Below, piece after piece: positions 1 to 64,000 of a stretch of 64,000 bases of DNA (position 1 is its first letter; the number at the start of each line of letters is the position of its first letter). Made by a program: the position numbers and the translations under genes. The notes under the pieces were generated by a model. It made no database searches. It had not been told where the DNA came from and worked only from the letters and a program-made list of their open reading frames with translations. Origin of the DNA: Allosalinactinospora lopnorensis (GTDB lineage: Bacteria > Actinomycetota > Actinomycetes > Streptosporangiales > Streptosporangiaceae); the NCBI RefSeq assembly GCF_000981225.1, contig NZ_LAJC01000007.1, positions 50,946 to 114,945 on the forward strand, in the 5' to 3' direction.

Positions 1-368
1 GGTACTCCTGGCCGGTTTCCCTGCATAAGCGGCTGGCCGCCCGGTGCGGGGGGCGCAGGACCGTAGCCCGCCGTCGGCGCGGTGCCGGGGGGCATGGGCT
101 GGACCGCTGTCGGATCGACGGTGACCGCCACACGGATCTCCCGGCCCAGCTCGGCTGACAGTGCCTGGCTGATGGCCGGGCGGAGCCGGGTTTCGAGGAT
201 CTCCTTCGCGAATTCGTTGGGTGCGGCGAGCAGAGCTGTGTCCTCGATCAGGCCCAGGGGGCGGGTCTGCGGAAGCCATGCCCGTTGCTGCGGGGGCAGC
301 GCGCTGTTATCGAGGCTGTCCAGCACGCTCGTCCACACCATTGCGAGGTTGACCTGTGCCTCAGACAC
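1..368 (-). CDS. dnaA: Chromosomal replication initiator DnaA, N-terminal part (cut by window edge)
   Basis: This is the first ~122 codons of DnaA; the rest lies before the window. The reading frame begins at a GTG with VSEAQVNLAMVWTSVLDSL and continues with a stretch containing LPQTRPLGLIEDTALLAAPN and FAKEILETRLRPAI, the typical actinobacterial DnaA domain I (DnaB/partner contact) fold. An ATG thirteen bases upstream is in another frame and stops after six codons, so GTG is the likely start. It is divergent from rpmH, as in other actinobacteria, and the spacer holds DnaA boxes that suggest autoregulation. Identity is confident; the domains III and IV that bind ATP and DNA cannot be seen here. 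Confidence 0.88.
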   Translation of the reverse strand, partial: MSEAQVNLAMVWTSVLDSLDNSALPPQQRAWLPQTRPLGLIEDTALLAAPNEFAKEILETRLRPAISQALSAELGREIRVAVTVDPTAVQPMPPGTAPTAGYGPAPPAPGGQPLMQGNRPGV

Positions 369-1158
369 GGTGACCTGCCATGGTTCGTCCCCTTCTCACG
401 GTGTTCTGCTGCGGTCGGCCGGCGCCGCGTGGTCGCTGGTGTCAGACGACTCATTCTCTCGGCTGCACCGGTCGTTCTGGGCCGGACCGGCCCCTGGGGT
501 GCCCCTCGGGGCCGATGCGCTCAACGAACGATGTTCTGTGGGTAACTAAGCGTGTGTCTGTGGACTAGCTGTGTACGATTTCGCCGCGCGTTCGCGCCGC
601 GGAGCCGGTGGAGCGGCTCCGCACTTCCACAGTGGACCGAAGTTCATCCACATGTTGTGCACAGCCTCTCAGATTCCGGCGGGGACCGAAGAGTTATCCA
701 CAATCCCCAGATCAAAGGGTGTGATCGCTAGTTGTCTCGATGGTTGTGCCGGGGCAGGGGTAGTCGCACGAGGAGCGGTGTCCCCCTCTGAGGTTATCCA
801 CAGCTTAGGGATGGCTGGGGAAGACGCACGGCTTGTGAATAACGTGGTGTCCACAGGAGGCGGATCTGTGGACTGCGGTCCTCGTAGCTGCTGGTAACGT
901 GTCTGGCCGATTTGACCGGCGTCCTGACAAGCCGTATCTTCCCTTATACTTGCGACGGTATCTTTGTGTGCGAAGGTCGTGGTGCCGCGATCGCAAGGTC
1001 GGTGGGTGGAGAATCCGCCGTAGGGCGCGGACCTCTCGACGAAGTCAACGAAGCGCCAATCCCTGAGGAAGGAACCGGCGGACAGGCCGGCCAGCCAAGG
1101 GGACCTCCTGCCTGTCGGGCGGGAGAGGAAGTCAATCACACGCCCCTGGAGCCCAGCA
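369..1158. promoter_or_regulatory. dnaA-rpmH spacer with a cluster of DnaA boxes
   Basis: This 790-base spacer between divergent dnaA and rpmH has no convincing gene. It holds two perfect DnaA boxes, TTATCCACA at 694-702 and 794-802, and near-matches at 537-545 (TGTGGGTAA), 644-652 (TCATCCACA) and 834-842 (TGTGAATAA), with weaker ones near 559 and 655. It must carry the dnaA and rpmH promoters. In Streptomyces the main origin lies on the other side of dnaA, so this may be an autoregulatory region or part of a split origin; the sequence alone does not decide. Confidence 0.65.
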
Positions 1159-1302
1159 GTGAGCAAGCGTACGTTTCAGCCGAACAACCGGCGTCGCGCG
1201 AAGGTCCACGGTTTCCGGCTGCGCATGCGCACCCGTGCCGGGCGCGCGGTCATTGCTTCGCGCCGGAAGAAGGGGCGCGTACGGCTGACCGTGAGCCAGT
1301 AG
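1159..1302 (+). CDS. rpmH: 50S ribosomal protein L34
   Basis: A 47-residue, very basic protein starting [20 protein letters not shown] and ending with an [12 protein letters not shown] tail, which is the L34 signature across its full usual length. It starts at GTG. It heads the conserved rpmH-rnpA-yidD-yidC group; rnpA begins about 80 bases downstream. It contributes to the large ribosomal subunit. No other identity is plausible. Confidence 0.96.
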
Positions 1303-1383
1303 TCGCCACGCGTCGAACGATACGGTGGGCCGGTCTGCCGCTTGCGGCGGCCGGTCTTCTTATTGTGTCCGAGGACCCATCCC

Positions 1384-1824
1384 ATGTTGTCGCCCAAGAA
1401 CCGTATGCGGCGCAGTGCCGACTTCGGGCTCGTCATGCGTAAAGGACGCCGCGGCAGCCGGGAGGCCTTGGGAGTCGCCTACCTGGCGCCGCCCTCCGGA
1501 ACCGGCGGGGAGTCCCCCGGCCCACCGAAGGTGGGATTCGTCGTGAGCAAGGCTGTCGGGGGCGCGGTGACACGCAAGCGGGTTCAGCGCCGCCTCCGCC
1601 ACCTCATGCGCGAGCGGCTGCCTCTTCTGCCTGAAGGTAGCCTGCTAGTAGTGCGGGCCAAACCCTTGGCCGCGTCCCAAGAACACGACGCGCTGGCCGC
1701 GCAGCTCGAGGGTGCACTGGCCACGGCGATGAGCTCCCGCACGAAGGCGACACGCCGCCCCTGGGGGCGAGAAGCCGACGCATCCAACGGCGCGCGGGCC
1801 AGCGGGGAGCGGACGGGCTCATGA
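1384..1824 (+). CDS. rnpA: Ribonuclease P protein component
   Basis: The protein subunit of RNase P, which helps the catalytic RNA remove 5' leaders from tRNA precursors. The ATG at 1384 gives [19 protein letters not shown], the family's usual start; an in-frame upstream ATG at 1342 would add residues that homologues lack. The basic RNR-like segment appears as the residues around [20 protein letters not shown]. The length, 146 residues, is slightly longer than usual because of a low-complexity C-terminal tail rich in Arg. Its stop overlaps the yidD start (ATGA at 1821-1824), so the two are translationally coupled. Confidence 0.95.
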
Positions 1825-2138
1825 TCGACGGCAGACCGAATCCGGTAGCGCGGCTGCTGATCCTGCCTATCAGGGGTTATCAGCGGTTCATCAGCCCTCT
1901 GTTCCCGCCAGTCTGCCGTTTCTATCCCTCATGCAGCGCATACGCGGTGCAGGCGCTCCAGGAGCATGGCGCGCTGCGAGGACTATGGCTTGCGGTCCGG
2001 AGAATCGCCCGGTGTCATCCGTTTCACCCGGGAGGGCTCGACCCGGTACCACCGCGCAAGGGCGTACGCGCGCAAAGAGCGAACGACGCGGGCCACGGGA
2101 ACGGGGGCGACGTCGCTCCCGGCCCAACAGGCCTGTAG
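1821..2138 (+). CDS. yidD: Membrane protein insertion efficiency factor YidD
   Basis: A 105-residue member of the YidD/UPF0161 family, thought to assist YidC-dependent membrane insertion from the inner face of the membrane. The diagnostic segment is [19 protein letters not shown] followed by [14 protein letters not shown] and a [13 protein letters not shown] motif. The C-terminal ~30 residues are variable. It overlaps rnpA by four bases and is followed 31 bases later by yidC, consistent with one operon. Confidence 0.93.
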
Positions 2139-2169
2139 CTGAACTGGAGCAAAAAGAGGGAGTTCGCCG

Positions 2170-3117
2170 GTGCTGGACTGGCTATACAACATCGTCGGCT
2201 GGGTGCTGATCCACATCCACTCCGGCCTGACGTTCCTTGGGCTGAACCCGGACAGTGGGTGGGCGTGGGGCCTGTCCATCGTCGCTCTGACCATCCTAAT
2301 GCGGCTGATCATGGTTCCGCTGTTCGTGAAGCAGATGCACACGCAGCGGAAGATGCAGGAAATGCAGCCGCAGATGATGAAGGTGCGGGAGCGCTACAAG
2401 AACGACAAGCAGCGCCAGCAGCAAGAGATGATGAAGCTCTATCAGGAGAGCGGCACCAACCCCGTCATGGGCTGCCTCCCTCTGCTGCTGCAGATGCCGG
2501 TCTTCTTCGCGCTGTTCAACGTGCTGCGCAACGTGGCCGAGGGAAGGGCGCGCTACGGATTCACCGAGGATCTCGTGGAGAGCGCCCAGAACGCGCAGAT
2601 CTTCCACGCTCCGCTGGCCGCCCAGTTCACCAGCTCAGCGCAGGAGCTCGCGCAGTACAACGCGGACCCTGTCATGGCCAGGATCGTCATCGCCATCGCC
2701 TGCGTGATCATGGGAGCGACGACCTTCCTGACCATGCGGCAGAGCATCAAGCGGAGCACGGCCCAGATGCCGGACAACCCGATGATGCAGACCCAGAAGA
2801 TCATGATGTACCTCGCCCCGGCCTTCGGTCTGTTCGGCCTGGCCATGCCGATCGGTGTGCTCATCTACTGGGTCAGCTCGAACATCTGGACCATGGGTCA
2901 GCAGCACTTCCTGTACCGGAAGCACCCCGTTCCGTCCCCCGGCGAACCCGTCTCCACTGCGGCGAAGGATGCGAGCCCGAACGGGTCGGCCAAGGGATTC
3001 CTGGGTAAGCGCAAGGAACAGGAATCCGAGCCTGAACCGGCTGAAGAGCCTAAGATCGAGCGTAAGCAGCCGAAGAAACAATCGCGTGCGAAGCGCACTG
3101 GTGGGAAGAAGCGCTAG
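2170..3117 (+). CDS. yidC: Membrane protein insertase YidC/Oxa1
   Basis: An insertase that places proteins into the cytoplasmic membrane alone or with SecYEG. The 315 residues have the short, Gram-positive architecture without the large periplasmic domain: an N-terminal hydrophobic segment, the cytoplasmic hairpin around KMQEMQPQMMKVRERYKNDK, then further membrane segments (NPVMGCLPLLLQMPVFFALF and near the end ALFGLAMPIGVLIYWVSSN). The C-terminal tail (about residues 270-315) is hydrophilic and rich in Lys, Arg and Glu, which in this family can contact the ribosome. The start is GTG with a GAGGGAG-like site upstream. Confidence 0.95.
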   Translation: MLDWLYNIVGWVLIHIHSGLTFLGLNPDSGWAWGLSIVALTILMRLIMVPLFVKQMHTQRKMQEMQPQMMKVRERYKNDKQRQQQEMMKLYQESGTNPVMGCLPLLLQMPVFFALFNVLRNVAEGRARYGFTEDLVESAQNAQIFHAPLAAQFTSSAQELAQYNADPVMARIVIAIACVIMGATTFLTMRQSIKRSTAQMPDNPMMQTQKIMMYLAPAFGLFGLAMPIGVLIYWVSSNIWTMGQQHFLYRKHPVPSPGEPVSTAAKDASPNGSAKGFLGKRKEQESEPEPAEEPKIERKQPKKQSRAKRTGGKKR

Positions 3118-3231
3118 CCGCGGCGGCGGCACAATGGGGAATCAGGGGCCATACGGGCCGGATCGCGCAGGCGAGAATCAGCCCCGGAAGCGTGGAGCCG
3201 GCCGGATCGCGATTAAAGGAGACAGCTCGCT

Positions 3232-3792
3232 GTGAGCAACGGCAACACCGAGAACGCGGAGGAGAACCGCGGCAGCGTGGCGGTGGCGGACGAGCCGGGG
3301 CAGGACGAAGCCACGGAACCCGGTATCGACGTTGAGACGCTGGAAAGGGAAGGCGATATCGCGGCCGACTACATCGAAGGGCTGCTGGATATCGCCGACT
3401 TCGATGGCGACATCGATATGGACGTCGAAGGGGACCGCGCCAAAGTCTCGGTCGTGGGAACCACCCTGGAGGAACTCGTCGGCGACAAAGGGGAGGTGCT
3501 TGAGGCGCTGCAGGAGCTGACACGGCTGGCGGTGCACCGCAAGACCGGAACCCGGAGTCGGCTGATGCTCGACATCGGTGGGTACCGGGATTCGCGTCGC
3601 AAGGCGCTCAGCCGGATCGGCGCTGAGGTCGCCGACGAGGTGAAGCGGAAGGGCGAAGTGAAACCGATGGCGCCGATGACCCCGTTCGAACGGAAGGTGG
3701 TGCACGACGCCATCGCCTCGGCCGGACTGCGCAGTGAGTCGGAAGGTGAAGAGCCAAACCGTTATGTGGTGGTGTACCCCGCCGACCACTGA
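3232..3792 (+). CDS. jag: RNA-binding protein Jag/KhpB
   Basis: A 186-residue single-stranded nucleic-acid-binding protein with an acidic N-terminal extension, a KH domain (about residues 60-120, including VGTTLEELVGDKGEVLEALQ) and a C-terminal R3H domain with the family signature FERKVVHDAIASAGLRSESE followed by GEEPNRYVVVYP. KhpB proteins bind many transcripts and influence cell elongation and division. It sits between yidC and rsmG in the conserved order. The GTG start follows an AAAGGAGA ribosome-binding site. A perfect parS site begins directly after the stop codon. Confidence 0.94.
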   Translation: MSNGNTENAEENRGSVAVADEPGQDEATEPGIDVETLEREGDIAADYIEGLLDIADFDGDIDMDVEGDRAKVSVVGTTLEELVGDKGEVLEALQELTRLAVHRKTGTRSRLMLDIGGYRDSRRKALSRIGAEVADEVKRKGEVKPMAPMTPFERKVVHDAIASAGLRSESEGEEPNRYVVVYPADH

Positions 3793-3794
3793 TG

Positions 3795-3808
3795 GTTTCA
3801 CGTGAAAC
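3795..3808. promoter_or_regulatory. parS: parS site (ParB-binding centromere)
   Basis: A perfect copy of the 14-base palindrome GTTTCACGTGAAAC, the conserved binding and loading site for ParB. It lies in the jag-rsmG spacer. Confidence 0.92.
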
Positions 3809-3988
3809 ACCCGGCGCCTCCCACACGTAGGATCGTGGGGGGCGCTTTTATTGTTCGGCCCCGGACTCCCCTACCGAGTACGTCTGTAGGCGGGCTGCGC
3901 GCTGCTCAACTCAGGCGTGATCTTCTCGACGTCGCTGTCGAGATGTCGATGTGTCGATGAGCGAACGAAGAGACCAAGGTGGTGACTG

Positions 3989-4704
3989 ATGACCTCGGGC
4001 GCTGGCGGGCGTGTGGCGCCGCCCGAGCACGCGCATGCGCTGTTCGGTGATGCCCTACCCAGGATGGCCCGGTACGCTGATCTCCTTGCGGATGCCGGGG
4101 TAGTGCGCGGCTGATCGGTCCAAGAGAGGTGCCTCGGTTGTGGGAACGGCACTTGATGAACTGTGCTGTTGTTGAGGAGTTGATCCCCGAGGGTGCCGAA
4201 GTCGTTGACGTCGGAGCCGGAGCGGGTCTTCCCGGTGTGGTGCTCGGTGTCATGCGACCGGATCTCTCTATAGTCCTCCTTGAACCTCTTCTCCGTCGGA
4301 CGGTCTTTCTGCGAGAGTGCGTTGAGACTCTCGGCCTGAAGAACGTGACCGTGCATCGGGGACGAGCCGAAGAGATGAGGAAGGAACTGCGTGCAGACGT
4401 TGTCACGGCTCGCGCAGTCGCTCCTCTGACTCGCCTCGCAAGGTGGGTACTTCCTCTGCTCCGTAAGGATGGCATCCTGCTCGCGCTCAAGGGAGAGCAA
4501 GCGGAGAGTGAGTTGGAGGAAGCGCGCGCAGATTTGTACGCACAACGCCCATGCGTTGCCAATGTTGTTCGGGTTGGCCACGGTAAGGTCGAACCGGCTA
4601 CGACGGTCGTTCGCGTCAGGGTCACATCCGAGAGCGGCCAGCTCACTCCGTCCAGGTCGAGACGTACGCCGGGCGGCAGAAAGAAGCGTGGACGGAAGAG
4701 GTGA
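3989..4704 (+). CDS. rsmG: 16S rRNA (guanine(527)-N7)-methyltransferase RsmG, frameshifted
   Basis: RsmG (GidB) methylates G527 of 16S rRNA with S-adenosylmethionine. The N-terminal part starts at ATG 3989 (MTSGAGGRVAPPEHAHALFG, then a segment ending LLADAGVVRG) and runs into TGA at 4112-4114. The rest continues one base out of frame, resuming as LIGPREVPRLWERH and containing the SAM-binding motif VVDVGAGAGLPGVVLG. One missing base between about 4106 and 4114 restores a normal full-length protein. The C-terminal tail is basic. It overlaps the parA start (GTGA). Given similar lesions elsewhere in the window, consensus error is more likely than real loss. Real RsmG loss gives low-level streptomycin resistance in several bacteria. 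Confidence 0.86.
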
Positions 4705-5768
4705 ACTCATTCGTGCCCCAGAACCAGTTCGATGGCACCCATGTTTCACGTGAAACAGATCTGGTGTTCAGCCCGGGAGACACTCCGGAGCCAGGAGCCC
4801 CACGTGAAACGCCCTCCTGGGAAGACCAGTCGTGGCACGCCGCCGATGTTTCACGTGAAACGGATTTCGACGCAGAGGACCACCCCTCTGCCGACGTGGA
4901 GCTTGATACGCCGATCGCGCGCGCGGCACGCGCGGCCATGTCGGGACGAGGCTCCGGCGATGATTCGTGGCCGCGCCCCGCTGAGTGTCGGGTGCTGAGT
5001 GTCGCCAATCAGAAGGGTGGGGTCGGTAAGACGACCACCACGGTGAACCTCGCCGCTTCACTGGCCATGCACGGAAACCGGGTCCTCGTCGTGGACCTCG
5101 ACCCTCAAGGGAATGCCTCCACGGCATTGGGGATCGAGAAGGAAGAGACCTCCCGATCCATCTACCACTGCCTGGTGGAAGACGCGGAAATCCGCGATCT
5201 GGCGCAGTCGGTTCCTGATATCCCGAACCTGTGGTGCGTGCCGGCCACGATCGACCTGGCAGGGGCGGAGATCGAACTCGTGTCCCTGGTCGCCCGAGAG
5301 TCCCGACTCAAGCGCGCGTTCTCAGCCTTCGACAGCAGCGAACTGGACTACATCCTCGTCGACTGTCCGCCATCCCTCGGACTGCTGACCGTCAACGCGA
5401 TGGTCGCGTGCGATGAGGTGCTGATTCCGATCCAGTGCGAGTACTACGCGCTCGAAGGACTCGGCCAGCTGCTGCGCAACGTCGAGCTGGTGAAGTCGCA
5501 TCTCAACCCGTCGCTGGAGATCTCCACCATCGTGCTCACCATGTACGACGGTCGGACCAGGTTGGCTTCACAGGTCGCAGATGAGGTACGCCAGCACTTC
5601 GGGGATCTGGTACTCAAGACATTGGTGCCTCGGAGCGTTCGCGTCTCGGAAGCGCCGAGCTACGGACAGTCCGTCATGACCTATGACCCCGGTTCCACTG
5701 GGGCGGTGGCCTATATGGAAGCGGCCCGCGAAATGGCTCATCGGGCGAAGACGGGCGTCGGTAACTGA
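4701..5768 (+). CDS. parA: Chromosome-partitioning ATPase ParA (Soj)
   Basis: A Walker-type ATPase that moves or positions ParB-parS complexes during chromosome segregation. The deviant Walker A motif KGGVGKTTTT is at about residues 108-117, followed by VLVVDLDPQGNAS and the Walker B region YILVDCPPSLGLL. It is 355 residues, longer than usual, because of a ~100-residue acidic N-terminal extension. Two perfect parS sites lie inside that extension and encode repeated VSRET motifs. The GTG start overlaps the rsmG stop; parB follows after 25 bases. Confidence 0.95.
   Translation: MNSFVPQNQFDGTHVSRETDLVFSPGDTPEPGAPRETPSWEDQSWHAADVSRETDFDAEDHPSADVELDTPIARAARAAMSGRGSGDDSWPRPAECRVLSVANQKGGVGKTTTTVNLAASLAMHGNRVLVVDLDPQGNASTALGIEKEETSRSIYHCLVEDAEIRDLAQSVPDIPNLWCVPATIDLAGAEIELVSLVARESRLKRAFSAFDSSELDYILVDCPPSLGLLTVNAMVACDEVLIPIQCEYYALEGLGQLLRNVELVKSHLNPSLEISTIVLTMYDGRTRLASQVADEVRQHFGDLVLKTLVPRSVRVSEAPSYGQSVMTYDPGSTGAVAYMEAAREMAHRAKTGVGN
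4743..4756. promoter_or_regulatory. parS: parS site inside parA
   Basis: A perfect GTTTCACGTGAAAC palindrome, extended to a 16-base palindrome with flanking T and A. It is in the parA reading frame and encodes part of HVSRETD. Confidence 0.92.
4848..4861. promoter_or_regulatory. parS: Second parS site inside parA
   Basis: Another perfect GTTTCACGTGAAAC palindrome in the parA coding region, again encoding VSRET. A degenerate half-site (CACGTGAAAC at 4801-4810) lies between the two. Confidence 0.92.
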
Positions 5769-5793
5769 CCATGGGACGTGAAGGGAGACGTCG

Positions 5794-6726
5794 GTGAGCC
5801 AGCAGCGGCGCGGTCTAGGGAAAGGCCTGGGGGCTCTCATTCCGCAGGGGCCGGCGACGGTCGATGTGGAACAGATAGCCCCCACGGACGGGGAAGCCCC
5901 TCCTCCAGCCCTTGATGGCGCTTATTTGGAGGAGATCGAGGTCGGTGCGGTGACTCCGAACCCGCGCCAGCCTCGCCAGCACTTCGACGAAGAGCAGTTG
6001 GAGGAGCTGAAAGCCTCGATCGCCGAAGTCGGCCTGTTGCAACCCATCGTTGTGCGCAAGCTCGGCGATGGGCGCTACGAGCTGATCATGGGGGAGCGTC
6101 GTTGGCGGGCCAGTATGGAGGCCGGCCTGGAGCATATCCCCGCCATCGTGCGCGACACCGGCGACGATGCTATGCTCCGCGATGCGCTGCTGGAGAACCT
6201 GCACCGCCAGCAGCTCAACCCCCTGGAGGAGGCTGCGGCGTATCAGCAGCTCTTGGACGACTTCGGTGCGACACACGACGAACTCGCAAAGCGCATTGGC
6301 CGCTCGCGTCCGCACATCACCAACACGCTGCGATTGCTGAATCTGTCGCCGGCGGTGCAGCGCCGGGTGGCCGCGGGAGTGCTCAGTGCCGGCCATGCGC
6401 GTGCGCTGCTCTCGGTGGACGATATGGAGACCCAGGAGCGGCTGGCGCGACGCATTGTCGAGGAAGGACTGTCGGTCCGGGCGCTGGAGGAGATCATCAC
6501 GCTGGGGGAGACGGACGGCAAGCCTTCCAGCCAGCGCCGCGCACCGGTTTCGCGGGAGACACCGCCGGAGATCGAGGAAATGGCGAGCCGCCTCTCGGAC
6601 GCCTTCGATACCCGGGTAAAGGTCAACATGGGGCAGAAGAAGGGCAAGATCGTTGTGGAGTTCGCGACGAGGGAGGATCTTGAGCGCATCATCGCCGCCA
6701 TGGATCCCGTGTCGAGAGAGAACTAA
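5794..6726 (+). CDS. parB: Chromosome-partitioning protein ParB (Spo0J)
   Basis: ParB binds parS, hydrolyses CTP as a sliding clamp and recruits ParA and SMC. The 310 residues show the N-terminal ParA-interacting segment ([15 protein letters not shown]), the ParB/Srx CTPase domain with [12 protein letters not shown] and the [12 protein letters not shown] box, and the helix-turn-helix region ([20 protein letters not shown]). The C-terminal dimer domain ends with [19 protein letters not shown]. The GTG start follows AAGGGAG. A degenerate parS-like stretch at 6547-6560 encodes another VSRET. Confidence 0.95.
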
Positions 6727-6940
6727 CGGCAGCGGTCGCCATGTCGACATGACCGTATATCGGTCGGGCGCTACACCCCCTTGGCACACAGGGGCAGGGA
6801 CCAAGCCCCGTCTCCGGGGAACACCACCGGATCCGGCCAAGCTCGTGGTCTGACCCGAGGCACAGCCCCAGCTGTCCGCAACACCGGGCCTGCTCTCAGA
6901 CGAAGCGGGAACCGGCTCTACAAGGCAAGAGGCTCCCGAC

Positions 6941-6982
6941 ATGCGAATGGTCCCCGAGGACGTCCTCGGGGACCATTCGCAT
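6941..6982. terminator. Perfect 42-base palindrome, probable bidirectional terminator
   Basis: Two 21-base arms beginning ATGCGAATGGTCCCC and ending GGGGACCATTCGCAT are exact reverse complements with no spacer. It lies between the converging ends of parB and trxA. There is no T-run, so action as a terminator on both strands is inferred from position. Confidence 0.65.
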
Positions 6983-6992
6983 GTGCTCTACG

Positions 6993-7006
6993 GTTTCACG
7001 TGAAAC
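6993..7006. promoter_or_regulatory. parS: parS site downstream of parB
   Basis: A perfect GTTTCACGTGAAAC palindrome just outside the trxA 3' end; the fourth perfect parS within about 3.2 kb. Confidence 0.92.
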
Positions 7007-7030
7007 AAGGATGCGAGGCAGGGACCGCGC

Positions 7031-7354
7031 TCAGATGTATTCCTGCAGGTCCTCCAGCAGCTTCCGCTTGGGCTTGGCGCCCATGATCTGCTTGACGACC
7101 TCGCCATCCTTGAAGAGATTCATCGTCGGGATCTGCATGACCCCGTACTCACGCGGCACGTTCGGCTGCTGGTCGATGTTGAGCTTCACGATCTCGATCT
7201 TGTCGCCGTGCTCGTCGGCGATCTCTTCAAGAATCGGGGCGATCTGGCGGCACGGGCCGCACCATTCGGCCCAGAAGTCGACCAGCACCGGCTTGTCATT
7301 CTTCAGGACGTCGGTCTCGAAGCTGGCGTCGGTGACTTCCTTGAGCTTCGCCAT
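7031..7354 (-). CDS. trxA: Thioredoxin
   Basis: A 107-residue thioredoxin with the redox-active motif in VDFWAEWCGPCRQIAPILEE and the cis-proline segment VMQIPTMNLFKDGE. It reduces cytosolic disulfides using electrons from the neighbouring thioredoxin reductase. It lies 82 bases downstream of trxB on the same strand, which argues for co-expression with trxB and the SigM region. Length and motifs are fully typical. Confidence 0.96.
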   Translation of the reverse strand: MAKLKEVTDASFETDVLKNDKPVLVDFWAEWCGPCRQIAPILEEIADEHGDKIEIVKLNIDQQPNVPREYGVMQIPTMNLFKDGEVVKQIMGAKPKRKLLEDLQEYI

Positions 7355-7436
7355 ATGAATACTCCTCGTGAATGAGACTCGGGCATATAGTCGGCCCTCC
7401 CGGTGTCTCCGCTAGAGGACCGTGACGATATGAGCG

Positions 7437-8369
7437 TCAGTTCCCCTGCTCGGCGAGGTACCGTTCGGCATCCAGAGAGGCGGCACAGCCGGTGCCGGCG
7501 GCGGTGACGGCCTGCCGGTAGACGTGATCCACGACATCGCCGCAGGCGAACACGCCGGGGATGTTGGTCTTGGTCGTGGGGGCGTCGACCGTGATGTACC
7601 CCTCCTCGTCCAGGTCGAGCTGGCTCTCGAATAGCTCGACCCGCGGGTCATGACCGATCGCGATGAACAGGCCGGTGATGTCGAGTTTGCTTTCCTCGCC
7701 GGTCTGGGTGTTGCGCAGCTGGACCCCAGTGACCTTGTTGTCGCCCAGGACCTCGGTTACCTCGGTGTTCCAGAGGAACCGGATCTTGTCGTTGTCGAAC
7801 GCGCGCTCCTGCATGATCTTGCTGGCGCGCAGCTCCCCGCGGCGGTGGATCACGGTGACCGAACGCGCGAAGCGGGTGAGGAAGGTGGCCTCTTCCATCG
7901 CGGTGTCGCCGCCGCCGACCACCGCGATGTCCTGCTCCCGGAAGAAGAAACCGTCGCAGGTGGCGCACCACGATGTGCCGCGTCCGGAGAACTCCTCCTC
8001 GCCGGGGACACCGAGCTTGCGGTATCCGGAACCCGTGGCGACGATCACGGTACGGGCATAGTGAGTCTCGTTGCCGACCTTGACGACTTTCGGAGTCGCT
8101 TTCAGGTCGACCTCGGTGACGTCGTCTGGCACGAGTTCGGAGCCAAACCGTTCAGCCTGCTTCCGGAGGTTGTCCATGAGGTCGGGCCCCATGATGCCGT
8201 CAGGAAAACCGGGGAAGTTCTCCACATCGGTGGTGTTCATCAACGCGCCACCGGCGGTGATCGAGCCTTCGAACACGAGCGGCCGGAGTTCGGCACGCGC
8301 CGCGTAAATAGCCGCGGTGTAACCCGCGGGGCCAGACCCGATGATGATCACGTTACGGACGTCGCTCAC
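7437..8369 (-). CDS. trxB: Thioredoxin-disulfide reductase
   Basis: An FAD/NADPH enzyme that recycles thioredoxin. The N-terminal FAD motif is [20 protein letters not shown], the redox pair is in CATCDGFFF, the NADPH-binding motif is [15 protein letters not shown], and the C-terminal FAD segment is [19 protein letters not shown]. The GTG at 8369, preceded by GAAGGG nine bases upstream, gives the usual [16 protein letters not shown] start; an in-frame GTG at 8402 would add eleven residues. The order trxA-trxB-anti-sigma-sigM matches that near the Mycobacterium tuberculosis origin. Confidence 0.94.
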
Positions 8370-8554
8370 GCTCGTCGGCCCTTCGGTAACTCGGGCGGCC
8401 ACTCAGAGAGTGACCCGCTGGGGAGGTCGTTCACTACCAACAGATGGTAGGCGTCCGCCATTCCCAACCAGTGCTGACGCTCGTCAAGGGGCGTTTGACC
8501 TGGTTTTCCGTCCTTGCCGTGGTGAGTCGGGGCTCTTCTACCGGGAGCGGTTGG

Positions 8555-9451
8555 CTACGGTCCGGCGACCGTGGTCTCGGCCAGAACGGAGTCCTCAGCC
8601 GGTCCTGTGCCGGCGCACCGCGGCGAAACGACCACGACGTCGAACTCGTCCTTCGGCTCGGAACCGTAGTACATCACCCAGGCGTCCTCAGCGGCGCCGC
8701 CTCCGCTCGGTTGGAAGGATCCGACGTCGATCAGCGCGGGCTGCTGTCCACCGTTGGTGCTCCCGAGCTTGTGAACGCACGAGGAGACGTCGGACGGGGC
8801 CTCCGAGGGGGTTGGGTGGGACGAACCCTTCCGCTCCTCTGCGTCGCTCTCAGGGGCGCCGGGGAGGGCGTCGGGGAGGGCGACGGGGGAAACGGAACCG
8901 AGAACCTCCGAGGCCTGGGTGTCGAGTTCCTCCTCTGTGTACTCGACGTCGCTGTTCAGCATCACGGGCCGATAGGCGAGGGCGGTATCGGGGTTCTCGT
9001 CCTTCTCCGCTTCCTCATAAGTCGCCCCGACCGGCTCATCCTGGAAGAACATTCCCTGCACGATGGCGCCGGCACCGCCGATCACGAAGATGGCCGCTGC
9101 GGCGGCGACGAGATAGGGCATCCAGTGTTTGGGCCCCTTGGGCCGATGAAGCGGGAGAGGAGCACCTCCTCCGGAGCCGCCGTCCGACCGCGGGGGCTCC
9201 GGGCCCGAAGGCCGCTCATGGCGGTGTTGGACCTCGGCCTGCACGGCATCCTCGATGCGCGCGGCGACATCAGCGGGAAGTGGGGGGGCCGGTACCTCCC
9301 CCAGTGTCCGTGACACAGCGGCCAGGGCGTTGAGCTGTTCACCGCACTCGTCGCATCCGGCCAGGTGCTCCTGGACGGAGCCCTCCTCGTCCGGATCCAG
9401 CAGGCCTTCGGCCGACAAGGCGAGGATCTCCGCGTCCACGTGAGACGTCAC
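8555..9451 (-). CDS. Membrane-anchored zinc-finger anti-sigma factor, partner of SigM
   Basis: A 298-residue protein with an N-terminal anti-sigma zinc-finger domain (HLAGCDECGEQLNAL, about residues 29-43), one membrane segment (YLVAAAAAIFVIGGAGAIVQ) and an acidic outer domain. It should hold the ECF sigma factor encoded just upstream at the inner membrane face and release it on an envelope or redox signal. Its GTG start overlaps the sigM stop region by a few bases, the usual sigma/anti-sigma coupling. The outer domain resembles nothing I recognise, so the signal is unknown. Confidence 0.85.
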   Translation of the reverse strand: MTSHVDAEILALSAEGLLDPDEEGSVQEHLAGCDECGEQLNALAAVSRTLGEVPAPPLPADVAARIEDAVQAEVQHRHERPSGPEPPRSDGGSGGGAPLPLHRPKGPKHWMPYLVAAAAAIFVIGGAGAIVQGMFFQDEPVGATYEEAEKDENPDTALAYRPVMLNSDVEYTEEELDTQASEVLGSVSPVALPDALPGAPESDAEERKGSSHPTPSEAPSDVSSCVHKLGSTNGGQQPALIDVGSFQPSGGGAAEDAWVMYYGSEPKDEFDVVVVSPRCAGTGPAEDSVLAETTVAGP

Positions 9452-10080
9452 GATCTCCGGTCACCTCCTCTCGGGGATGTGACGTCCCGGGAGTCCTCAG
9501 GGTTCCTGAGATGAGCGAGATATGGCAGAAGCCTGGCGCGTCCGCGGGCGCAGCGGCTCTTGACGGTACCTGAGGCGATTTCCAGTATCTCGGCGGCCTC
9601 GTCGACGCGGTATCCCAGCATGTCGACGAGGATAAGAGCGAGACGCTGCTCCGGCGGCAGGTTCTCCAGGGCCGCCTGCACGTCCAGGGAGGAGTCGCTG
9701 CGGCCGGTGGGGTCGGGAGTCGTTCCCTTGGTGCGCTCGTTGGAGAGCACATCGAGGGTGGCGTCGTCGGTGGGAACAGAGGGGCGTACCAGCTTGCGGC
9801 GCATCCGGTCGTGGCAGGCGTTGATGACGATGCGGTGCAGCCAGGTGCTGACCTGCGCGTCCCCGCGGAAGCGGTGCGCTCCGCGGAAAGCCGAGAGGAA
9901 GGCATCCTGGAGAGCGTCGGATGCCTCCTCCGGGTCGCCCAGAACACGGACGGCGACAGCCCACATCCGCTCACGGTGCCGTTTGACCAGCTCGTTGAAG
10001 GCTTGGTCATCACCTTGAGCGTGTCTGGACAACAGCTCCTTGTCGGGGAGCTCCTGAACTGCGTCCATCACCGTGTTCAC
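9448..10080 (-). CDS. sigM: ECF RNA polymerase sigma factor SigM
   Basis: A 210-residue extracytoplasmic-function sigma factor. Region 2 is visible as AFNELVKRHRERMWAVAVRV followed by DPEEASDALQDAFLSAF and FRGDAQVSTWLHRIVINAC. Region 4 contains LPPEQRLALILVDMLGYRVD and EILEIASGTVKSRCARGRAR. The GTG start overlaps the stop of the upstream pseudokinase gene; an ATG twelve bases further in is an alternative. Gene order (murJ, sigM, anti-sigma, trxB, trxA) supports the SigM name by comparison with mycobacteria; function there is oxidative and envelope stress. Confidence 0.9.
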   Translation of the reverse strand: MNTVMDAVQELPDKELLSRHAQGDDQAFNELVKRHRERMWAVAVRVLGDPEEASDALQDAFLSAFRGAHRFRGDAQVSTWLHRIVINACHDRMRRKLVRPSVPTDDATLDVLSNERTKGTTPDPTGRSDSSLDVQAALENLPPEQRLALILVDMLGYRVDEAAEILEIASGTVKSRCARGRARLLPYLAHLRNPEDSRDVTSPRGGDRRS

Positions 10081-11609
10081 ATTTTCCCGCGCAGCTCGAC
10101 CTCATGGATTGTTCCTCGGTGTTCACCTTCGTCGGGCAGTTGAGTGAACCAGATCACCACATACTGTCCTTCGACCGGATCAGCCAGCTTAACGTTAGTT
10201 TCTCCGCTGGCCTGCTCGGCCTCTCCCGAAGTGGCCAGCGCACCCGGCTCGGGTTCGTCTCCGACGAGGATCTCCAGGTTCGCGGGGCCGGCGTTCCCCA
10301 GGTTCAGGTCGACCTCGTGCAGCTCGGCGGGTTCGCCCAGGTCAACGAGGATGCCGACCCCCTCCTTGAGGTTGCCGAACTCGGCGCTGTTGTAGCGCTG
10401 GGTGTTCCAGTGTGTGGAGGCGTCGCCGTCGAAGGCGTTCGGGATCCGGTCGTTGTGTTCCTCGCCACTGCCCCCTGGGTCGAAGCTCTCGGTGTTCTGC
10501 GGTTCGAGCGTGTCCAGGTCCTCGTCCGGTTCGACCGCTGCCTCTTGGTTTCCGGTGCCGTCGGCGCCGGTGCCGTCGGAGTCGCCGCCTCCTCCTCCGA
10601 TGTTGCTGCCGACGACCCAGGCTCCGGCGACCACACCGACGAACAGGACGAGGGCGGCCGCGCCGATCAGGGCCTGGCGGAGGCCCGGGGAACGCGCGGC
10701 GCCTTTCTCGCTCTTCTTCGGAGGGTGGCTTTCCTGTGGGCGAGGGGGGCTCGGAGGGCGCGGGGGCGTGACGATGCCGAACTCACCGCTGCGGCGGGAG
10801 GTGCCGTGTTCCGGCGGAGGGGCGTTCGCCGGGGTCGCCGGAAGTGGCACCATGCGCGGGACGTCGGCCAGGGCTTCGGCGACCTCTCGGGAGCTGGCCA
10901 GCGGTGCCTGGTTCCCGGTGTCGCGGAACACGGCACGGTTAACTATCTCGTCGAGCTTCGGCGGGATCCCGGACCGGACCTGACTGGGCCGACACGGGCG
11001 GCCGGAATCGGTGGGGGCCGCGGGAAGGCCGCTCTGCTCGCTGTCGGGCCAGTGGCCCGTGAGCGCCGCATAGAGAAGCTTGCCGAGGCCTTGGGCGTCA
11101 GCGGCCGCGGGGTCGGGGGCGGAGACACCGCGCAGGGCGGCATCGACTCCGACGCCTGTCACCTTGACCGCACCGCCGACACTCCACATGAGCTTGTTAG
11201 GGGTGAGATAAAGGTGGAAAAGGCCGGTGGCGTTGGCCGCCGAGAGCGCCTCGGCCGCCTCCGCGACAAGCCCGGCCGCGCGCTCGGGTTCGAGCGGCCC
11301 CTTCGCGAGCAGTTCGGCCAGCGACTGGCCGACAACCCATTCCTCCACCACGTAGGGGGTAGGGCCGGAGTCGTCGGCGTCGAAGACCTGCGTGACACGG
11401 GAGTCCGACACACGGCTGGTAGCCCGGGAGGCGTGCACGACCTCGGTCGTACGGGGGAAACCGTCGGCGAATGTCCAGACCGCGACGGGGCGGGCGAGCG
11501 TTTCGTCGGTCGCTTTCCAGAACGTCGCCCCTCCGGTGTCGCTCACCGGTTCTTCCAGCCGGTAGCGACCGGCGAGGCGTGCTCCTGGCTCAATCATGAA
11601 GGTGCTCAT
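10077..11609 (-). CDS. Membrane pseudokinase with outer C-terminal domain (split MviN-like kinase-homology protein)
   Basis: A 510-residue protein with an N-terminal protein-kinase fold (about 1-260), a Pro-rich linker, one membrane helix (ALIGAAALVLFVGVVAGAWV) and an outer domain resembling discoidin-type carbohydrate-binding folds. The catalytic features are lost: the VAIK lysine position reads VAVW, the HRD loop reads FHLYLTPNK, and the DFG region reads VTGVGV. It is therefore a pseudokinase. In M. tuberculosis the MurJ homologue MviN has such a pseudokinase and outer domain fused to it and recruits FhaA; here they form a separate gene downstream of two murJ genes. A role in regulating lipid II flipping is inferred. 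Confidence 0.82.
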   Translation of the reverse strand: MSTFMIEPGARLAGRYRLEEPVSDTGGATFWKATDETLARPVAVWTFADGFPRTTEVVHASRATSRVSDSRVTQVFDADDSGPTPYVVEEWVVGQSLAELLAKGPLEPERAAGLVAEAAEALSAANATGLFHLYLTPNKLMWSVGGAVKVTGVGVDAALRGVSAPDPAAADAQGLGKLLYAALTGHWPDSEQSGLPAAPTDSGRPCRPSQVRSGIPPKLDEIVNRAVFRDTGNQAPLASSREVAEALADVPRMVPLPATPANAPPPEHGTSRRSGEFGIVTPPRPPSPPRPQESHPPKKSEKGAARSPGLRQALIGAAALVLFVGVVAGAWVVGSNIGGGGGDSDGTGADGTGNQEAAVEPDEDLDTLEPQNTESFDPGGSGEEHNDRIPNAFDGDASTHWNTQRYNSAEFGNLKEGVGILVDLGEPAELHEVDLNLGNAGPANLEILVGDEPEPGALATSGEAEQASGETNVKLADPVEGQYVVIWFTQLPDEGEHRGTIHEVELRGKM

Positions 11610-11867
11610 GCCGGGAGTGATGGACGCGACGACCAGCCATCAATGAAACGGGGGCGTTGCGCCCACCCTGAGAGTCACAGATGCATCCGGCCACGTCGCC
11701 TGTCCCTGACCTCCCTTCAGGCAGCTCAGACAAACACGGGTGTTGCGGCAGAGGACTGCTGCTCCATGCTAGGACGCCTGGAAACTGTCTCCGGAGGACA
11801 ATCACACCTGGCTCGGCACACATAGAGGCCCTTTCAGTGGTTACGCGCTGTCATGTCTTGCCGGTGA

Positions 11868-13742
11868 TCAGCGGCGCAGTAAACGGTTCCGAACCATATC
11901 CAAGAAGGTTGTGACTTCAGTCACTCCGGCGCGCCTGGCTACGAGGATGAAGAGCGCGCCGCCGATCAGGCCACCCACGATGATGGCGAGCAGCGGTGGC
12001 AGCACGGTCCCCGGCATCAGCCCGAAAGTAAGGATCATTGCCACGCCGAAAATAGCGCTGGGGATCGCGGCCAGATGCAGTTTGACCAATGTCAGCAGTA
12101 CCCGGCGCCCGTCCAGACCGTTCAGGCGCCGGCTCAGCAGCCGCCAGGCCAGTAGTGAGCCCACCACGTAGTACAAGCCGTAGGCGATGGGGAGCAGGAT
12201 GACGACGAGGCGCGGCGGTACGAGGAACAGCAGGCTCACCGCGAGCACAGCATGGGTGAGTTCAGCGGGGATCGCGATGAGCGAGGGGGTCCGGGTGTCC
12301 CCGAGCGCGTAGAAGACGCGCTGCTGCAACTGGAACAGCGTGAACGGGATCAGCATGATCGAGAAGGCCATCAGGATCATCCCGATGCGCTGCGCGTCCT
12401 CCACCGATGTGCTGCCACGCGCATAGATCAGCACGCAGAACGGGATGCCGAAGACCACCATCGCGATCGAGATCGGCGCGATGAGCACGGACGCCAGCCG
12501 GAACCCGCGGGAGAAGTCCGAACGCACCAGGTCCTTGCGCCCGTCGGTGACATGCTCGCTCATACGGGGTAGCAGAGCGGTGATGACCGAGACCGCGATG
12601 ACCGCGTAGGGAAGCTGGTACAGCATCGAGGCGTACTGGTACGCGGTGATGCCGGTCCCTGCGGCCGACCCTCCCGCTTCGGCGGCGCGCACACCTGCCC
12701 GCGTGGCGACGTTCGTGGTGACCAGGAGCCCGGCCTGCACGATGCCGATGTAGAGCATCATCCAGGAGGCGGTCCGCGCGGCCTCGCCCAGGCCGGAGCC
12801 GCGCAGGTCCAGCCGCGGCCGCCAGTGGAATCCGGCCTTCCACAGCGCCCAGAGCAGCACGGCACACTGCAGGACCTGGCCTGCTGCCGTTCCGGCGCCG
12901 AGGAGGGCCAGGCTGTCCTCGGTGACGCTCTCCGGGGTGCTTCCGGGACCCGCGACCGCAAGGAAGAGTATGCCGACGCCGATGATGATCAGATTGTTCA
13001 GGATCGGCGCCCACATGGGAGCGGCGAAGTGGTTCCGGCTGTTCAGCATGGCGCTGGCGATGCCGCTCGCCCCGACGAAGAAGATCTGGGCGAGCAGGAA
13101 CCGCGCCAGGTACACCGAGGCCTCGTGCTGTGCGGTGGTGAACTCACCGGCGTACAGCCGGATGAGCCACTCCGCGACGAGGATGCCCACTGCGGTGATC
13201 AGGACCAGCACGAGCAGCATGGTGGTGAACAGCCGCTGCTCGGTGGCGACTCCCCCGTCGGCGTCCTGCTTCTTCCGTTTCACCAGGAACGGGACGAAGA
13301 CACTGGCGAGCAGGCCGCCGATGAGCAGGTTGTAGACGGCGTAGGGCACCATGTTCGCCGTCTGGTAGGCGTCGCCGAGGAGGTGCGTGCCCAGCGCGGC
13401 GGCGAGTACGACCGTCCGGAGGAAACCCGTGGCCCGGGAGCACACCGTTCCGAGCGCCATGATCGCGCTGGAACGCATGAGATTCGGCGGAGCCGCGTGG
13501 GCGGCCCCGCCGATCTCGTCGCCTTCCTCGCCTGCGCGGTCGGCCGTACCGAGGTCCCCGAAGTCTTTCGGATCGTGGTCGGTTACCAGACCGGACTCGG
13601 GTTCCGTGGAAGGGTCGGTGCGCTCGACCTCGTCGAGCACCTCCTCGGGCAGGGGGAACCGGCTCTGGGGCCTTTCCTGGCTGTCGGGGTGATCGTTCGG
13701 CACCGTTGGCGGATCTTCCTGTTCAAGGGGCGCCGTGCTCAC
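11868..13742 (-). CDS. murJ: Lipid II flippase MurJ (first of two)
   Basis: A 624-residue MOP-superfamily transporter expected to flip lipid II during peptidoglycan synthesis. After a ~95-residue acidic cytoplasmic N-terminus come about 14 hydrophobic segments, beginning with the conserved SSAIMALGTVCSRATGFLRT region and including AAALGTHLLGDAYQTANMVP. It has no fused kinase domain; the pseudokinase is the next gene. It is 117 bases downstream of a paralogue and the two share the same layout, suggesting duplication. A GTG start is used. Confidence 0.9.
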   Translation of the reverse strand: MSTAPLEQEDPPTVPNDHPDSQERPQSRFPLPEEVLDEVERTDPSTEPESGLVTDHDPKDFGDLGTADRAGEEGDEIGGAAHAAPPNLMRSSAIMALGTVCSRATGFLRTVVLAAALGTHLLGDAYQTANMVPYAVYNLLIGGLLASVFVPFLVKRKKQDADGGVATEQRLFTTMLLVLVLITAVGILVAEWLIRLYAGEFTTAQHEASVYLARFLLAQIFFVGASGIASAMLNSRNHFAAPMWAPILNNLIIIGVGILFLAVAGPGSTPESVTEDSLALLGAGTAAGQVLQCAVLLWALWKAGFHWRPRLDLRGSGLGEAARTASWMMLYIGIVQAGLLVTTNVATRAGVRAAEAGGSAAGTGITAYQYASMLYQLPYAVIAVSVITALLPRMSEHVTDGRKDLVRSDFSRGFRLASVLIAPISIAMVVFGIPFCVLIYARGSTSVEDAQRIGMILMAFSIMLIPFTLFQLQQRVFYALGDTRTPSLIAIPAELTHAVLAVSLLFLVPPRLVVILLPIAYGLYYVVGSLLAWRLLSRRLNGLDGRRVLLTLVKLHLAAIPSAIFGVAMILTFGLMPGTVLPPLLAIIVGGLIGGALFILVARRAGVTEVTTFLDMVRNRLLRR

Positions 13743-13859
13743 GGGGGCAGGGACAAGACGACGGCTACCGGGAGAGGACTGACGGGGGCAGTGCCGCTGA
13801 CACCGGGATCGGTGGAAGAGGTGAGCACGCGGCGGTTGTGCCTCCGATGAGGCAGCGGG

Positions 13860-15596
13860 TCACCGCCTCAGTCGGGAGCGTATGAGACCCAGCGCAGCGT
13901 TGAGCTCCTCAATCCGCAACAGCCGGGCGAAGAGCAGGAACAGCAGCGCGCCGACCACACAGCCGGTGACGGGAGCGCCGATGTTGGTGGCCAACCCCTC
14001 ACCGAACCGCGCCACGAAGAACCAGAGAACGCCGATACCAGCGACGACACTCGGAACCGCGGCCAGGTGCAGCCGCAACAATGTTGCAAGGATGCGGCGT
14101 CCGTCAAGCCCGCCGAGACGGCGGCTGAGGATCACACCCGCGATGGACAGGCCGGAGGCGAACGAAAGCATGAAGCCGGCGGCGACGCCCACGACGACCA
14201 GGTTCGGCGGGAGCACGAAGAAAGCGGTGAAGGCGAGCACCCCGTGCACCGCGACGTTGGCGATGCTGATGAGAGCGGGGGTCCGGGTGTCGCCCATGGC
14301 GAAGAACACCCGCAGCATCAGCTGGAAGACGGTGAACGGCACCAGGCCGAGAGACATCACCGCGAGAACGGTGCCGACGTTCTGCGCGTCGGCGACGGAG
14401 GTACTGCCCCGCGCGAACACCAGAACGGACAACTGGATCGAGTACATGGCCATCGCCAGGGCGACCGGTGCCAGGAGCAGCGCCGAGATGCGCAGGGTAC
14501 TGGAGAATCCGGCGCGCACCTCGTCCCAGCGCTCATCGGCGGCGTGTCCGCTCATCCGCGGCAGCAGAACGGTGATCAGCGAGACCGCGATGATCGCGTA
14601 GGGGAGCTGGAACAGCTGGTAGGCGTAGTTGTAGGCGGTGATGCCCGCGCCGACGTTGTGCCCTTCCTCCAGACTCGCGACGTTCGCGGCGTTGGCGAGG
14701 TTGGTGGTGATGAGCAGGCCCAGCTGGGTCATCAGGGTGTAGAGGAGCATCCACCCGGCGCTGCGCAGCGCTTCACCCAGGCCGGAGCCGCGCAGGTCCA
14801 GCCGGGGCCGCCAGCGGAATCCGGAACGCCACAGCGAGAACACCAGGACAGCGGTCTGCAGCACCATGCCCAGCGTGGTGCCGAGCCCGAGCAGGGTGAG
14901 CTCGCCCTGCGACACGGTCTCGGGGGTGTGGCCGGGGCCGGCCACCCACAGGAACAGCCCGCCCACCGCGATGATCACCAGGTTGTTCAGAACGGGGGCC
15001 CACACCGGGGCACCGAACTTGTCGCGGGTGTTCAGCATCGCGCTGATCAGGCCGCTCAACCCGATGAAGAAGATCTGGGCGAGCAGGAAGCGGGCCAGGT
15101 ACACCGAGACGTCGGACTGGACCGGGGTGAACCTGCTGGCGTAGAGGCTGATCAGCAGCTCGGCGAAGAGGATCGCCGCCAGGGTGATCCCGAGCAGCAG
15201 CACGATCGCGCCCGTGACCAGTCGGTTCTCGGTCTTCACCCCGCCATCGGCGTCGCGCTTGCGGCGCTTGACCAGGAACGGGATGATCACGCTCACCATC
15301 AGGCCGCCGATGAGCAGGTCGTTGATGATGAACGGGATGGTCTGGGCGGTGTTGTAGGCGTCGCCGAGGAGGTGTGTGCCCAGCGCCGCCGCGAGCACGA
15401 CCACCTTGATGAAGCCGGTCACCCGCGACACCATCGTGCCGGCGGCCATGACCATGCTGGAGCGCATCATGCCGTCAGAGGACCCCGATTCACCTCCGGA
15501 ATCCACGGGCTCCTCAGGACCGCCCGGATCACCGGGGCCACCCGTGCGAGTGGAGCTGGGGGTCTCTTCACTGCCGTTCGTGGTCTCGGTCGCCAC
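13860..15596 (-). CDS. Lipid II flippase MurJ paralogue (second of two)
   Basis: A 578-residue MurJ/MviN family protein: short acidic N-terminus, then SSMVMAAGTMVSRVTGFIKV and AAALGTHLLGDAYNTAQTIP, nearly the same as its neighbour. About 14 membrane segments follow. Both copies look intact, so either they share the lipid II flippase role or one has specialised. The gene lies between DUF6049 and the first murJ on the same strand. Which copy is essential cannot be told from sequence. Confidence 0.88.
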   Translation of the reverse strand: MATETTNGSEETPSSTRTGGPGDPGGPEEPVDSGGESGSSDGMMRSSMVMAAGTMVSRVTGFIKVVVLAAALGTHLLGDAYNTAQTIPFIINDLLIGGLMVSVIIPFLVKRRKRDADGGVKTENRLVTGAIVLLLGITLAAILFAELLISLYASRFTPVQSDVSVYLARFLLAQIFFIGLSGLISAMLNTRDKFGAPVWAPVLNNLVIIAVGGLFLWVAGPGHTPETVSQGELTLLGLGTTLGMVLQTAVLVFSLWRSGFRWRPRLDLRGSGLGEALRSAGWMLLYTLMTQLGLLITTNLANAANVASLEEGHNVGAGITAYNYAYQLFQLPYAIIAVSLITVLLPRMSGHAADERWDEVRAGFSSTLRISALLLAPVALAMAMYSIQLSVLVFARGSTSVADAQNVGTVLAVMSLGLVPFTVFQLMLRVFFAMGDTRTPALISIANVAVHGVLAFTAFFVLPPNLVVVGVAAGFMLSFASGLSIAGVILSRRLGGLDGRRILATLLRLHLAAVPSVVAGIGVLWFFVARFGEGLATNIGAPVTGCVVGALLFLLFARLLRIEELNAALGLIRSRLRR

Positions 15597-15637
15597 CGGA
15601 AATCGGCTCCCTCTAGATCGATCAGGTTCGGGGCCCG

Positions 15638-18055
15638 TCAGTGTTCTCGCTCCTGGTTCTCTCCGGCGGCGGGATCCTCGGGCGCGGCGCCGGAGTCGTC
15701 CGGCTGATCGCCGGATGGGCCACTGTCATTGTCCTGCATGGCATCTGGTGTGCTGTCATGTCCGCCCGTGCCGGACGGCGGATCGGCCTCGGACTGCGAA
15801 GCGCCCTCCGCCGACGTGCGCGTGCGGGCCCACCTGCGCAGCGCCCGCGGTGCGAGCACTATGACCAGTACGAGGGCGCCGCTCGCGCTGATGATCAGGG
15901 CTTGGGCGCCCATCCCCGTGGCGTTCACCGGGATCGGCGTCTCCTCGACGGAGACCGGCTCGCCATCGGCGTTGTGGAGGCTCATGTGCAGCACGGTGCG
16001 GCCGTTGACCCGGGCGGTGAGCGGTACGTACACGGTCGTCTTCCCGCCCGGCCCGATCTCCATGGAGTCCTGGTACTCGCCGATACTCAGCCGCTCGGAG
16101 TTGGAGGAGAACATCGACAGGTGGACGGAGACCGGTTCGTCCTCCAGGTCGTTGGCGACCAGGACCCCGATGGTGCCGGTCTTGCTGGCCAGTGTCACCG
16201 GCTCGGATTCGATGATCCGGACCTTGCCCCTGGTGTCGGTGACCGACTGGTCGAGGAGGGACCGGGTCTGGTTGCCCAGCGCCTCCTTGTCGCGCCACGC
16301 AGCGGATTCCAGGCGCAGGATCGCGGGGCGGAACGGGTCGCTGTCCTCGGTCAGGATGCTGTTGAACAGCCGGACCTCGCGTCGGACCTCCTTGACCTGC
16401 TCCAGGTACGGGCTGCTGAGCTCGTCCTCGGCGGCGGCCCCCGTGTAGGTGAGCCCGTGGCGTTCCGGCTCGGCGTCGGAGGCGGCCTCGACGTCCTCGA
16501 AAGCGACCGGTTCCAGCCACGGCAGGTCCTCTGAGGACTGCAGGACGTCCTGAGCCAGCTCAGGGGCGGGATCCCAGCCGGAGGGGGGGGAGGCGACGAT
16601 CGTGCGGTCGGCGCCGGCCTGCTCCGCGGAGATCAGCGCCGTCTCGGCCGCGAACCGCTGCTGGGCGAGTGCGGCGTCGCCCGGCCCGCGGCCGGCCTTG
16701 CCGAGAACGCGGGTCAGTCGGCTGTCGGCCACCAGCGCGGTGGCGGAACCGTCGTCTCCGTTCGGAAGCTCGACCTGAGCGGTCGGGGTGTGGCCGACCC
16801 AGTCCTGGCCGGGCATCGCGGCGTCGCGAAGGAGGAACCGCTCGGCGCCGTGCTCGGTGAAGAAGTCCTGAGTGTCCTCGTTCATGACGCCGTCTGGGGG
16901 CAGAGCGACCTCCGGATCGGCAGGGCGCTCCAGAACACGCTGGACGACCTCGTCCCCGAGGAACATCGCCGCTTCGGCGTCGCTCTCCAGGTCGTTGCGG
17001 AGCAGGGCCGCGATGTCGGGAGAGGCGTAGGGGGTGGAGATGACGGGCTGGTCGCCGATGATCGTCCGCGCCTGCTCCAGCCATGCCGCCGCGTCGGGGT
17101 TGGGTTCGTAGGTTTTGGCGGTCGGCTGCGACTCCGCCGGCACAGCGAGCGGGTCCTCGAGAACGTGGTACGAATCGGTGGTGAGGCGCTCGATGTCGCT
17201 CAGCAACCCGGGGTCCACGGCCCAGGTGAGCGGGACGCGATCACCTGCGTCCGCGTCATCGGCCTGCCGGGCGTCCTCGTCCCCGGTGCCGTTCTGGGGC
17301 GACGAGGGCAGTTCGGGCGGCTCCAGCGCCACTTCGCCGTTCTGGGCCCCCACGGCCAGCAGCCGGTTGAGCCGCCCCTCGGGCCGCAGTTCGTTCGTGA
17401 GGTCCTCTCCGAGGTAGGTGTCGTCGTCAGCGCGCTGGGGATGGTTCATGAGCGGCCAGACCCAGGCGATGTCGACGGGGTCGGAGCCCTTGCCGTCGCC
17501 TTGGTAGGGCAGGAACGTGTACTGGATGCCCAAGCCGTCGCCGGAGCCGTCCACGGCGTCGATGGCCATGGGGTACACGCCGAAGCCGTCGAGGTCGAGA
17601 TCCTCCGCGTCGGCCTCCAGTTCGAACCCGACGGCATCCCCCGGATGCAGCGGATCGTCCAGTCCGACGCTCTGTCCGGTCTTCGGCGGCTGGGCCTCCG
17701 CGCCTTCGGCGTAGCCGTCGAGCTCCGAGCGGTCGCTGACAGCGTAGGGGGAGTAGCGCAACCTCACCGTGACGTCCTCGATTACGTCGTCGGTGGTGTT
17801 CGTGACTCGCCCGGTGACCGTGAGCGTGCTGTCCTCGTCGACCGCGCGCGGCGTGATCTCCTCGACGATCACGGGCTCGTCGTCGGAGGAGGCGTTCGCG
17901 GGTGAGGAGACCCCCGCTGCCTGGACAGGAAGGAACACGGTCAGTGCCGGGGCCAGAAAGACGGCCGTGGTCACGACCGTGGTCAAATGAGCAATTCGAC
18001 GCACGCCAGAAGGTTTTCCGAGTCGAGTTGACGGTGGTCGACGCCAGTACTGCAT
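15638..18055 (-). CDS. DUF6049 family secreted/membrane-anchored protein
   Basis: An 805-residue protein with an N-terminal signal sequence (hydrophobic stretch VVTTAVFLAPALTVFLPVQA), a long outer part with Ig-like beta domains near the start (TVTGRVTNTTDDVIEDVTVR) and end, and a C-terminal membrane helix (ALIISASGALVLVIVLAP) before a charged cytoplasmic tail. This matches DUF6049, found upstream of murJ in most actinobacteria (Rv3909 in M. tuberculosis). Its function is not established; the place next to two murJ genes points to cell-envelope synthesis. Confidence 0.85.
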   Translation of the reverse strand: MQYWRRPPSTRLGKPSGVRRIAHLTTVVTTAVFLAPALTVFLPVQAAGVSSPANASSDDEPVIVEEITPRAVDEDSTLTVTGRVTNTTDDVIEDVTVRLRYSPYAVSDRSELDGYAEGAEAQPPKTGQSVGLDDPLHPGDAVGFELEADAEDLDLDGFGVYPMAIDAVDGSGDGLGIQYTFLPYQGDGKGSDPVDIAWVWPLMNHPQRADDDTYLGEDLTNELRPEGRLNRLLAVGAQNGEVALEPPELPSSPQNGTGDEDARQADDADAGDRVPLTWAVDPGLLSDIERLTTDSYHVLEDPLAVPAESQPTAKTYEPNPDAAAWLEQARTIIGDQPVISTPYASPDIAALLRNDLESDAEAAMFLGDEVVQRVLERPADPEVALPPDGVMNEDTQDFFTEHGAERFLLRDAAMPGQDWVGHTPTAQVELPNGDDGSATALVADSRLTRVLGKAGRGPGDAALAQQRFAAETALISAEQAGADRTIVASPPSGWDPAPELAQDVLQSSEDLPWLEPVAFEDVEAASDAEPERHGLTYTGAAAEDELSSPYLEQVKEVRREVRLFNSILTEDSDPFRPAILRLESAAWRDKEALGNQTRSLLDQSVTDTRGKVRIIESEPVTLASKTGTIGVLVANDLEDEPVSVHLSMFSSNSERLSIGEYQDSMEIGPGGKTTVYVPLTARVNGRTVLHMSLHNADGEPVSVEETPIPVNATGMGAQALIISASGALVLVIVLAPRALRRWARTRTSAEGASQSEADPPSGTGGHDSTPDAMQDNDSGPSGDQPDDSGAAPEDPAAGENQEREH

Positions 18056-18507
18056 AACGAACTACACCGTGCCCTCCGGGCGGACCACCGGGCGTCCGGA
18101 GGTGGCGGCAACACAAGGGAGGCCCAAGGAAACCGCCGTGCACGAGCGCCGAAGCGCGGTACCGGCGCTCTTCAGCCGGACATCTCTGCTGATTGGGCGG
18201 CACAGCGCATGGCGGTCTCGGAGGGGCGGGAGCCGGATGCACTGGCCGGATCCGACGATACCGTCTTGGAGGTCCGCTCCCGAAGCATTCTCCGTCCGGT
18301 TGGGGTGGGAGACCCGGTTTGCGGCCGGGAGCGCGTGTCGCGGCGCGCCGCGGCCCCCGTTGGGGCGGGCAGCGTGGGGAGCGCCGATGGCCTGTCGATC
18401 CGGCGCTTTGCCGACAGGTCCACGAGGCGATCCGCCGCCTCACGCGATGGTTCCGGCGCGGCGCGGTCGATTCGCACCATGTGGGAACGAGACCTACGCT
18501 CTGGGGT
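18056..18507. other. Divergent spacer between DUF6049 and pcnA
   Basis: 452 bases with no gene I can support. In M. tuberculosis a NUDIX gene (mutT4) lies here; no NUDIX box is visible in this window. The region should hold the two divergent promoters. Confidence 0.5.
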
Positions 18508-20009
18508 GTGCCGAATACTGCGCTTCCAGGTGAATCTCCCCGTCCAGGTCCGAAAAACGAGTCGGTGACGGCTACCGCAACGGAGCTGACGAGGGAGCAG
18601 CAGGCCGCGATCGGCGGCATGTTCTACTCGATCGAGACGATCGCGGACGAGCTCGGGGAGCGGTTCCTGGTCGGCGGCCACGAACTGGCGATCGTGGGCG
18701 GCCCTGTGCGCGATGCCCTGCTGGGCCGTGAGGTACACGACCTGGACCTCACCACCGACGCGTCCCGCAGCGCATCCTCGAGCTGGTCAAGGGGTGGGCC
18801 GACGCCGTGTGGACCGTCGGCATCGAGTTCGGCACGGTCGGGTTGCGCAAGAACGGCCTGCAGTTGGAGATCACCACCTACCGCAGCGAGTCGTACCAGC
18901 CGAAGTCCCGCAAGCCTGAGGTCCACTACGGCACCTCCCTGGAGGAGGACCTGGTGCGGCGGGACTTCACGGTGAACGCCATGGCGGTGCACCTGCCCGG
19001 CCGCGAGTTCGCCGACCCGTTCGGCGGGCTGGCCGATCTGAGCGCGCAGCGGCTGCGCACCCCGGGCACACCCGAGGACTCGTTCAGCGACGATCCGCTG
19101 CGCATAATGCGGGCCGTGCGATTCGCGGCACAGCTTGGTTTCACGATGGCTCCCGAGGTCAGAGAGGCGGTCTCCGGTATGGCCGAACGCCTTGGGATCG
19201 TCTCCGCTGAGCGTATCCGCGACGAGCTGGTCAAACTCATGCTCAGCGCCAACCCGCGCACCGGTGTCGAGCAGATGGTGGAGCTCGGTGTGGCGCAGCA
19301 CGTGCTGCCGGAGATCCCCAAGCTGCGTCTGGAGATCGACGAGCACCATCGGCACAAAGACGTCTACGAGCACTCCCTGACAGTGCTCGATCAGGCGATC
19401 GAGCTTGAGAAGAAGCGCGGACTGGAGCCCGATCTGGTGCTGCGGCTGGCCGCGCTGCTGCACGACATCGGCAAGCCCAAGACCCGCTCCTACGAGCCCG
19501 GCGGCCGCGTCACGTTCCACCACCACGAGGTCGTCGGGGCCTCGATGACCCGGAGCCGGCTCGGCGCGCTGCGCTTCTCCAAGGACACCGTCGCCGATAT
19601 CAGCAAGCTCGTCGCGCTCCATCTGCGGTTTCACGGCTACGGCAAGGGAGAGTGGACCGACTCCGCCGTGCGCCGCTACGCGCGCGACGCCGGGCACCTG
19701 CTGGAGCGCCTGCACATACTCACCAGGGCCGACTGCACCACGCGCAACCGCCGCAAGGCCGCGGCCCTGGCACGCGCCTACGACGACATCGAACGCCGGA
19801 TCGAACGGCTCGCCGAGGAGGAGGAGCTCAACAGGATCCGTCCCGACCTGGATGGCAACGAGATCCAGAAGATCCTCGGAATCAGCCCCGGTCCGATGGT
19901 CGGCAAGGCGTGGCGGTACCTGCTGGAGCTCCGGCTGGAACACGGCCCTATGAGCAAGGACGACGCGGCGAATGAGCTGCGCAGGTGGGCCGAGGAGCAC
20001 AGCGACTGA
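18508..20009 (+). CDS. pcnA: CCA tRNA nucleotidyltransferase, frameshifted
   Basis: The enzyme adds or repairs the 3' CCA of tRNAs. The first part has the nucleotidyltransferase signature (LAIVGGPVRDALLGREVHDL followed by DLTTDAS); after one missing base in the CCC run at 18764-18766 it continues as QRILELVKGWADAVWTVGIE, then RRDFTVNAMAVHLPG and a C-terminal HD domain (LAALLHDIGKPKTRS). Restoring one C gives a normal ~500-residue protein. Start GTG 18508 is chosen from homologues. The gene is essential or nearly so in many bacteria, so sequence error is the likely cause. Confidence 0.87.
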
Positions 20010-20037
20010 CGGGCCCGACCCGCTCTGTCAGTGGCGG

Positions 20038-21333
20038 TCACCGGGGCTGCGGCTCCCCGGTCGCCGAAAGGGCGCGGGAACGTATGGTCCAGGCCGCGCT
20101 CATCAGGGCGAGCCCCGCCGCCATGGCCAGGAGGACGCTCGCACTCACGCCTGATGGCGGGACCACGACGGTGGAGAGCCCCGCCCCAGCGACGAAGAGG
20201 CCGTTGAAGAGCATGTCGTAGACGGTGAAGACGCGGCCGCGGAAGGCGTCGTCGACATGTCGCTGAACCAACGTGTCGACGGAGACCTTCACCCCCTGTG
20301 ACACGACGCCCACGGCGAAGGCCGCGGCGGGGAACAGGCCGGAGGAGAACGGCAGTCCGAACAGCAGCAGAGCCGCGCTTCCGGAGCCGAGCAGCGTGGC
20401 GATCCAGGTGCTGGCGGTCATCCGCTGCGTCGCCCACGGCGTGGCGATCGCCCCGGCGAGGAAACCGGCAGCGGAGGCGCCCAGCGCTGCCGAGAACCCG
20501 GCGAAGCCGGCGACCCCGCCTTCGGTGAAGGTGTTGTTGTACAGCAGCAGGGTCATCAGCGTGCAGATACCGAAAACGAAGCGGAGTCCGCCGATCGTCG
20601 CCAGGGCGTATCGGGCCGGGCGGCGCTCCCAGACGTGCCGCACGCCATCGGCCAGCCCGGCGGCGACGTTGCGCACCGCCGCCCGCATCTCGGGGGGCTC
20701 GCGACCCAGGTCCGGTCCGAGTTCCCGGCGCCGCAGCGCCAGTGAGGCCCCGGCCGCCGCGGCGAACCCCGCGCCGGCCGCGAGCAGGACGGCGGGGGTG
20801 CCCATGGCGCTGTCTCCCGTGAGCAGCCGCAGTCCGGCTCCAGCTCCGGCGCCCGCGAAGCTTGCGAACGTCCCCGAGGTGGGCGTGACGGCGTTCGCCA
20901 TCATCAGTGTCTCCCGGGGCACGACGTGCGGCAGTGAGGCTCCCAAGGCCGCCAGGAAGAAGCGGTTGACGCTCAGCACGCACAGTGCGGCCGCGAAGAA
21001 GAGGACCCCGTCGGAGCTCACGGCGACGAGCGCGGCGGTGATCATTGCCAGGGCCGCTTTGCTCAGGGAGGAGAACAGCAGCACCTGCCGGCGCGGCCAC
21101 CGGTCGATGAAGACCCCGGCGAAGGGGCCGACAAGGGAGAAGGGCAGCAGCAGGATGGCGAACGCCGCGGCCACCTCACCGGCCGTGGAGTGCTGCTCGG
21201 GGGTGAAGAAGATGTAGCCGGCCAGCCCTGCCTGGTAGACCCCATCGGCGAACTGGGAGAGGAGTCGCGTACCGAACAGGCGACGGAAGCGCGATCCCTG
21301 AAGCACAGCGCGAAGATCGCCGAAGAAGGACAC
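20038..21333 (-). CDS. Major facilitator superfamily transporter
   Basis: A 431-residue membrane protein with about 12 hydrophobic helices. The MFS loop motif between helices 2 and 3 is visible as GPFAGVFIDRWPRRQVLLFS. The family layout (two six-helix halves with a central hydrophilic loop near residues 195-225) fits a secondary exporter; the substrate cannot be predicted. It converges on pcnA with 28 bases between stops. A near-perfect parS lies just upstream of its start. Confidence 0.82.
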   Translation of the reverse strand: MSFFGDLRAVLQGSRFRRLFGTRLLSQFADGVYQAGLAGYIFFTPEQHSTAGEVAAAFAILLLPFSLVGPFAGVFIDRWPRRQVLLFSSLSKAALAMITAALVAVSSDGVLFFAAALCVLSVNRFFLAALGASLPHVVPRETLMMANAVTPTSGTFASFAGAGAGAGLRLLTGDSAMGTPAVLLAAGAGFAAAAGASLALRRRELGPDLGREPPEMRAAVRNVAAGLADGVRHVWERRPARYALATIGGLRFVFGICTLMTLLLYNNTFTEGGVAGFAGFSAALGASAAGFLAGAIATPWATQRMTASTWIATLLGSGSAALLLFGLPFSSGLFPAAAFAVGVVSQGVKVSVDTLVQRHVDDAFRGRVFTVYDMLFNGLFVAGAGLSTVVVPPSGVSASVLLAMAAGLALMSAAWTIRSRALSATGEPQPR

Positions 21334-21352
21334 CTGGCAAGACTACGGGGAT

Positions 21353-21366
21353 GTTCCACGTGAAAC
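21353..21366. promoter_or_regulatory. Degenerate parS-like site
   Basis: GTTCCACGTGAAAC differs from the parS palindrome by one base. It lies 20 bases upstream of the MFS gene start. Position and similarity make ParB binding possible. Confidence 0.6.
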
Positions 21367-21514
21367 GTCTCCCCTTCCGCGACGGCCGACGGTGAACACG
21401 CGGTGCCGCCCGCCCGCCGGGCACAGCCGCCGGAGGGCCGGATACGGGAATGGGGCCGCTCGGGGGCGACCCCATACGCCGACAACTCGCCGTATCGCTG
21501 TGTCGATATGCCGC

Positions 21515-22594
21515 TCAGCGCTCGATCTCGCCCGTGATGAAGCGTTCGACGAGGTCGTGGGCTTCGCTGTCGCTGTACTGTTCCGGCGGGGACTTCATGA
21601 AGTAGGAGGAGGCGGACAGGATCGGCCCGCCGACACCGCGGTCCTTGGCGATCTTGGCGGCCCGGATGGCATCGATGATGATCCCGGCGGAATTCGGGGA
21701 GTCCCACACTTCCAGCTTGTACTCCAGGTTCACCGGAGCGTCACCGAAGGCGCGGCCTTCGAGCCGGATGTAGGCCCACTTGCGGTCGTCCAGCCACGGC
21801 ACGTGGTCGGAAGGGCCGATGTGCACGGATCCGGCCTTGAGTTCGTGTGGAATCTGAGAGGTGACCGACTGGGTCTTGGAGACCTTCTTCGAGTGCAGCC
21901 GCTCGCGCTCCAGCATGTTCATGAAGTCCATGTTGCCGCCGAAGTTCAGCTGGTAGGTCCGGTCCACGACGACGCCGCGGTCCTCGAACAGCTTGGACAG
22001 CACGCGGTGCGTGATGGTCGCGCCGATCTGCGACTTGATGTCGTCGCCCACGATCGGCAGGCCGGCCTCGGTGAACTTGGCCGCCCATTCGGGATCGGAG
22101 GCGATGAAGACGGGGAGGGCGTTGACGAAGGCGACGCCCGCGTCGATGGCGCACTGCGCGTAGAACTCGTCGGCCTCCTCGGAGCCCACCGGAAGATAGG
22201 AGACCAGGACGTCGGCTTTGGCGGTCTTGAGCGCGGCCACGACGTCGACGGCGTCCTCGGCGGACTCTTCGATGGTCTCCTGGTAGTACTTGCCCAAGCC
22301 GTCGAACGTGGGGCCGCGCTGTACGGTCACACCGGTCGGTTCGACGTCGCAGATCTTGATCGTGTTGTTCTCGCTCGCCCCGATCGCGTCGGCGAGGTCG
22401 TGTCCGACCTTCTTGGCGTCGACGTCGAACGCCGTGACGAACTCCACGTCCCGCACGTGGTACGGGCCGAACTGTACGTGCATGAGGCCGGGAACCCGGG
22501 TTTCTGGGGCGGCGTCTTTGTAGTAGTGAACGCCCTGGACGAGCGACGCCGCACAGTTGCCGACGCCCACGACGGCTACGCGTACCGAACCCAT
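21515..22594 (-). CDS. ino1: Inositol-3-phosphate synthase
   Basis: Converts glucose 6-phosphate to 1D-myo-inositol 3-phosphate with NAD, feeding phosphatidylinositol and mycothiol synthesis. The 359 residues start [20 protein letters not shown] (Rossmann NAD site) and contain the family segments [20 protein letters not shown] and [20 protein letters not shown]. The ATG at 22594 has AAGGAG eight bases upstream; an upstream in-frame extension to 22684 has no support. A PadR regulator is encoded immediately upstream on the same strand, a conserved actinobacterial pairing. Confidence 0.94.
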
Positions 22595-22680
22595 TGGTCC
22601 TTGCTCCTTCTCATCTGCTGACTCGGATTCCACGGCGCTCCAGGCTGATGCCGCGCCGCACGGCGACAGGAGGCCGCCGT

Positions 22681-23307
22681 TCACATCTGTTGGTCTGTGG
22701 CTGACGGATCGCCTCGCAGGGGCGGGGCACTACCGCTGATATTCGCATCGGCGACGCCCGCGTTCTCTGCGCGACGCCGCTCTTGCTTGATGAGGTCTTC
22801 GAGCCAGTCGACCTCGCGCTCGACGGACTCGACGCGATGCCGGTGCAGTTCGTAGATGTAGGGATCACCGCGCTCAGTGGCACGCGCCACGCGCTCACGG
22901 AGGAAGTCGAGCCGTTCGAGAAGCCGGTGGCGCCTGCCGCGGAGGATGCGCATTCGCACCTCGGTCCGGGTACGGCCGAACAGGGTGAAGTGCACGCCGA
23001 AGCATTCGTCGTCCGTGGCCGCCGGTGTGCTTTCGGACAGGAGCGCGCGCAGGCGTTCGCGGCCCTCAGAGGTGAGCTGGTACACGATGCGCGACCGCCA
23101 TCCCGCGGCGCCCTCCTGGGGCGAACCGGAGACCAGATCCAGGCGCAGCATCTCCTTCAGGCAGGGGTAGAGGGAGCCATAGGAGAACGCGCGGAAGGCT
23201 CCCAGCTCGGAGTTGAGGCGTTTACGCAGCTCGTATCCGTGCATGGGGCTCTCCTCAAGGTGGCCGAGGATGGCGAGCTCAAGCACCCTTGTTCTGCGCG
23301 GCCTCAT
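22681..23307 (-). CDS. PadR family transcriptional regulator
   Basis: A 208-residue winged-helix regulator. The N-terminal PadR domain is clear: [20 protein letters not shown], then [20 protein letters not shown] and [19 protein letters not shown]. The C-terminal part (about 110-180) is helical and likely the dimerisation/ligand domain. It is followed by ino1 on the same strand, so it probably controls inositol phosphate synthase. A candidate operator lies about 190 bases upstream. Confidence 0.88.
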
Positions 23308-24180
23308 CCGGAACCCCCTTGTTCGCCCCGTCTCCGGTGTCAGCCGCGGAGGCGCCGACTCTGTACCTGGCCGGATGTCCGGCTGAGAAGAACGTGAGCG
23401 TCCGCGTGCTTTATCCGATTATGAGGATATCGCTTTGATATAAATAGCGACTCCACGGGGACCGGCCGGGACTCCCGCTCACCCCGGAAGATGTTGGATT
23501 CCCAACATTCCGCGGGAGCGTCAGGTGAACGGAGAGGGACGGGATAAGCGCCTCTGAGCTGGTAAAACTCGGCTCTGTGCGAACTTGTGCGGATCCTGGC
23601 CCCACGCCGGTGAAGAGAGGTCGTACCCTGGACTGCCAGGCGCAACCGGTAGCCGAATGTGATCAACGAAGTCGCATCGGCCAGTACGCTCGCGGCTGGG
23701 TTGTGCTATATGGTGCCGTCGCTTTACCGTGACACTTGCTTGACGAGTGAACGCCCCCGCTGTCACTCGCGTGTCAAGGTCCGAACCCCATGCGGTACCG
23801 GAGTGAACGGCCCGTAAGTGTTTCAGTAGCGACCGAGGAGATAGGAGTGGCGACACGGCCGCCCTAGTCGGCGGTTCCCCCGATGGTGTGCTCCATACAC
23901 GCGGTCCGTGGTCATGGATCGCCGTGCTCGCCAAGGTGTCGTGCCCCGAGTTTTCGTCACGGTAGGCCATCGACGGGAGGAAGCAGCGGACCACGCCTTC
24001 GGCACGCCGGGAAAAACCTTACGCCCCCGTAAGGCGTGCAAGTCGGCGAACCCCGGCGGATACCCCCTGAATCAGCCGGATCCTTGTGGTTCGGTAGCCG
24101 AAATCGTTTCCCCTGGGGAAGCTTTGCGCCCCCCACCCAGTCGATAGGCCGATCGGCCGTATTACAGCAAACGAGGACGC
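23308..24180. other. Long divergent spacer, padR to PBP gene
   Basis: 873 bases with no protein-coding frame that I can support. It contains an AT-rich stretch near 23416-23447, unusual in this GC-rich DNA and a likely promoter zone, a PadR-type palindrome at 23491-23508, and a short hairpin (CCTTACG...CGTAAGG) around 24018-24035. Confidence 0.5.
23491..23508. promoter_or_regulatory. Candidate PadR operator
   Basis: ATGTTGGATTCCCAACAT is an inverted repeat with ATGT/ACAT ends, the pattern recognised by PadR-family proteins (usually spaced by eight bases, here ten). It is upstream of padR. The assignment is inferred. Confidence 0.4.
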
Positions 24181-26721
24181 GTGAGTACCGAAAGACGACG
24201 GAGCGCCGGCGGTCGGCGCCGGGCCACTGGCCCCGCCGGGGACGAACGCACTGCCGGTCGCCGCAGGCCGAGAGAGGACGACGAGGGCGGCTTCTGGGAC
24301 GATGGGCCCGAGCGCAGCCCCCGCCGCTCCAGGGACGATCACGACCACGAGCGCCCGCAGCGGCGCCATACCGACGCCGCCCGCTCAGGTGCGGCGGCGG
24401 AGGGCGGTCGGCGCCGGGCCGAGGGCGAGGGAGGCGGCACGCGCCGCGCAGCCGCCCACGGCGCGCGTTCCGAAGGAGCGCGCCGTGCGCCCGGGGGCCG
24501 CGGTGGTGGAGGGCGGCGCCGTCCGCCGTCCCGCGAGGGCGAACACGACGACCGCGGGCCGTTCAAACGCTTTCTCTCCAAGGCGTGGAAGCCCGCTCTC
24601 GTCACGTGCGGGCTGCTCTTCATCGCCGGCGTGGCGATCTTCGGAGTGCTGTACGCCAAGACGCCGAACCCGGACGAGCTGGACGAGCAAGCCCAGGCCC
24701 AGTTGGCCTCGACGAGTATCCAGTTCGCCGACGGTTCGGAGGCGGTCACCACGGGTGAGCTCAACCGGGTCCCGGTGACCCCGGAGGACATCCCCCAGTC
24801 CGTGATCAACGGCGTGCTCGGGTCGGAGCAGCGCAACTTCTACGAGGAACCCGGCATCTCGATCACCGGCACCATGCGCGCGGTGCTGACGGGCGGCCAG
24901 GCCGGCGGCGGTTCCACCATCACCCAGCAGATGGCCCGGAACTACTATGGCGGGCTCTCCCAGGAGCGCTCGTACGTGCGCAAGCTCAATGAGATCCTGA
25001 TCTCGATCAAGGTGGGGCAGCAGCTCCAGCCCGACGACATCCTCACGCAGTACCTCAACACCATCTACTTCGGCCGCGATGCCTACGGGGTGCAGGCGGC
25101 GGCGCAGGCGTACTTCGACAAGGACGTCAGCGAGCTCGACGAGGCCGAAGGCGCGTTCATCGGCGCGATCATCCAGCAGCCGAGCAACTTCCAGAACGTG
25201 GAAGCCGGCTCCGAGCTGGAGGAGATCCTCCATGAGCGGTGGGAGTACGCCGTCGGCGGCATGGTCGAGATGCACAACGACAATCCGGAACTTGGTATCC
25301 CCCAGGCCGAGGCCGACAAGCTGGAGTTCCCGGAGACCATCGCGTACGAGCCGGGCGAGAGCCTCACCGGGTACAAGGGCTACATCAAGACCGCGGTCGA
25401 GAACGAGCTCGAGGAGCGCTACGACCTCGCGCCCGAGGAGGTCGCCACCAACGGCTACCGGGTGACGACCTCGCTCGACGAGAACCTCATGAATGACGCG
25501 CAGGACGCCTTCGCGGAGACGCTGCCCGACATGCCCGAGGAGACCCTGATGGGTCTGGCCGCCGTCGACCCGAGGACCGGGGAGATCCGGGCGTTCAACG
25601 GCGGTGCCGACTTCACGTCGCAGGCGAACAACTCGCTGACCCACCGCGCCCAGGCCGGATCGGCGTTCAAAGCGCATGTGCTGGCGACCGGCCTCGAGCA
25701 GGGTATCGGTCTGCGGAGCACCTTCGACGGCGACTCCCCGCAGCAGTTCCCCGGCGTCGAAGGGGAGATCCAGAACAACGAGAACAAGTCGTACGGAGAG
25801 GTCGACCTCATCGAGTCGACCGCCAATTCGATCAACACCAGCTACGTGGAACTGGCCACCCAGGTGACGCCCCAAGCGGTGGTGGAGACCGCGAAGAGGA
25901 GCGGCATCGAGGAGAAGCAGTTCGAGACCGCGGCGCTGGGGCCGAACATCGCACTGGGCACCTACCAGCTCACCGCGCTCGACCAGGCCGCCGCGTATGC
26001 CACCTTCGCCAACGAGGGTGTGCACATGCCGCAGCACATGGTCACCGAGGTCCTGGACGCCAACGGCCAGGAGATCGAGCCCAACGACGCCCAACAGCTG
26101 GAGCAGGGCGAGACCGCGTTCAGCCCGGATGTCGCGGCCGACGCCACCCACGCCATGACCCAGGTGGTCGAGAACGGCGGTGGTAAGAACGCAGCTCTGA
26201 GCGACGGCCGTCCGGTGGCGGGCAAGACCGGTACCTCCAACGACGCCAAGTCGGCCTGGTTCGTGGGCTACACCCCGCAGCTGTCCACCGCGGTCAGCCT
26301 GAGTCGCGCCGACGGCGAGCAGCTGGTGATCCCCGGCGTCAACGACGTGTTCGGCGGTACTACCTCGGCCCGGATCTGGAAGGCCTTCATGGACGAGGCC
26401 ATGGAGGGCGAGGAGGTCGAGCAGTTCCCCGAACCCGCGTTCGTCGGAAGCGATCAGGACTTCCGGCCGGAGCCCTCGCCGACTCCCGAGCCCTCGGACG
26501 AGCCGTCGGAGGAACCGTCGGAGGAGCCGTCGGAGGAACCGAGCCCGACCATCACGCCGAGCCCGCCGTCCGACGAGTGCAACCCCTTCTTCGACCCCGA
26601 ATGCGAGGAGGAGGAAGAAGAGGAGGAGAGTCCCGGCAACGGCAACGGTAACGGCAACGGACGCCCGGACGAGAACGAGGACGAGGACGGCGGTTTCTTC
26701 CCGTCGTCTCGTAGAGAGTGA
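24181..26721 (+). CDS. Class A penicillin-binding protein (transglycosylase/transpeptidase)
   Basis: An 846-residue bifunctional peptidoglycan synthase. Order: a ~130-residue Arg/Gly-rich cytoplasmic tail; one membrane helix (about 138-157); a GT51 transglycosylase domain with SEQRNFYEEPG (about 215) and GGSTITQQMARN; and a transpeptidase domain with the serine motif SAFK at 494, SIN at 550 and KTG at 682. The C-terminus is acidic and Pro/Glu rich with EPSEEPSEEPS and GNGN repeats. The GTG start sits at the beginning of this frame. The large Arg-rich head is common in actinobacterial class A PBPs. Confidence 0.93.
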   Translation: MSTERRRSAGGRRRATGPAGDERTAGRRRPREDDEGGFWDDGPERSPRRSRDDHDHERPQRRHTDAARSGAAAEGGRRRAEGEGGGTRRAAAHGARSEGARRAPGGRGGGGRRRPPSREGEHDDRGPFKRFLSKAWKPALVTCGLLFIAGVAIFGVLYAKTPNPDELDEQAQAQLASTSIQFADGSEAVTTGELNRVPVTPEDIPQSVINGVLGSEQRNFYEEPGISITGTMRAVLTGGQAGGGSTITQQMARNYYGGLSQERSYVRKLNEILISIKVGQQLQPDDILTQYLNTIYFGRDAYGVQAAAQAYFDKDVSELDEAEGAFIGAIIQQPSNFQNVEAGSELEEILHERWEYAVGGMVEMHNDNPELGIPQAEADKLEFPETIAYEPGESLTGYKGYIKTAVENELEERYDLAPEEVATNGYRVTTSLDENLMNDAQDAFAETLPDMPEETLMGLAAVDPRTGEIRAFNGGADFTSQANNSLTHRAQAGSAFKAHVLATGLEQGIGLRSTFDGDSPQQFPGVEGEIQNNENKSYGEVDLIESTANSINTSYVELATQVTPQAVVETAKRSGIEEKQFETAALGPNIALGTYQLTALDQAAAYATFANEGVHMPQHMVTEVLDANGQEIEPNDAQQLEQGETAFSPDVAADATHAMTQVVENGGGKNAALSDGRPVAGKTGTSNDAKSAWFVGYTPQLSTAVSLSRADGEQLVIPGVNDVFGGTTSARIWKAFMDEAMEGEEVEQFPEPAFVGSDQDFRPEPSPTPEPSDEPSEEPSEEPSEEPSPTITPSPPSDECNPFFDPECEEEEEEEESPGNGNGNGNGRPDENEDEDGGFFPSSRRE

Positions 26722-26748
26722 CGGGCCGTTCGGCCCTGGAGGAGTGAT

Positions 26749-28109
26749 GTGACCTCCATGTCCGGCAACCCCGGACGGGTGCGTGCCGGCGACGATCTCG
26801 TCGCCGGCACGCGGCGTATAACGGAGCCTATGAAGACGCCCTGGGGCGAGCTCACCGTCGTGGCATTTGCCGGAGCGGTCCTCGGCTACCTGGTGAAGGT
26901 CCCCTGCCGGTTCGGCGGCGGGTGGATGTACGGGACGCAGTACGAGTACGGCTGCTACAGCGACGTCTTCCCCCTGTACTACCGCGACGGCCTGGACACC
27001 GGCACCGTCCCCTACCTCGACCAGCCGGTCGAGTACCCGGTACTCACCGGCGGCCTGATGCATCTCGTCGCGCGCGCGGTCTCCTGGCTGCCCGATACGG
27101 ATTCCCGGGCACTCGGCTACTTCGACCTCACCGCGGCCGTGCTGGCGGCGGCCCTGGTGATCGTGGTACTGGGAACCGGGCACCTGGTGGGGCGCGGCGG
27201 GATACGCCCCGGCGGGCGGCCCTTCGACCGGCGGGCGGCCCTTCTCGCGGGCGGCTTCGTCGCCCTGGCGCCCGCCGCCTTCCTCACGGCCTACATCAAC
27301 TGGGACCTGCTTGCCGTCATGCTGATGACCGGCGGGCTCGTTTGCTACGCGCACGGGCGGCAGTGGCTCGGCGGCGGGCTGATAGGCCTGGCGGTCGCCG
27401 CCAAGTTCTACCCGTTCCTTTTCTTCGGCCCGCTGTTCGTGCTGGTACTGCGGAGGCTTCTGGCAGGGAGGGCGGCATCTCTCCCGGGGATCTCCTCCGC
27501 CCGCTGGCCGGTGCCGCTGCCGCGTGGACCGCGGTGAACCTTCCCGTCTACCTCGCGGCGCCCGAGGGATGGGCCATGTTCTTCGAGTTCAGTCAGGAGC
27601 GCGGTGCCGACTGGGGGTCGGTCTACTACATCCTGGCCGGGTTCGGGCTGATCGATACGGCGGACCCGGACCTCATCAACCTCGTGGGAACGCTCGCCCT
27701 GGCAGCGGCGTGCGCGGGCATCGCGGCCTTGGGGCTGTTCGCGCGCCGCGGACCTTCGCCGGAGCAGATGGTGTTCCTGACCGTGGCGGCGTTTTTGATC
27801 ACCAACAAGGTGTGGTCACCCCAGTTCGTGCTGTGGCTGCTGCCGCTGGCTGTACTGGCGTTCCCGAGGATCGTGCCTTCCGGGCCCGCCGTCGCCCTCT
27901 ACGGCCTGTGGCAGTTGGCCGAGGTCGGTTACTTCTTCGGCATCTGGCAGCATCTGCGCTATGTCGGCCTGCTGGGCGTGGGGGCGGCCCCCGCGGGGCT
28001 CGACTTCGCGGCCTACGCGTTCGTGGCGTTGGGGCGGTTGTTCTCGCTGCTCATGGTGTGTGCTCTTGTGGCTGTGGACAGCCTGCGCAACGGCGATTCG
28101 CGGGCTTGA
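26749..28109 (+). CDS. GT87-like (DUF2029) membrane glycosyltransferase, frameshifted
   Basis: A polytopic protein resembling GT87/DUF2029 mannosyltransferases that use polyprenyl-phosphate sugars outside the membrane. The first part contains [20 protein letters not shown] followed by [12 protein letters not shown], typical of the family, and several helices. At the GGG run 27470-27472 one base seems to be missing: the frame changes from RRLLAGR to [20 protein letters not shown] and continues to 28109. Corrected length is about 450 residues. The GTG start has a GGAGGAG site. It lies between the PBP and ribosomal genes, as in related genomes. Confidence 0.78.
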
Positions 28110-28246
28110 CGGCTGGTAACCTTGACAATCGTCTGGCTCTAGAGCCCCTGTGCCGCCGGCCGAACCGGCTCCGAAGAAAAGGGGCTCTTGCCCTCCTGCC
28201 GTGGAAAGGCCATGGCCGCAGCAGTCCAGAGGAGGTATGCACGTTC

Positions 28247-28537
28247 ATGCGTCGCTACGAAGTAATGGTCATCCTCGACCCCAGCCTTGACGAGCGCACG
28301 GTGTCCCCGTCGCTGGAGCAGTTCCTGGGTGTCGTCCGCAACGACGGCGGCTCGGTAGAGAAGGTCGACGTCTGGGGCAAGCGTCGCCTCGCGTACGAGA
28401 TCGACAAGAACTCCGAGGGCATCTACGCGGTGATCGACCTCACGGCCACGCCCGAGACGGTCAAGGAACTGGACCGTCAGTTCCACATCGCCGAAGCCGT
28501 CCTGCGCACCAAGGTCCTCCGTCCTGAGGTGCACTGA
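28247..28537 (+). CDS. rpsF: 30S ribosomal protein S6
   Basis: A 96-residue S6: [20 protein letters not shown], the [20 protein letters not shown] core and the C-terminal LRTKVLRP end. An AGGAGG site precedes the ATG by eleven bases. A longer in-frame reading upstream is not S6. It leads the conserved rpsF-ssb-rpsR-rplI operon. Confidence 0.96.
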
Positions 28538-28599
28538 CGCTTCCCGCGTCGGCCGCCCACGTATCTGCCTGATTCCGACTACTCAACCCGGAGCCGACC

Positions 28600-29160
28600 A
28601 TGGCAGGCGAAACCCAGATCACGCTCGTCGGCAACCTCGTCGACGACCCGGAACTGCGATTCACCCCAAGCGGGGCCGCGGTCGCGAACTTCCGTGTGGC
28701 CTCCACCCCGCGCTACTTCGATCGCCAGAGCGGTGAGTGGCGCGATGGCGAGGCCATGTTTCTCAGCTGCTCTGTCTGGCGCCAGTACGCGGAGAACGTG
28801 GCCGAGAGCCTGACCCGCGGCATGCGCGTCATCGTGCAGGGCAGGCTCAAGCAGCGTTCGTTCGAGACCAAAGAGGGCGAGAAACGCACGGTCTTCGAAA
28901 TCGATGTCGACGAGGTCGGTCCCGCTCTGCGCAGTGCCACCGCGAAGGTGACCAAGGTGCAGCGGCAAGGGGGCGGTTTCGGCGGCGGTCCCCAGCAGGG
29001 CGGTGGTCCTCAGCAGGGCGGCGGCTACGGCAACCAGGGTGGTGGCTACGGCGGCCCTCAGGGGGGCCGCTCCGGTCCGCCCGCCGACGACCCGTGGGCG
29101 ACCAGCGGTGGCGGCGGTGGTTTCGGGGGCGGAGGATTCTCCGACGAGCCGCCGTTCTGA
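28600..29160 (+). CDS. ssb: Single-stranded DNA-binding protein
   Basis: A 186-residue SSB. The OB-fold occupies about residues 1-112 ([19 protein letters not shown], then [18 protein letters not shown]), followed by a Gly/Gln-rich linker with GGGPQQGGG repeats and the acidic tip SDEPPF, which recruits replication and repair partners. Its position between rpsF and rpsR is the usual one. Confidence 0.96.
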
Positions 29161-29236
29161 CTTCGCGAGTCCGACCAATCTGACCGAATTGACCATCCCC
29201 GGGTGATCCGGGGCTCTTAACTCAAGGAGCACCACG

Positions 29237-29473
29237 ATGGCGAAGCCGGCAGCGCGCAAGCCGAAGAAGAAGGTTTGCCTGTTCTGTCAGGAGAAGTTGT
29301 CCTACATCGACTACAAGGACACGACCCTGCTGCGGAAGTTCATCTCCGACCGCGGCAAGATCCGCGCGCGCCGGGTGACCGGCAACTGCACGCGGCACCA
29401 GCGCGACGTCGCCACGGCGATCAAGAGTGCCCGTGAGATGGCACTGCTGCCCTACACCAGCACCGCTCGCTAA
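29237..29473 (+). CDS. rpsR: 30S ribosomal protein S18
   Basis: A 78-residue S18 with [20 protein letters not shown] and the conserved [19 protein letters not shown] and [10 protein letters not shown] segments. The CxxC plus later Cys is the zinc-binding (C+) form. An AAGGAG site precedes the ATG. Confidence 0.95.
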
Positions 29474-29499
29474 CGGGGAAGTCCGAGGGAGGTTTAATC

Positions 29500-29946
29500 G
29501 TGAAGCTGATCATGACCCAGGAGGTCAGTGGCCTCGGTGCCCCGGGCGACGTCGTTGAGGTGCGCGACGGCTACGGTCGCAACTACCTGCTGCCCCGCGG
29601 GTTCGCCATCCGGTGGACGCGCGGCGGCCAGAAACAGATCGATCAGATCCGGCGCGCCCGCGACGCTCGTGACATCCGCAGCCTGGACGAGGCCAAGCAG
29701 ATCGCCAACCGGATCCATGGCCTGAACGTCAAGCTGACCCAGCGCGCCGGCACGGGTGGCCGGCTGTTCGGTTCCGTGACGGCGTCCGATGTCGCAGAGG
29801 CCGTCAAGGCCGCAGACGGCCCGGCGATCGACAAGCGCCGGGTGGAGATCCGTAACCCGATCAAGTCCGTGGGCGACCACAAGGTCGAGGTCCGCCTGCA
29901 TCCCGAGGTCTCGGCGACGATCTCGCTGGAGGTCGTCGGCGCGTAG
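29500..29946 (+). CDS. rplI: 50S ribosomal protein L9
   Basis: A 148-residue L9: [20 protein letters not shown] and [16 protein letters not shown] in the N-terminal rRNA-binding domain, a long helix, and the C-terminal domain with [16 protein letters not shown]. It starts at GTG with a GGGAGG site and closes the ribosomal operon ahead of a strong terminator. Confidence 0.96.
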
Positions 29947-29963
29947 TCCCGGTTTTCCAGAGC

Positions 29964-29998
29964 AGACGGGCCCGCCCCTGACAGGGGCGGGCCCGTCT
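29964..29998 (+). terminator. Terminator of the rpsF-rplI operon
   Basis: A 16-base-pair GC-rich stem (AGACGGGCCCGCCCCT and its complement) with a three-base loop, 18 bases after the rplI stop. No long T-run follows, common in actinobacteria. Confidence 0.82.
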
Positions 29999-30126
29999 GT
30001 ACTATTCGGGCGGCTACTGCGGTGTGTGGTGAGACACGCCCGATTACTTAGAGTCGTTCCTTTATTACTATTTGCAACTTATCTTTTCCAGTGGGACTGC
30101 TACTCCACCGGAAGGATGAGGCTGGT

Positions 30127-30921
30127 ATGTCCACGCATGATCGACCTGTGATGCCCGGATACATGAGCCGACGGACGATTCTCCGCGGAGCCGCTTTCGC
30201 AGCCGGCGGTGTGCTCCTGGGAAGCGCGATCGAGGTGGGGGGCGCGCAGACGGCCCTGGCCTCCTCCGAACCCCAGGTCTACGCCCGTGCTTACTGGGGA
30301 GCCAGGAGTCCCAGGAGGTCAGCACAGGTGCTCGGCAGCGGCCCCAGTTACATCGTTGTGCACCACACCTTCACCGCCAACACCAACGACCACTCCGTGA
30401 ACCACGCAACGGCGCTGTCGAGGGCGATCCAGAGGTACCACATGGACGTCAACGGCTGGGACGACATAGGCCAGCAGCTCACGATCAGCCGCGGCGGGCA
30501 CATCCTGGAGGGGCGCAACACCTCGCTGGCCTCCATCCGCAACGGTCAGCACGCTGTGGGGGCGCATACCGCCAACCACAACGGCCACACCGTCGGCATC
30601 GAGAACGAGGGCACCTACACCTGGGCGTCGCCGCCGCAGAGCCTGATGGACGCCCTCGTCAGCACCTGCGTCTGGCTGTGTTCGGCCTACGACCTCGACC
30701 CGGGGGCGGCCATTGTGGGACACCGCGACTTCAATCCGACGAACTGCCCCGGTGACCAGCTCTACTCGATGCTCCCGCAGCTGCGCAGGGATGTCAGTGC
30801 GCGACTCCGTTCGAGCCAGGCGGCCGAGCCCAAGAAGGAAGCCCCGGAGGAGCGGCCCACGTACCCTGATCTTCCGGAGAGGGAGCGGGAAACGGAGCAC
30901 TACCACGGGCCGGCGGCCTGA
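30127..30921 (+). CDS. Tat-exported N-acetylmuramoyl-L-alanine amidase
   Basis: A cell-wall amidase (Amidase_2/peptidoglycan-recognition fold). The start at 30127 places a twin-arginine signal (MSRRTILRGAAFAAGGVLLG) about 15 residues in, ending near ALASSEPQ. Predicted zinc ligands are the His of YIVVHHTFTA, and the His and Cys of VGHRDFNPTNCPG. The C-terminal ~35 residues are charged and Pro/Glu rich. It should cleave the amide bond between muramic acid and the stem peptide outside the cell. Confidence 0.88.
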   Translation: MSTHDRPVMPGYMSRRTILRGAAFAAGGVLLGSAIEVGGAQTALASSEPQVYARAYWGARSPRRSAQVLGSGPSYIVVHHTFTANTNDHSVNHATALSRAIQRYHMDVNGWDDIGQQLTISRGGHILEGRNTSLASIRNGQHAVGAHTANHNGHTVGIENEGTYTWASPPQSLMDALVSTCVWLCSAYDLDPGAAIVGHRDFNPTNCPGDQLYSMLPQLRRDVSARLRSSQAAEPKKEAPEERPTYPDLPERERETEHYHGPAA

Positions 30922-30929
30922 CGCGCGGT

Positions 30930-32281
30930 TCACGGGCGCGTGGCTCCCACGACGAGCCACGCGTTTCCGCGAGCGCGTAGTCCCAGTGTCAGGCCGCGCG
31001 CGGCGATCCAGACGGTGAACGCCAACCAGAGCCCCACCAGCCCGAAGTCCGATCCGTCAGGGGTCGTCCACAGTACGAGCAGGGCGCAGGGCAGGAAGGC
31101 CAGCATCGTCCACAGGCCGGCCCAGGCAAGGTAGCGCTGATCGCCGGCACCCATGAGAATGCCGTCGAGCACCATGACGATGCCGCTGAGCGGCTGCATG
31201 AGCGCCACCACGACCAGCGCCGACGAGATCAGGCCGGCCACCCGGGGGTCGGAGGTGAACGGGAGCGCGGCCCACGGCAGCACCGTGAACACCAGGACGG
31301 TGAACGCCAGGCCGATCATGACGCCCCACTCCGCCATCCGCCGGGTGGCCGCCCGGGTGCCGGGCACATCGGAGGCACCCAGGTAGCGGCCGATGATGGC
31401 CTGCCCGGCAATGGCTATGGCGTCCATCGCGAACACCAGCAGCGTCCACATCTGGAACGCGACCTGGTGCGCCGCGATCTCATGGTCCCCAAGGCGGGTG
31501 GCCACCGCCGTGGTCACCAGCGCCACGATCCGCATCGAGACGGTACGCAGGAACAACGCGAATCCGGCACCGGCCGCGGATCTCAGGCCGGCGATGCTCG
31601 GGGCAGGCGACACCCCGTGCCGCCGCGCCGACCGGCCGACCATGACCACGTAGACGGCAGCGCCGGCGGTCTGGGCGATGACCGTGGCCCAGGCCGATCC
31701 GCCGATTCCCATGTCCAGGACGAGAACGAGCGTTACGCACAGTGCGGCGTTGCCGATGTAGGAGGCAACGGCCACGGCGAGCGGGGTCTTGGCGTCCTGC
31801 AGGCCGCGCAGCACCCCGGTACCCGCCATGATGACGAGCAGGGCGGGAGTGCTCAGCAGGCTGATGCGCAGGTAGACGAGGGCCTGCGGTGCGACCTCGG
31901 GCGACGCGCCGAGAATGCTGATCAGCATGGTGCCAGCGGCCACCCTGCGAGGATCGCACCGATCCCGAGGAGGGCGGCCAGCCACAGCCCGTCGGTCCCG
32001 TTCCGCACACCCCCCGCGATGTCGCCCGCACCGTACTTCCGGGCCACCGCAGCGGTGGTGCCGTAGGCCAGGAAGATGCAGACGGCCGCGAACGTCATCA
32101 GGAGCTGGCCGGCCACACCCAGCCCGCCGAGCGCCGCCGTGCCCAGGGTGCCTACGACAGCGGAGTCGGTCAGCAGGAACAGCGGTTCAGCGATGAGCGC
32201 GAAGAACGTGGGGATGGCGAGCCGGAAGATCTCGTGGTCATGGCCGTGCCGGAAGGGGGGCGCCGAGAGCAGAGGAGGCAT
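30930..32281 (-). CDS. MATE family efflux transporter (DinF-like), frameshifted
   Basis: A multidrug/toxin antiporter-type membrane protein with about 12 helices. The start at ATG 32281 gives MPPLLSAPPFRHGHDHEIFR then LAIPTFFALIAEPLFLLTDS, the MATE N-terminus. At the CCC run 31943-31945 (GGG on the coding strand) one base appears lost: GIGAILAG changes frame to VAAGTMLISILGASPEVAPQ and continues to 30930. Corrected length is about 450 residues. Substrates are unknown. Confidence 0.82.
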
Positions 32282-32608
32282 GATCTTGCTACGATATCGT
32301 ACAGAGGTTCGAATGAGGTGTGGGGTCCACAGTGCATCCACCAGGGTTGTGGATAACTTGTGGAAACCTGGGCGCAAACTTTCTTTCACCCACAGCCGGT
32401 GTACAACGTTTTTGCAGTTCAAGTCGGGTTTTTAGGGCTGTGTAGATAGTTATCCACAGGCGTTGTGCACAAGCTATCCGCAGAAACGGTGGATTCGTCC
32501 ACAAGATATCCGCAGTTCCATCCACAGGCTGCTTTGCACCATGGTCCGGGGAGTGGCGAGAATCCAACCCAGGGGGTGCTATGCAACCGTGTGTGCAGGG
32601 GGGAATCC
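32282..32608. promoter_or_regulatory. DnaA-box cluster upstream of dnaB
   Basis: An AT-richer spacer with two perfect DnaA boxes, TGTGGATAA at 32348-32356 and TTATCCACA at 32450-32458. Near-matches are at 32386-32394 (TCACCCACA), 32474-32482 (CTATCCGCA), 32495-32503 (TCGTCCACA), 32506-32514 (ATATCCGCA) and 32518-32526 (CCATCCACA). Most lie in the same orientation within 180 bases. It also carries the dnaB promoter. Confidence 0.7.
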
Positions 32609-35600
32609 GTGAGCGTTACTGAACGTCCGCCGGAAGAGGGCGGCTACGAACGCACACCTCCGCATGACATCATGGCCGAGCAGAGCGTCCTCGGCGGCAT
32701 GCTGCTGTCCAAAGAGGCGATCACCCAGGTTGTGGAGATCGTGCGGTCGGTCGATTTCTACCGGCCGGCGCACCAGACCGTTTTCGACGCCGTTGTCGAC
32801 CTCTTCTCCCGCGGCGAGCCGGTCGACGCCATCTCCGTCAACGCCGAGCTCACCAAGCGCGGCGAGATCACCCGCGTCGGCGGCGCCCCTTACCTACACA
32901 CCCTCACCGAGTCGATCCCCACCGCGGCCAACGCCGGATACTATGCCCGCATCGTCGCCGACCGGGCGGTGCTGCGCCGCCTTGTGGAGGCGGGAACCCG
33001 GATCGCCCAGATCGGCTATTCCGGCGACGGAGAAGTGGACGACCTCGTCGACCACGCCCAAGCCGAGATCTTCCGCGTCGCCGAGAAACGCACGGCCGAG
33101 GACTACCTCGCTCTGAGCGACATCATGCCGGGCGCCCTCGACGAGATCGAGGCCATCTCCGCGCACGACGGTTCCATGACCGGAGTCCCCACCGGCTTCA
33201 CCGACTTCGACCAGTTGTCCAACGGACTCCACCCCGGACAGATGGTGATCATCGCGGCCCGGCCGGCGGTGGGCAAAGCCCTGGCTCTCGATACGCCATT
33301 GCCGACCCCCAGTGGGTGGACGACGATGGGGGAGGTCAAGGTCGGCTCCGAACTGATCGCGGCCGATGGTTCGCCGACCAGGGTGGTCGCCACGAGTGAC
33401 GTGATGAACGACCGCCCGTGTTACGAGATCACCTTCGACGATGGAAGCAGGGTCGTCGCGGACGCCGAGCACCAGTGGCTGACCGATACTCGGGCTTCCC
33501 GGAAGTCCGCGCAGGCCGTGGCCGCCGACTATGAACGTTACCGCAACCAGCGGACGTTCCCCGAGGTTCGGACGACCCGGGAGATCGCGCGGACCTTACG
33601 GTGCGATACCGCCGACAAACGGCTGAACCACTCCGTTGTGAACGCCGATCCGCTGGAACTCTCCGACAGAGAGCTCACCGTACCTCCCTACTTCCTCGGC
33701 GCCTGGCTTGGCGATGGCCACTCGACCGCCGCGTGTATCACCACTGCCGATCCCGAACTGCTTCTGCATATCGAAGCCGAGGATCTGGTCACCAGGCCTG
33801 TGGGGTCGACGGAGACGACCTACGGGATCTTCCTGCCGGATGAGGGCCGTGAACCCTCGGGGCCTCGGGAGTGTGTGGTCTGCGGTAAGAGCTTCACGCC
33901 GAAACTTCCGCACGTGCGGGGTTGTGGACAATCGTGTGGAGGCGAAGCGCGTTTCGTGTCCGAGCCCGTCCCGCAAACGGCTTGTGTCGATTGCGGTCGC
34001 CCCCCCTTCGGGCAGTCGCGCTGTCGCGTCTGCGTCGATGACCACGGAAGTCTTCAGGGAATGCTCCGTGAGATCGGTGTGCTGGGCGATAAGCACATCC
34101 CTGCCGAGTACCTTCGGTCTTCCGTCACGCAGCGCAGGGCGCTCCTCGCGGGCCTCCTCGACACGGATGGGACGATCAACGCGAACGGATCCATCCGGTT
34201 CGCTGTGACGAATGAACGGCTGGCGCGGGACTTCCGCGAGCTGCTCCACGGCCTGGGCTACCGCTCGGGGATGTCGGCGAAGCGGGTAAAAGGACGTAGC
34301 GCACCATCTTCCATGCGCTACACGATCACCTTCGGATCGGAGGAAGACCTCTTCCGGCTGCACCGAAAGAAGTCGATCCACAAGGAGCGGAGTAGAGGCC
34401 GAAGCCATCGGAGGATCGGTTCCCGCTTCATCACGGCGGTGCGTCCCGTGAAGAGTGCCCCTGTTCGGTGCGTTCAGATCGACCATCCGAGTCATCTGTA
34501 CCTTGCCACCCGGTCGATGATCCCGACGCACAACTCCACCCTGGCCCTGGACTTCGCCCGGGCCGCTTCGATCAAGAACCAGCTGACCAGCGTCATCTTC
34601 AGTCTGGAGATGGGGCGCAACGAGATCGTCATGCGGCTGCTGTCGGCCGAGGCGCGGGTGCCGCTGCACACGATGCGGTCGGGGCTGATGACCGATGACG
34701 ACTGGGCGCGGCTGGCGCGCCGGATGGGGGAGGTCGCGAGCGCACCGTTGTTCATCGACGACTCCCCGAACATGTCGATGATGGAGATCCGAGCCAAGTG
34801 CCGGAGGCTGAAGCAGCAGCACGACCTCCAGCTCATCATCGTCGACTACCTGCAGCTGATGAGCGCGTCCGGCCGGGTCGAGAGCCGCCAGCAGGAGGTC
34901 TCCGAGATGTCTCGCTCCCTCAAGCTGCTCGCCAAGGAGCTGGACGTCCCCGTCATCGCGCTCTCCCAGCTCAACCGCGGTCCCGAGCAGAGGACGGACA
35001 AGAAGCCCCAGGTCAGCGATCTACGTGAATCGGGGTGTCTGACGGCGGAGACAGGTGTCCTCCGGGCCGACACCGGCACCGAGACCACCATGGGCGAGTT
35101 GTTCGCGAGCGGCGAGCGGAGCATCCCCGTGTGGTCGCTCGACGAGCGGCTGCGTCTTGTCCCGCGCACCATGACCCACGTCTTCTCCAGTGGGGCCAAG
35201 GAGACCTTCCGGCTGCGCCTGCGCTCCGGCCGCGAGGTGACCGCGTCGGCGAACCACCCCTTCTGCGGCTACGATGGCTGGAAGCCGCTAGAAGAACTCG
35301 CACCAGGTGACCGGATCGCGGTCCCGCGGCATGTGCCCGCGCCGGAGAAGGTCACCACGTGGCCCGACTCCGAGGTGATCCTGCTCGCCCACCTCCTCGG
35401 CGACGGCTCGTCCGTGAAACGGCGGCCGATCCGCTATACGAGTGCCGACGAGGAGAACCTCGCGGCGGTCACCGAAGCGGCACGGCATTTCGGGATCACC
35501 GCCGTACGCGACGACTCCGGGACCGCACTGCGGCTGCTCGACCCCCACTGCCTCGCGCGCGGCGGGCGCAGCTCCGTCGCCGCGTGGCTCGACGGACTGG

Positions 35601-36483
35601 GGCTGCTCGGCCCGCCCGACTGCGAGAGGTTCGTGCCCGGCGACGTGTTCGCGTTCTCCCGACGGCAGGCGGCCCTGTTCCTGAGGCACCTGTGTCCGTG
35701 GGCGGATGCGTCCGATGGGACGCGGCGACCGGTCAGGCACGCGTCCACTACGCCTCCACCAGCCGGCGTCTCGTGGACGACGCAGCGCGCCTGCTCCTGC
35801 GCTTCAACGTGATGACCCGTGTCAGAACGGTCCGGAAAGGGCGGCACCGCGTTGGCTACCGCCTCCTCGTCCACGGCGCCGACAACCAGCAGCGGTTCCT
35901 GGAGGAGATCGGGGCCCGCGGGACGCGCGCCACCGGGGTCGAGCGGTGCCTGGCCGAGCTGCGCGGCGGGCAGGGCGGCACGCATCCCGACACCGCTCCC
36001 GTCCAGATGTGGGAACACGTGCGGCACACACTCACCGAGCGCGACACGGCGCATGGCGGGTCCGCGGCCACCGTGGAGACACGGTCCCGCGGGAGCGCGG
36101 TGCGGGAACGCGTTCCCGGCCGGGCGGGGCTCGGCCGCGTCGCCGAACTGCTCGACGACGCCGATATGGATATGCTCGCGACCAACGACGTCTTCTGGGA
36201 CGAGATCGCCGAGATCGAGCCGCTCGGCGTCCAAGAGGTCTTCGACGCGACCGTCCTGGAAAGCCACAACTTCGTCGCGAACGGGATAAGCGTCCACAAC
36301 TCGATCGAGCAGGACGCCGACATGGTCATCCTGCTCTACCGGGAGGACGTGCATGAGAAGGAGTCCCCGCGGGCCGGCGAGGCCGATCTGATCGTGGCCA
36401 AGCACCGCAACGGTCCCACCGCCACGGTGACCGTCGCGTTCCAGGGGCACTACAGCCGTTTTGTCGACATGGCGCCAGGGTGA
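32609..36483 (+). CDS. dnaB: Replicative DNA helicase DnaB with two inteins (frameshift in the second)
   Basis: The ring helicase of the replication fork. Start GTG 32609 follows GGGGGG and gives VSVTERPPEEGGYER, then PPHDIMAEQSVLGGMLLS. Extein 1 (residues 1-223) ends in the Walker A motif AARPAVGK; intein 1 interrupts it before Ser. Extein 2 (STLALDFARAAS to VSDLRESG, with VDYLQLM) carries Walker B; intein 2 then interrupts before SIEQDADMVILLYRED. The joined exteins are about 450 residues, the normal size. One base is missing near 35704-35711 in intein 2, splitting the frame; as drawn, no functional helicase could be made, so a sequence error is very likely. Confidence 0.92.
33278..34534 (+). 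other. DnaB intein 1: class 3 hallmarks with LAGLIDADG endonuclease
   Basis: A 419-residue intein in the P-loop (GK/S). It begins ALALDTPLPTPSGW, so its first residue is Ala rather than Cys/Ser. The class 3 WCT set is present: Trp in AEHQWLTDT, Cys in PVRCVQIDHPSHLYLA, and Thr in MIPTHN just before the Ser+1. The homing-endonuclease domain has two LAGLIDADG helices (FLGAWLGDG and LLAGLLDTDG). Between them, about 33871-34040, eight cysteines in CxxC-type pairs (CVVCGKSF, CGQSC, CVDCGRPP, CRVC) suggest two zinc modules. Self-splicing is inferred from intact motifs. Confidence 0.85.
35036..36300 (+). other. DnaB intein 2: class 1, at the cyanobacterial DnaB intein site
   Basis: About 422 residues once corrected. 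It starts with Cys (CLTAETGVLRADTG), has block B VTASANHPFCGYDGW, and ends VFDATVLESHNFVANGISVH plus Asn before Ser+1, a standard class 1 layout. The insertion point (RESG/SIEQ) is the same as that of the Synechocystis DnaB intein. LAGLIDADG-like helices are ILLAHLLGDG and, after the frameshift, the FLRHL region. One base is missing near 35704-35711. Confidence 0.85.
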
Positions 36484-36538
36484 TTCGTCCACGCGCTGTT
36501 CGGGCCGGAGCGTCGAAAAGCCCGTGCCGCGGCGTACA

Positions 36539-36585
36539 CACGTGAGGAGGGGCGTCCGCAGACCGCGGACGCCCCTCCTCACGTG
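36539..36585 (+). terminator. Terminator after dnaB
   Basis: A 21-base-pair stem around CGTGAGGAGGGGCGTCCGC with a five-base loop, about 55 bases past the dnaB stop. It may serve the opposing small gene as well. Confidence 0.82.
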
Positions 36586-36602
36586 GTGTCATATCGCTCT
36601 GT

Positions 36603-36845
36603 TCAAGAACTCCAGCGCGCCTCGGGGCGGGTCCGGCCATTCTGGTCGGTGACCAGGACCCAGCTCAGTGTCGGGCGGTCGGAGGACGGGGCGGCCTCCG
36701 GTGAGCGGCGTGGCTGCGGCATCGCGTCGTCCAGGGAACTGCGCACGCGGCCCGATGCGCGACGGATCGCGGACGGGCGGGAGCGGCTGGACGCCGCAGC
36801 GGAACGCTTGGTCTGCGATGCCGTGCCTCTCACCTTTCGAGTCAT
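36603..36845 (-). CDS. Small basic hypothetical protein
   Basis: An 80-residue frame starting ATG at 36845 after a GGGGG-containing leader. It is rich in Arg and Ser (MTRKVRGTASQTKRSAAASS) and ends in a less biased stretch, LSWVLVTDQNGRTRPEARW, which looks like a real protein segment. An AT-rich promoter-like stretch lies directly upstream. I do not recognise a family. It could be a small nucleic-acid-binding protein or a chance frame. Confidence 0.45.
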   Translation of the reverse strand: MTRKVRGTASQTKRSAAASSRSRPSAIRRASGRVRSSLDDAMPQPRRSPEAAPSSDRPTLSWVLVTDQNGRTRPEARWSS

Positions 36846-37325
36846 GGCAACCCCCGTTGTTCGTCTAGCAGAGAACCATAGTTAACCTTCCGTTCACCGT
36901 AAAGTCAATCTGGATTCGCCCGGCTGTGAGCGCTTCCTCTCCCGCATGCTGGGCGAACGCACACAAAAATCGCCCGCCTCCCGGCGAGCGCTGTGCGGGA
37001 CGGCGACCGCGGTCAGCCCGCTCCGATCGCCCGTCCTGCGTAGTCGGGGGCGGGCTCAGTGAGCGGCACCGATCCGGTCGGCGACCTCGCAGGGGAACGG
37101 GATGGCCCGGCGTTCCCGCTGATCGTGATCCTCAGCGTGGTCGTCCTGTCCCTGGTGCGCCGGCTCCGCGGGCACGAGGGCGCCGGAGCCGGGAGCGACC
37201 CGGCGGAAGAGCGCGCACCGAGGGCCGCAACCGACAGCGGCAGGCCCTGAGTACGCGGGCCGGCAGCCGTACGGGCCGCGTGGGGCCGCCCAGATCTCCG
37301 GACGACCCCACGCGTATACCCGGTA
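36846..37325. other. Spacer with no firm gene
   Basis: A 63-codon GTG frame at 37059-37250 (MSGTDPVGDLAGERDGPAFP, then one hydrophobic stretch LIVILSVVVLSLV) could encode a tiny membrane protein but has a weak ribosome-binding site. A nine-base-pair hairpin at 37277-37314 (CGCGTGGGG...CCCCACGCG) is probably the terminator of the PH-domain gene. Confidence 0.4.
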
Positions 37326-37841
37326 CTAGGAGTTGTCGGGGAAGATCAGCCCGACGACCTCAAGGTAGAGCTGTTCCGGGTAGGGAACGAAGTGGATTCT
37401 GCTGAGTGCCTGGTCCTGACCCGCTGACTCCATGATGAAAGTCCCGTAGCCAAGGAAGCGGCCGAGGATGGAACGCTCGAACCGCATGTCCGTGACCTTG
37501 CTGAGCGGCATCATGTTGACCTGGCGGGTGATCAGACCGGTCGTGAGGAGCAGTCGCGCCGAGGTGATGACGAAATAGTCCACCGACCACTCGGCCACAC
37601 GCCACACGAACCACACCAGGACCAGAAGCCACACCCACCAGATGACTGCCAGAGCCGCTGCGTTGCTGGCCAGCGCGGTGTTGCTCAGGAAGCCGGCGAA
37701 TATGAGGGCGCCGAGCACCGCTGAAACGGGGCCCATGAGCACAGCGGGATGCCGCCTGATGGTGACGACATCCTGCTCATGCGGCAGCAGGTAGCGATTG
37801 ACCGACGCAGGCGCCCGGTTTGTCGGTGCTACGAGCTTCAT
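37326..37841 (-). CDS. PH-domain (bPH2/DUF304-like) membrane protein
   Basis: A 171-residue protein with a short cytoplasmic start (RYLLPHEQDVVTIRRHP), two membrane helices (VSAVLGALIFAGFLSNTALA and LAVIWWVWLLVLVWFVWRV) and a bacterial PH-like domain (YFVITSARLLLTTGLITRQV, then MMPLSKVTDMRFERS). This is the bPH2 arrangement. Such proteins are membrane-bound with no firm function. It is a single gene with its own promoter region. Confidence 0.8.
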   Translation of the reverse strand: MKLVAPTNRAPASVNRYLLPHEQDVVTIRRHPAVLMGPVSAVLGALIFAGFLSNTALASNAAALAVIWWVWLLVLVWFVWRVAEWSVDYFVITSARLLLTTGLITRQVNMMPLSKVTDMRFERSILGRFLGYGTFIMESAGQDQALSRIHFVPYPEQLYLEVVGLIFPDNS

Positions 37842-38160
37842 AGCTGCACAGCCTTTACGGCATCAGAGCGTTGACGAAGCGGGAGAGGGATTCGGCGCCG
37901 GCCATGAGTCCTCCCAGGCCGGCCTCGATAACCCCTGCGGCGCTTTCGGGTTGTGTGAGTAGATAAAACGCTACGAAGCAATGAGGCATACCCCAGCCAT
38001 TTTTTCAGCTTCGCCATGACCGTCTCCCGAACGAATGCAGCTGACCCACCAACCCATGTTGATTGTTACACCGACCCTCACGCGCGTAAAGCCGGAGGCG
38101 CCCTCTCGGCGTGGCGTCCGATGAAATCGAGTGTGTGGTTCTGGTCACGCTCCGGAACGG
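37842..38160. other. Spacer, nothing recognised
   Basis: 319 bases between two minus-strand genes. An AT-rich tract around 37955-38070 may hold the promoter of the PH-domain gene. No coding frame is convincing. Confidence 0.4.
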
Positions 38161-38385
38161 TCAGCGGCGTTCCGCGAGAGCCATAGCGAGTACCTGCAGG
38201 TGCTGCCGTGCGATGCGTTCGACGAGGTCTGGTGTGGCCCGGCCGGTGACGTCCTGGGCGCCGTGCCGGGCGGCGTCCACGCATTTGGTCACGGTGGCAC
38301 GCGGGTGGACCTCGGCGAATTCGGTGCTCAGGCGGTCGATGAGGGCGGCGAACTCCCGGTGCGGGGTTTCGGTCTTCTCAGGCAT
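38161..38385 (-). CDS. Small three-helix-bundle-type actinobacterial protein
   Basis: A 74-residue protein from ATG 38385, which has GAGGAG a few bases upstream (an in-frame extension to 38472 lacks support). The pattern REFAALIDRLSTEFAEVHP, VTKCVDAARHGAQDVTG and PDLVERIARQHLQVLA fits a short all-helical family common in mycobacteria and streptomycetes that is annotated as a three-helix-bundle dimerisation domain. Function is unknown. Confidence 0.6.
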   Translation of the reverse strand: MPEKTETPHREFAALIDRLSTEFAEVHPRATVTKCVDAARHGAQDVTGRATPDLVERIARQHLQVLAMALAERR

Positions 38386-38808
38386 CTCACTCCTCGGGAG
38401 GGGAAGGGTGATTCGCTGGTGTTCCGTACCCGCGGCTGGACGCCGCGCGAGTGCTGGTGGGGACGGGGGCAAAGGGGTCGAGCTGTGCGGGGCCGCTTGC
38501 CGGTCGTAGCGGCGTCGCTGGGGCCGTCACCCCTGGTGAAACACCTGCCTCGTTTTCGGTTGGTCGGGGCGCCCGAATGTAGGGGCAGCCTCCAACTAGG
38601 ATCACCCTAATGTGTTACGTCTCTATCTCGATATGAATTCGTCTACTGCGGTCCGCGTCGTCCTCTGAGGGGCCGCGCAGGCTCTCGCGAGCCGGGGCGC
38701 GGTCGCATGCCCCTTCAGTTCCCCGATTTCGGACATCCATTCACGATGATCGGAAAAGATATTGAGACGGCGTTCGACCGTGACGGATCAGGAGCGGAAA
38801 ATTGCAGG

Positions 38809-39461
38809 TCAGAGACTTCCGTAGAGCCGGTCACCGGCATCACCGAGACCCGGGAGGATGAATCCGTGCTCGTCCAGCCGCTCATCGACGGCAGCGGTGA
38901 CGACGCGCAGCGTCGCGCCGTGATCGGCGTCCAGGGTTTCGGTCAGTTTCCTCTCGACCGCCTCCAGCCCCTCGGGCGCGGCCAGCAAGCAGATCGCGGT
39001 GATGTGGTCGGCCCCTCGGTCGACCAGCATCTTCAGCGCGGCGGCCAGCGTTCCGCCGGTGGCGAGCATCGGGTCGAGAACGTAGCACTGCCGACCGGAG
39101 AGGTTCCGCGGAAGGCGGTCGGCGTAGGTCGCGGGCTGCAGGGTGCGCTCATCGCGGGCCATGCCGAGGAAACCGACCTCGGCCGTCGGCAGCAGCCGGG
39201 TCATGCCGTCGAGCATCCCCAGGCCTGCGCGCAGGATCGGCACCACCAACGGGGTGGGGCGCGTTAGCTGGGCGCCTTTCGTGGCCATCAGCGGAGTCTC
39301 GACCGTGACATCGGCCACCCTTACATCGCGGGTGGCTCATAGGTGAGGAGGGTGACCAGCTCGTCGGTGAGTCGGCGGAACGTCGGGGAATCGGTGCGGG
39401 TGTCGCGCAGAGTCGTGAGCTTGTGTGCGACGAGCGGGTGGTCGACGATCAGGGTTTCCAT
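38809..39461 (-). CDS. upp: Uracil phosphoribosyltransferase, frameshifted
   Basis: Salvages uracil to UMP using PRPP. The start [20 protein letters not shown] is at 39461. The frame runs to LLTYE, then one base seems missing near 39335-39337 and the protein resumes as [20 protein letters not shown]. It continues with [14 protein letters not shown] and the PRPP-binding motif [17 protein letters not shown], ending [19 protein letters not shown]. Corrected length is about 217 residues, near normal. Sequence error is the likely reason for the break. Confidence 0.87.
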
Positions 39462-39793
39462 TGCATACTCCGGACGAGCTGGGAAAACGAGGGAGCCGGC
39501 GCCCGAGTCTAGCGGCGTGACCGGCCTGCCTCGGATGAGCGGCCAGGGACGAAACGAACGGCACCGGGAAGTGTTTCGGCTCTGCTTTAGGAGACGAATC
39601 GGAGTCAACTTCGCAATCGCGTTCTGTCCGGAACCTCGTTTCCGTTCTAATAGGACGTGTGAGCGCGGACTTCTATCACGGAGACAGCCCCGTTGGGGGA
39701 GGCCCTGTCGTTGGCGAGGGTGGTCGTTACGATGACGCCGTCACAGGCGATCTGCGATCCTGGCCGCATCAAGGCCAGCCGGGTGGGGTGACG
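39462..39793. other. Divergent promoter region, upp and TadA-associated gene
   Basis: 332 bases between divergent genes. An in-frame GTG at 39659 could lengthen the downstream gene but that stretch lacks protein character. No other element is recognised. Confidence 0.4.
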
Positions 39794-40297
39794 ATGACGG
39801 GACTCGAACAGAGCGACGACGGCTCCGGTGACTTCGCGGCCGTCGCCTACCGGGAGGAGGACTACTGGGATGTCGACCTTCTTCCCGTAGCGTTGACGGA
39901 GGATCTCAAGGGCCTGCTGCACGCACTGCGGCAGCAGCCCAGTATCAGTGGTGCGATCGGCCTGGTCTCGGTGGGCGACGACTTCTTCATCCTCGCCCGC
40001 GTCTACGGCCGCGACAATGTCAGCCTTTTCCTCTCTGACGTCACCGCCTCCGTCGACTGGCCGGTGGCCCGCCAGGTACTGGAGTTCCTGGAGATCGACC
40101 AGCCCCACGAAGACGACCTGGACCAGGTGCTCCCCGCGGGTGACCTGTCGATCCTCGCCGACCTCGGGCTGGACGAGATGGAGCTCGGCGCGCTTGCGGG
40201 CGACCTCGACCTCTACCCCGACGAGGTGCTGGCCAGCATCTCCGAACGACTGGGATTCCAGCAGGGGTTCCAGCGTGCGCTCGACGGGATGGGGTAG
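39794..40297 (+). CDS. tRNA adenosine deaminase-associated protein (copy 1)
   Basis: A 167-residue acidic protein starting MTGLEQSDDGSGDFAAVAYR. It shares with its neighbour a pattern of alpha/beta segments (LKGLLHALRQQPSISGAIGL, ARVYGRDNVSLFLSDVTAS) and the ending pattern GDLSILADLGLDEMELGALA, then YPDEVLASISERLGF. This family is encoded next to tadA in actinobacteria. The biochemical role is unknown; a link with TadA comes only from gene order. Confidence 0.78.
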   Translation: MTGLEQSDDGSGDFAAVAYREEDYWDVDLLPVALTEDLKGLLHALRQQPSISGAIGLVSVGDDFFILARVYGRDNVSLFLSDVTASVDWPVARQVLEFLEIDQPHEDDLDQVLPAGDLSILADLGLDEMELGALAGDLDLYPDEVLASISERLGFQQGFQRALDGMG

Positions 40298-40377
40298 GGA
40301 ATTCTCCGGCCTGGTCTCATGATCAGCGCCGCGGCCTCCACCTGGCCACCCCGCTAGAGAGGACGGGAGAACGCACG

Positions 40378-40878
40378 GTGTCGATCTTCGCAGTGGTCTT
40401 TTTCCGCTCCGCGGACACGTGGGTGGGGATCGAGGTCGACCTGACAGAGTCCGAGAGCATCGACGATGTCGCCGATCTCATGCGCGACGTGGCGGGGACC
40501 CATGGGGCCGATGCCTCCGAGGGGACCATGCTGCTGCTCATAGAGGCAGACGACGAGTGGTTCGGGGTCGTCCGCGTCGACGACCACGCCGATCCGCAGG
40601 TGTTCCTCTCCGACGCGCGTGTGGTGCGCGAGCATCCGCTTGCGGCACTGCTGCTCGAAAGCGGCGAGATCGAACCTCCGGAGCAGCAGGAGGAGGGGAC
40701 CGGCCAGAAGCCCTATCCCGATCCCGGGGGCACGGCCGAGCTCCTGAGTGACATCGGCACCTCCGAACAGGACTTGCTCTCCCTGACCCTGAGCGAGGGC
40801 ACCCTGCCCGGGGACGTGCTCTCCATCATCGCCGCCCGTGCCGGCTTCGCCGACTACCTGGACTCGCTGCGGATATGA
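40378..40878 (+). CDS. tRNA adenosine deaminase-associated protein (copy 2)
   Basis: A 166-residue paralogue of the preceding gene: MSIFAVVFFRSADTWVGIEV, a central FGVVRVDDHADPQVFLSDAR, and the shared ending ELLSDIGTSEQDLLSLTL plus LPGDVLSIIAARAGF. The GTG start follows AGAGGACGGGAGA. Its stop overlaps the tadA start (ATGA), so it is translationally coupled to tadA, the strongest sign of a functional partnership. Confidence 0.8.
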   Translation: MSIFAVVFFRSADTWVGIEVDLTESESIDDVADLMRDVAGTHGADASEGTMLLLIEADDEWFGVVRVDDHADPQVFLSDARVVREHPLAALLLESGEIEPPEQQEEGTGQKPYPDPGGTAELLSDIGTSEQDLLSLTLSEGTLPGDVLSIIAARAGFADYLDSLRI

Positions 40879-41372
40879 CAGAGGCGCGCCCGGGCACGCG
40901 AGAGGAGATCGACGCGGCGCTGCGGCTGGCGCTCGCCGAGAGCGAGCGCACGCACACGAGCGAGGACGTGCCCGTGGGGGCCGTGGTGTTGGATCCCGGA
41001 GGCCGGGTGATCGGAGCGGGCCACAACGAGCGGGAGGCCACCGGCGATCCCACTGCCCACGCCGAGATCGTCGCGCTACGCGCGGCGGCGCGGAACAAGG
41101 GAGAGTGGCGGCTCAGCGGCTGTACGCTCGCCGTCACCCTCGAACCCTGCACGATGTGCGCGGGCGCGAGCGTGCTGGCCCGGGTGGCCCGGTTGATCTA
41201 CGGCGCGCGCGACCCGAAGGCAGGTGCGGCGGGTTCGCTGTGGGACGTGCTCCGCGACCGGCGGCTGAACCACCGCCCTGAGGTGATCCCTCCTGACCTG
41301 GTGAGCCCGGACCTGGCGTCGAGATGCGGGGACGTACTCGCCGAGTTCTTCTCACATCGACGTTTCCGGTAG
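40875..41372 (+). CDS. tadA: tRNA-specific adenosine-34 deaminase TadA
   Basis: Converts wobble adenosine to inosine in tRNA-Arg. The 165 residues contain the deaminase motifs: zinc ligand and catalytic Glu in TAHAEIVALRAAAR, and the two Cys in LEPCTMCAGASVLARVAR. ARDPKAGAAGSL and the end LAEFFSHRRFR are typical of TadA. It overlaps the upstream TadA-associated gene by four bases, and tRNA-Ser follows within about ten bases. Confidence 0.94.
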   Translation: MTEARPGTREEIDAALRLALAESERTHTSEDVPVGAVVLDPGGRVIGAGHNEREATGDPTAHAEIVALRAAARNKGEWRLSGCTLAVTLEPCTMCAGASVLARVARLIYGARDPKAGAAGSLWDVLRDRRLNHRPEVIPPDLVSPDLASRCGDVLAEFFSHRRFR

Positions 41373-41382
41373 AGTTGCCCTC

Positions 41383-41470
41383 GGTGGAGTCGCCTAGTGG
41401 CCGATGGCGCTCGCCTCGAAAGCGAGTGTAGGGAGACCTACCGTGGGTTCGAATCCCACCTCCACCGCCA
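41383..41470 (+). tRNA. tRNA-Ser(CGA)
   Basis: Acceptor stem GGTGGAG pairs with CTCCACC; discriminator G and encoded CCA follow. The anticodon stem-loop CTCGC-CTCGAAA-GCGAG gives anticodon CGA. There is a long variable arm (TAGGGAGACCTA), as expected for tRNA-Ser, and the T arm GTGGG-TTCGAAT-CCCAC. Confidence 0.95.
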
Positions 41471-41472
41471 TC

Positions 41473-41502
41473 AAAGGGCGTTCACGCAGGTGAACGCCCT
41501 TT
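41473..41502 (+). terminator. Rho-independent terminator after tRNA-Ser
   Basis: The stem AAAGGGCGTTCAC with loop GCAG and its exact complement is followed by a run of T, immediately after the tRNA. Confidence 0.9.
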
Positions 41503-42990
41503 TTCGTGGGCGGAGGAGTCGGCCGCCGTCTTCCGTGGCGCATTCATCGCACACGGGAATCGGCGGTCGGCTTTTCGGTCGTCCCGGCCAGAGCTCCCAG
41601 CCGCTCCGGGAAGCAGGTGCCCGTAGGTATCCGGGGTCATGGTCGCCGTGGAGCACAGAGCGCCCCCTGGACGGCCTCTCACGTTCCTCTCGGCGGATCG
41701 CCGGGAACGCGGTGCGGTCGCGGCGGATCAGGGGCGGTTCCATGCGTGCCCGCGAGGCCAACCCTTGGCGAGGTGTCCATATCCGGCCACCTCGCCCCCT
41801 TGATAAGTCCGTTAATTAGTCAAGGATCGTATTCCGCCGTACGGGCCGCCGCTCGATCGACGTCGATTTTCGCTCCGCGGCAGCTCTGCGAGATTTTCGA
41901 TGGCCGGAGCTGATCCGTCGAAACTCTGGCTCTCGCTATCTCCCGTATCCCTATCGCGATCGAGGTGGCGCAATATGTTTTTAATTCTTCTCGGAAGTGC
42001 GTTGGGGATGGCGGCGACTTCGCTGGGAAAGGATCACCGGCGGCCGGGAGACCGTGTTCACTTCCCGTCCGCCGGCACGGGAGCGATTCTTGTCAACCTC
42101 TCGAATGAAGGAGAGGAATGCGAAGAGGACGACGCTCTTTTCCCGCGGCCGTTGGGGGCGGCTCCGTGCGGTCGGCCGGGTCGCGGGAATGGCGGCCGTG
42201 ATGGAGTGCGACCTGGGGATCACCGCCTCCGCGGAGGCCGGAGAACGGACCGCCCGGAAGGGCGGTTCCCCTTCCGGGCGGCGGTTCCACCGGTCGGACG
42301 GCCCCTTTCGGTCGTCAGGGGAGGGGAAGCCCGAAGAAACGTCCACCCGCCCTGCGATAACCGGAAGCTCCGCGCTCGCGGGGAGCCGCCGGGACCGTGT
42401 TGCGTTGTCCGGCAGGGAAAATCCGCGGCCACGTCGGAGGGCCCGACCGGCCGTGTCCCCGACCGCCGGCCGGTCCGCCGCGGTCGGGGAGCTGAACCGG
42501 CCGTCCAGGAAAGGGCCGCCGTATTTCCAGTCAAGGGCTGTTATTATCGTGGTCTTTCGGGCGGACCGGAGAATATCCGAAAGCGTTTGTGTCTTTCTGT
42601 GCCCTCGAATGTCGGCTTTGCTTGGCGGTGCCATACTCTTGTACTCGGTGGTAACATTCTCTTTGCGGCCAGAGTCCAACCTAGGGGGCACTGAAGGCGG
42701 GGTGGTGGGGTCGTGCAGGGCTCTGAACTGGAATATCAATGATCATTCGCGAGATGCGCGGTAACCACTTCCGGTGAGTCCGGGATCCGATCCGTGTGGA
42801 TCGGTGCCCCCTGGTCGAAGTACTGTAGCCGGATTGGCGCCGTATCCCCGCGTGAATTAAGGATCGGTGCTCATTTGAGCGCCCCCGGTCGGTTGGATTG
42901 AAGAACCAATGATTCTTGTCATATCAGTTGAGGTTGCTTCCCCCGTTGGGGAGCGTCTCCCTCCTGTGTCCGACTAAGCGACGTTAGTGG
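41503..42990. other. 1.5-kb junction region, tRNA-Ser to RiPP cluster
   Basis: No intact gene is supported. The start holds a likely integrase remnant (listed separately). The remainder has several overlapping frames on both strands with poor protein character and AT-rich patches (near 41800-41825 and 41970-41985) unlike the neighbouring genes. CCTTGA...TCAAGG half-sites flank an AT-rich core near 41799-41825. This looks like non-coding or decayed accessory DNA, with the promoter of the methyltransferase gene at its right end. Confidence 0.5.
41590..41662 (-). pseudogene. Remnant of a tyrosine-recombinase integrase C-terminus
   Basis: On the minus strand this short stretch reads STATMTPDTYGHLLPG. 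It closely matches the C-terminal end of phage/ICE tyrosine integrases, whose last conserved motif is usually HSSxTMTxDTYGHLxPG with the Tyr as nucleophile. Only about 25 codons keep the similarity; there is no upstream catalytic domain. It begins about 120 bases past the tRNA-Ser 3' end, where such integrases normally sit. Confidence 0.5.
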
Positions 42991-43857
42991 ATGATCATGG
43001 GAGAAGAAATCGCTACCAAAGATTCGGTTTCTCAAAGGATCGCGGCCGGCGCGCATGCACGTGAGCGTGCGAGGGGATGGTTCAAATATCCGGTACGCAG
43101 TCGGGTGAGCTCTCGTTACGACGAGCGGGAGACGGCCACGTCACGTTCCCTGTGCCTGGAAGTCGGCCTGGCCCTGTGCGGACGCCCTCCCAGCCGCTTG
43201 CTTGACGTGGGATGCGGAGGCGGTGCCCTGCTTGAGCGTGCCAGGGAGGTCCTTCCTGAGGCGGAACTGGCGGGCGTCGATCCAGTGGAGCCCGCCATAG
43301 CGGCGGCCGAGCGCAGGTTCGGCGGCGACCCGGGAATTCTGCTCAGCGTCATGGCGGCCGAGGACCTCGCACGCCAGAAGGACCGGTTCGGACACTTCGA
43401 CCTGATCCTGGTGCACTTGAGCCTGGCCCTGTGGAACGACCCGCTCCAGGGGCTCACCCGGCTTACCGAAATGCTCGCCCCCGGGGGGACCTGCTACGTG
43501 GTCGACCTCCTCCGGCCGGAGTCCTGGGACGGGAAGACGATCCCGGAGGGCATGGGAGCGGCGGACGAGGAGGAACGGGACTATCTGAGAGACCAGCTCG
43601 CGGCCTCGCTGGCGATGGAGGAGTTCCGGGGGATCGCGGACGAGACCGCGCGCCGGACCGGGACACGCGCCGAGGTACGGCGGGGCGGGCTCGGCGGTCA
43701 TCCGCCGGGGTCGGCCGAGGCGGGCAGGATCTGGGCCGGATCACCGCGGATCGCCGGGCTTCTCGCCTCCCGCGGTGCCGCGCTCGCCGGAAGCAGTCAG
43801 ATCGACAGCGTGGCACATCTGGTGATCACGAATCCTGGAGGTCGCCGCGATGCTTGA
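42991..43857 (+). CDS. Class I SAM-dependent methyltransferase
   Basis: A 288-residue protein with the Rossmann SAM site SRLLDVGCGGGALLERA at about residues 67-83, the acidic loop LAGVDPVEPAIAAAERRF, and post-motifs FDLILVHLSLALWNDPLQGL and LAPGGTCYVVDLL. The C-terminal ~100 residues are rich in Arg, Gly and Ala and resemble nothing I know. It overlaps the following response-regulator gene by eight bases, so the two are co-translated. At the left edge of the RiPP cluster, it could be a second tailoring methyltransferase or unrelated; the substrate cannot be read from sequence. Confidence 0.72.
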   Translation: MIMGEEIATKDSVSQRIAAGAHARERARGWFKYPVRSRVSSRYDERETATSRSLCLEVGLALCGRPPSRLLDVGCGGGALLERAREVLPEAELAGVDPVEPAIAAAERRFGGDPGILLSVMAAEDLARQKDRFGHFDLILVHLSLALWNDPLQGLTRLTEMLAPGGTCYVVDLLRPESWDGKTIPEGMGAADEEERDYLRDQLAASLAMEEFRGIADETARRTGTRAEVRRGGLGGHPPGSAEAGRIWAGSPRIAGLLASRGAALAGSSQIDSVAHLVITNPGGRRDA

Positions 43858-44587
43858 GAGAAGAAAGCGCGCCACCGTCGTTGTCGCCGACCCGCACCCC
43901 CTCATCGTGGCCGGCCTGCGGGCCGTGATCGAGGAGGACGACGCGATCGAGGTCGCCGGCGTCTCCTGCGACGTGGGCAGTACGGTCCAGCAGGTCAGCC
44001 GGACGAATCCCGACCTCGTGCTCATCGAGTTCGGGATGCTCGACGAGGGCGCCGAAGCACTCACGTCGATGGCGGACGAGCGCGGCAAACGGGCGACCGT
44101 TGTCGCCCTGTCGGACCATCCCGAGAAGGTCGTGGCCGCGCTCAAGGCCGGCGCCCAGGGGTTCCTGCTGAAGAACAGTCCGCTCGAGGACGTCATCGTG
44201 ACGATCTGGAAGGCGCTCAACGGCTCCGTCCCGGTGTCGCCGCAGTCGCTCCCGTACCTGGTTTCCGAGGTGCGGAACCCGGCCGACGGTTCCGCCCTTT
44301 CGCAGCGGGAGCGCGAGGTTCTGCAGCTCGTCGCCGAGGGACTGTCCAACGCCAAGATCGCCGACATGCTCTTCGTGTCGGAGGCGACCATCAAGACCCA
44401 CGTCCAGCGCACGTTCCGGAAGCTGGGGGTGCACGATCGCGCGTCGGCGGTCGCGAAAGGGATCGCCAACGGCATTCTCGCCGTGCGCCGCGACGGGGGG
44501 CGTGCGCACGGCGGTTCGACGAGGCCGCAGCAGAACCTGGTCTCCGGCCGGCCGACGGCGCGCCCGCCGCTGGAGAAGAGCCGCTGA
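43850..44587 (+). CDS. LuxR/NarL-type response regulator with Glu at the phosphorylation site
   Basis: A 245-residue regulator: receiver domain (about 7-125) and a LuxR helix-turn-helix (LSQREREVLQLVAEGLSNAK, then TIKTHVQRTFRKLGVHDRAS), plus a basic tail. Asp14 of the acidic pocket and the conserved Lys (GFLLKNS) remain, but the phospho-acceptor position reads VLIEFGM, so Asp is replaced by Glu60. That can mimic permanent phosphorylation. No partner kinase is adjacent. A role as regulator of the RiPP cluster is inferred from position. Confidence 0.8.
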   Translation: MLERRKRATVVVADPHPLIVAGLRAVIEEDDAIEVAGVSCDVGSTVQQVSRTNPDLVLIEFGMLDEGAEALTSMADERGKRATVVALSDHPEKVVAALKAGAQGFLLKNSPLEDVIVTIWKALNGSVPVSPQSLPYLVSEVRNPADGSALSQREREVLQLVAEGLSNAKIADMLFVSEATIKTHVQRTFRKLGVHDRASAVAKGIANGILAVRRDGGRAHGGSTRPQQNLVSGRPTARPPLEKSR

Positions 44588-44623
44588 GCCTCCGGCCGTT
44601 CCGCCGGCCGCCTCGGTCCGGCA

Positions 44624-45340
44624 TCAGTCCCACCGGCTCGGCGCGACCGGCGGCGCGTCCTCTGCGCTCTCTCCGGTGGGGCGCTCACCCCGCGGCCGAG
44701 AGGAGGGGCGGCGGGTTCCCCGCTGAGCCGGGGCGAACCACTCCAGCGTCAGGTTGTGCGAGACGTGTGCGCACGTCGCCGCTGCCAGCCCGCCGGCCGC
44801 GGCGCACGCGGTCATCGCCAGCGACATGACGCCGAGGTACGGCAGTGCCCGCGCTCCGCTCTTCGGTACGTGCAGCCCCAGGAAAGCCAGCAGGCACAGG
44901 GCCAGGGCCAGAGGGATCGGCACCCCGACCCCGTGCAGCGCGGCCGGCCCCGATATCCGCCACAGTGCTTCCTCTCCCAGCGCGCAGGCCGCCAGCCGCG
45001 TGTGCCCGGCGGTCCCTGATGGTGCGGGGCGGCGCCGAAGCCGCTTGCCGGAGAGCAGCGCACCCGCAAGGGGAAGGAGGACGCCAACAGCGGCGGATGC
45101 CGCGATGACGGCGGCGGTCCACGGCCACGCGAAAGGGCCTTTCCACGCTGCGCCCCCCGCGGTGGCGGCCGCCAGGGCCGCGGCGCTGAGCACGATCGTG
45201 GCCCGGTCATAGGTCCGCAGCGGGTCGCGCGGAGGGAACACGCGCATCGACCAGGGGACAGCGGCATGCGCGGCGAGCACGACGAGGACGGCGACCGCCG
45301 GGGCGGCCGCCGTCCCCTCCCACAGGCCCGCGGTGCCCAT
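44624..45340 (-). CDS. CPBP (CAAX-like) intramembrane protease, PznE-like
   Basis: A 238-residue membrane protein with about six helices. The three CPBP motifs are present: EE-x3-R in GEEALWRIS (Glu123, Glu124, Arg128), F-x3-H in FLGLH (Phe153, His157), and HxxHN in AHVSHN (192-196). Plantazolicin clusters encode a CAAX-type protease, PznE, thought to remove the leader peptide. It starts directly after the dehydrogenase stop (TAG-ATG) and ends the five-gene minus-strand operon. A role in leader cleavage after Ala-Ala is inferred. Confidence 0.78.
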   Translation of the reverse strand: MGTAGLWEGTAAAPAVAVLVVLAAHAAVPWSMRVFPPRDPLRTYDRATIVLSAAALAAATAGGAAWKGPFAWPWTAAVIAASAAVGVLLPLAGALLSGKRLRRRPAPSGTAGHTRLAACALGEEALWRISGPAALHGVGVPIPLALALCLLAFLGLHVPKSGARALPYLGVMSLAMTACAAAGGLAAATCAHVSHNLTLEWFAPAQRGTRRPSSRPRGERPTGESAEDAPPVAPSRWD

Positions 45341-46168
45341 CTACGGGGAGCCGTCGCCCGGTGGCCCGATCAGCGTGGCGTAGACCGGGGCCTCGTTCAC
45401 GCCGTCGTAGTCCATGTTCGCCGTGAAGTCGTCGTCCAGGAAACCGCCGATCGGTCTGGTCGCCAACCCGTAGGCGGTCCCGAGCAGCAGGATGTTCTGC
45501 TGCAGGTGCCCGGCCTCGACCAGGCAGAAGCGCAGCGCCCGCTGGCCGTACTTGAAACGGGAGCGCCAGAAGGACGCGCCGATCACCAGTATCGCGGTCG
45601 CGTCCCGCGCCATTTCCGGCTGCAGGGTCGCCAGGTGCAGGGTCTCGTGGTCGACCTCGCGCATCCAGGTGAGCCCGTGGCGGAACGCGTCGTAGTGGTA
45701 CAGGCCCGGCCGCAGGCCCCCCGCGCGCTGCACGATCACGTACAGATCCAGCGGGTAGAGCGCACCGCCCGAGGGGACGGGGCGCAGTGGCCACCCGTTC
45801 ACCAGGCGCACACGGTAGGAGCGTTCGAGTATCCCCGACAGTGTCGGCAGGGGGAGCTCGCCCGGTCCGAAGTCCTCCGAGCTGCGCCGCGCGTCGATGA
45901 CCTCGGCGAAGTCCCGGGAGAGCGGTTCGGGGTCGGGCAGCGGGAGTATCTCGCGGCTGGGGTTGCTGCGAGCGGCCCGCTGGGTCAGCAGCTGGAGTTC
46001 CTCCGACTGGTCCAACGCGAGCCCACCGGGGACATCCCAGCTCAGGGCGCGTAGATGGAGTTTCGACGCCTCGAAGTAGCATTCCGCCGGATCGTCGGGC
46101 GGCGGCGGGCCGTCGCCGTATACGGCGTCGATCAGGTTGGCGCCGTGCAGGTTCTCTGTCTCAGGCAT
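45341..46168 (-). CDS. SagB-type azoline dehydrogenase (PznB/McbC-like)
   Basis: An FMN-dependent nitroreductase-fold enzyme that oxidises azolines to aromatic azoles. In 275 residues it shows the N-terminal RRSSEDFGPGELPLPTLSG segment, the substrate/FMN region PSGGALYPLDLYV (132-144), the Lys-Tyr pair required in McbC-like enzymes (FKYGQRALRF, Lys206-Tyr207) and AGHLQQNILLLGTAYGLAT. It lies between the YcaO and protease genes. Its presence means most heterocycles in the product should be thiazoles and oxazoles. Confidence 0.88.
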   Translation of the reverse strand: MPETENLHGANLIDAVYGDGPPPPDDPAECYFEASKLHLRALSWDVPGGLALDQSEELQLLTQRAARSNPSREILPLPDPEPLSRDFAEVIDARRSSEDFGPGELPLPTLSGILERSYRVRLVNGWPLRPVPSGGALYPLDLYVIVQRAGGLRPGLYHYDAFRHGLTWMREVDHETLHLATLQPEMARDATAILVIGASFWRSRFKYGQRALRFCLVEAGHLQQNILLLGTAYGLATRPIGGFLDDDFTANMDYDGVNEAPVYATLIGPPGDGSP

Positions 46169-46183
46169 GGGCGTGCTCCCCGA

Positions 46184-47575
46184 TCAGGGATAGGGATGTG
46201 GGAAGGGGTTCAGTTCGTCGTCGCGCAGCGGGCGCTCCAGGAGGCCGAGTTCCACGGGGCGGCGGCGGAGACGCTCCGGCCCGATGAACCGGGCGTGGTA
46301 GGAGGAGTCCAACGGCACCAGCGCCGGAGCGAACACCCGGGCGACGACGAGACCGGCGTCGTAGATGTCCGGGCTCGTGGCGTCGGCGAGGTAGACCGCC
46401 ACGTCCTGTTCGCCGAGCCGGTCGAGTACCGCGCGGGCCAGCGGGCGGGGGCGGTCGTCGGGCAGCCGGGGCAGTTCGGCCACCGCGAGCCGTTCCGCGC
46501 TCGCGTCGAGGAACCCGGTCTCGTGTTCCAGGCCCGGCCCCGCGTAGAGCCGGACGTGGTCGTCGAACTTGTGGACCTGTTCGGCGAAGTCGGTGTCGGG
46601 CGGCAGCAGGTTGCCCTCGCGCTGTTCGGCGCGCATCCACACGCGTGTCTGGAACGCCTCGATCACCGACTTGACGATGGCGCGCTGCGCTGTTCCGGCG
46701 GCGGCGCCCCCGACCGCCAGGGGCGCGATCTCGTTCACCCGGTTGCGCACCACTGTCAGCACCGACGGAACACCGCAGAAGGAGCTCAGGTCGACCAGCG
46801 AGACGTCGAGGCCGGAGGGGCGCACGTGGCGGTCGAAGAACGCCTTCGTCCCGGGATCGCTGTCGGGGTCGATCAGCGGCATGCTCAGCCGGTTGTGCCA
46901 GACCGTGCTGAACCCGTCGCGTTCGACCAGTTCGAGCAGGCCCGAGCAGAGCGCCTCGTCCCAGGTGCAGCCGGCGGCCAGCCCGTTGCTCGTGCTGTTG
47001 GCGATCTTCTGGCCCGTCTCGCGGTGCGGCCCCGAGAGGAACACCAGTGCCGCGGGCAGCCAGGTCGGGGTGCCGCTGCGCAGGTCGATCCCCTGGACCC
47101 AGCTGATCTCGGTGTCCCTGGTGAAGCGGACGAAGGGGAACCGCGGGTCGGCGTACTGGGTGTCGGTGAACAGCCGCACCTGCTCCGGCGCGATCGCGGC
47201 CTCTCCCCGGGCGGTGAGGTCCGCCCACGAGGAGCGCGCGACGTGTTCCGCGGGCCAGTACACGGCGCTGTAGCGTTCGGCGGTCTCGGCGATGGCCGAG
47301 AGGGTCGCGGAGCGTTCGTCGAGCGAGCCGCCGCCGCTCGCCTGGGCGCACGGTTCCCCGACCAGGTACTCCGACTGGCAGGCCCGCGCGCCGACGGCGA
47401 AGGCGAAGACGTCGTCGACGTCGTGCATCTGCCGGTAGAGGCGGGTCGTGATGCCGACGACCCCGGAGTTCAGCGGGCGCAGGAGCCGCTCCGACCGCTC
47501 GGCCGGCGTCCACGGAGGGCCGTCCCCCGCGGGCAGACCCGCCCAGTCCCGGGAGGCGAGGGATGGTGCCGTCAT
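46184..47575 (-). CDS. YcaO-domain azoline cyclodehydratase (PznD-like)
   Basis: A 463-residue YcaO enzyme that uses ATP to cyclise Cys, Ser and Thr of the precursor to azolines. It contains SGGGSLDERSATLSAIAETA with ERYSAVYWP, NSTSNGLAAGCTWDEALCSG with LLELVERDGF, and further ATP-site Glu/Gln residues (IVKSVIEAFQTRVWMRAEQR). It ends in the proline-rich PFPHPYP, as azoline-forming YcaO proteins usually do. The ATG at 47575 overlaps the upstream C-protein stop (ATGA); the frame also runs further upstream but that is antisense noise. Confidence 0.9.
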   Translation of the reverse strand: MTAPSLASRDWAGLPAGDGPPWTPAERSERLLRPLNSGVVGITTRLYRQMHDVDDVFAFAVGARACQSEYLVGEPCAQASGGGSLDERSATLSAIAETAERYSAVYWPAEHVARSSWADLTARGEAAIAPEQVRLFTDTQYADPRFPFVRFTRDTEISWVQGIDLRSGTPTWLPAALVFLSGPHRETGQKIANSTSNGLAAGCTWDEALCSGLLELVERDGFSTVWHNRLSMPLIDPDSDPGTKAFFDRHVRPSGLDVSLVDLSSFCGVPSVLTVVRNRVNEIAPLAVGGAAAGTAQRAIVKSVIEAFQTRVWMRAEQREGNLLPPDTDFAEQVHKFDDHVRLYAGPGLEHETGFLDASAERLAVAELPRLPDDRPRPLARAVLDRLGEQDVAVYLADATSPDIYDAGLVVARVFAPALVPLDSSYHARFIGPERLRRRPVELGLLERPLRDDELNPFPHPYP

Positions 47576-48621
47576 TTCCCCTCCCCGTTCCCCGCGTCGT
47601 CGTGGGTGTGCAGCGGGATCCCCGACTGCGGGTGGAACCAGATCATCGGGTAACCGCGGTCGCGGGCCGGCGAGCAGGTGGGGCACCGCGGCACGCGGAA
47701 CAACCGGTGCGCGTCGAGCCGTATCCCGTCGCTGGTCATCTCCAGCGTGTGCAGGCCGCCCGGTGCGGCCAGCCCCGCATTGGTGTCGGTGAGACCGAAC
47801 CACTCGACGACACGCTCGACGACCAGGCCCACCTGCATGGTGGTCAGTCCCGGCCACAGCGCCGCGCGCTCGCCCCCGCTGGAGACCGGACGCGCCGCGA
47901 CGATGTCGGCGATGACGCCGCGGTCGGGGAACGACGCGGCCCTGCGCAGTTGGTAGCAGGTGAAGCAGGCCGACTCCTGAGGCAGCGTCCACGGGCCGAC
48001 GAGCGCCCGGCGGCCGTCGAAGGGGACGACGGGCAGCCAGGTGCGCCGCCCCTTGACCGCCTCCTCGTTCCACTCCTCCAGCAGCGGGTCGCGGTCGGTC
48101 TCCCCGACGACCACGACGACATCGCGCGTCGGGTCGTTCGTCGGCGGGACGTCGGCGCGGTCCGCGGCCGCGCGGACGGTGACCCCCGCCTCCGCCAGCC
48201 CGCGGGAGATCCTCTCGGCGAGAGCGCCCTTGCCCAGCACCACGGCCAGGGACCGGTCCATGCGGTCCTGGACGGTGCGCAGGGGGACGTTGCGCAGCAC
48301 ACGCAGCCACATGCCGGTGGCGGCGGGGGAGACCTCGGAGAGGTCGGTGGCGGCGTCGTCGCGCTGCAGCAGGCCCGCGTCGACGAGCTGGTTCAGCACC
48401 GACTCCAGGGCCAGCAGCCGCGCCTCGTCGGTGTCCGCGCCGACGTCGAGGGCGGTCCTGCCGTCGGAGAGGACGGTCAGCAGCGCCTCGGTGAAGGCGG
48501 GCAGCCGACCGCCCGCGAGCTTCGCCGTATGGTCGCCGTGCCTGATCAGCACGGCGTCCTCGGTGACTTCGACCCTGACACCGGGGTTGACGCCAACAGT
48601 GAGATCGGTCTGGGTGCTCAT
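47572..48621 (-). CDS. Cyclodehydratase partner, ocin-ThiF/E1-like with leader-binding domain (PznC-like)
   Basis: A 349-residue C-protein. The first ~90 residues (VRVEVTEDAVLIRHGDHTAK, then ALLTVLSDGRTALDV) have the winged-helix look of a RiPP recognition element that grips the leader. The rest is an E1/ThiF-like fold with LAVVLGKGALAERISRGLAE and two Cys pairs (SACFTCYQL and RCPTCSPA) likely holding zinc. It would present the precursor to the YcaO enzyme. The ATG start overlaps the upstream gene's stop (ATGA), and its own stop overlaps the YcaO start. Confidence 0.85.
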   Translation of the reverse strand: MSTQTDLTVGVNPGVRVEVTEDAVLIRHGDHTAKLAGGRLPAFTEALLTVLSDGRTALDVGADTDEARLLALESVLNQLVDAGLLQRDDAATDLSEVSPAATGMWLRVLRNVPLRTVQDRMDRSLAVVLGKGALAERISRGLAEAGVTVRAAADRADVPPTNDPTRDVVVVVGETDRDPLLEEWNEEAVKGRRTWLPVVPFDGRRALVGPWTLPQESACFTCYQLRRAASFPDRGVIADIVAARPVSSGGERAALWPGLTTMQVGLVVERVVEWFGLTDTNAGLAAPGGLHTLEMTSDGIRLDAHRLFRVPRCPTCSPARDRGYPMIWFHPQSGIPLHTHDDAGNGEGK

Positions 48622-49448
48622 GGTCTTCCTTCTTCGGTCGGGAGCGCCGGCTCGGGAGCGCCGGCCGCGGGGGTGGCGACAGCCGCGGCGGCGCGCGCAA
48701 CACATGTGCTGACCGGGCGGGGAGGCCGCCCCAGGGCGCGTTCGACGGTCGGGGAGAGCGGATGCGCGGTACCGGCCCAGTGCTGGTGGTGCGGAACCCG
48801 CAGGGCCGTGTCGAGGCTCCAGCCGACCGTCGCGGAGAGCGCCTCCACCAGGTGAGCGGGGTCCAGCGGGTGGTACTCGGCCTTCCGGTCGAGCGAGTCC
48901 GCCAGCATTCCGACGAGGTCGCCCACCCGGACGGGTTCGGCCCCGGTGAGCTGGTAGGCCCGGCCCCGCCGGCGGTCCGGGGCGGCGACGGCCTCCCGGA
49001 TCACGTCCAGGACGTCCTCGAACGCCAGCCAGGGAACCGGGTTGTCCCCGAAGCAGCCGTAGACGGTGGAGAACTCGGTGATCTGGCGGGCGACCTGCAC
49101 CAGATCGAGGTCGAGGGGCGCGCGCCGGAGGACGCACCAGTCGTCGCGCCCTTCGACCGCGGCGGTTTCGGCGCGGGAGACCTCCGCGAGGTAGGGGTCG
49201 TCCGTCCCCGCCTTGTCGACCCCGAGCGCCGAGATCACAATGAGCGGCAGCCGGGGCGCCAGGGGATACCGGCAGGCTTCACCGTGCGCCGCGGGGGTGA
49301 GGGAGCCGACGTCGACCAGCGCGGCGTCGGCTTCGGCGGGGTCGTGCACCACGGACACGCCGGGGGCTTCGTGCAGCGCCGGCGGCAGGGTCGGTCGACC
49401 GCCGATCACCAGAAGCCGAATCGTGTTTGTTCTTTCTGGTTCGCTCAC
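48618..49448 (-). CDS. NmrA-like NAD(P)-binding protein, first gene of the RiPP operon
   Basis: A 276-residue protein resembling NmrA/atypical short-chain dehydrogenases: RLLVIGGRPTLPPAL at the start, VLRRAPLDLDLVQVAR, WLAFEDVLDVIREAVAAP and GRAYQLTGAEPVRVGDLVGM. The usual glycine-rich cofactor motif is weak (VIGGRPT), so it may bind a nucleotide poorly. It occupies the place of pznJ, a gene of unknown function, in plantazolicin clusters. It heads the minus-strand operon, divergent from the precursor gene and coupled to the C-protein gene. Confidence 0.68.
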   Translation of the reverse strand: MSEPERTNTIRLLVIGGRPTLPPALHEAPGVSVVHDPAEADAALVDVGSLTPAAHGEACRYPLAPRLPLIVISALGVDKAGTDDPYLAEVSRAETAAVEGRDDWCVLRRAPLDLDLVQVARQITEFSTVYGCFGDNPVPWLAFEDVLDVIREAVAAPDRRRGRAYQLTGAEPVRVGDLVGMLADSLDRKAEYHPLDPAHLVEALSATVGWSLDTALRVPHHQHWAGTAHPLSPTVERALGRPPRPVSTCVARAAAAVATPAAGAPEPALPTEEGRP

Positions 49449-49739
49449 ACGTGGAATACTCGCAGTTTCCCGTCTGCGGCGCGGACATCTGTGTTGCTGA
49501 TTCTGCTTGTCCTTCGATATGCCGATATCGGTTTCATCCCCGCGGAGTCCGGGACGGAGAATTCGCCGACGCTACAGTTCTGTACTGCCGGTACGCGGCG
49601 TGGAGAATCGTTTTGTCACCCGATCGGTCGACATCGAGATTCCTCCCGTGTGCTCCCTTGTAGCCGACCGCCGATTCGACGAACCTCAACTGCGGCGGAT
49701 ACACGGGTGTCCGTTGCAACCATCTAGCAAGGAGACCGC
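49449..49739. promoter_or_regulatory. Divergent promoter region of the RiPP cluster
   Basis: 291 bases between the divergent J-C-D-B-E operon and the precursor gene. It is less GC-rich than its flanks. A ten-base palindrome CCGATATCGG at 49522-49531 with a nearby GATATG is a candidate regulator site. AAGGAG lies a few bases before the precursor ATG. Confidence 0.5.
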
Positions 49740-49877
49740 ATGGCTAACGTTCTCGAGACCCTGGGTGAGGTCAGCGAGGTCGAGCTGTCCTTCCACGGCG
49801 AGGAGTCGAGCTACTTCGAGCCGACCGCCGCGCGCTGCAGCTCCTCCAGCACCTGCACCTGCTGCTGCACGGGCTAG
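49740..49877 (+). CDS. Plantazolicin-type RiPP precursor peptide
   Basis: A 45-residue peptide too short for routine gene calls. Leader: MANVLETLGEVSEVELSF, then HGEESSYFEPTAA. Core: RCSSSSTCTCCCTG. The leader end HGE...FEPTAA-RC matches plantazolicin's precursor (HGE...FEPMAA-RC, known from Bacillus), so cleavage after Ala31 should expose Arg32. Core length is 14, as in plantazolicin, but twelve residues in a row (33-44) are Cys, Ser or Thr with no Ile-Ile break. Expected product: N-dimethyl-Arg followed by up to twelve azole rings and Gly. AAGGAG precedes the ATG. Confidence 0.93.
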   Translation: MANVLETLGEVSEVELSFHGEESSYFEPTAARCSSSSTCTCCCTG

Positions 49878-49883
49878 TTTCCC

Positions 49884-49920
49884 CGGCTCCGGAACCGTGT
49901 GGAAGGCGATTCCGGAGCCG
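49884..49920 (+). terminator. Hairpin between precursor and methyltransferase genes
   Basis: CGGCTCCGGAA and TTCCGGAGCCG pair perfectly (11 base pairs) around a 15-base loop and are followed by a T-rich stretch (CTTCTTTCCT). A partial terminator here would give much more precursor mRNA than methyltransferase mRNA, common in RiPP operons. Confidence 0.65.
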
Positions 49921-49958
49921 CTTCTTTCCTCCTCGCGCTCTACCTACGGGAGTCGACC

Positions 49959-50798
49959 ATGACGAACAGCCGGATGAGCAGCACAGATGTGGTCCGCTCC
50001 ACACCGCACGTCGCCCTCGAACTGACGTGGGTCAGCGATGACTACCTGGGGCGGCTCCACCCCGACCTGCGCCGGTTCGCGGTGCGCCGGCTCGTCGACG
50101 ACACGGTCGCCGACCTGGAGGAACTGCACGCGCAGGCGGAGCACACCGTCAAGGGCGAGCGCCGCGACGGGATCGTGGAGGATCTCACCGGTGCTGCCGT
50201 CCGGCGGGACGGCGACCAGCTCGTCATCTCCGGCCAGCAGGTCATGCAGGACTGGGAGCGCCCCTTGATGGCCGAGCTCAGCCGGATCGCCGCACGGTCC
50301 CACGGGGATGTGCTGGAGGTCGGTTTCGGAATGGGGATTTCGGCCGGCCTGCTGCAGCAGGAAGGGGTGCGATCGCACACGATCATCGAAAGCAACCCGG
50401 AAGTCGCCGAAGCCGCCCGGAAGTGGAAAAGCGAACACCCCGACAGTGATATCCGCATTGTCGAAGGACGCTGGCAGGATGTCATAGAAACACTGGGCGA
50501 ATTCGACGGTGTCCTGTTCGACACCTACCCGGCGAACGAGCGCGAGTACGAACAGTACGTTGTCCGGGACGCCGCCTATATCCAGCATTTCCTTCCCTCG
50601 GCGGCGGCGCATATGCGGCCCGGCGCGGTTCTCAGCTACTACACGATGGAGATCGACTCGCTGAGTCGGCGGCACCAGCGGGCCCTTCTCGGCTATTTCC
50701 GCAGCATAGAACTGAGCGTCGTCTCCGGACTGGCCCCGCCGCCGGACTGCACGTACTGGTGGGCCGACTCCATGGCGGCCGTCGCCGCTGTCCGGTAG
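49959..50798 (+). CDS. SAM methyltransferase, PznL-like (N-terminal Arg dimethylation)
   Basis: A 279-residue methyltransferase with motif I DVLEVGFGMGISAGLLQQ (about 117-134), HTIIESNPEVAEAARKW, and GEFDGVLFDTYPANEREYEQ. The layout resembles the guanidinoacetate-methyltransferase-like group to which PznL belongs. The ATG at 49959 has GGGAG upstream; a longer in-frame start is unlikely. It directly follows the precursor gene, whose core begins with Arg, so alpha-N dimethylation of that Arg is the predicted reaction. Substrate assignment is inference from family and context. Confidence 0.85.
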   Translation: MTNSRMSSTDVVRSTPHVALELTWVSDDYLGRLHPDLRRFAVRRLVDDTVADLEELHAQAEHTVKGERRDGIVEDLTGAAVRRDGDQLVISGQQVMQDWERPLMAELSRIAARSHGDVLEVGFGMGISAGLLQQEGVRSHTIIESNPEVAEAARKWKSEHPDSDIRIVEGRWQDVIETLGEFDGVLFDTYPANEREYEQYVVRDAAYIQHFLPSAAAHMRPGAVLSYYTMEIDSLSRRHQRALLGYFRSIELSVVSGLAPPPDCTYWWADSMAAVAAVR

Positions 50799-50811
50799 TC
50801 GGCCGTCGCCG

Positions 50812-51444
50812 TCAGCGTTCGGGCAGCCGGATGAGCCCTCTCGACAGTGCGGCGGTGGTCGCCCCGGTCCGGTCCGAGACACCGAGTTTGCCGAAGATGT
50901 TGAGCAGGTGGCTCTTGACCGTGGATTCGCTGATCCCCAGGCGGCGGCCGATGCGCGCGTTCGTGTACCCCTGCGCCACCAGGTCGAGGATCTGTAGTTC
51001 CCGCTGGGTCAGCAGGGGCGCGGGCGGGGAGGACCGCCTGCGCGCCAGCTTCTGCGCGACCGCCGGCGTCATGACCGACCGGCCGGCGGCGCCGGCCCGG
51101 ACCGCCGCCGTGAGCTCCTCCAGTGAGGTGTTCTTCAGCAGGTAGCCGATGGCGCCCGCCTCGATCGCGCCGACGATGTCCTCGTCCTCGTCGTAGGTGG
51201 TGAGCACGATCACGTTGCATTCGGGGTTCGCCGCCACGATGCGGCGGGTGGCCTCGATGCCGTTCTCCCCCGGCATCCGCAGGTCCATCAGCACGACGTC
51301 CGGGGCGAGGGCCGAAGCCGCCGAGACCGCCGCCGTCCCGTCCCCGGCCTGTCCGACGACCTCGATGTCGTCCTCCACCGAGAGCAGGGCGACGATCCCC
51401 TCCCGCACCACACTGTGGTCGTCGACCACCAGGATCCGTATCAC
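50812..51444 (-). CDS. NarL/LuxR family response regulator
   Basis: A 210-residue two-component regulator: receiver with RILVVDDHSVVREGIVALL and the phospho-acceptor Asp in DVVLMDLRMPG, Lys in GYLLKNTSLEEL, and a LuxR helix-turn-helix (LTQRELQILDLVAQGYTNAR, then STVKSHLLNIFGKLGVSDRT). Start GTG 51444 overlaps the stop of the sensor kinase gene (GTGA). It converges on the methyltransferase gene. It probably controls the exporter or the whole RiPP cluster. Confidence 0.9.
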   Translation of the reverse strand: MIRILVVDDHSVVREGIVALLSVEDDIEVVGQAGDGTAAVSAASALAPDVVLMDLRMPGENGIEATRRIVAANPECNVIVLTTYDEDEDIVGAIEAGAIGYLLKNTSLEELTAAVRAGAAGRSVMTPAVAQKLARRRSSPPAPLLTQRELQILDLVAQGYTNARIGRRLGISESTVKSHLLNIFGKLGVSDRTGATTAALSRGLIRLPER

Positions 51445-52607
51445 TGCGCCACGCTCACCGTCACGCTGGTGCCCATTCCCGGACGACTGCACAGTTCGAC
51501 CCTTCCCTCCAGTTCCGCCAAGCGGTCGCGCATGCCCGTGAGCCCCAGCCCACCACCGTCGACCCTGGACGGGTCGAATCCCACACCATCGTCGCGCACG
51601 GTGAGAACGACCTGTTCGGGGCGGTAGTCCAGGGTGATCGACACGTGTTCGGCCTGCGAGTGCTTGCGTACGTTGGCCACCGACTCCTGGGCGGCGCGCA
51701 GCAGGGCCACCTCCTGGACCGTGGTGAGGGTGCGGGGCGCACCGCGCACCGCTACGTCGGTCCGCTGCTCCCACAGTCCTTCGGCCAGGTTGCGCAGGGC
51801 GTTGGGAAGAGAGGACTCCGGCCGGCCCGCGACCCCCTCCATCGCCAGCGCACGCGCCTGGGTGTGGTTCTCGGCCGCGGTCCTGCGGGCCAGTTCGAGA
51901 TGGTGCCGGGCCCTCTCGGGCTCCTTGTCCAGTTTGGCCTGCGCCGCCTCGACGAGCATCCGGACGCTCGTGAACCCCTGGGCCAGGGTGTCGTGGATGT
52001 CGCGGGCGAGGCGCTGGCGCTCCGCGAGGGCACCGCGTTCGTGGTTGACCTCCGCGAGCTGCGACTGGGTCTCCTCCAACCGCAGCAGCAGCTCCTTGCG
52101 CTCGTGCGACTCGGCCACCACCCGTGCGACCCACCATCCCAGCCCGAGGCTGTAGGCCGCGGCCGTCGCGGCGAACGCGGCCCGCACCAGGAGCCCCGGC
52201 CCGTCCGGGAGCGTGAGGATCCCGATGCTCCCGAAGGCCGCGAAGAGGCCCGAGGAGAGGTGCCCCCTGCGCTTGGGAGCCACCGAATAGACCAGCATCG
52301 AGATCGGGGCGGCACCGATCCACACCGTGGGCGCCAGAGCCAGCGCCGCGCACCACAGCAGCACGAGCACGAGGAGTGGGCCGTCGCCGCACTCGTCGCC
52401 GCGGGCGAGCCGCAGGGCGAGGAACCCGAAGCAGGCCAGCGCGAGCCCCACCGCGGCGCACGCGAGGACGAGGCGCGGTGTCCCCGAAGGCGGGAACAGT
52501 GCCAGCGAGCCGGCCGACAGCACGGCGGTGAACCCCCAGAGGAGCATCCACCCCAGGGGAGGGAACCGCCACGCGTCGGAACCGAGCCTGGAACCGGGGT
52601 CGTCCAC
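51441..52607 (-). CDS. NarL-type sensor histidine kinase
   Basis: A 388-residue membrane kinase: about five to six N-terminal helices without a large outer sensor domain, then the HisKA_3 dimerisation domain with RLARDIHDTLAQGFTSVRML (His phospho-acceptor) and an HATPase domain (AAQESVANVRKHSQAEHVSI, VRDDGVGFDPSR, GLGLTGMRDRLAEL). Lacking an outer domain, it may sense membrane-associated signals such as the peptide or its transport. It forms an operon with the downstream regulator. Confidence 0.88.
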   Translation of the reverse strand: MDDPGSRLGSDAWRFPPLGWMLLWGFTAVLSAGSLALFPPSGTPRLVLACAAVGLALACFGFLALRLARGDECGDGPLLVLVLLWCAALALAPTVWIGAAPISMLVYSVAPKRRGHLSSGLFAAFGSIGILTLPDGPGLLVRAAFAATAAAYSLGLGWWVARVVAESHERKELLLRLEETQSQLAEVNHERGALAERQRLARDIHDTLAQGFTSVRMLVEAAQAKLDKEPERARHHLELARRTAAENHTQARALAMEGVAGRPESSLPNALRNLAEGLWEQRTDVAVRGAPRTLTTVQEVALLRAAQESVANVRKHSQAEHVSITLDYRPEQVVLTVRDDGVGFDPSRVDGGGLGLTGMRDRLAELEGRVELCSRPGMGTSVTVSVAQ

Positions 52608-52725
52608 TCGTCCTCCTTCGAACCGGCCACGCCATTATCGACCGGAGGCGGCCGGCTCCCCCTCCACCGATCGTCTGATTCCCCCTCCTCCTGTCGGTGG
52701 TGCCGCGGGGAAGGGGGAGAGCCGG

Positions 52726-53682
52726 ATGCTGGTCGGCATGGACCCAACGACATCTTCGCCGCCTCCCCCTGCGGTCGCCGCCGCGGACGTCGTCGTCCGG
52801 CGCGGCGGTGTGACAGTGCTCGACGGTGTCGGGCTCGCGGTCAGACCAGGGGAGGTCGTGGCCCTGCTCGGCCCGAACGGAGCCGGCAAGACCACGTTCG
52901 TGGAATGCCTGGAGGGCTACCAGAGGCCGGACACGGGGCGGATCGACGTACTCGGCCGGAATCCGTGGCGGGCACCCGCCGCATGGCGGGCGCGGATCGG
53001 GGCCGTGCTGCAGGACTGCCGCATCGACTCCGAGCTCAGTGTCGCCGAGATCGTGACCATGACCCGCGGCTACTACCCCGACGCGCTGACAACACAGGAC
53101 GCCCTCGACCTCGTCGGGTTGGCGCCCCTGGCCAAGCGCAGGGTGAGCCGGCTGTCCGGCGGGGAGCGCAGGCGGCTGGAGATCGCGCTGGCCCTGATCG
53201 GCAGGCCGGACTTCGTCGTGCTCGACGAACCGACGACGGGTTTCGACCCCGAGGCGCGGCGGTCCCTGTGGAAGGTGCTGGCCGGGCTGCGGCGCGCGGG
53301 GACCACCATGCTCCTCACCACCCACCTGCTCGACGAGGTGGAGGAGCTCGCCGACCGCGTGGTGCTCCTGGTGCGCGGGAGGGTGCACCGGACCGGAACC
53401 GTGGAGGAGCTGCGGTCGACCTCGGGGCTTCCCGACCGTGTCGGGTGCGTCGCACCGGAGATGGACTCCGCCCCGGACCTGCCGTCGGTGCTGGAGTCCT
53501 GGCGCGACCGGGACAACGGGCGCTGGACCTTCACCACGAACGAGCCCGGACGCACCGTCCAGGAACTGCAGGAGTACGCGAACGAGCGGCGGATCGGTCT
53601 CGTGGACGTCACCGTCCGATCGCCCTCGTTCGAGGACGTCTACCTTGACCTGCTGGCCCACCGGGAGGAGGCTTCCCCATGA
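52726..53682 (+). CDS. ABC transporter ATP-binding protein (RiPP exporter)
   Basis: A 318-residue ATPase: Walker A GPNGAGKTTFVECL, Q-loop near VLQDCRIDSEL, signature RLSGGERRRLEIALAL, Walker B DFVVLDEPTTGFDPEARRSL and switch His in LLTTHLLDEVEEL. The C-terminal ~80 residues match the extra domain of ABC-2 drug/bacteriocin exporters. ATG 52726 has AAGGGGGAG upstream. Its stop overlaps the permease start. Plantazolicin clusters have a similar exporter pair. Confidence 0.9.
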   Translation: MLVGMDPTTSSPPPPAVAAADVVVRRGGVTVLDGVGLAVRPGEVVALLGPNGAGKTTFVECLEGYQRPDTGRIDVLGRNPWRAPAAWRARIGAVLQDCRIDSELSVAEIVTMTRGYYPDALTTQDALDLVGLAPLAKRRVSRLSGGERRRLEIALALIGRPDFVVLDEPTTGFDPEARRSLWKVLAGLRRAGTTMLLTTHLLDEVEELADRVVLLVRGRVHRTGTVEELRSTSGLPDRVGCVAPEMDSAPDLPSVLESWRDRDNGRWTFTTNEPGRTVQELQEYANERRIGLVDVTVRSPSFEDVYLDLLAHREEASP

Positions 53683-54485
53683 GCCCAGCGTCGGCGAACC
53701 GCACCGAAGGCGCGTCGCGGGCGGGGCGAGCGCAGCCGCCCGGCGCTCTGCCCACCTTCGCGCACCAGATCCGCTACGACCTGCTGTCCCAGGTCCGCAA
53801 CCCCGCGGCGATGTTCTTCTCGTTGGGACTGCCGCTGATCTTCCTCGTCACGTTCACCCTGATCGGGGGCGACTGGGCGGAGACGGCCGGCTACTACACC
53901 CCGGCGACCATGACGATCGCGATCGTCACCGGCACCATGACCAACCTCGCCATCACACTGAGCTACCTGCGTGAGTACGGTCAGCTCAAGCGGCTGCAGC
54001 TCCTTCCCGTTCCGCGCTCGGCCCTGCTGGGCAGCCGGATGGCGGCCGCGTGCGTGCTCGCGCTGGCCGGCGTCGCCGTGGTGGCCGTGTTCTCGGCCGC
54101 CGTCTACGACACCACCCCGGAGCAGCCGGGCCGGCTGGCGGCGGCGATCCTGCTGCTCGGCGTCGCCGGCAGCGTCCTCGGGGTGGCCCTGACCGCCGTG
54201 ATCCCCAGCGAGAACGCGGCCAGTCCCATCGCCAACGCCCTCGTGCTGCCCCTGCTGATGATCTCCGGGGGGTTCTTCCCGCTGGACGGGGCACCGGAGT
54301 GGGTCCGCACCGTCTCCTCGCTGCTTCCGCTGGAACCGGGGCTCTCCGCGGCGGTCGACGCCTACCGGGGCGCCTGCTCCTGGTCCGACATCGGATACGC
54401 GGCCCTCGTCACAGGGGCGTGGACCGCCGCCACCGCGGCACTGGGTGTCCGGTTCTTCTCGTGGACCCCGCGCCACCGGCGCTAA
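53679..54485 (+). CDS. ABC-2 type permease (RiPP exporter)
   Basis: A 268-residue permease with six hydrophobic segments, starting with NPAAMFFSLGLPLIFLVTFT and including ILLLGVAGSVLGVALTAVIP and LVLPLLMISGGFFPLDG, the usual ABC-2 pattern. It pairs with the overlapping ATPase gene and probably exports the mature peptide, also giving self-protection. The N-terminal 30 residues are hydrophilic. Confidence 0.88.
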   Translation: MSPASANRTEGASRAGRAQPPGALPTFAHQIRYDLLSQVRNPAAMFFSLGLPLIFLVTFTLIGGDWAETAGYYTPATMTIAIVTGTMTNLAITLSYLREYGQLKRLQLLPVPRSALLGSRMAAACVLALAGVAVVAVFSAAVYDTTPEQPGRLAAAILLLGVAGSVLGVALTAVIPSENAASPIANALVLPLLMISGGFFPLDGAPEWVRTVSSLLPLEPGLSAAVDAYRGACSWSDIGYAALVTGAWTAATAALGVRFFSWTPRHRR

Positions 54486-54576
54486 CACGCGCCGCGCGGC
54501 AGGCACCGGCACAGCACGACCCGGACCGTTCGGACGGTCCCGCGGAGCCCGTAACGACAAGGAGGAACTGAGAACG

Positions 54577-54780
54577 ATGACGAACACCGAGCGCGGTTCC
54601 GGACCGCTGGACATGCTGTTCGGCGCCGGGATCACCCTGTTCATGAGCCTTCTCGGAGCGGGCGCCGCCTACGCCGCTTCGCAGAGCCTCGCCATCGCCG
54701 GTGCGGCGTTCCTGGTAGGGGTGCTCATCGGCGGTGTGATCTACGCGATGGTCGCCTTCGGGGGTGCGAAGCGCCGATGA
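54577..54780 (+). CDS. Small two-helix membrane protein, candidate immunity or accessory factor
   Basis: A 67-residue protein with a strong AAGGAGG site before the ATG. It has a short polar start (MTNTERGSGPLDMLFGAG), two hydrophobic helices (ITLFMSLLGAGAAYAASQ and AAFLVGVLIGGVIYAMVAF) and a basic end (GGAKRR). It follows the exporter genes by about 90 bases. Plantazolicin clusters encode small membrane proteins of unknown role and a separate resistance protein, PznF; I cannot say which, if any, this equals. Confidence 0.65.
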   Translation: MTNTERGSGPLDMLFGAGITLFMSLLGAGAAYAASQSLAIAGAAFLVGVLIGGVIYAMVAFGGAKRR

Positions 54781-54927
54781 GTCCTAGCAAGCCGCCGGCG
54801 TGCTGACCACGGGTCCTGGTGGCGACGCTCATGGTCGGTACAGCGCACCCGGGAGGGGGCTCGCGGTGGCCTCTTCCGGTCGCGGGAACGCCTGTGCGGC
54901 AGGGGCCGGCGATGTGCGACGGATGAG

Positions 54928-55914
54928 ATGCTTTTCTGGTCGGGACCGTTTCGGGAAGGGCGCCATGGACCACGAGCATCCCCCTCACAGCCGGGGCCCT
55001 ACGGGCCGCAGAGGCCCGCCGTCCCGCCGGGACCGCACGGGCCGCCGTCTCAGGGGCCACCGCCCCCGCCCGGCGGCCCGCCGCCGCAGGGGCCTCCGTT
55101 CCCGCCTCAGGGGTTCCCGCCGCCCGGCCCACCTCCCTACGGGCCCGGTGGTCCCGCGGGGCCCGGCATGCCCTTCGGCCCGCCGCCGCCACCGCCGAAG
55201 AAGCGGACCGGGCTGTGGATCGGCCTCGCGGCCGGCGGCGCCTTCCTGGCGCTCGTCCTCGCCGGTGGTGTGTTCCTGTGGGCGGGCCCCTTCAGCGGCG
55301 GGGAGGAGAGCGGTGGGAATTCCCCCGCCGAGTCCGCCCGCGGCGGCGAGGAGGAGGACGAAGGCAGCGGGCAGGAGGAGGCGGCGGAGCCCGATGTCGG
55401 CGACCCCCCGCACGCGCTCCCCGACGACCCGTGCGCGGCGCTCACCTCGGCGCAGCGCAGCGAACTCGACGCCCAGGGCGACGAGGAGGCGGCCGAGGAG
55501 GGCATGACCGGGTGCTCCTGGTCGGTGCTCGTCGACGGCTCGATCGGCGGGCACCTGGACGTGGTGTACCTGGAGCCGTTCCCCGACTCGGGCGGGGGCG
55601 AGGCGGGGGCCGAGGAGGTCTTCGACTTCAATGTCGAGTACGCCGTCGAGAGCGAGGACGGCACGCGCGAGGTGAGCGTCGAGCGGGAGCAGCCCCTCGA
55701 CCTGGGCGACGAGAGCCTCCTGGTCCACGCGATCGAGGAGTTCAACGGGGACGGCGAGGAGTTCTCCGCCGTCAGCGCGCTGATCCGGCAGGACGACATG
55801 AACATCAGGGTCGTGCTGCTGACCCCGGACGACCTGACGGCGCCGCAGGACGCCGACACCCTCGACGACCTCATGACGGACCTGGGCCGCGAGGCGATCA
55901 ACAACATCGGCTGA
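54928..55914 (+). CDS. Proline-rich single-pass membrane protein with acidic outer domain
   Basis: About 320 residues: a Pro/Gly-rich cytoplasmic head (PPPPPGGPPPQGPPFPP), a membrane helix (GLWIGLAAGGAFLALVLAGG), an acidic linker and an outer domain with CAALTSAQRSELDAQG and GCSWSV, a pattern common in actinobacterial DUF3558-like lipoproteins and membrane proteins. The uninterrupted frame begins at ATG 54928, but a better start is ATG 54965 (MDHEHPPHSRGP, after GGGAAGG), which joins this frame only if one base is missing from the CCC at 54997-54999. Function is unknown. Confidence 0.68.
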   Translation: MLFWSGPFREGRHGPRASPSQPGPYGPQRPAVPPGPHGPPSQGPPPPPGGPPPQGPPFPPQGFPPPGPPPYGPGGPAGPGMPFGPPPPPPKKRTGLWIGLAAGGAFLALVLAGGVFLWAGPFSGGEESGGNSPAESARGGEEEDEGSGQEEAAEPDVGDPPHALPDDPCAALTSAQRSELDAQGDEEAAEEGMTGCSWSVLVDGSIGGHLDVVYLEPFPDSGGGEAGAEEVFDFNVEYAVESEDGTREVSVEREQPLDLGDESLLVHAIEEFNGDGEEFSAVSALIRQDDMNIRVVLLTPDDLTAPQDADTLDDLMTDLGREAINNIG

Positions 55915-55941
55915 GCCGTCTGCCGCGTCTCGCGGGCACGG

Positions 55942-58116
55942 TCAAGGCAGGCGGTTGATGGCCGCCTCGACGTCGTCGGCTCTGGGGTCGTCGACCGACC
56001 ACAGGATGTCCAGGGCGGCGCCGAGGCGGCTGCGCGCCTGCCCGGTCTCGCCCATGGCGGCGTACGCCTCACCCGTTCCGATGAGCGCGACGGCTTCGCT
56101 GTCGAGGTCGTCCACCTCGCGGAAGACCGCGATGGCGGTTTGGTACTCCTCGACGGCCTCGGCGTGGCGGCCCGACGACGCCAGTGCGGCGGCCAGGAAG
56201 CACCGGGCCCAGGCCACGGTCCAGGTGTCCTCAATGTCGGTGAAGATGCCGATCGCGGTTCGGCAGTTCTCCAGCGCGATGCCGAAGTGTCCGAGTGCCC
56301 GTTCACACTCGACAAGGCTCAGCAGGGCCATGCCCTCGCCGCGCCGTTCCCCGGCCCTGCGGAACGCGTCGATGGCCTGCTGGAGGAGTACCGGAGCGTC
56401 GTCCTCCTGCTCCCGGCGCAGCTCACCGAGCTGGCGCAGCGCGAACCCCTCGATCCAGCCGTCGCCCACCTCCCGGGCCGCCTCCAGCGCCGCCGTGTAG
56501 TGCTCCAGGGCTTCTTCGGTGTCGCCGAGCAGCCATTCGGCGTCGGCGAGGCCGAGGAGGTTGTAAGCCTCCCCGTAGCGGTTCCCCAACGTACGGGCCG
56601 CTTCGAGCCCGACCAGGTTGATCTCGCGCCACTCGTGCCAGTGCCGGTGGCGTTCGAAGAGCCCGTAGACCGCAGCGGGCAGCCGCCACGCGAGTTCGTA
56701 CAGTCCGTGGTCGAGCGCGGCCCGTATCGATCTGACGATGGTGGCGCGCTCCTGGGCGAACCACGCGAGAGCGGCCTTCGGGGTGTCGAATGTCAGGGGA
56801 TTCGCGGGCGGTTCGCCGGCGGGGTCCTCGACGGTACGGGAGTTCGGCTGCACCAACAGCACCGCGTTGCGCGCGCTCGCCAGGTACCAGCCGGTGAGCA
56901 GGCGCAGTACCTCGGCCGTACGCTCGGGTGCCTCCTCGGCGTGGAAACGCTCGGCCGCGTACACCCGCAGCAGGTCGTGCAACCGGTAGCGGTCGTGCCC
57001 GACCCGCTGCACCAGGTTCGCCGCGGTGAGCTGGTCGAGCAGTGGGCGTGCCCGACGCAGCGGCAAACCCACCGCGGCGGCGCAGGCCGCCGCGCCGAAC
57101 TCCGTCCCCGGGTGCACGCCGAGACCGCGGAACAGCCGCGCCGCCTCGGGAGGCAGCGCGGTGTAGGAGGCGGAGAAGACCGCCCGGACGTTGCTCAGTT
57201 CGTCGCCGGTGGTGCCCAGCGCATCAAGCCGCTCGTCTTCGGCGGCCAGTTCGGCGACGACGTGGCTGAGCGGGGTGTCGGGGCGGTCGATCAGCCGTTC
57301 GGCGAGGATGCGCAGCGCCAACGGTAGGTGGGCGCAGTGGGCGACGAGGTCGCGCGCCGCCTCGGGTTCGGCGTCGAGCCGCCGCCCGCCGAGGTGTGCC
57401 CGCAGCAGGGCGAGCGATTCTTCGGTGGAGAGCGTGTCCAGGGCCATCCGCCGCGCCCCTTCGCGCGCCACGAGGCCGGGCAGGGTGCTGCGGCTGGTGA
57501 CCAGGACCAGGCAGGTGGGCGAGGCCGGCAATAAGGGGCGCACCTGTTCGGCGGAGGTGGCGTCGTCGATGACGATGAGCATGTGTTTCCGGTCGAGCCG
57601 GGACCGGTAGAGGGCCGCCCTGCCGTCGAGGTCATCGGGGATGCGCTCGGGTGGGACGTCGAGCGCGCGCAGCAGGGAGTCGAGGGCACTGGACGCGTCC
57701 AGGCGGGGACCGGGGCCGTGGCCGCGCATATTGACGTACAGGTCGCCGTCGGCGTACCGGGAGCGGACCCGGTGCGCCCAGTGCACGGCCAGCGCGGTCT
57801 TGCCGATGCCGGGGGCGCCGCCGATCGCGGAGATGACGACCGCGTCGCCGGACTTGCCGACCGAGCCGTCCCCGGACGTCGGCAACAGCGCGTCGAGCCG
57901 GGCAAGCTCGGCACCTCGGTTGACGAACCCCGAGACCGCCATCGGAAGCTGCCGGGGTACGGGCGCATCCGCGGATGCCGCCGCCGTGACGTGCACGTCT
58001 CCATGGATGGCCCCGCTCTGCACGACGGCGCCCGCGCTCCCCTGGACGTCGTTCCGGGTGCTGCCCCTGTTGGTGGAATTGCTTGGAGACTCGCCGCTGC
58101 CGCTTGTCATCCTCAC
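55942..58116 (-). CDS. STAND NTPase with NB-ARC and TPR domains
   Basis: A 724-residue signalling ATPase. An N-terminal segment of the kind seen before actinobacterial NB-ARC proteins (AGAVVQSGAIHGDVHV) is followed by NB-ARC: Walker A GGAPGIGKTALAVHW, Walker B HMLIVIDDATSAEQV and HCAHLPLALRILAERL. After a winged-helix region come TPR-like repeats (about 490-715). It resembles AfsR-type regulators but lacks their N-terminal DNA-binding domain, so it is more likely a sensor/scaffold or defence-type switch than a transcription factor. It sits next to DUF6879. Confidence 0.82.
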   Translation of the reverse strand: MRMTSGSGESPSNSTNRGSTRNDVQGSAGAVVQSGAIHGDVHVTAAASADAPVPRQLPMAVSGFVNRGAELARLDALLPTSGDGSVGKSGDAVVISAIGGAPGIGKTALAVHWAHRVRSRYADGDLYVNMRGHGPGPRLDASSALDSLLRALDVPPERIPDDLDGRAALYRSRLDRKHMLIVIDDATSAEQVRPLLPASPTCLVLVTSRSTLPGLVAREGARRMALDTLSTEESLALLRAHLGGRRLDAEPEAARDLVAHCAHLPLALRILAERLIDRPDTPLSHVVAELAAEDERLDALGTTGDELSNVRAVFSASYTALPPEAARLFRGLGVHPGTEFGAAACAAAVGLPLRRARPLLDQLTAANLVQRVGHDRYRLHDLLRVYAAERFHAEEAPERTAEVLRLLTGWYLASARNAVLLVQPNSRTVEDPAGEPPANPLTFDTPKAALAWFAQERATIVRSIRAALDHGLYELAWRLPAAVYGLFERHRHWHEWREINLVGLEAARTLGNRYGEAYNLLGLADAEWLLGDTEEALEHYTAALEAAREVGDGWIEGFALRQLGELRREQEDDAPVLLQQAIDAFRRAGERRGEGMALLSLVECERALGHFGIALENCRTAIGIFTDIEDTWTVAWARCFLAAALASSGRHAEAVEEYQTAIAVFREVDDLDSEAVALIGTGEAYAAMGETGQARSRLGAALDILWSVDDPRADDVEAAINRLP

Positions 58117-58119
58117 CTT

Positions 58120-58695
58120 TCAGCGACGACGCATGTACGCATCGAACTGGGCATCGTATTCGGTGAACGGGACCGACAGATGTATCGCACGGTCCCGCCA
58201 CACGTTGGCCGCCACGACCCACTCCGGATCGTCGATCAGCTCGGTGGTCAGTAGCGAACCGTCGTCGGCGTAGTTCATCCACAGCATTTGGTGGGAGTCG
58301 AACAGCCAGTAGTCCAGGTGTGGCAGCCCACTGGGCCAGTCGCCTTCCTCCGCGGGAAGGATGCGGATGTTCTCCCCAGCGGCGACGTTACGACGGTAGC
58401 CGTGCGCGCACTCGAAGCGCACATAGTCCGACAAGGGCTCGGTGACCACGTGGACCCGGTCATACCGCCGCCCCGCGGCGATCCCCGACCGGACTTCTTC
58501 TCCCCATTCAGTATCGCTCAGAGTGGGCGGAAGACTCTGCTGCTCATCAGCGATAAACCGCCGGAAATCCTCATTTTCATAGTCGGCGGCATAGATTTGT
58601 AGAGTTTCCAATCGGAATGCCGTGTAACGGAATTCGGCGAACAGTTGCTCGACTTCATCCCAGGTGATGGGGCGGCCTTTAGGATTCTCGCTCAC
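58120..58695 (-). CDS. DUF6879 family protein
   Basis: A 191-residue soluble protein beginning MSENPKGRPITWDEVEQLFA and containing EFRYTAFRLETLQIYAADYE, GRRYDRVHVVTEPLSDYVRF and HLDYWLFDSHQMLWMNYADD. This pattern is DUF6879, frequent in actinobacteria beside XRE regulators and small partner genes. Its function is unknown. It overlaps the stop/start of the small gene upstream and lies just before the STAND NTPase on the same strand, so the three may act together. Confidence 0.8.
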   Translation of the reverse strand: MSENPKGRPITWDEVEQLFAEFRYTAFRLETLQIYAADYENEDFRRFIADEQQSLPPTLSDTEWGEEVRSGIAAGRRYDRVHVVTEPLSDYVRFECAHGYRRNVAAGENIRILPAEEGDWPSGLPHLDYWLFDSHQMLWMNYADDGSLLTTELIDDPEWVVAANVWRDRAIHLSVPFTEYDAQFDAYMRRR

Positions 58696-58913
58696 TACGC
58701 TCCGTTCTGCTTATACTGTTCCACCGCCCGGAGGAGGATATCCGGATCGATCCGCACGGCCGTTTCGCCTGGAAGGGTGTTCTGTAGAGCGGACTTGGAA
58801 GCGCCAGTGAGTTCGGGTCCCTGAACGATAAGTTCACCAGTGTCGGACAGGTAGACAGACGGGCAAGCCTTATCCTGGGACTTTCCGTCTTTGGCGAGCA
58901 ACGTGAGCTTCAT
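58695..58913 (-). CDS. Small conserved-type hypothetical protein
   Basis: A 72-residue protein from ATG 58913, which has AGGAG upstream (an in-frame extension to 58982 lacks support). It starts MKLTLLAKDGKSQDKACPSV and has DTGELIVQGPELTG and ETAVRIDPDILLRAVEQY, looking like a small beta-rich fold. It abuts the DUF6879 gene, its usual neighbour. Such partners are found widely in actinobacteria with no known role. Confidence 0.72.
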   Translation of the reverse strand: MKLTLLAKDGKSQDKACPSVYLSDTGELIVQGPELTGASKSALQNTLPGETAVRIDPDILLRAVEQYKQNGA

Positions 58914-58999
58914 GTTTCTCCTGTTCAACAAACAGTGGAGAATATTTGACTCACGGTAACACGAATGCCCGCGGCCTCCCATGGGCTGTCCGGATTCGG

Positions 59000-59161
59000 C
59001 TACTCCGTAATGTAACGTTCCCTGACATTGGAAACGGCTTCGTCGTCGTTCTCTTTCGAGGCGCGGACCAGACGCTTCAGGTCAGCGGCGAAGAGCGCGT
59101 CTCGCACGCTCTCCGGCTGTCGCTCTGCCGTGTCGCGTTCCGGGCGCTCGTCGGCGGTCAT
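59000..59161 (-). CDS. Small acidic/helical hypothetical protein
   Basis: A 53-residue frame with GAGGAGG before its ATG: MTADERPERDTAERQPESVR, then DALFAADLKRLVRASKENDD and a short tail ending RYITE. It is very charged and probably helical. A still smaller frame of 21 codons (59158-59223, MRLRSMAVRRLRDGFPDEEV) with AGGAGAGG ahead overlaps its start by ATGA, suggesting a translated leader or a two-gene unit. No family is recognised. Confidence 0.55.
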   Translation of the reverse strand: MTADERPERDTAERQPESVRDALFAADLKRLVRASKENDDEAVSNVRERYITE

Positions 59162-59259
59162 ACGACCTCCTCATCGGGAAAGCCGTCGCGGAGTCGGCGT
59201 ACTGCCATTGACCGTAGTCGCATGGACCTCTCCTGTCATGGGTGGGCTTGCCGTGTGCT

Positions 59260-59315
59260 GATCTTGACGAAACCGGTCCTTAGCGCGGCGCTGGAGGGCC
59301 GGTTTCGTCAAGATC
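59260..59315. terminator. Long hairpin, probable terminator
   Basis: GATCTTGACGAAACCGG and CCGGTTTCGTCAAGATC form a perfect 17-base-pair stem around a 22-base loop, just past the end of the hypothetical gene at 59342-59608. Confidence 0.72.
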
Positions 59316-59341
59316 GCCGTTGGGTGGGCGGGCGGATGGGG

Positions 59342-59608
59342 TTACGGGTGGTCCCAACTGTGGCCGGAGGGGTCCAGGTGCGGCCCGTCGTGGTGGGTCG
59401 GCCGCACGCACGGCAGGCGGTGTCGCCGCTGGGGCTCGGGAGGGCTCTGCTCGCAGGCGTCCCCGAGCCATTCGGCGAGCTGGGACAGGAGCGCGAGTGA
59501 GGTCTCACGGACGGTGGACAGCCAGTAGGCGCGGTCCTGGGTGCTCGCGGCGATGTCGTCGGCCATCTGGCGCAGCCACCGGGCCTCGTCGGGGGTGAGG
59601 TCGAGCAT
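59342..59608 (-). CDS. Hypothetical protein
   Basis: An 88-residue protein starting MLDLTPDEARWLRQMADDIA, with RAYWLSTVRETSLALLSQLA and a Pro/His-rich end containing CVRPTHHDGPHLDPSGHSW. The first half looks helical; the His/Cys-rich tail could bind metal. Its start is next to the end of the upstream gene (59609), so they form an operon. I do not recognise a family. Confidence 0.6.
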   Translation of the reverse strand: MLDLTPDEARWLRQMADDIAASTQDRAYWLSTVRETSLALLSQLAEWLGDACEQSPPEPQRRHRLPCVRPTHHDGPHLDPSGHSWDHP

Positions 59609-60035
59609 TCAGACCACCCCGCCGTCCGCCGCCCCGGCCATGGGGGCGGCGATATAGGGCCGGACGTGCGGCGGCGGGGCGAACTCGGCGAGCGCGAAGT
59701 CCAGCGCCTCCAGGTCGCTGGCGGCCAGAACGATCCCTTCGGCCACGCGGTTGTGCGCCTGGAACGGTGCGGCCTGCCCGGACCCGTAGGTGAGCCGCCA
59801 TCGGGCGCGGTGCCGCGCGTGCACCTCGCAGAACCGGCCATAGTCCGGCGGGACCGCGGGCTGGGGGAGGACGTAGGGGCGGGGACGGGCCCGTACGCCG
59901 GAGAGGCTCCGGAAGCGGAGCGCCCCGAGCGTGCCGAGGGGGCGGCCCGGGCCGCAACAGGAGGTAGGGCAGTGCGGCGCTCGGGAAGAGCAGCGCGCCC
60001 ACCAACCCGAGAACGCGCGGGATAAGCTCGGACAT
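59609..60035 (-). CDS. Hypothetical membrane-anchored protein, frameshifted
   Basis: It starts MSELIPRVLGLVGALLFPSA with one membrane helix (ATG 60035, AAGGAG eight bases upstream). At the run of five G at 59938-59942 one base appears missing; the protein resumes as GTLGALRFRSLSGVRARPRP. It then has YGRFCEVHARHRARWRLTYG and HNRVAEGIVLAASDLEALDF. Corrected length is about 142 residues. The cytoplasmic part has no known domain. It is co-directional with the 88-residue gene. Confidence 0.55.
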
Positions 60036-60223
60036 GTCATCAGCTCCTTGGGGTTAGCTGGTGGCCATGCCCCGGGGCCGGTGCTAGCGGCCGCCGGGGT
60101 CTTTTCGTGTCTTTCCTTTTCCGAGAATGACGGCGTCCTCCGCCACCTTCCAGTGGCGATACATTTTTGGCTCTTCTTGCCTTATCCGTCGCGATTCGGC
60201 TCCGCAGATGGAAATCTGTCTTC

Positions 60224-61042
60224 ATGGCGAACCAGGATCGGTCGCGCTGGAGCCAGTTCGGCGCGGAGGTACAGCGTCTACGTGCCTCATCAGGCATGAC
60301 GCAACGGCAACTGGCGGGCAGGCTCACCATGCACTACACGATGATCGGGAAGCTCGAACGAGCGGAAAGAACCCCATAACGGGAACAAGCGGAAGAATTG
60401 GACACTGCCCTGGAGGCAGGCGGGTCATTTACTCGTCTATGGCAGGAGTTAACCAATCAGCGATACGTTCCCGACTGGTTCAAGGACGCGCTGTTGCTGG
60501 AGCAGCGCGCGACCGAGATCAAGGCGTATGAGTCCATCCGGATTCCCGGACTGCTGAAGACCGAGGACTACGCGCGAGTGCTGGTCAGAGAGCGTAAGGT
60601 CACGGCGCCCTCCGATGAGGTCGAGCAGGTCGTCAAGACGCGCATTAAGCGGCTCCCGCTCATCCGGGGGAACAGCCCGTTCCTCTGGTTCGTGATCAAG
60701 GAGTCGGCTCTCTGGGCCGTTGTGGGGGGCGAGACGGTCATGCGGGACCAATTCCGGCATATCCTCACCCTTGTGGAAGAGGGCGTCATACGGGTGCAGA
60801 TCCTGCCGGAATCGCGCGCGAGTATCGGCATGTGCGAACCATTCCGGGTGATGGCGCTGAGCGCGACCCAGTCGGTCGGGTACCTGGAGAACGCTCAGGG
60901 CGGCGAGGTGGTTGACGCCCCGGAGCGGGTGAACGAGCTGTCCACCCTCTTCGGACTGCTCATCTCAGAGGCCCACTCGCCCTCTGCTTCCGCTGCCCTC
61001 GTCAAGGAGATAAACGGTGATCGCTATGGAGATGTGGACTAA
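60224..61042 (+). pseudogene. XRE/DUF5753 transcriptional regulator interrupted by a stop codon
   Basis: The N-terminal helix-turn-helix (MANQDRSRWSQFGAEVQRLR, then SGMTQRQLAGRLTMHYTMIG) leads into TAA at 60377-60379, and the same frame continues as REQAEELDTALEAGG with the full DUF5753 domain (QRATEIKAYESIRIPGLLKT and FRVMALSATQSVGYLENA). A single C-to-T change (CAA to TAA) explains it; unlike the other breaks in this window it is not an indel. The intact form, about 272 residues, would pair with the DUF397 gene that overlaps its end. Confidence 0.78.
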
Positions 61043-61205
61043 GAGCAGCTACAGCGGTGGCAACGGCGGTGACTGCGTCGAGGTCGCGAACTCGCCGGAG
61101 CTGGTGAAGATCCGTGACACCCGGAACCGCGAGGCCGGTTATCTGGCGGTTCCGGTGGCCGAGTGGTCCGCGTTCCTCGCTGACGTGAAGGACGGCCGAC
61201 TCTAA
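61017..61205 (+). CDS. DUF397 domain-containing protein
   Basis: A 62-residue protein with the DUF397 signature WTKSSYSGGNGGDCVEVAN, VKIRDTRNREAGYLAVP and EWSAFLADVKDGRL. The GTG start follows AAGGAG and overlaps the upstream XRE gene. DUF397 proteins pair with XRE-DUF5753 regulators in actinobacteria and are often treated as toxin-antitoxin-like or developmental switches (for example BldB/WhiJ-like systems in Streptomyces). Confidence 0.9.
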   Translation: MIAMEMWTKSSYSGGNGGDCVEVANSPELVKIRDTRNREAGYLAVPVAEWSAFLADVKDGRL

Positions 61206-61237
61206 CCGCACGAGTTCCGCCTCCCGAGTGAGGGTCC

Positions 61238-61276
61238 GGTGCGCCGGCCCCCGGATCCCTGCTGGCCCGGCGCACC
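61238..61276. terminator. Convergent terminator hairpin
   Basis: GGTGCGCCGG (61238-61247) and CCGGCGCACC (61267-61276) pair perfectly between the converging DUF397 and substrate-binding protein genes. Confidence 0.65.
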
Positions 61277-61282
61277 GTTGTG

Positions 61283-62599
61283 TCAGGAACCGTCGTGGAA
61301 GTCGGCTTCCTCGGGGTCGGGACGGTCGATCTCGGCCGGCTCGATCTCCCCGCCGTCGCGGTCGGTCGCCATCGGTTCCTGCAGCATCTCGGGCGGTGCA
61401 CCGGCCCGGTACTCGTTCACGAAGGCGCCCGCGAAGCCGCCGCGGTTCTCCTCGGAGGACTCGAACGGCACCAGCCCCGGACCGGACCAGTCCCCGGCGT
61501 GCAGGGCGTCGATCAGGCCCTGGCGGGTCAGGTCCTCCCCGGCGGCCTTGAGCACCTGGGAGAAGATGACGGCCTGGGCCATCCCGTACACGTGCGTGTT
61601 GGTGAGGTCGCCCTCGCCGTACTCCTCGTAGACCTCGGCGAAGAACTCGGACCAGGGGTCGTCCACCATCTCGACCTGCGGCAGGTAGTTGGTGCTCAGC
61701 AGGCCGTCCAGAAATGCCTCGGGGCGGACCTCCTCGGCGGCGGTGCCCGCGGTGAACTCCTCCAGAAGCGGCTTGAGGATCTCGGTGTCCCCGCCGATGC
61801 TGCTGACCATCCAGGTGGGGTCGTAGTCGATGCTCGCGGCCTCGACCAGCGCCAGTGCCATGAAGGGGGCATGGCAGGAACAGACGACCACATCCGCCCC
61901 GGACTTCTTCAGCTCCGCGATCTGGGAGCTGATGTCGGTGAGATCGGACGCGTAGTCCTCTCGGGCCACGACGTCGTCGATCAGGTACTGGTCGAGGCCG
62001 GCCTGGGAGTCCGTCCCCACATCGCCGTTCTGGTAGAAGTAGCCGATGTCGGCGTCGGGGAAGTTCTCGGCGATGTATTTGCCCTGGATCTTGGCTTCCT
62101 TGCTGTAGTCCGCCTGGTATCCGTAGGTCAGCGGGTACTCCCGGGGCGAGTTCCACATGAAGGCGCCCGAGGAGACGAAGAGGTCGGGCACCCCCTCCTC
62201 ATTGAGGAAGTTGATGACCGTTTCGTGGGTGCTCGTTCCAAGAGCACCGACCATCGCGAAGATCTCGTCCTCAAGGACCAGCTTCTGGGTCGCCTCGACG
62301 GTGCGCGCGGGATCGTAGGCGTCGTCCTCGACGACATAGTTGATCTCGCGGCCGTTGACGCCTCCGTTGTCGTTGACGAAGTCGAACACCGCGCCGGCCC
62401 CCTCGGACACCTGGATGAAGCCGGACGCGGCGGGCCCGGTGAGGGGCTGATGGGTTCCGATGGTGACGGAGTCGTCGGTGACACCGGGCGCGACGTTCAG
62501 GTCCACGGCCTCCTCCTCCACGGGTTCCTCCGGGCCGCCACAGGCGGCCGTGAGGAGCGCGATGGCGATTACCGCGGCCGATCGTGTCGTGGTTTTCAT
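61283..62599 (-). CDS. ABC transporter substrate-binding lipoprotein (branched-chain amino acid type)
   Basis: A 438-residue LivK-like binding protein. A lipoprotein signal (RSAAVIAIALLTAACGG) with lipobox LTAAC is followed by SVTIGTHQPLTGPAASGFIQ, VNDNGGVNGREINYVVEDDA and HETVINFLNEEGVPDLFVSS, typical of type I periplasmic-binding-protein folds. No permease or ATPase genes lie next to it here, so it may be an orphan or work with genes elsewhere. The ligand is unknown. Confidence 0.88.
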   Translation of the reverse strand: MKTTTRSAAVIAIALLTAACGGPEEPVEEEAVDLNVAPGVTDDSVTIGTHQPLTGPAASGFIQVSEGAGAVFDFVNDNGGVNGREINYVVEDDAYDPARTVEATQKLVLEDEIFAMVGALGTSTHETVINFLNEEGVPDLFVSSGAFMWNSPREYPLTYGYQADYSKEAKIQGKYIAENFPDADIGYFYQNGDVGTDSQAGLDQYLIDDVVAREDYASDLTDISSQIAELKKSGADVVVCSCHAPFMALALVEAASIDYDPTWMVSSIGGDTEILKPLLEEFTAGTAAEEVRPEAFLDGLLSTNYLPQVEMVDDPWSEFFAEVYEEYGEGDLTNTHVYGMAQAVIFSQVLKAAGEDLTRQGLIDALHAGDWSGPGLVPFESSEENRGGFAGAFVNEYRAGAPPEMLQEPMATDRDGGEIEPAEIDRPDPEEADFHDGS

Positions 62600-63332
62600 G
62601 GTTGCCCCCGTGTGATGGTCGGATGTGTCCTGCGGTCGGAAGCGCAGGCGGGTGTACAGGCTGTGGAGTGTTCTGGGTCCTGCCGGACGGGAACGGTGAG
62701 GAAAGGCGCGACTGGGGTGTTCGCGGCCCGGTCGCCGGGGTCGGGGGCGGGGCCTGGACGGTGCACCGGGGCTCGCGGTCAGCTAGGGCGATCGCCCCTG
62801 GCCGCGATCCCGGCTCGGTGAGCGGGAGAGCCCACGGACCTTGCCGAAAGCGGCGGGGCGGTTCCCGCCGCGGACGGCACTGGGCCGCGGGCCGTCGGCG
62901 CGGTCCTACCGTGGAACGGGCGGTGTCTTCGGGAGGTTCGAGGGGGTTCCGCGTGGAGTGGGCGGCGAGCGTGCGGTGCCGTGCTCTTCCGGTCGCTCCG
63001 TCCGGCACAGGAGGAGATACCGGAGAGCGCGCTTTTACCGGGGTCGATCAGGTCAACAGTGGACCGCCGTGGCTCCTGGGCTCTGGCACCGCTGGGTGCG
63101 GTCAGGCCGCTGGGTCTCACTGCCACCCCCTTTGCCGTGAGTAAGCGATTCGTCACACCTGTGGCATGTGTCACTTATCGTGAGTCACGACGGAATCGTA
63201 CATACTGACCGGTAGGTAATGACAAGGGGGTGCGGGTGACCACCGCAAAGCGCCAAGGAGCGGGGACCGCACTGCGCTCTTCCCGCGCATGGAGGGCCCC
63301 TTTAGCGCCGGAGGATAAGGAGGACGGTCGCT
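62600..63332. other. Long spacer between two divergent genes
   Basis: 733 bases without a supported gene; long frames here are GC-bias artefacts. A TetR-operator-like near-palindrome lies at 63203-63218. Between it and the acetyltransferase there is a ribosome-binding site AAGGAGG (63317-63323). Confidence 0.45.
63203..63218. promoter_or_regulatory. TetR-type operator-like site
   Basis: TACTGACCGGTAGGTA is an imperfect palindrome of the ACCGGT-centred kind bound by many actinobacterial TetR repressors. It lies in a promoter-like context upstream of the acetyltransferase gene. No TetR gene is visible nearby. Confidence 0.35.
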
Positions 63333-63866
63333 GTGGCCGAGGTGCGCACCGCCCACACCGCTGACCTGGATGCCGGCACTCTCAACGCGGCGCGGGTCCT
63401 TCTCGGCGGCGCTTTCGCCGGAGAGTTCACCGACCACGACTGGGAGCACTGCCTGGGCGGGGTGCACGCCCTGGTGTGGGAAGGGGCCGAGCTGGTCGGG
63501 CACGGCTCGGTGGTCCAACGGCGGCTGCTGCATCAGGGGCGGGCGCTGCGCGCCGGCTACGTGGAGGGTGTGGGAGTGCGCGCGGACCGGCGCCGGCGCG
63601 GGTACGGCTCGGCCGTGCTGGGCGAGCTGGAGAGGGTGGTGCGCGGCGCCTACGACCTGGGCGCGCTGAGCAGCACCGAGGAGGCCACCGCCTTCTACGC
63701 GGCGCGCGGGTGGGCGCTGTGGCGGGGACCGTCATCGGCGCTGACTCCGGCCGGCGTCACCCGCACCGAGGACGACGACGGCGGCATCTACGTCCTTCCG
63801 GTGTCGCTCCCGCTGGAGCCGTCCGACGAGCTCACCTGCGACTGGCGCGACGGCGACCTCTGGTAG
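63333..63866 (+). CDS. Aminoglycoside 2'-N-acetyltransferase-like GNAT enzyme
   Basis: A 177-residue GNAT protein closely following the AAC(2')-I family over its full length: FTDHDWEHCLGGVHALVWEG, VVQRRLLHQGRALRAGYVEG, the acetyl-CoA loop VRADRRRRGYGSAV, and GPSSALTPAGVTRT ending LTCDWRDGDLW. These are chromosomal enzymes known in mycobacteria and Providencia that acetylate aminoglycosides at the 2' amine. Whether this one acts on drugs or on a cellular amine is unknown. It starts at GTG after AAGGAGG. Confidence 0.87.
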   Translation: MAEVRTAHTADLDAGTLNAARVLLGGAFAGEFTDHDWEHCLGGVHALVWEGAELVGHGSVVQRRLLHQGRALRAGYVEGVGVRADRRRRGYGSAVLGELERVVRGAYDLGALSSTEEATAFYAARGWALWRGPSSALTPAGVTRTEDDDGGIYVLPVSLPLEPSDELTCDWRDGDLW

Positions 63867-63913
63867 GCGGCCGGGACCGGACACGGCGGAAGGCCCCGGC
63901 CGCGTACCCGGCC

Positions 63914-63942
63914 GTGCTCCCCGCGCATGCGGGGATGGTCCC
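63914..63942. repeat. Single type I-E CRISPR-like repeat
   Basis: A 29-base unit beginning GTGCTCCCCGCGC and ending GGGGATGGTCCC, with the inner CCCCGC/GCGGGG dyad, which is the form of actinobacterial type I-E repeats. No second copy is found at the 61-base spacing on either side within the window, so this is a solitary unit here. Confidence 0.5.
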
Positions 63943-64000
63943 CGCCCCGGTGCTCTCATACCGGGTTACGCGCAGGACATCTGGAGAGGCGCTTAGAGCT

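Follow-up and report, generated by a model that had tools for sequence, protein, structure and literature searches.

A plantazolicin-lineage gene cluster with a GAMT-type methyltransferase predicted to act on the guanidino group of a core arginine

From its sequence, we lean towards the reading that a gene cluster of the plantazolicin lineage in Allosalinactinospora lopnorensis directs the production of a linear polyazole from the core RCSSSSTCTCCCTG, in which a PznL homologue would methylate the alpha-amine of the single arginine and a GAMT homologue its guanidino group. The cluster spans positions 42991-54780 of the window, i.e., of the whole stretch of 64,000 nucleotides that was analysed, and contains 14 open frames according to the open reading frame list. 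The window stems from a 5.9-Mb draft genome in 220 contigs; its own contig has 114,945 bases.

Gene content and lineage of the cluster

The stretch starts on the plus strand with MT1 (42991..43857), a homologue of the plantazolicin N-alpha,N-alpha-dimethyltransferase PznL/BamL, which overlaps by 8 bases with a LuxR-type response regulator (43850..44587, plus strand; PF00072, PF00196). On the minus strand follow the CPBP/Rce1-like membrane protease E, a predicted leader peptidase (44624..45340; PF02517, E-value 6.8e-5), the SagB-type azoline dehydrogenase B with a Lys-Tyr pair at 206 (45341..46168; TIGR03605, 3e-36), the YcaO cyclodehydratase D (46184..47575; TIGR03604 (SagD), 1.6e-90), the ThiF-like leader-binding C protein (47572..48621; TIGR03882, 2.4e-13) and an NmrA-like protein in the J position (48618..49448). 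The precursor peptide of 45 aa (49740..49877) and a second methyltransferase, MT2 (49959..50798), which belongs to the GAMT family and is the predicted guanidino N-methylase of the core Arg1, are encoded on the plus strand. Beyond them lie a LuxR-type response regulator (50812..51444; PF00072, PF00196) and a sensor histidine kinase (51441..52607; PF07730, PF02518) on the minus strand, as well as an ABC exporter ATPase (52726..53682; PF00005, 9.2e-30) and an ABC-2 permease (53679..54485; PF01061, 1e-19) on the plus strand. The ATPase is 40% identical to that of a Corynebacterium cluster (L038). A small predicted membrane protein (54577..54780, plus strand), an open frame with no family, is of uncertain cluster membership.

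Profile searches bear out the YcaO/SagD enzyme, C protein, SagB, CPBP protease and ABC-2 ATPase and permease that a preliminary description of this DNA had named, as well as its two-component system, for which a histidine kinase and two LuxR-type response regulators are found. Both TIGR03604 and TIGR03882 score above their cut-offs, while the CPBP protease is barely above that of PF02517 (23.5 bits, cut-off 22.4). Motif inspection finds the EExxxR, FxxxH and HxxxN motifs of the protease intact and PFPHPYP terminating the YcaO protein. The assignment of the NmrA-like protein to the pznJ position holds as to place, which is kept in three other genomes (L006, L007, L008), but its match to TIGR03649 (3.4e-6) is far below the cut-off and it has no Pfam match. 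No lanthipeptide-type dehydratase is found among the cluster proteins scanned by profile. The statement that most genes overlap by ATGA/GTGA was too strong, as this applies to 4 of 9 adjacent same-strand pairs. An origin-proximal location, also suggested there, is plausible in view of an intein-bearing dnaB gene at 32465-35812.

The cluster belongs to the plantazolicin lineage, as judged from its PznL/BamL homologue, the grouping of its YcaO protein and the shared J-C-D-B-E gene order. MT1 matches the solved BamL structures (PDB 5dm0/4kvz) with an E-value of 5.9e-27 and shares the stretch RYDERET with BamL/PznL. In a ten-row tree that is without Bacillus PznD, the YcaO protein groups with the Corynebacterium plantazolicin-type cluster L038 and two same-family clusters (99/98). 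The gene order, which the preliminary description had likened in part to that of known clusters, is common to the same three genomes (L006, L007, L008). The plantazolicin-type reading thus stands with regard to lineage, while the core departs from the plantazolicin pattern.

Precursor peptide and core

The C-terminal part of the precursor consists of one Arg, twelve unbroken Cys/Ser/Thr residues and a Gly, i.e., R + CSSSSTCTCCCT + G, such that all 12 cyclisable residues are consecutive. The leader is predicted to run to FEPTAA, with the core Arg encoded at this junction. A match to the plantazolicin peptide profile TIGR04218 (E-value 1.4e-8) as well as 5 homologues with nearly identical cores among 5.77 billion proteins speak for the precursor assigned earlier, although its 34.6 bits stay below the cut-off of 45. 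The same profile matches 10 of 10 precursor members, with a best E-value of 6.7e-9. Over six precursors, 12 of 14 core positions and 11 of 13 positions just before the core are invariant, compared to 3 of the first 18.

Long Cys/Ser/Thr runs are rare by chance, though not unknown. In the six frames of the window (127,996 residues), two runs of at least 9 residues occur, namely the core (12) and a run of 15. The latter, at 34812, is nearly all Ser/Thr and falls within dnaB when this gene is read in a different frame. No run of at least 12 is found in 20 first-order Markov windows, and the 1.29 million six-frame residues of 51 loci hold seven runs of at least 11, two of which are this core in overlapping loci. 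We take the core as real given its conservation across genomes and its surrounding cluster, not given the run alone.

Passages of Cox and others (PMC4603692) describe plantazolicin cores as five cyclisable, two nonpolar and five to six cyclisable residues. When tested against this pattern, RCSSSSTCTCCCTG shows twelve cyclisable residues in a row without the nonpolar pair. Since the published core feature is missing and the extra GAMT-type methyltransferase is without counterpart in the 17 kb of L038, the cluster itself is not plantazolicin.

The GAMT-type methyltransferase and its possible targets

MT2 is closer to GAMT than to other methyltransferases, both by sequence and by predicted fold. 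All four of its solved-structure matches below an E-value of 1e-20 are GAMT; further structure matches appear at 0.14 and 0.31 (cypemycin N-terminal methyltransferase and glycoside hydrolase), while BamL is absent from the matches up to an E-value of 1. As the strong matches of MT2 are all GAMT, whereas MT1 matches BamL, MT2 was ruled out as the PznL counterpart. The preliminary description was right in placing a methyltransferase next to the precursor, but that enzyme is a GAMT homologue and the pznL counterpart is instead found at 42991-43857. The GAMT-type methyltransferase, the most unusual part of the cluster, had been overlooked.

The fold of MT2 is confidently predicted to be GAMT-type, with the structural match starting at model residue 68-74. 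D188 and E100 are the equivalents of the catalytic Asp134 and Glu45 of GAMT; both are invariant in 69/69 rows. An A-domain motif (NRPS) lies about 1 kb upstream of MT2 relatives in 14 of 24 fetched loci, and in 5 of 8 loci inspected an A domain directly precedes the MT2-related domain in one fused protein. Reading the A-domain code of these NRPS-linked relatives by eye singled out no substrate. They also keep E100 and D188, so the two residues suit guanidino-type chemistry but do not show a peptide substrate.

Linkage in other organisms was read from protein matches on contigs of equal size, an approach that also finds the contig of the window itself (P0016; 114,945 bases). Precursor, MT1 and MT2 occur together on two contigs, one of 11,242 bases from Streptomyces wuyuanensis and one of 28,100 bases. 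In Streptomyces deserti, a contig of 1,403,145 bases carries both MT1 and MT2, with the locus tags _11240 and _11160. A contig of 56,267 bases holds an identical core and MT1, with no size-matched MT2 among the 120 of 662 homologues listed; two further contigs with MT1 (275,541 and 908,139 bases) are likewise without a size-matched MT2 in that list. Among these listed matches, 3 of the 6 MT1 contigs above 10 kb thus have a size-matched MT2. For both MT1 and MT2, the nearest relatives that carry an organism name come from Streptomyces.

In a 112-row tree, the window's MT2 groups with P0017-P0019 and P0020 (on a 1,532-base contig) at 97/89, while P0022 joins weakly (80/2). The 11-row group at 100/99 that holds all of these also includes P0027 of Sciscionella, whose locus (L009) gave no match to the other core enzymes of the cluster. 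The cluster-linked MT2s are thus not one clean clade, given P0020 among them and the weak placement of P0022, such that a single origin is not demonstrated.

Searching the order with the precursor yields 4 of 297 genomes, namely the window's own and three of an Arg-less type; the Arg-type precursor is found in the window's genome alone (1/297). MT1 is found in 1 of 394 genomes of the class, again the window's own, and the YcaO gene in 4 of 200 genomes of the family, own genome included. No second complete Arg-type locus could thus be read from these searches, and linkage elsewhere rests on the contig-size matches. A spread in Streptomyces was dropped as a candidate after neither the precursor nor its profile, used as queries, gave a match in Streptomyces-centred genomes (0/392, 0/345 and 0/351; overlapping draws without positive control). 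Plasmid-borne spread was likewise rejected, as no plasmid record matches precursor or MT2 at the limits used; the YcaO protein matches 13 plasmid records, with the Corynebacterium plantazolicin-type cluster as best.

Both the NRPS-linked relatives (14/24 loci) and the half of the large MT1 contigs without a size-matched MT2 among the matches listed would fit an MT2 that acts elsewhere, i.e., on an NRPS-type product or on a free metabolite with a guanidino group, such that only the Arg1 alpha-amine is methylated in a plantazolicin-like cluster. We consider this unlikely given that MT2 follows the precursor gene in the same orientation at a distance of 81 bases, that it is found on the same contigs as precursor and MT1 in other organisms, and that the profile scan of the cluster proteins revealed no NRPS gene. 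MT2 might also methylate the peptide at a position other than the predicted one, e.g., at the C-terminal carboxylate or, in PRMT fashion, at a terminal omega-nitrogen. Membership in the GAMT family, NRPS-linked relatives included, does not fix the target atom, but the invariant Asp134 and Glu45 equivalents suit a guanidine, which makes such a target rather improbable. Finally, open frames, intact catalytic motifs and a core conserved in other genomes leave very little room for the view that the cluster is silent or decayed and yields no azole peptide.

Proposed pathway and relation to known systems

For the favoured methylation of Arg1 at both sites, family knowledge suggests the following course. 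C and D would cyclodehydrate up to 12 consecutive Cys/Ser/Thr residues and B would oxidise the azolines to azoles. The CPBP protease is expected to cut after FEPTAA and thereby expose Arg1, on whose alpha-amine MT1 would put two methyl groups, and the ABC-2 pair would export the product. To this we add that MT2 may put one methyl on the guanidino group of Arg1, most likely on the chain-bearing nitrogen, because this is the guanidine atom that GAMT modifies in guanidinoacetate. For 12 azoles, the computed [M+H]+ is 1186.1742 with two, 1200.1899 with three and 1214.2055 with four methyl groups, and for 11 azoles plus one azoline it is 1202.2055 with three methyl groups, which makes the proposal concretely testable.

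Tentatively, this could be the first ribosomal-peptide pathway with a GAMT (creatine-synthesis-type) guanidino methylase, where two unrelated methyltransferases act on one residue and an N-alpha,N-alpha-dimethyl, side-chain-N-methyl Arg ends an uninterrupted twelve-ring polyazole. Such an unbroken azole run would be longer than any contiguous one we know of, and guanidino methylation of Arg would be a new modification for plantazolicin-class peptides. A search of the open-licence literature, which misses most subscription journals, turned up no RiPP with a described guanidino methylation, and the available part of a review on RiPP methyltransferases (PMC11285071) has no word beginning with 'guanid'. 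If true, a sister pathway with an Arg side-chain methyl and an unbroken cyclisable run would widen what the antibiotic scaffold can carry, and MT2 would be a peptide-active guanidine methylase for biocatalysis.

With GAMT, MT2 shares sequence, predicted fold and the catalytic Asp and Glu positions, but it is encoded beside a precursor gene, within a RiPP cluster, and has about 60 extra N-terminal residues. BlsL, for which part of PMC5572114 describes guanidine N-methylation in blasticidin S, likewise on the chain-bearing nitrogen, and a weak similarity to GAMT, is comparable by this description as it methylates a guanidine in a peptide-like natural product; its substrate, however, is a peptidyl nucleoside and not a ribosomal peptide. 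The spongiicolazolicins and goadsporin are likewise actinobacterial linear azole peptides. According to parts of PMC8838263 and PMC10676384, the former have 28-29 residues and are goadsporin-related, and the group also has dehydro residues; a relative of these was ruled out by length and enzyme set.

The same-family genomes L006, L007 and L008 share the J-C-D-B-E order and the leader, but their cores, such as ASSSSVVCCCCCA, are without Arg and keep two nonpolar residues. Each has two precursors, and neither MT1 nor MT2 was found within the 20 kb fetched. L038, on a Corynebacterium tuberculostearicum plasmid, has PznL-like, ABC, C, D and B genes as well as the FEPTAA-R junction in its precursor, whereas its 17 kb are without the GAMT-type methyltransferase of the present cluster. 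Plantazolicin of Bacillus and the actinobacterial plantazolicin clusters have in common with the present cluster the PznL-type methyltransferase, C/D/B, an ABC exporter and a short precursor; plantazolicin cores, as described in passages of PMC4603692, are broken by two nonpolar residues, while the present core has 12 uninterrupted cyclisable ones.

Surroundings of the cluster and the dnaB gene

A tRNA-Ser (cga) gene lies about 1.5 kb ahead of the start of the plantazolicin-lineage cluster (window region 41383-44000), and GC content rises from 0.64-0.67 to about 0.73 on reaching the J-C-D-B-E genes (NmrA-like, ThiF-like, YcaO, SagB, CPBP). Together, the tRNA and the GC rise near window 41383-44000 perhaps mark an island boundary. 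The right flank (55942-58695, minus strand) encodes an NB-ARC/TPR regulator and a DUF6879 protein, a possible regulator pair. Elsewhere in the window, the gene of the replicative helicase DnaB (32465-35812, plus strand) is interrupted by an intein with a LAGLIDADG domain.

GAMT-like domains in NRPS proteins

GAMT-like domains related to the cluster's methyltransferase MT2 are joined C-terminally to an A domain at the ends of NRPS proteins, i.e., at about 10001-10810 of loci L010, L011, L014 and L027 and at 1144-1956 of L026. In each of these loci, a carrier-domain motif follows downstream of the fusion. We know of no earlier description of this A-GAMT arrangement.

Arg-less plantazolicin-like clusters

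Within the stretch examined of each of three same-family loci with plantazolicin-like clusters (L006, L007, L008), no match to the plantazolicin methyltransferase PznL was found. For the YcaO gene of L008 (11917-13190), tblastn returned two overlapping pieces, perhaps owing to a frameshift or sequencing error. Each cluster carries two tandem precursors (L006, 12978-13378; L007, 12798-13193; L008, 15181-15502), whose cores resemble ASSSSVVCCCCCA and are without Arg.
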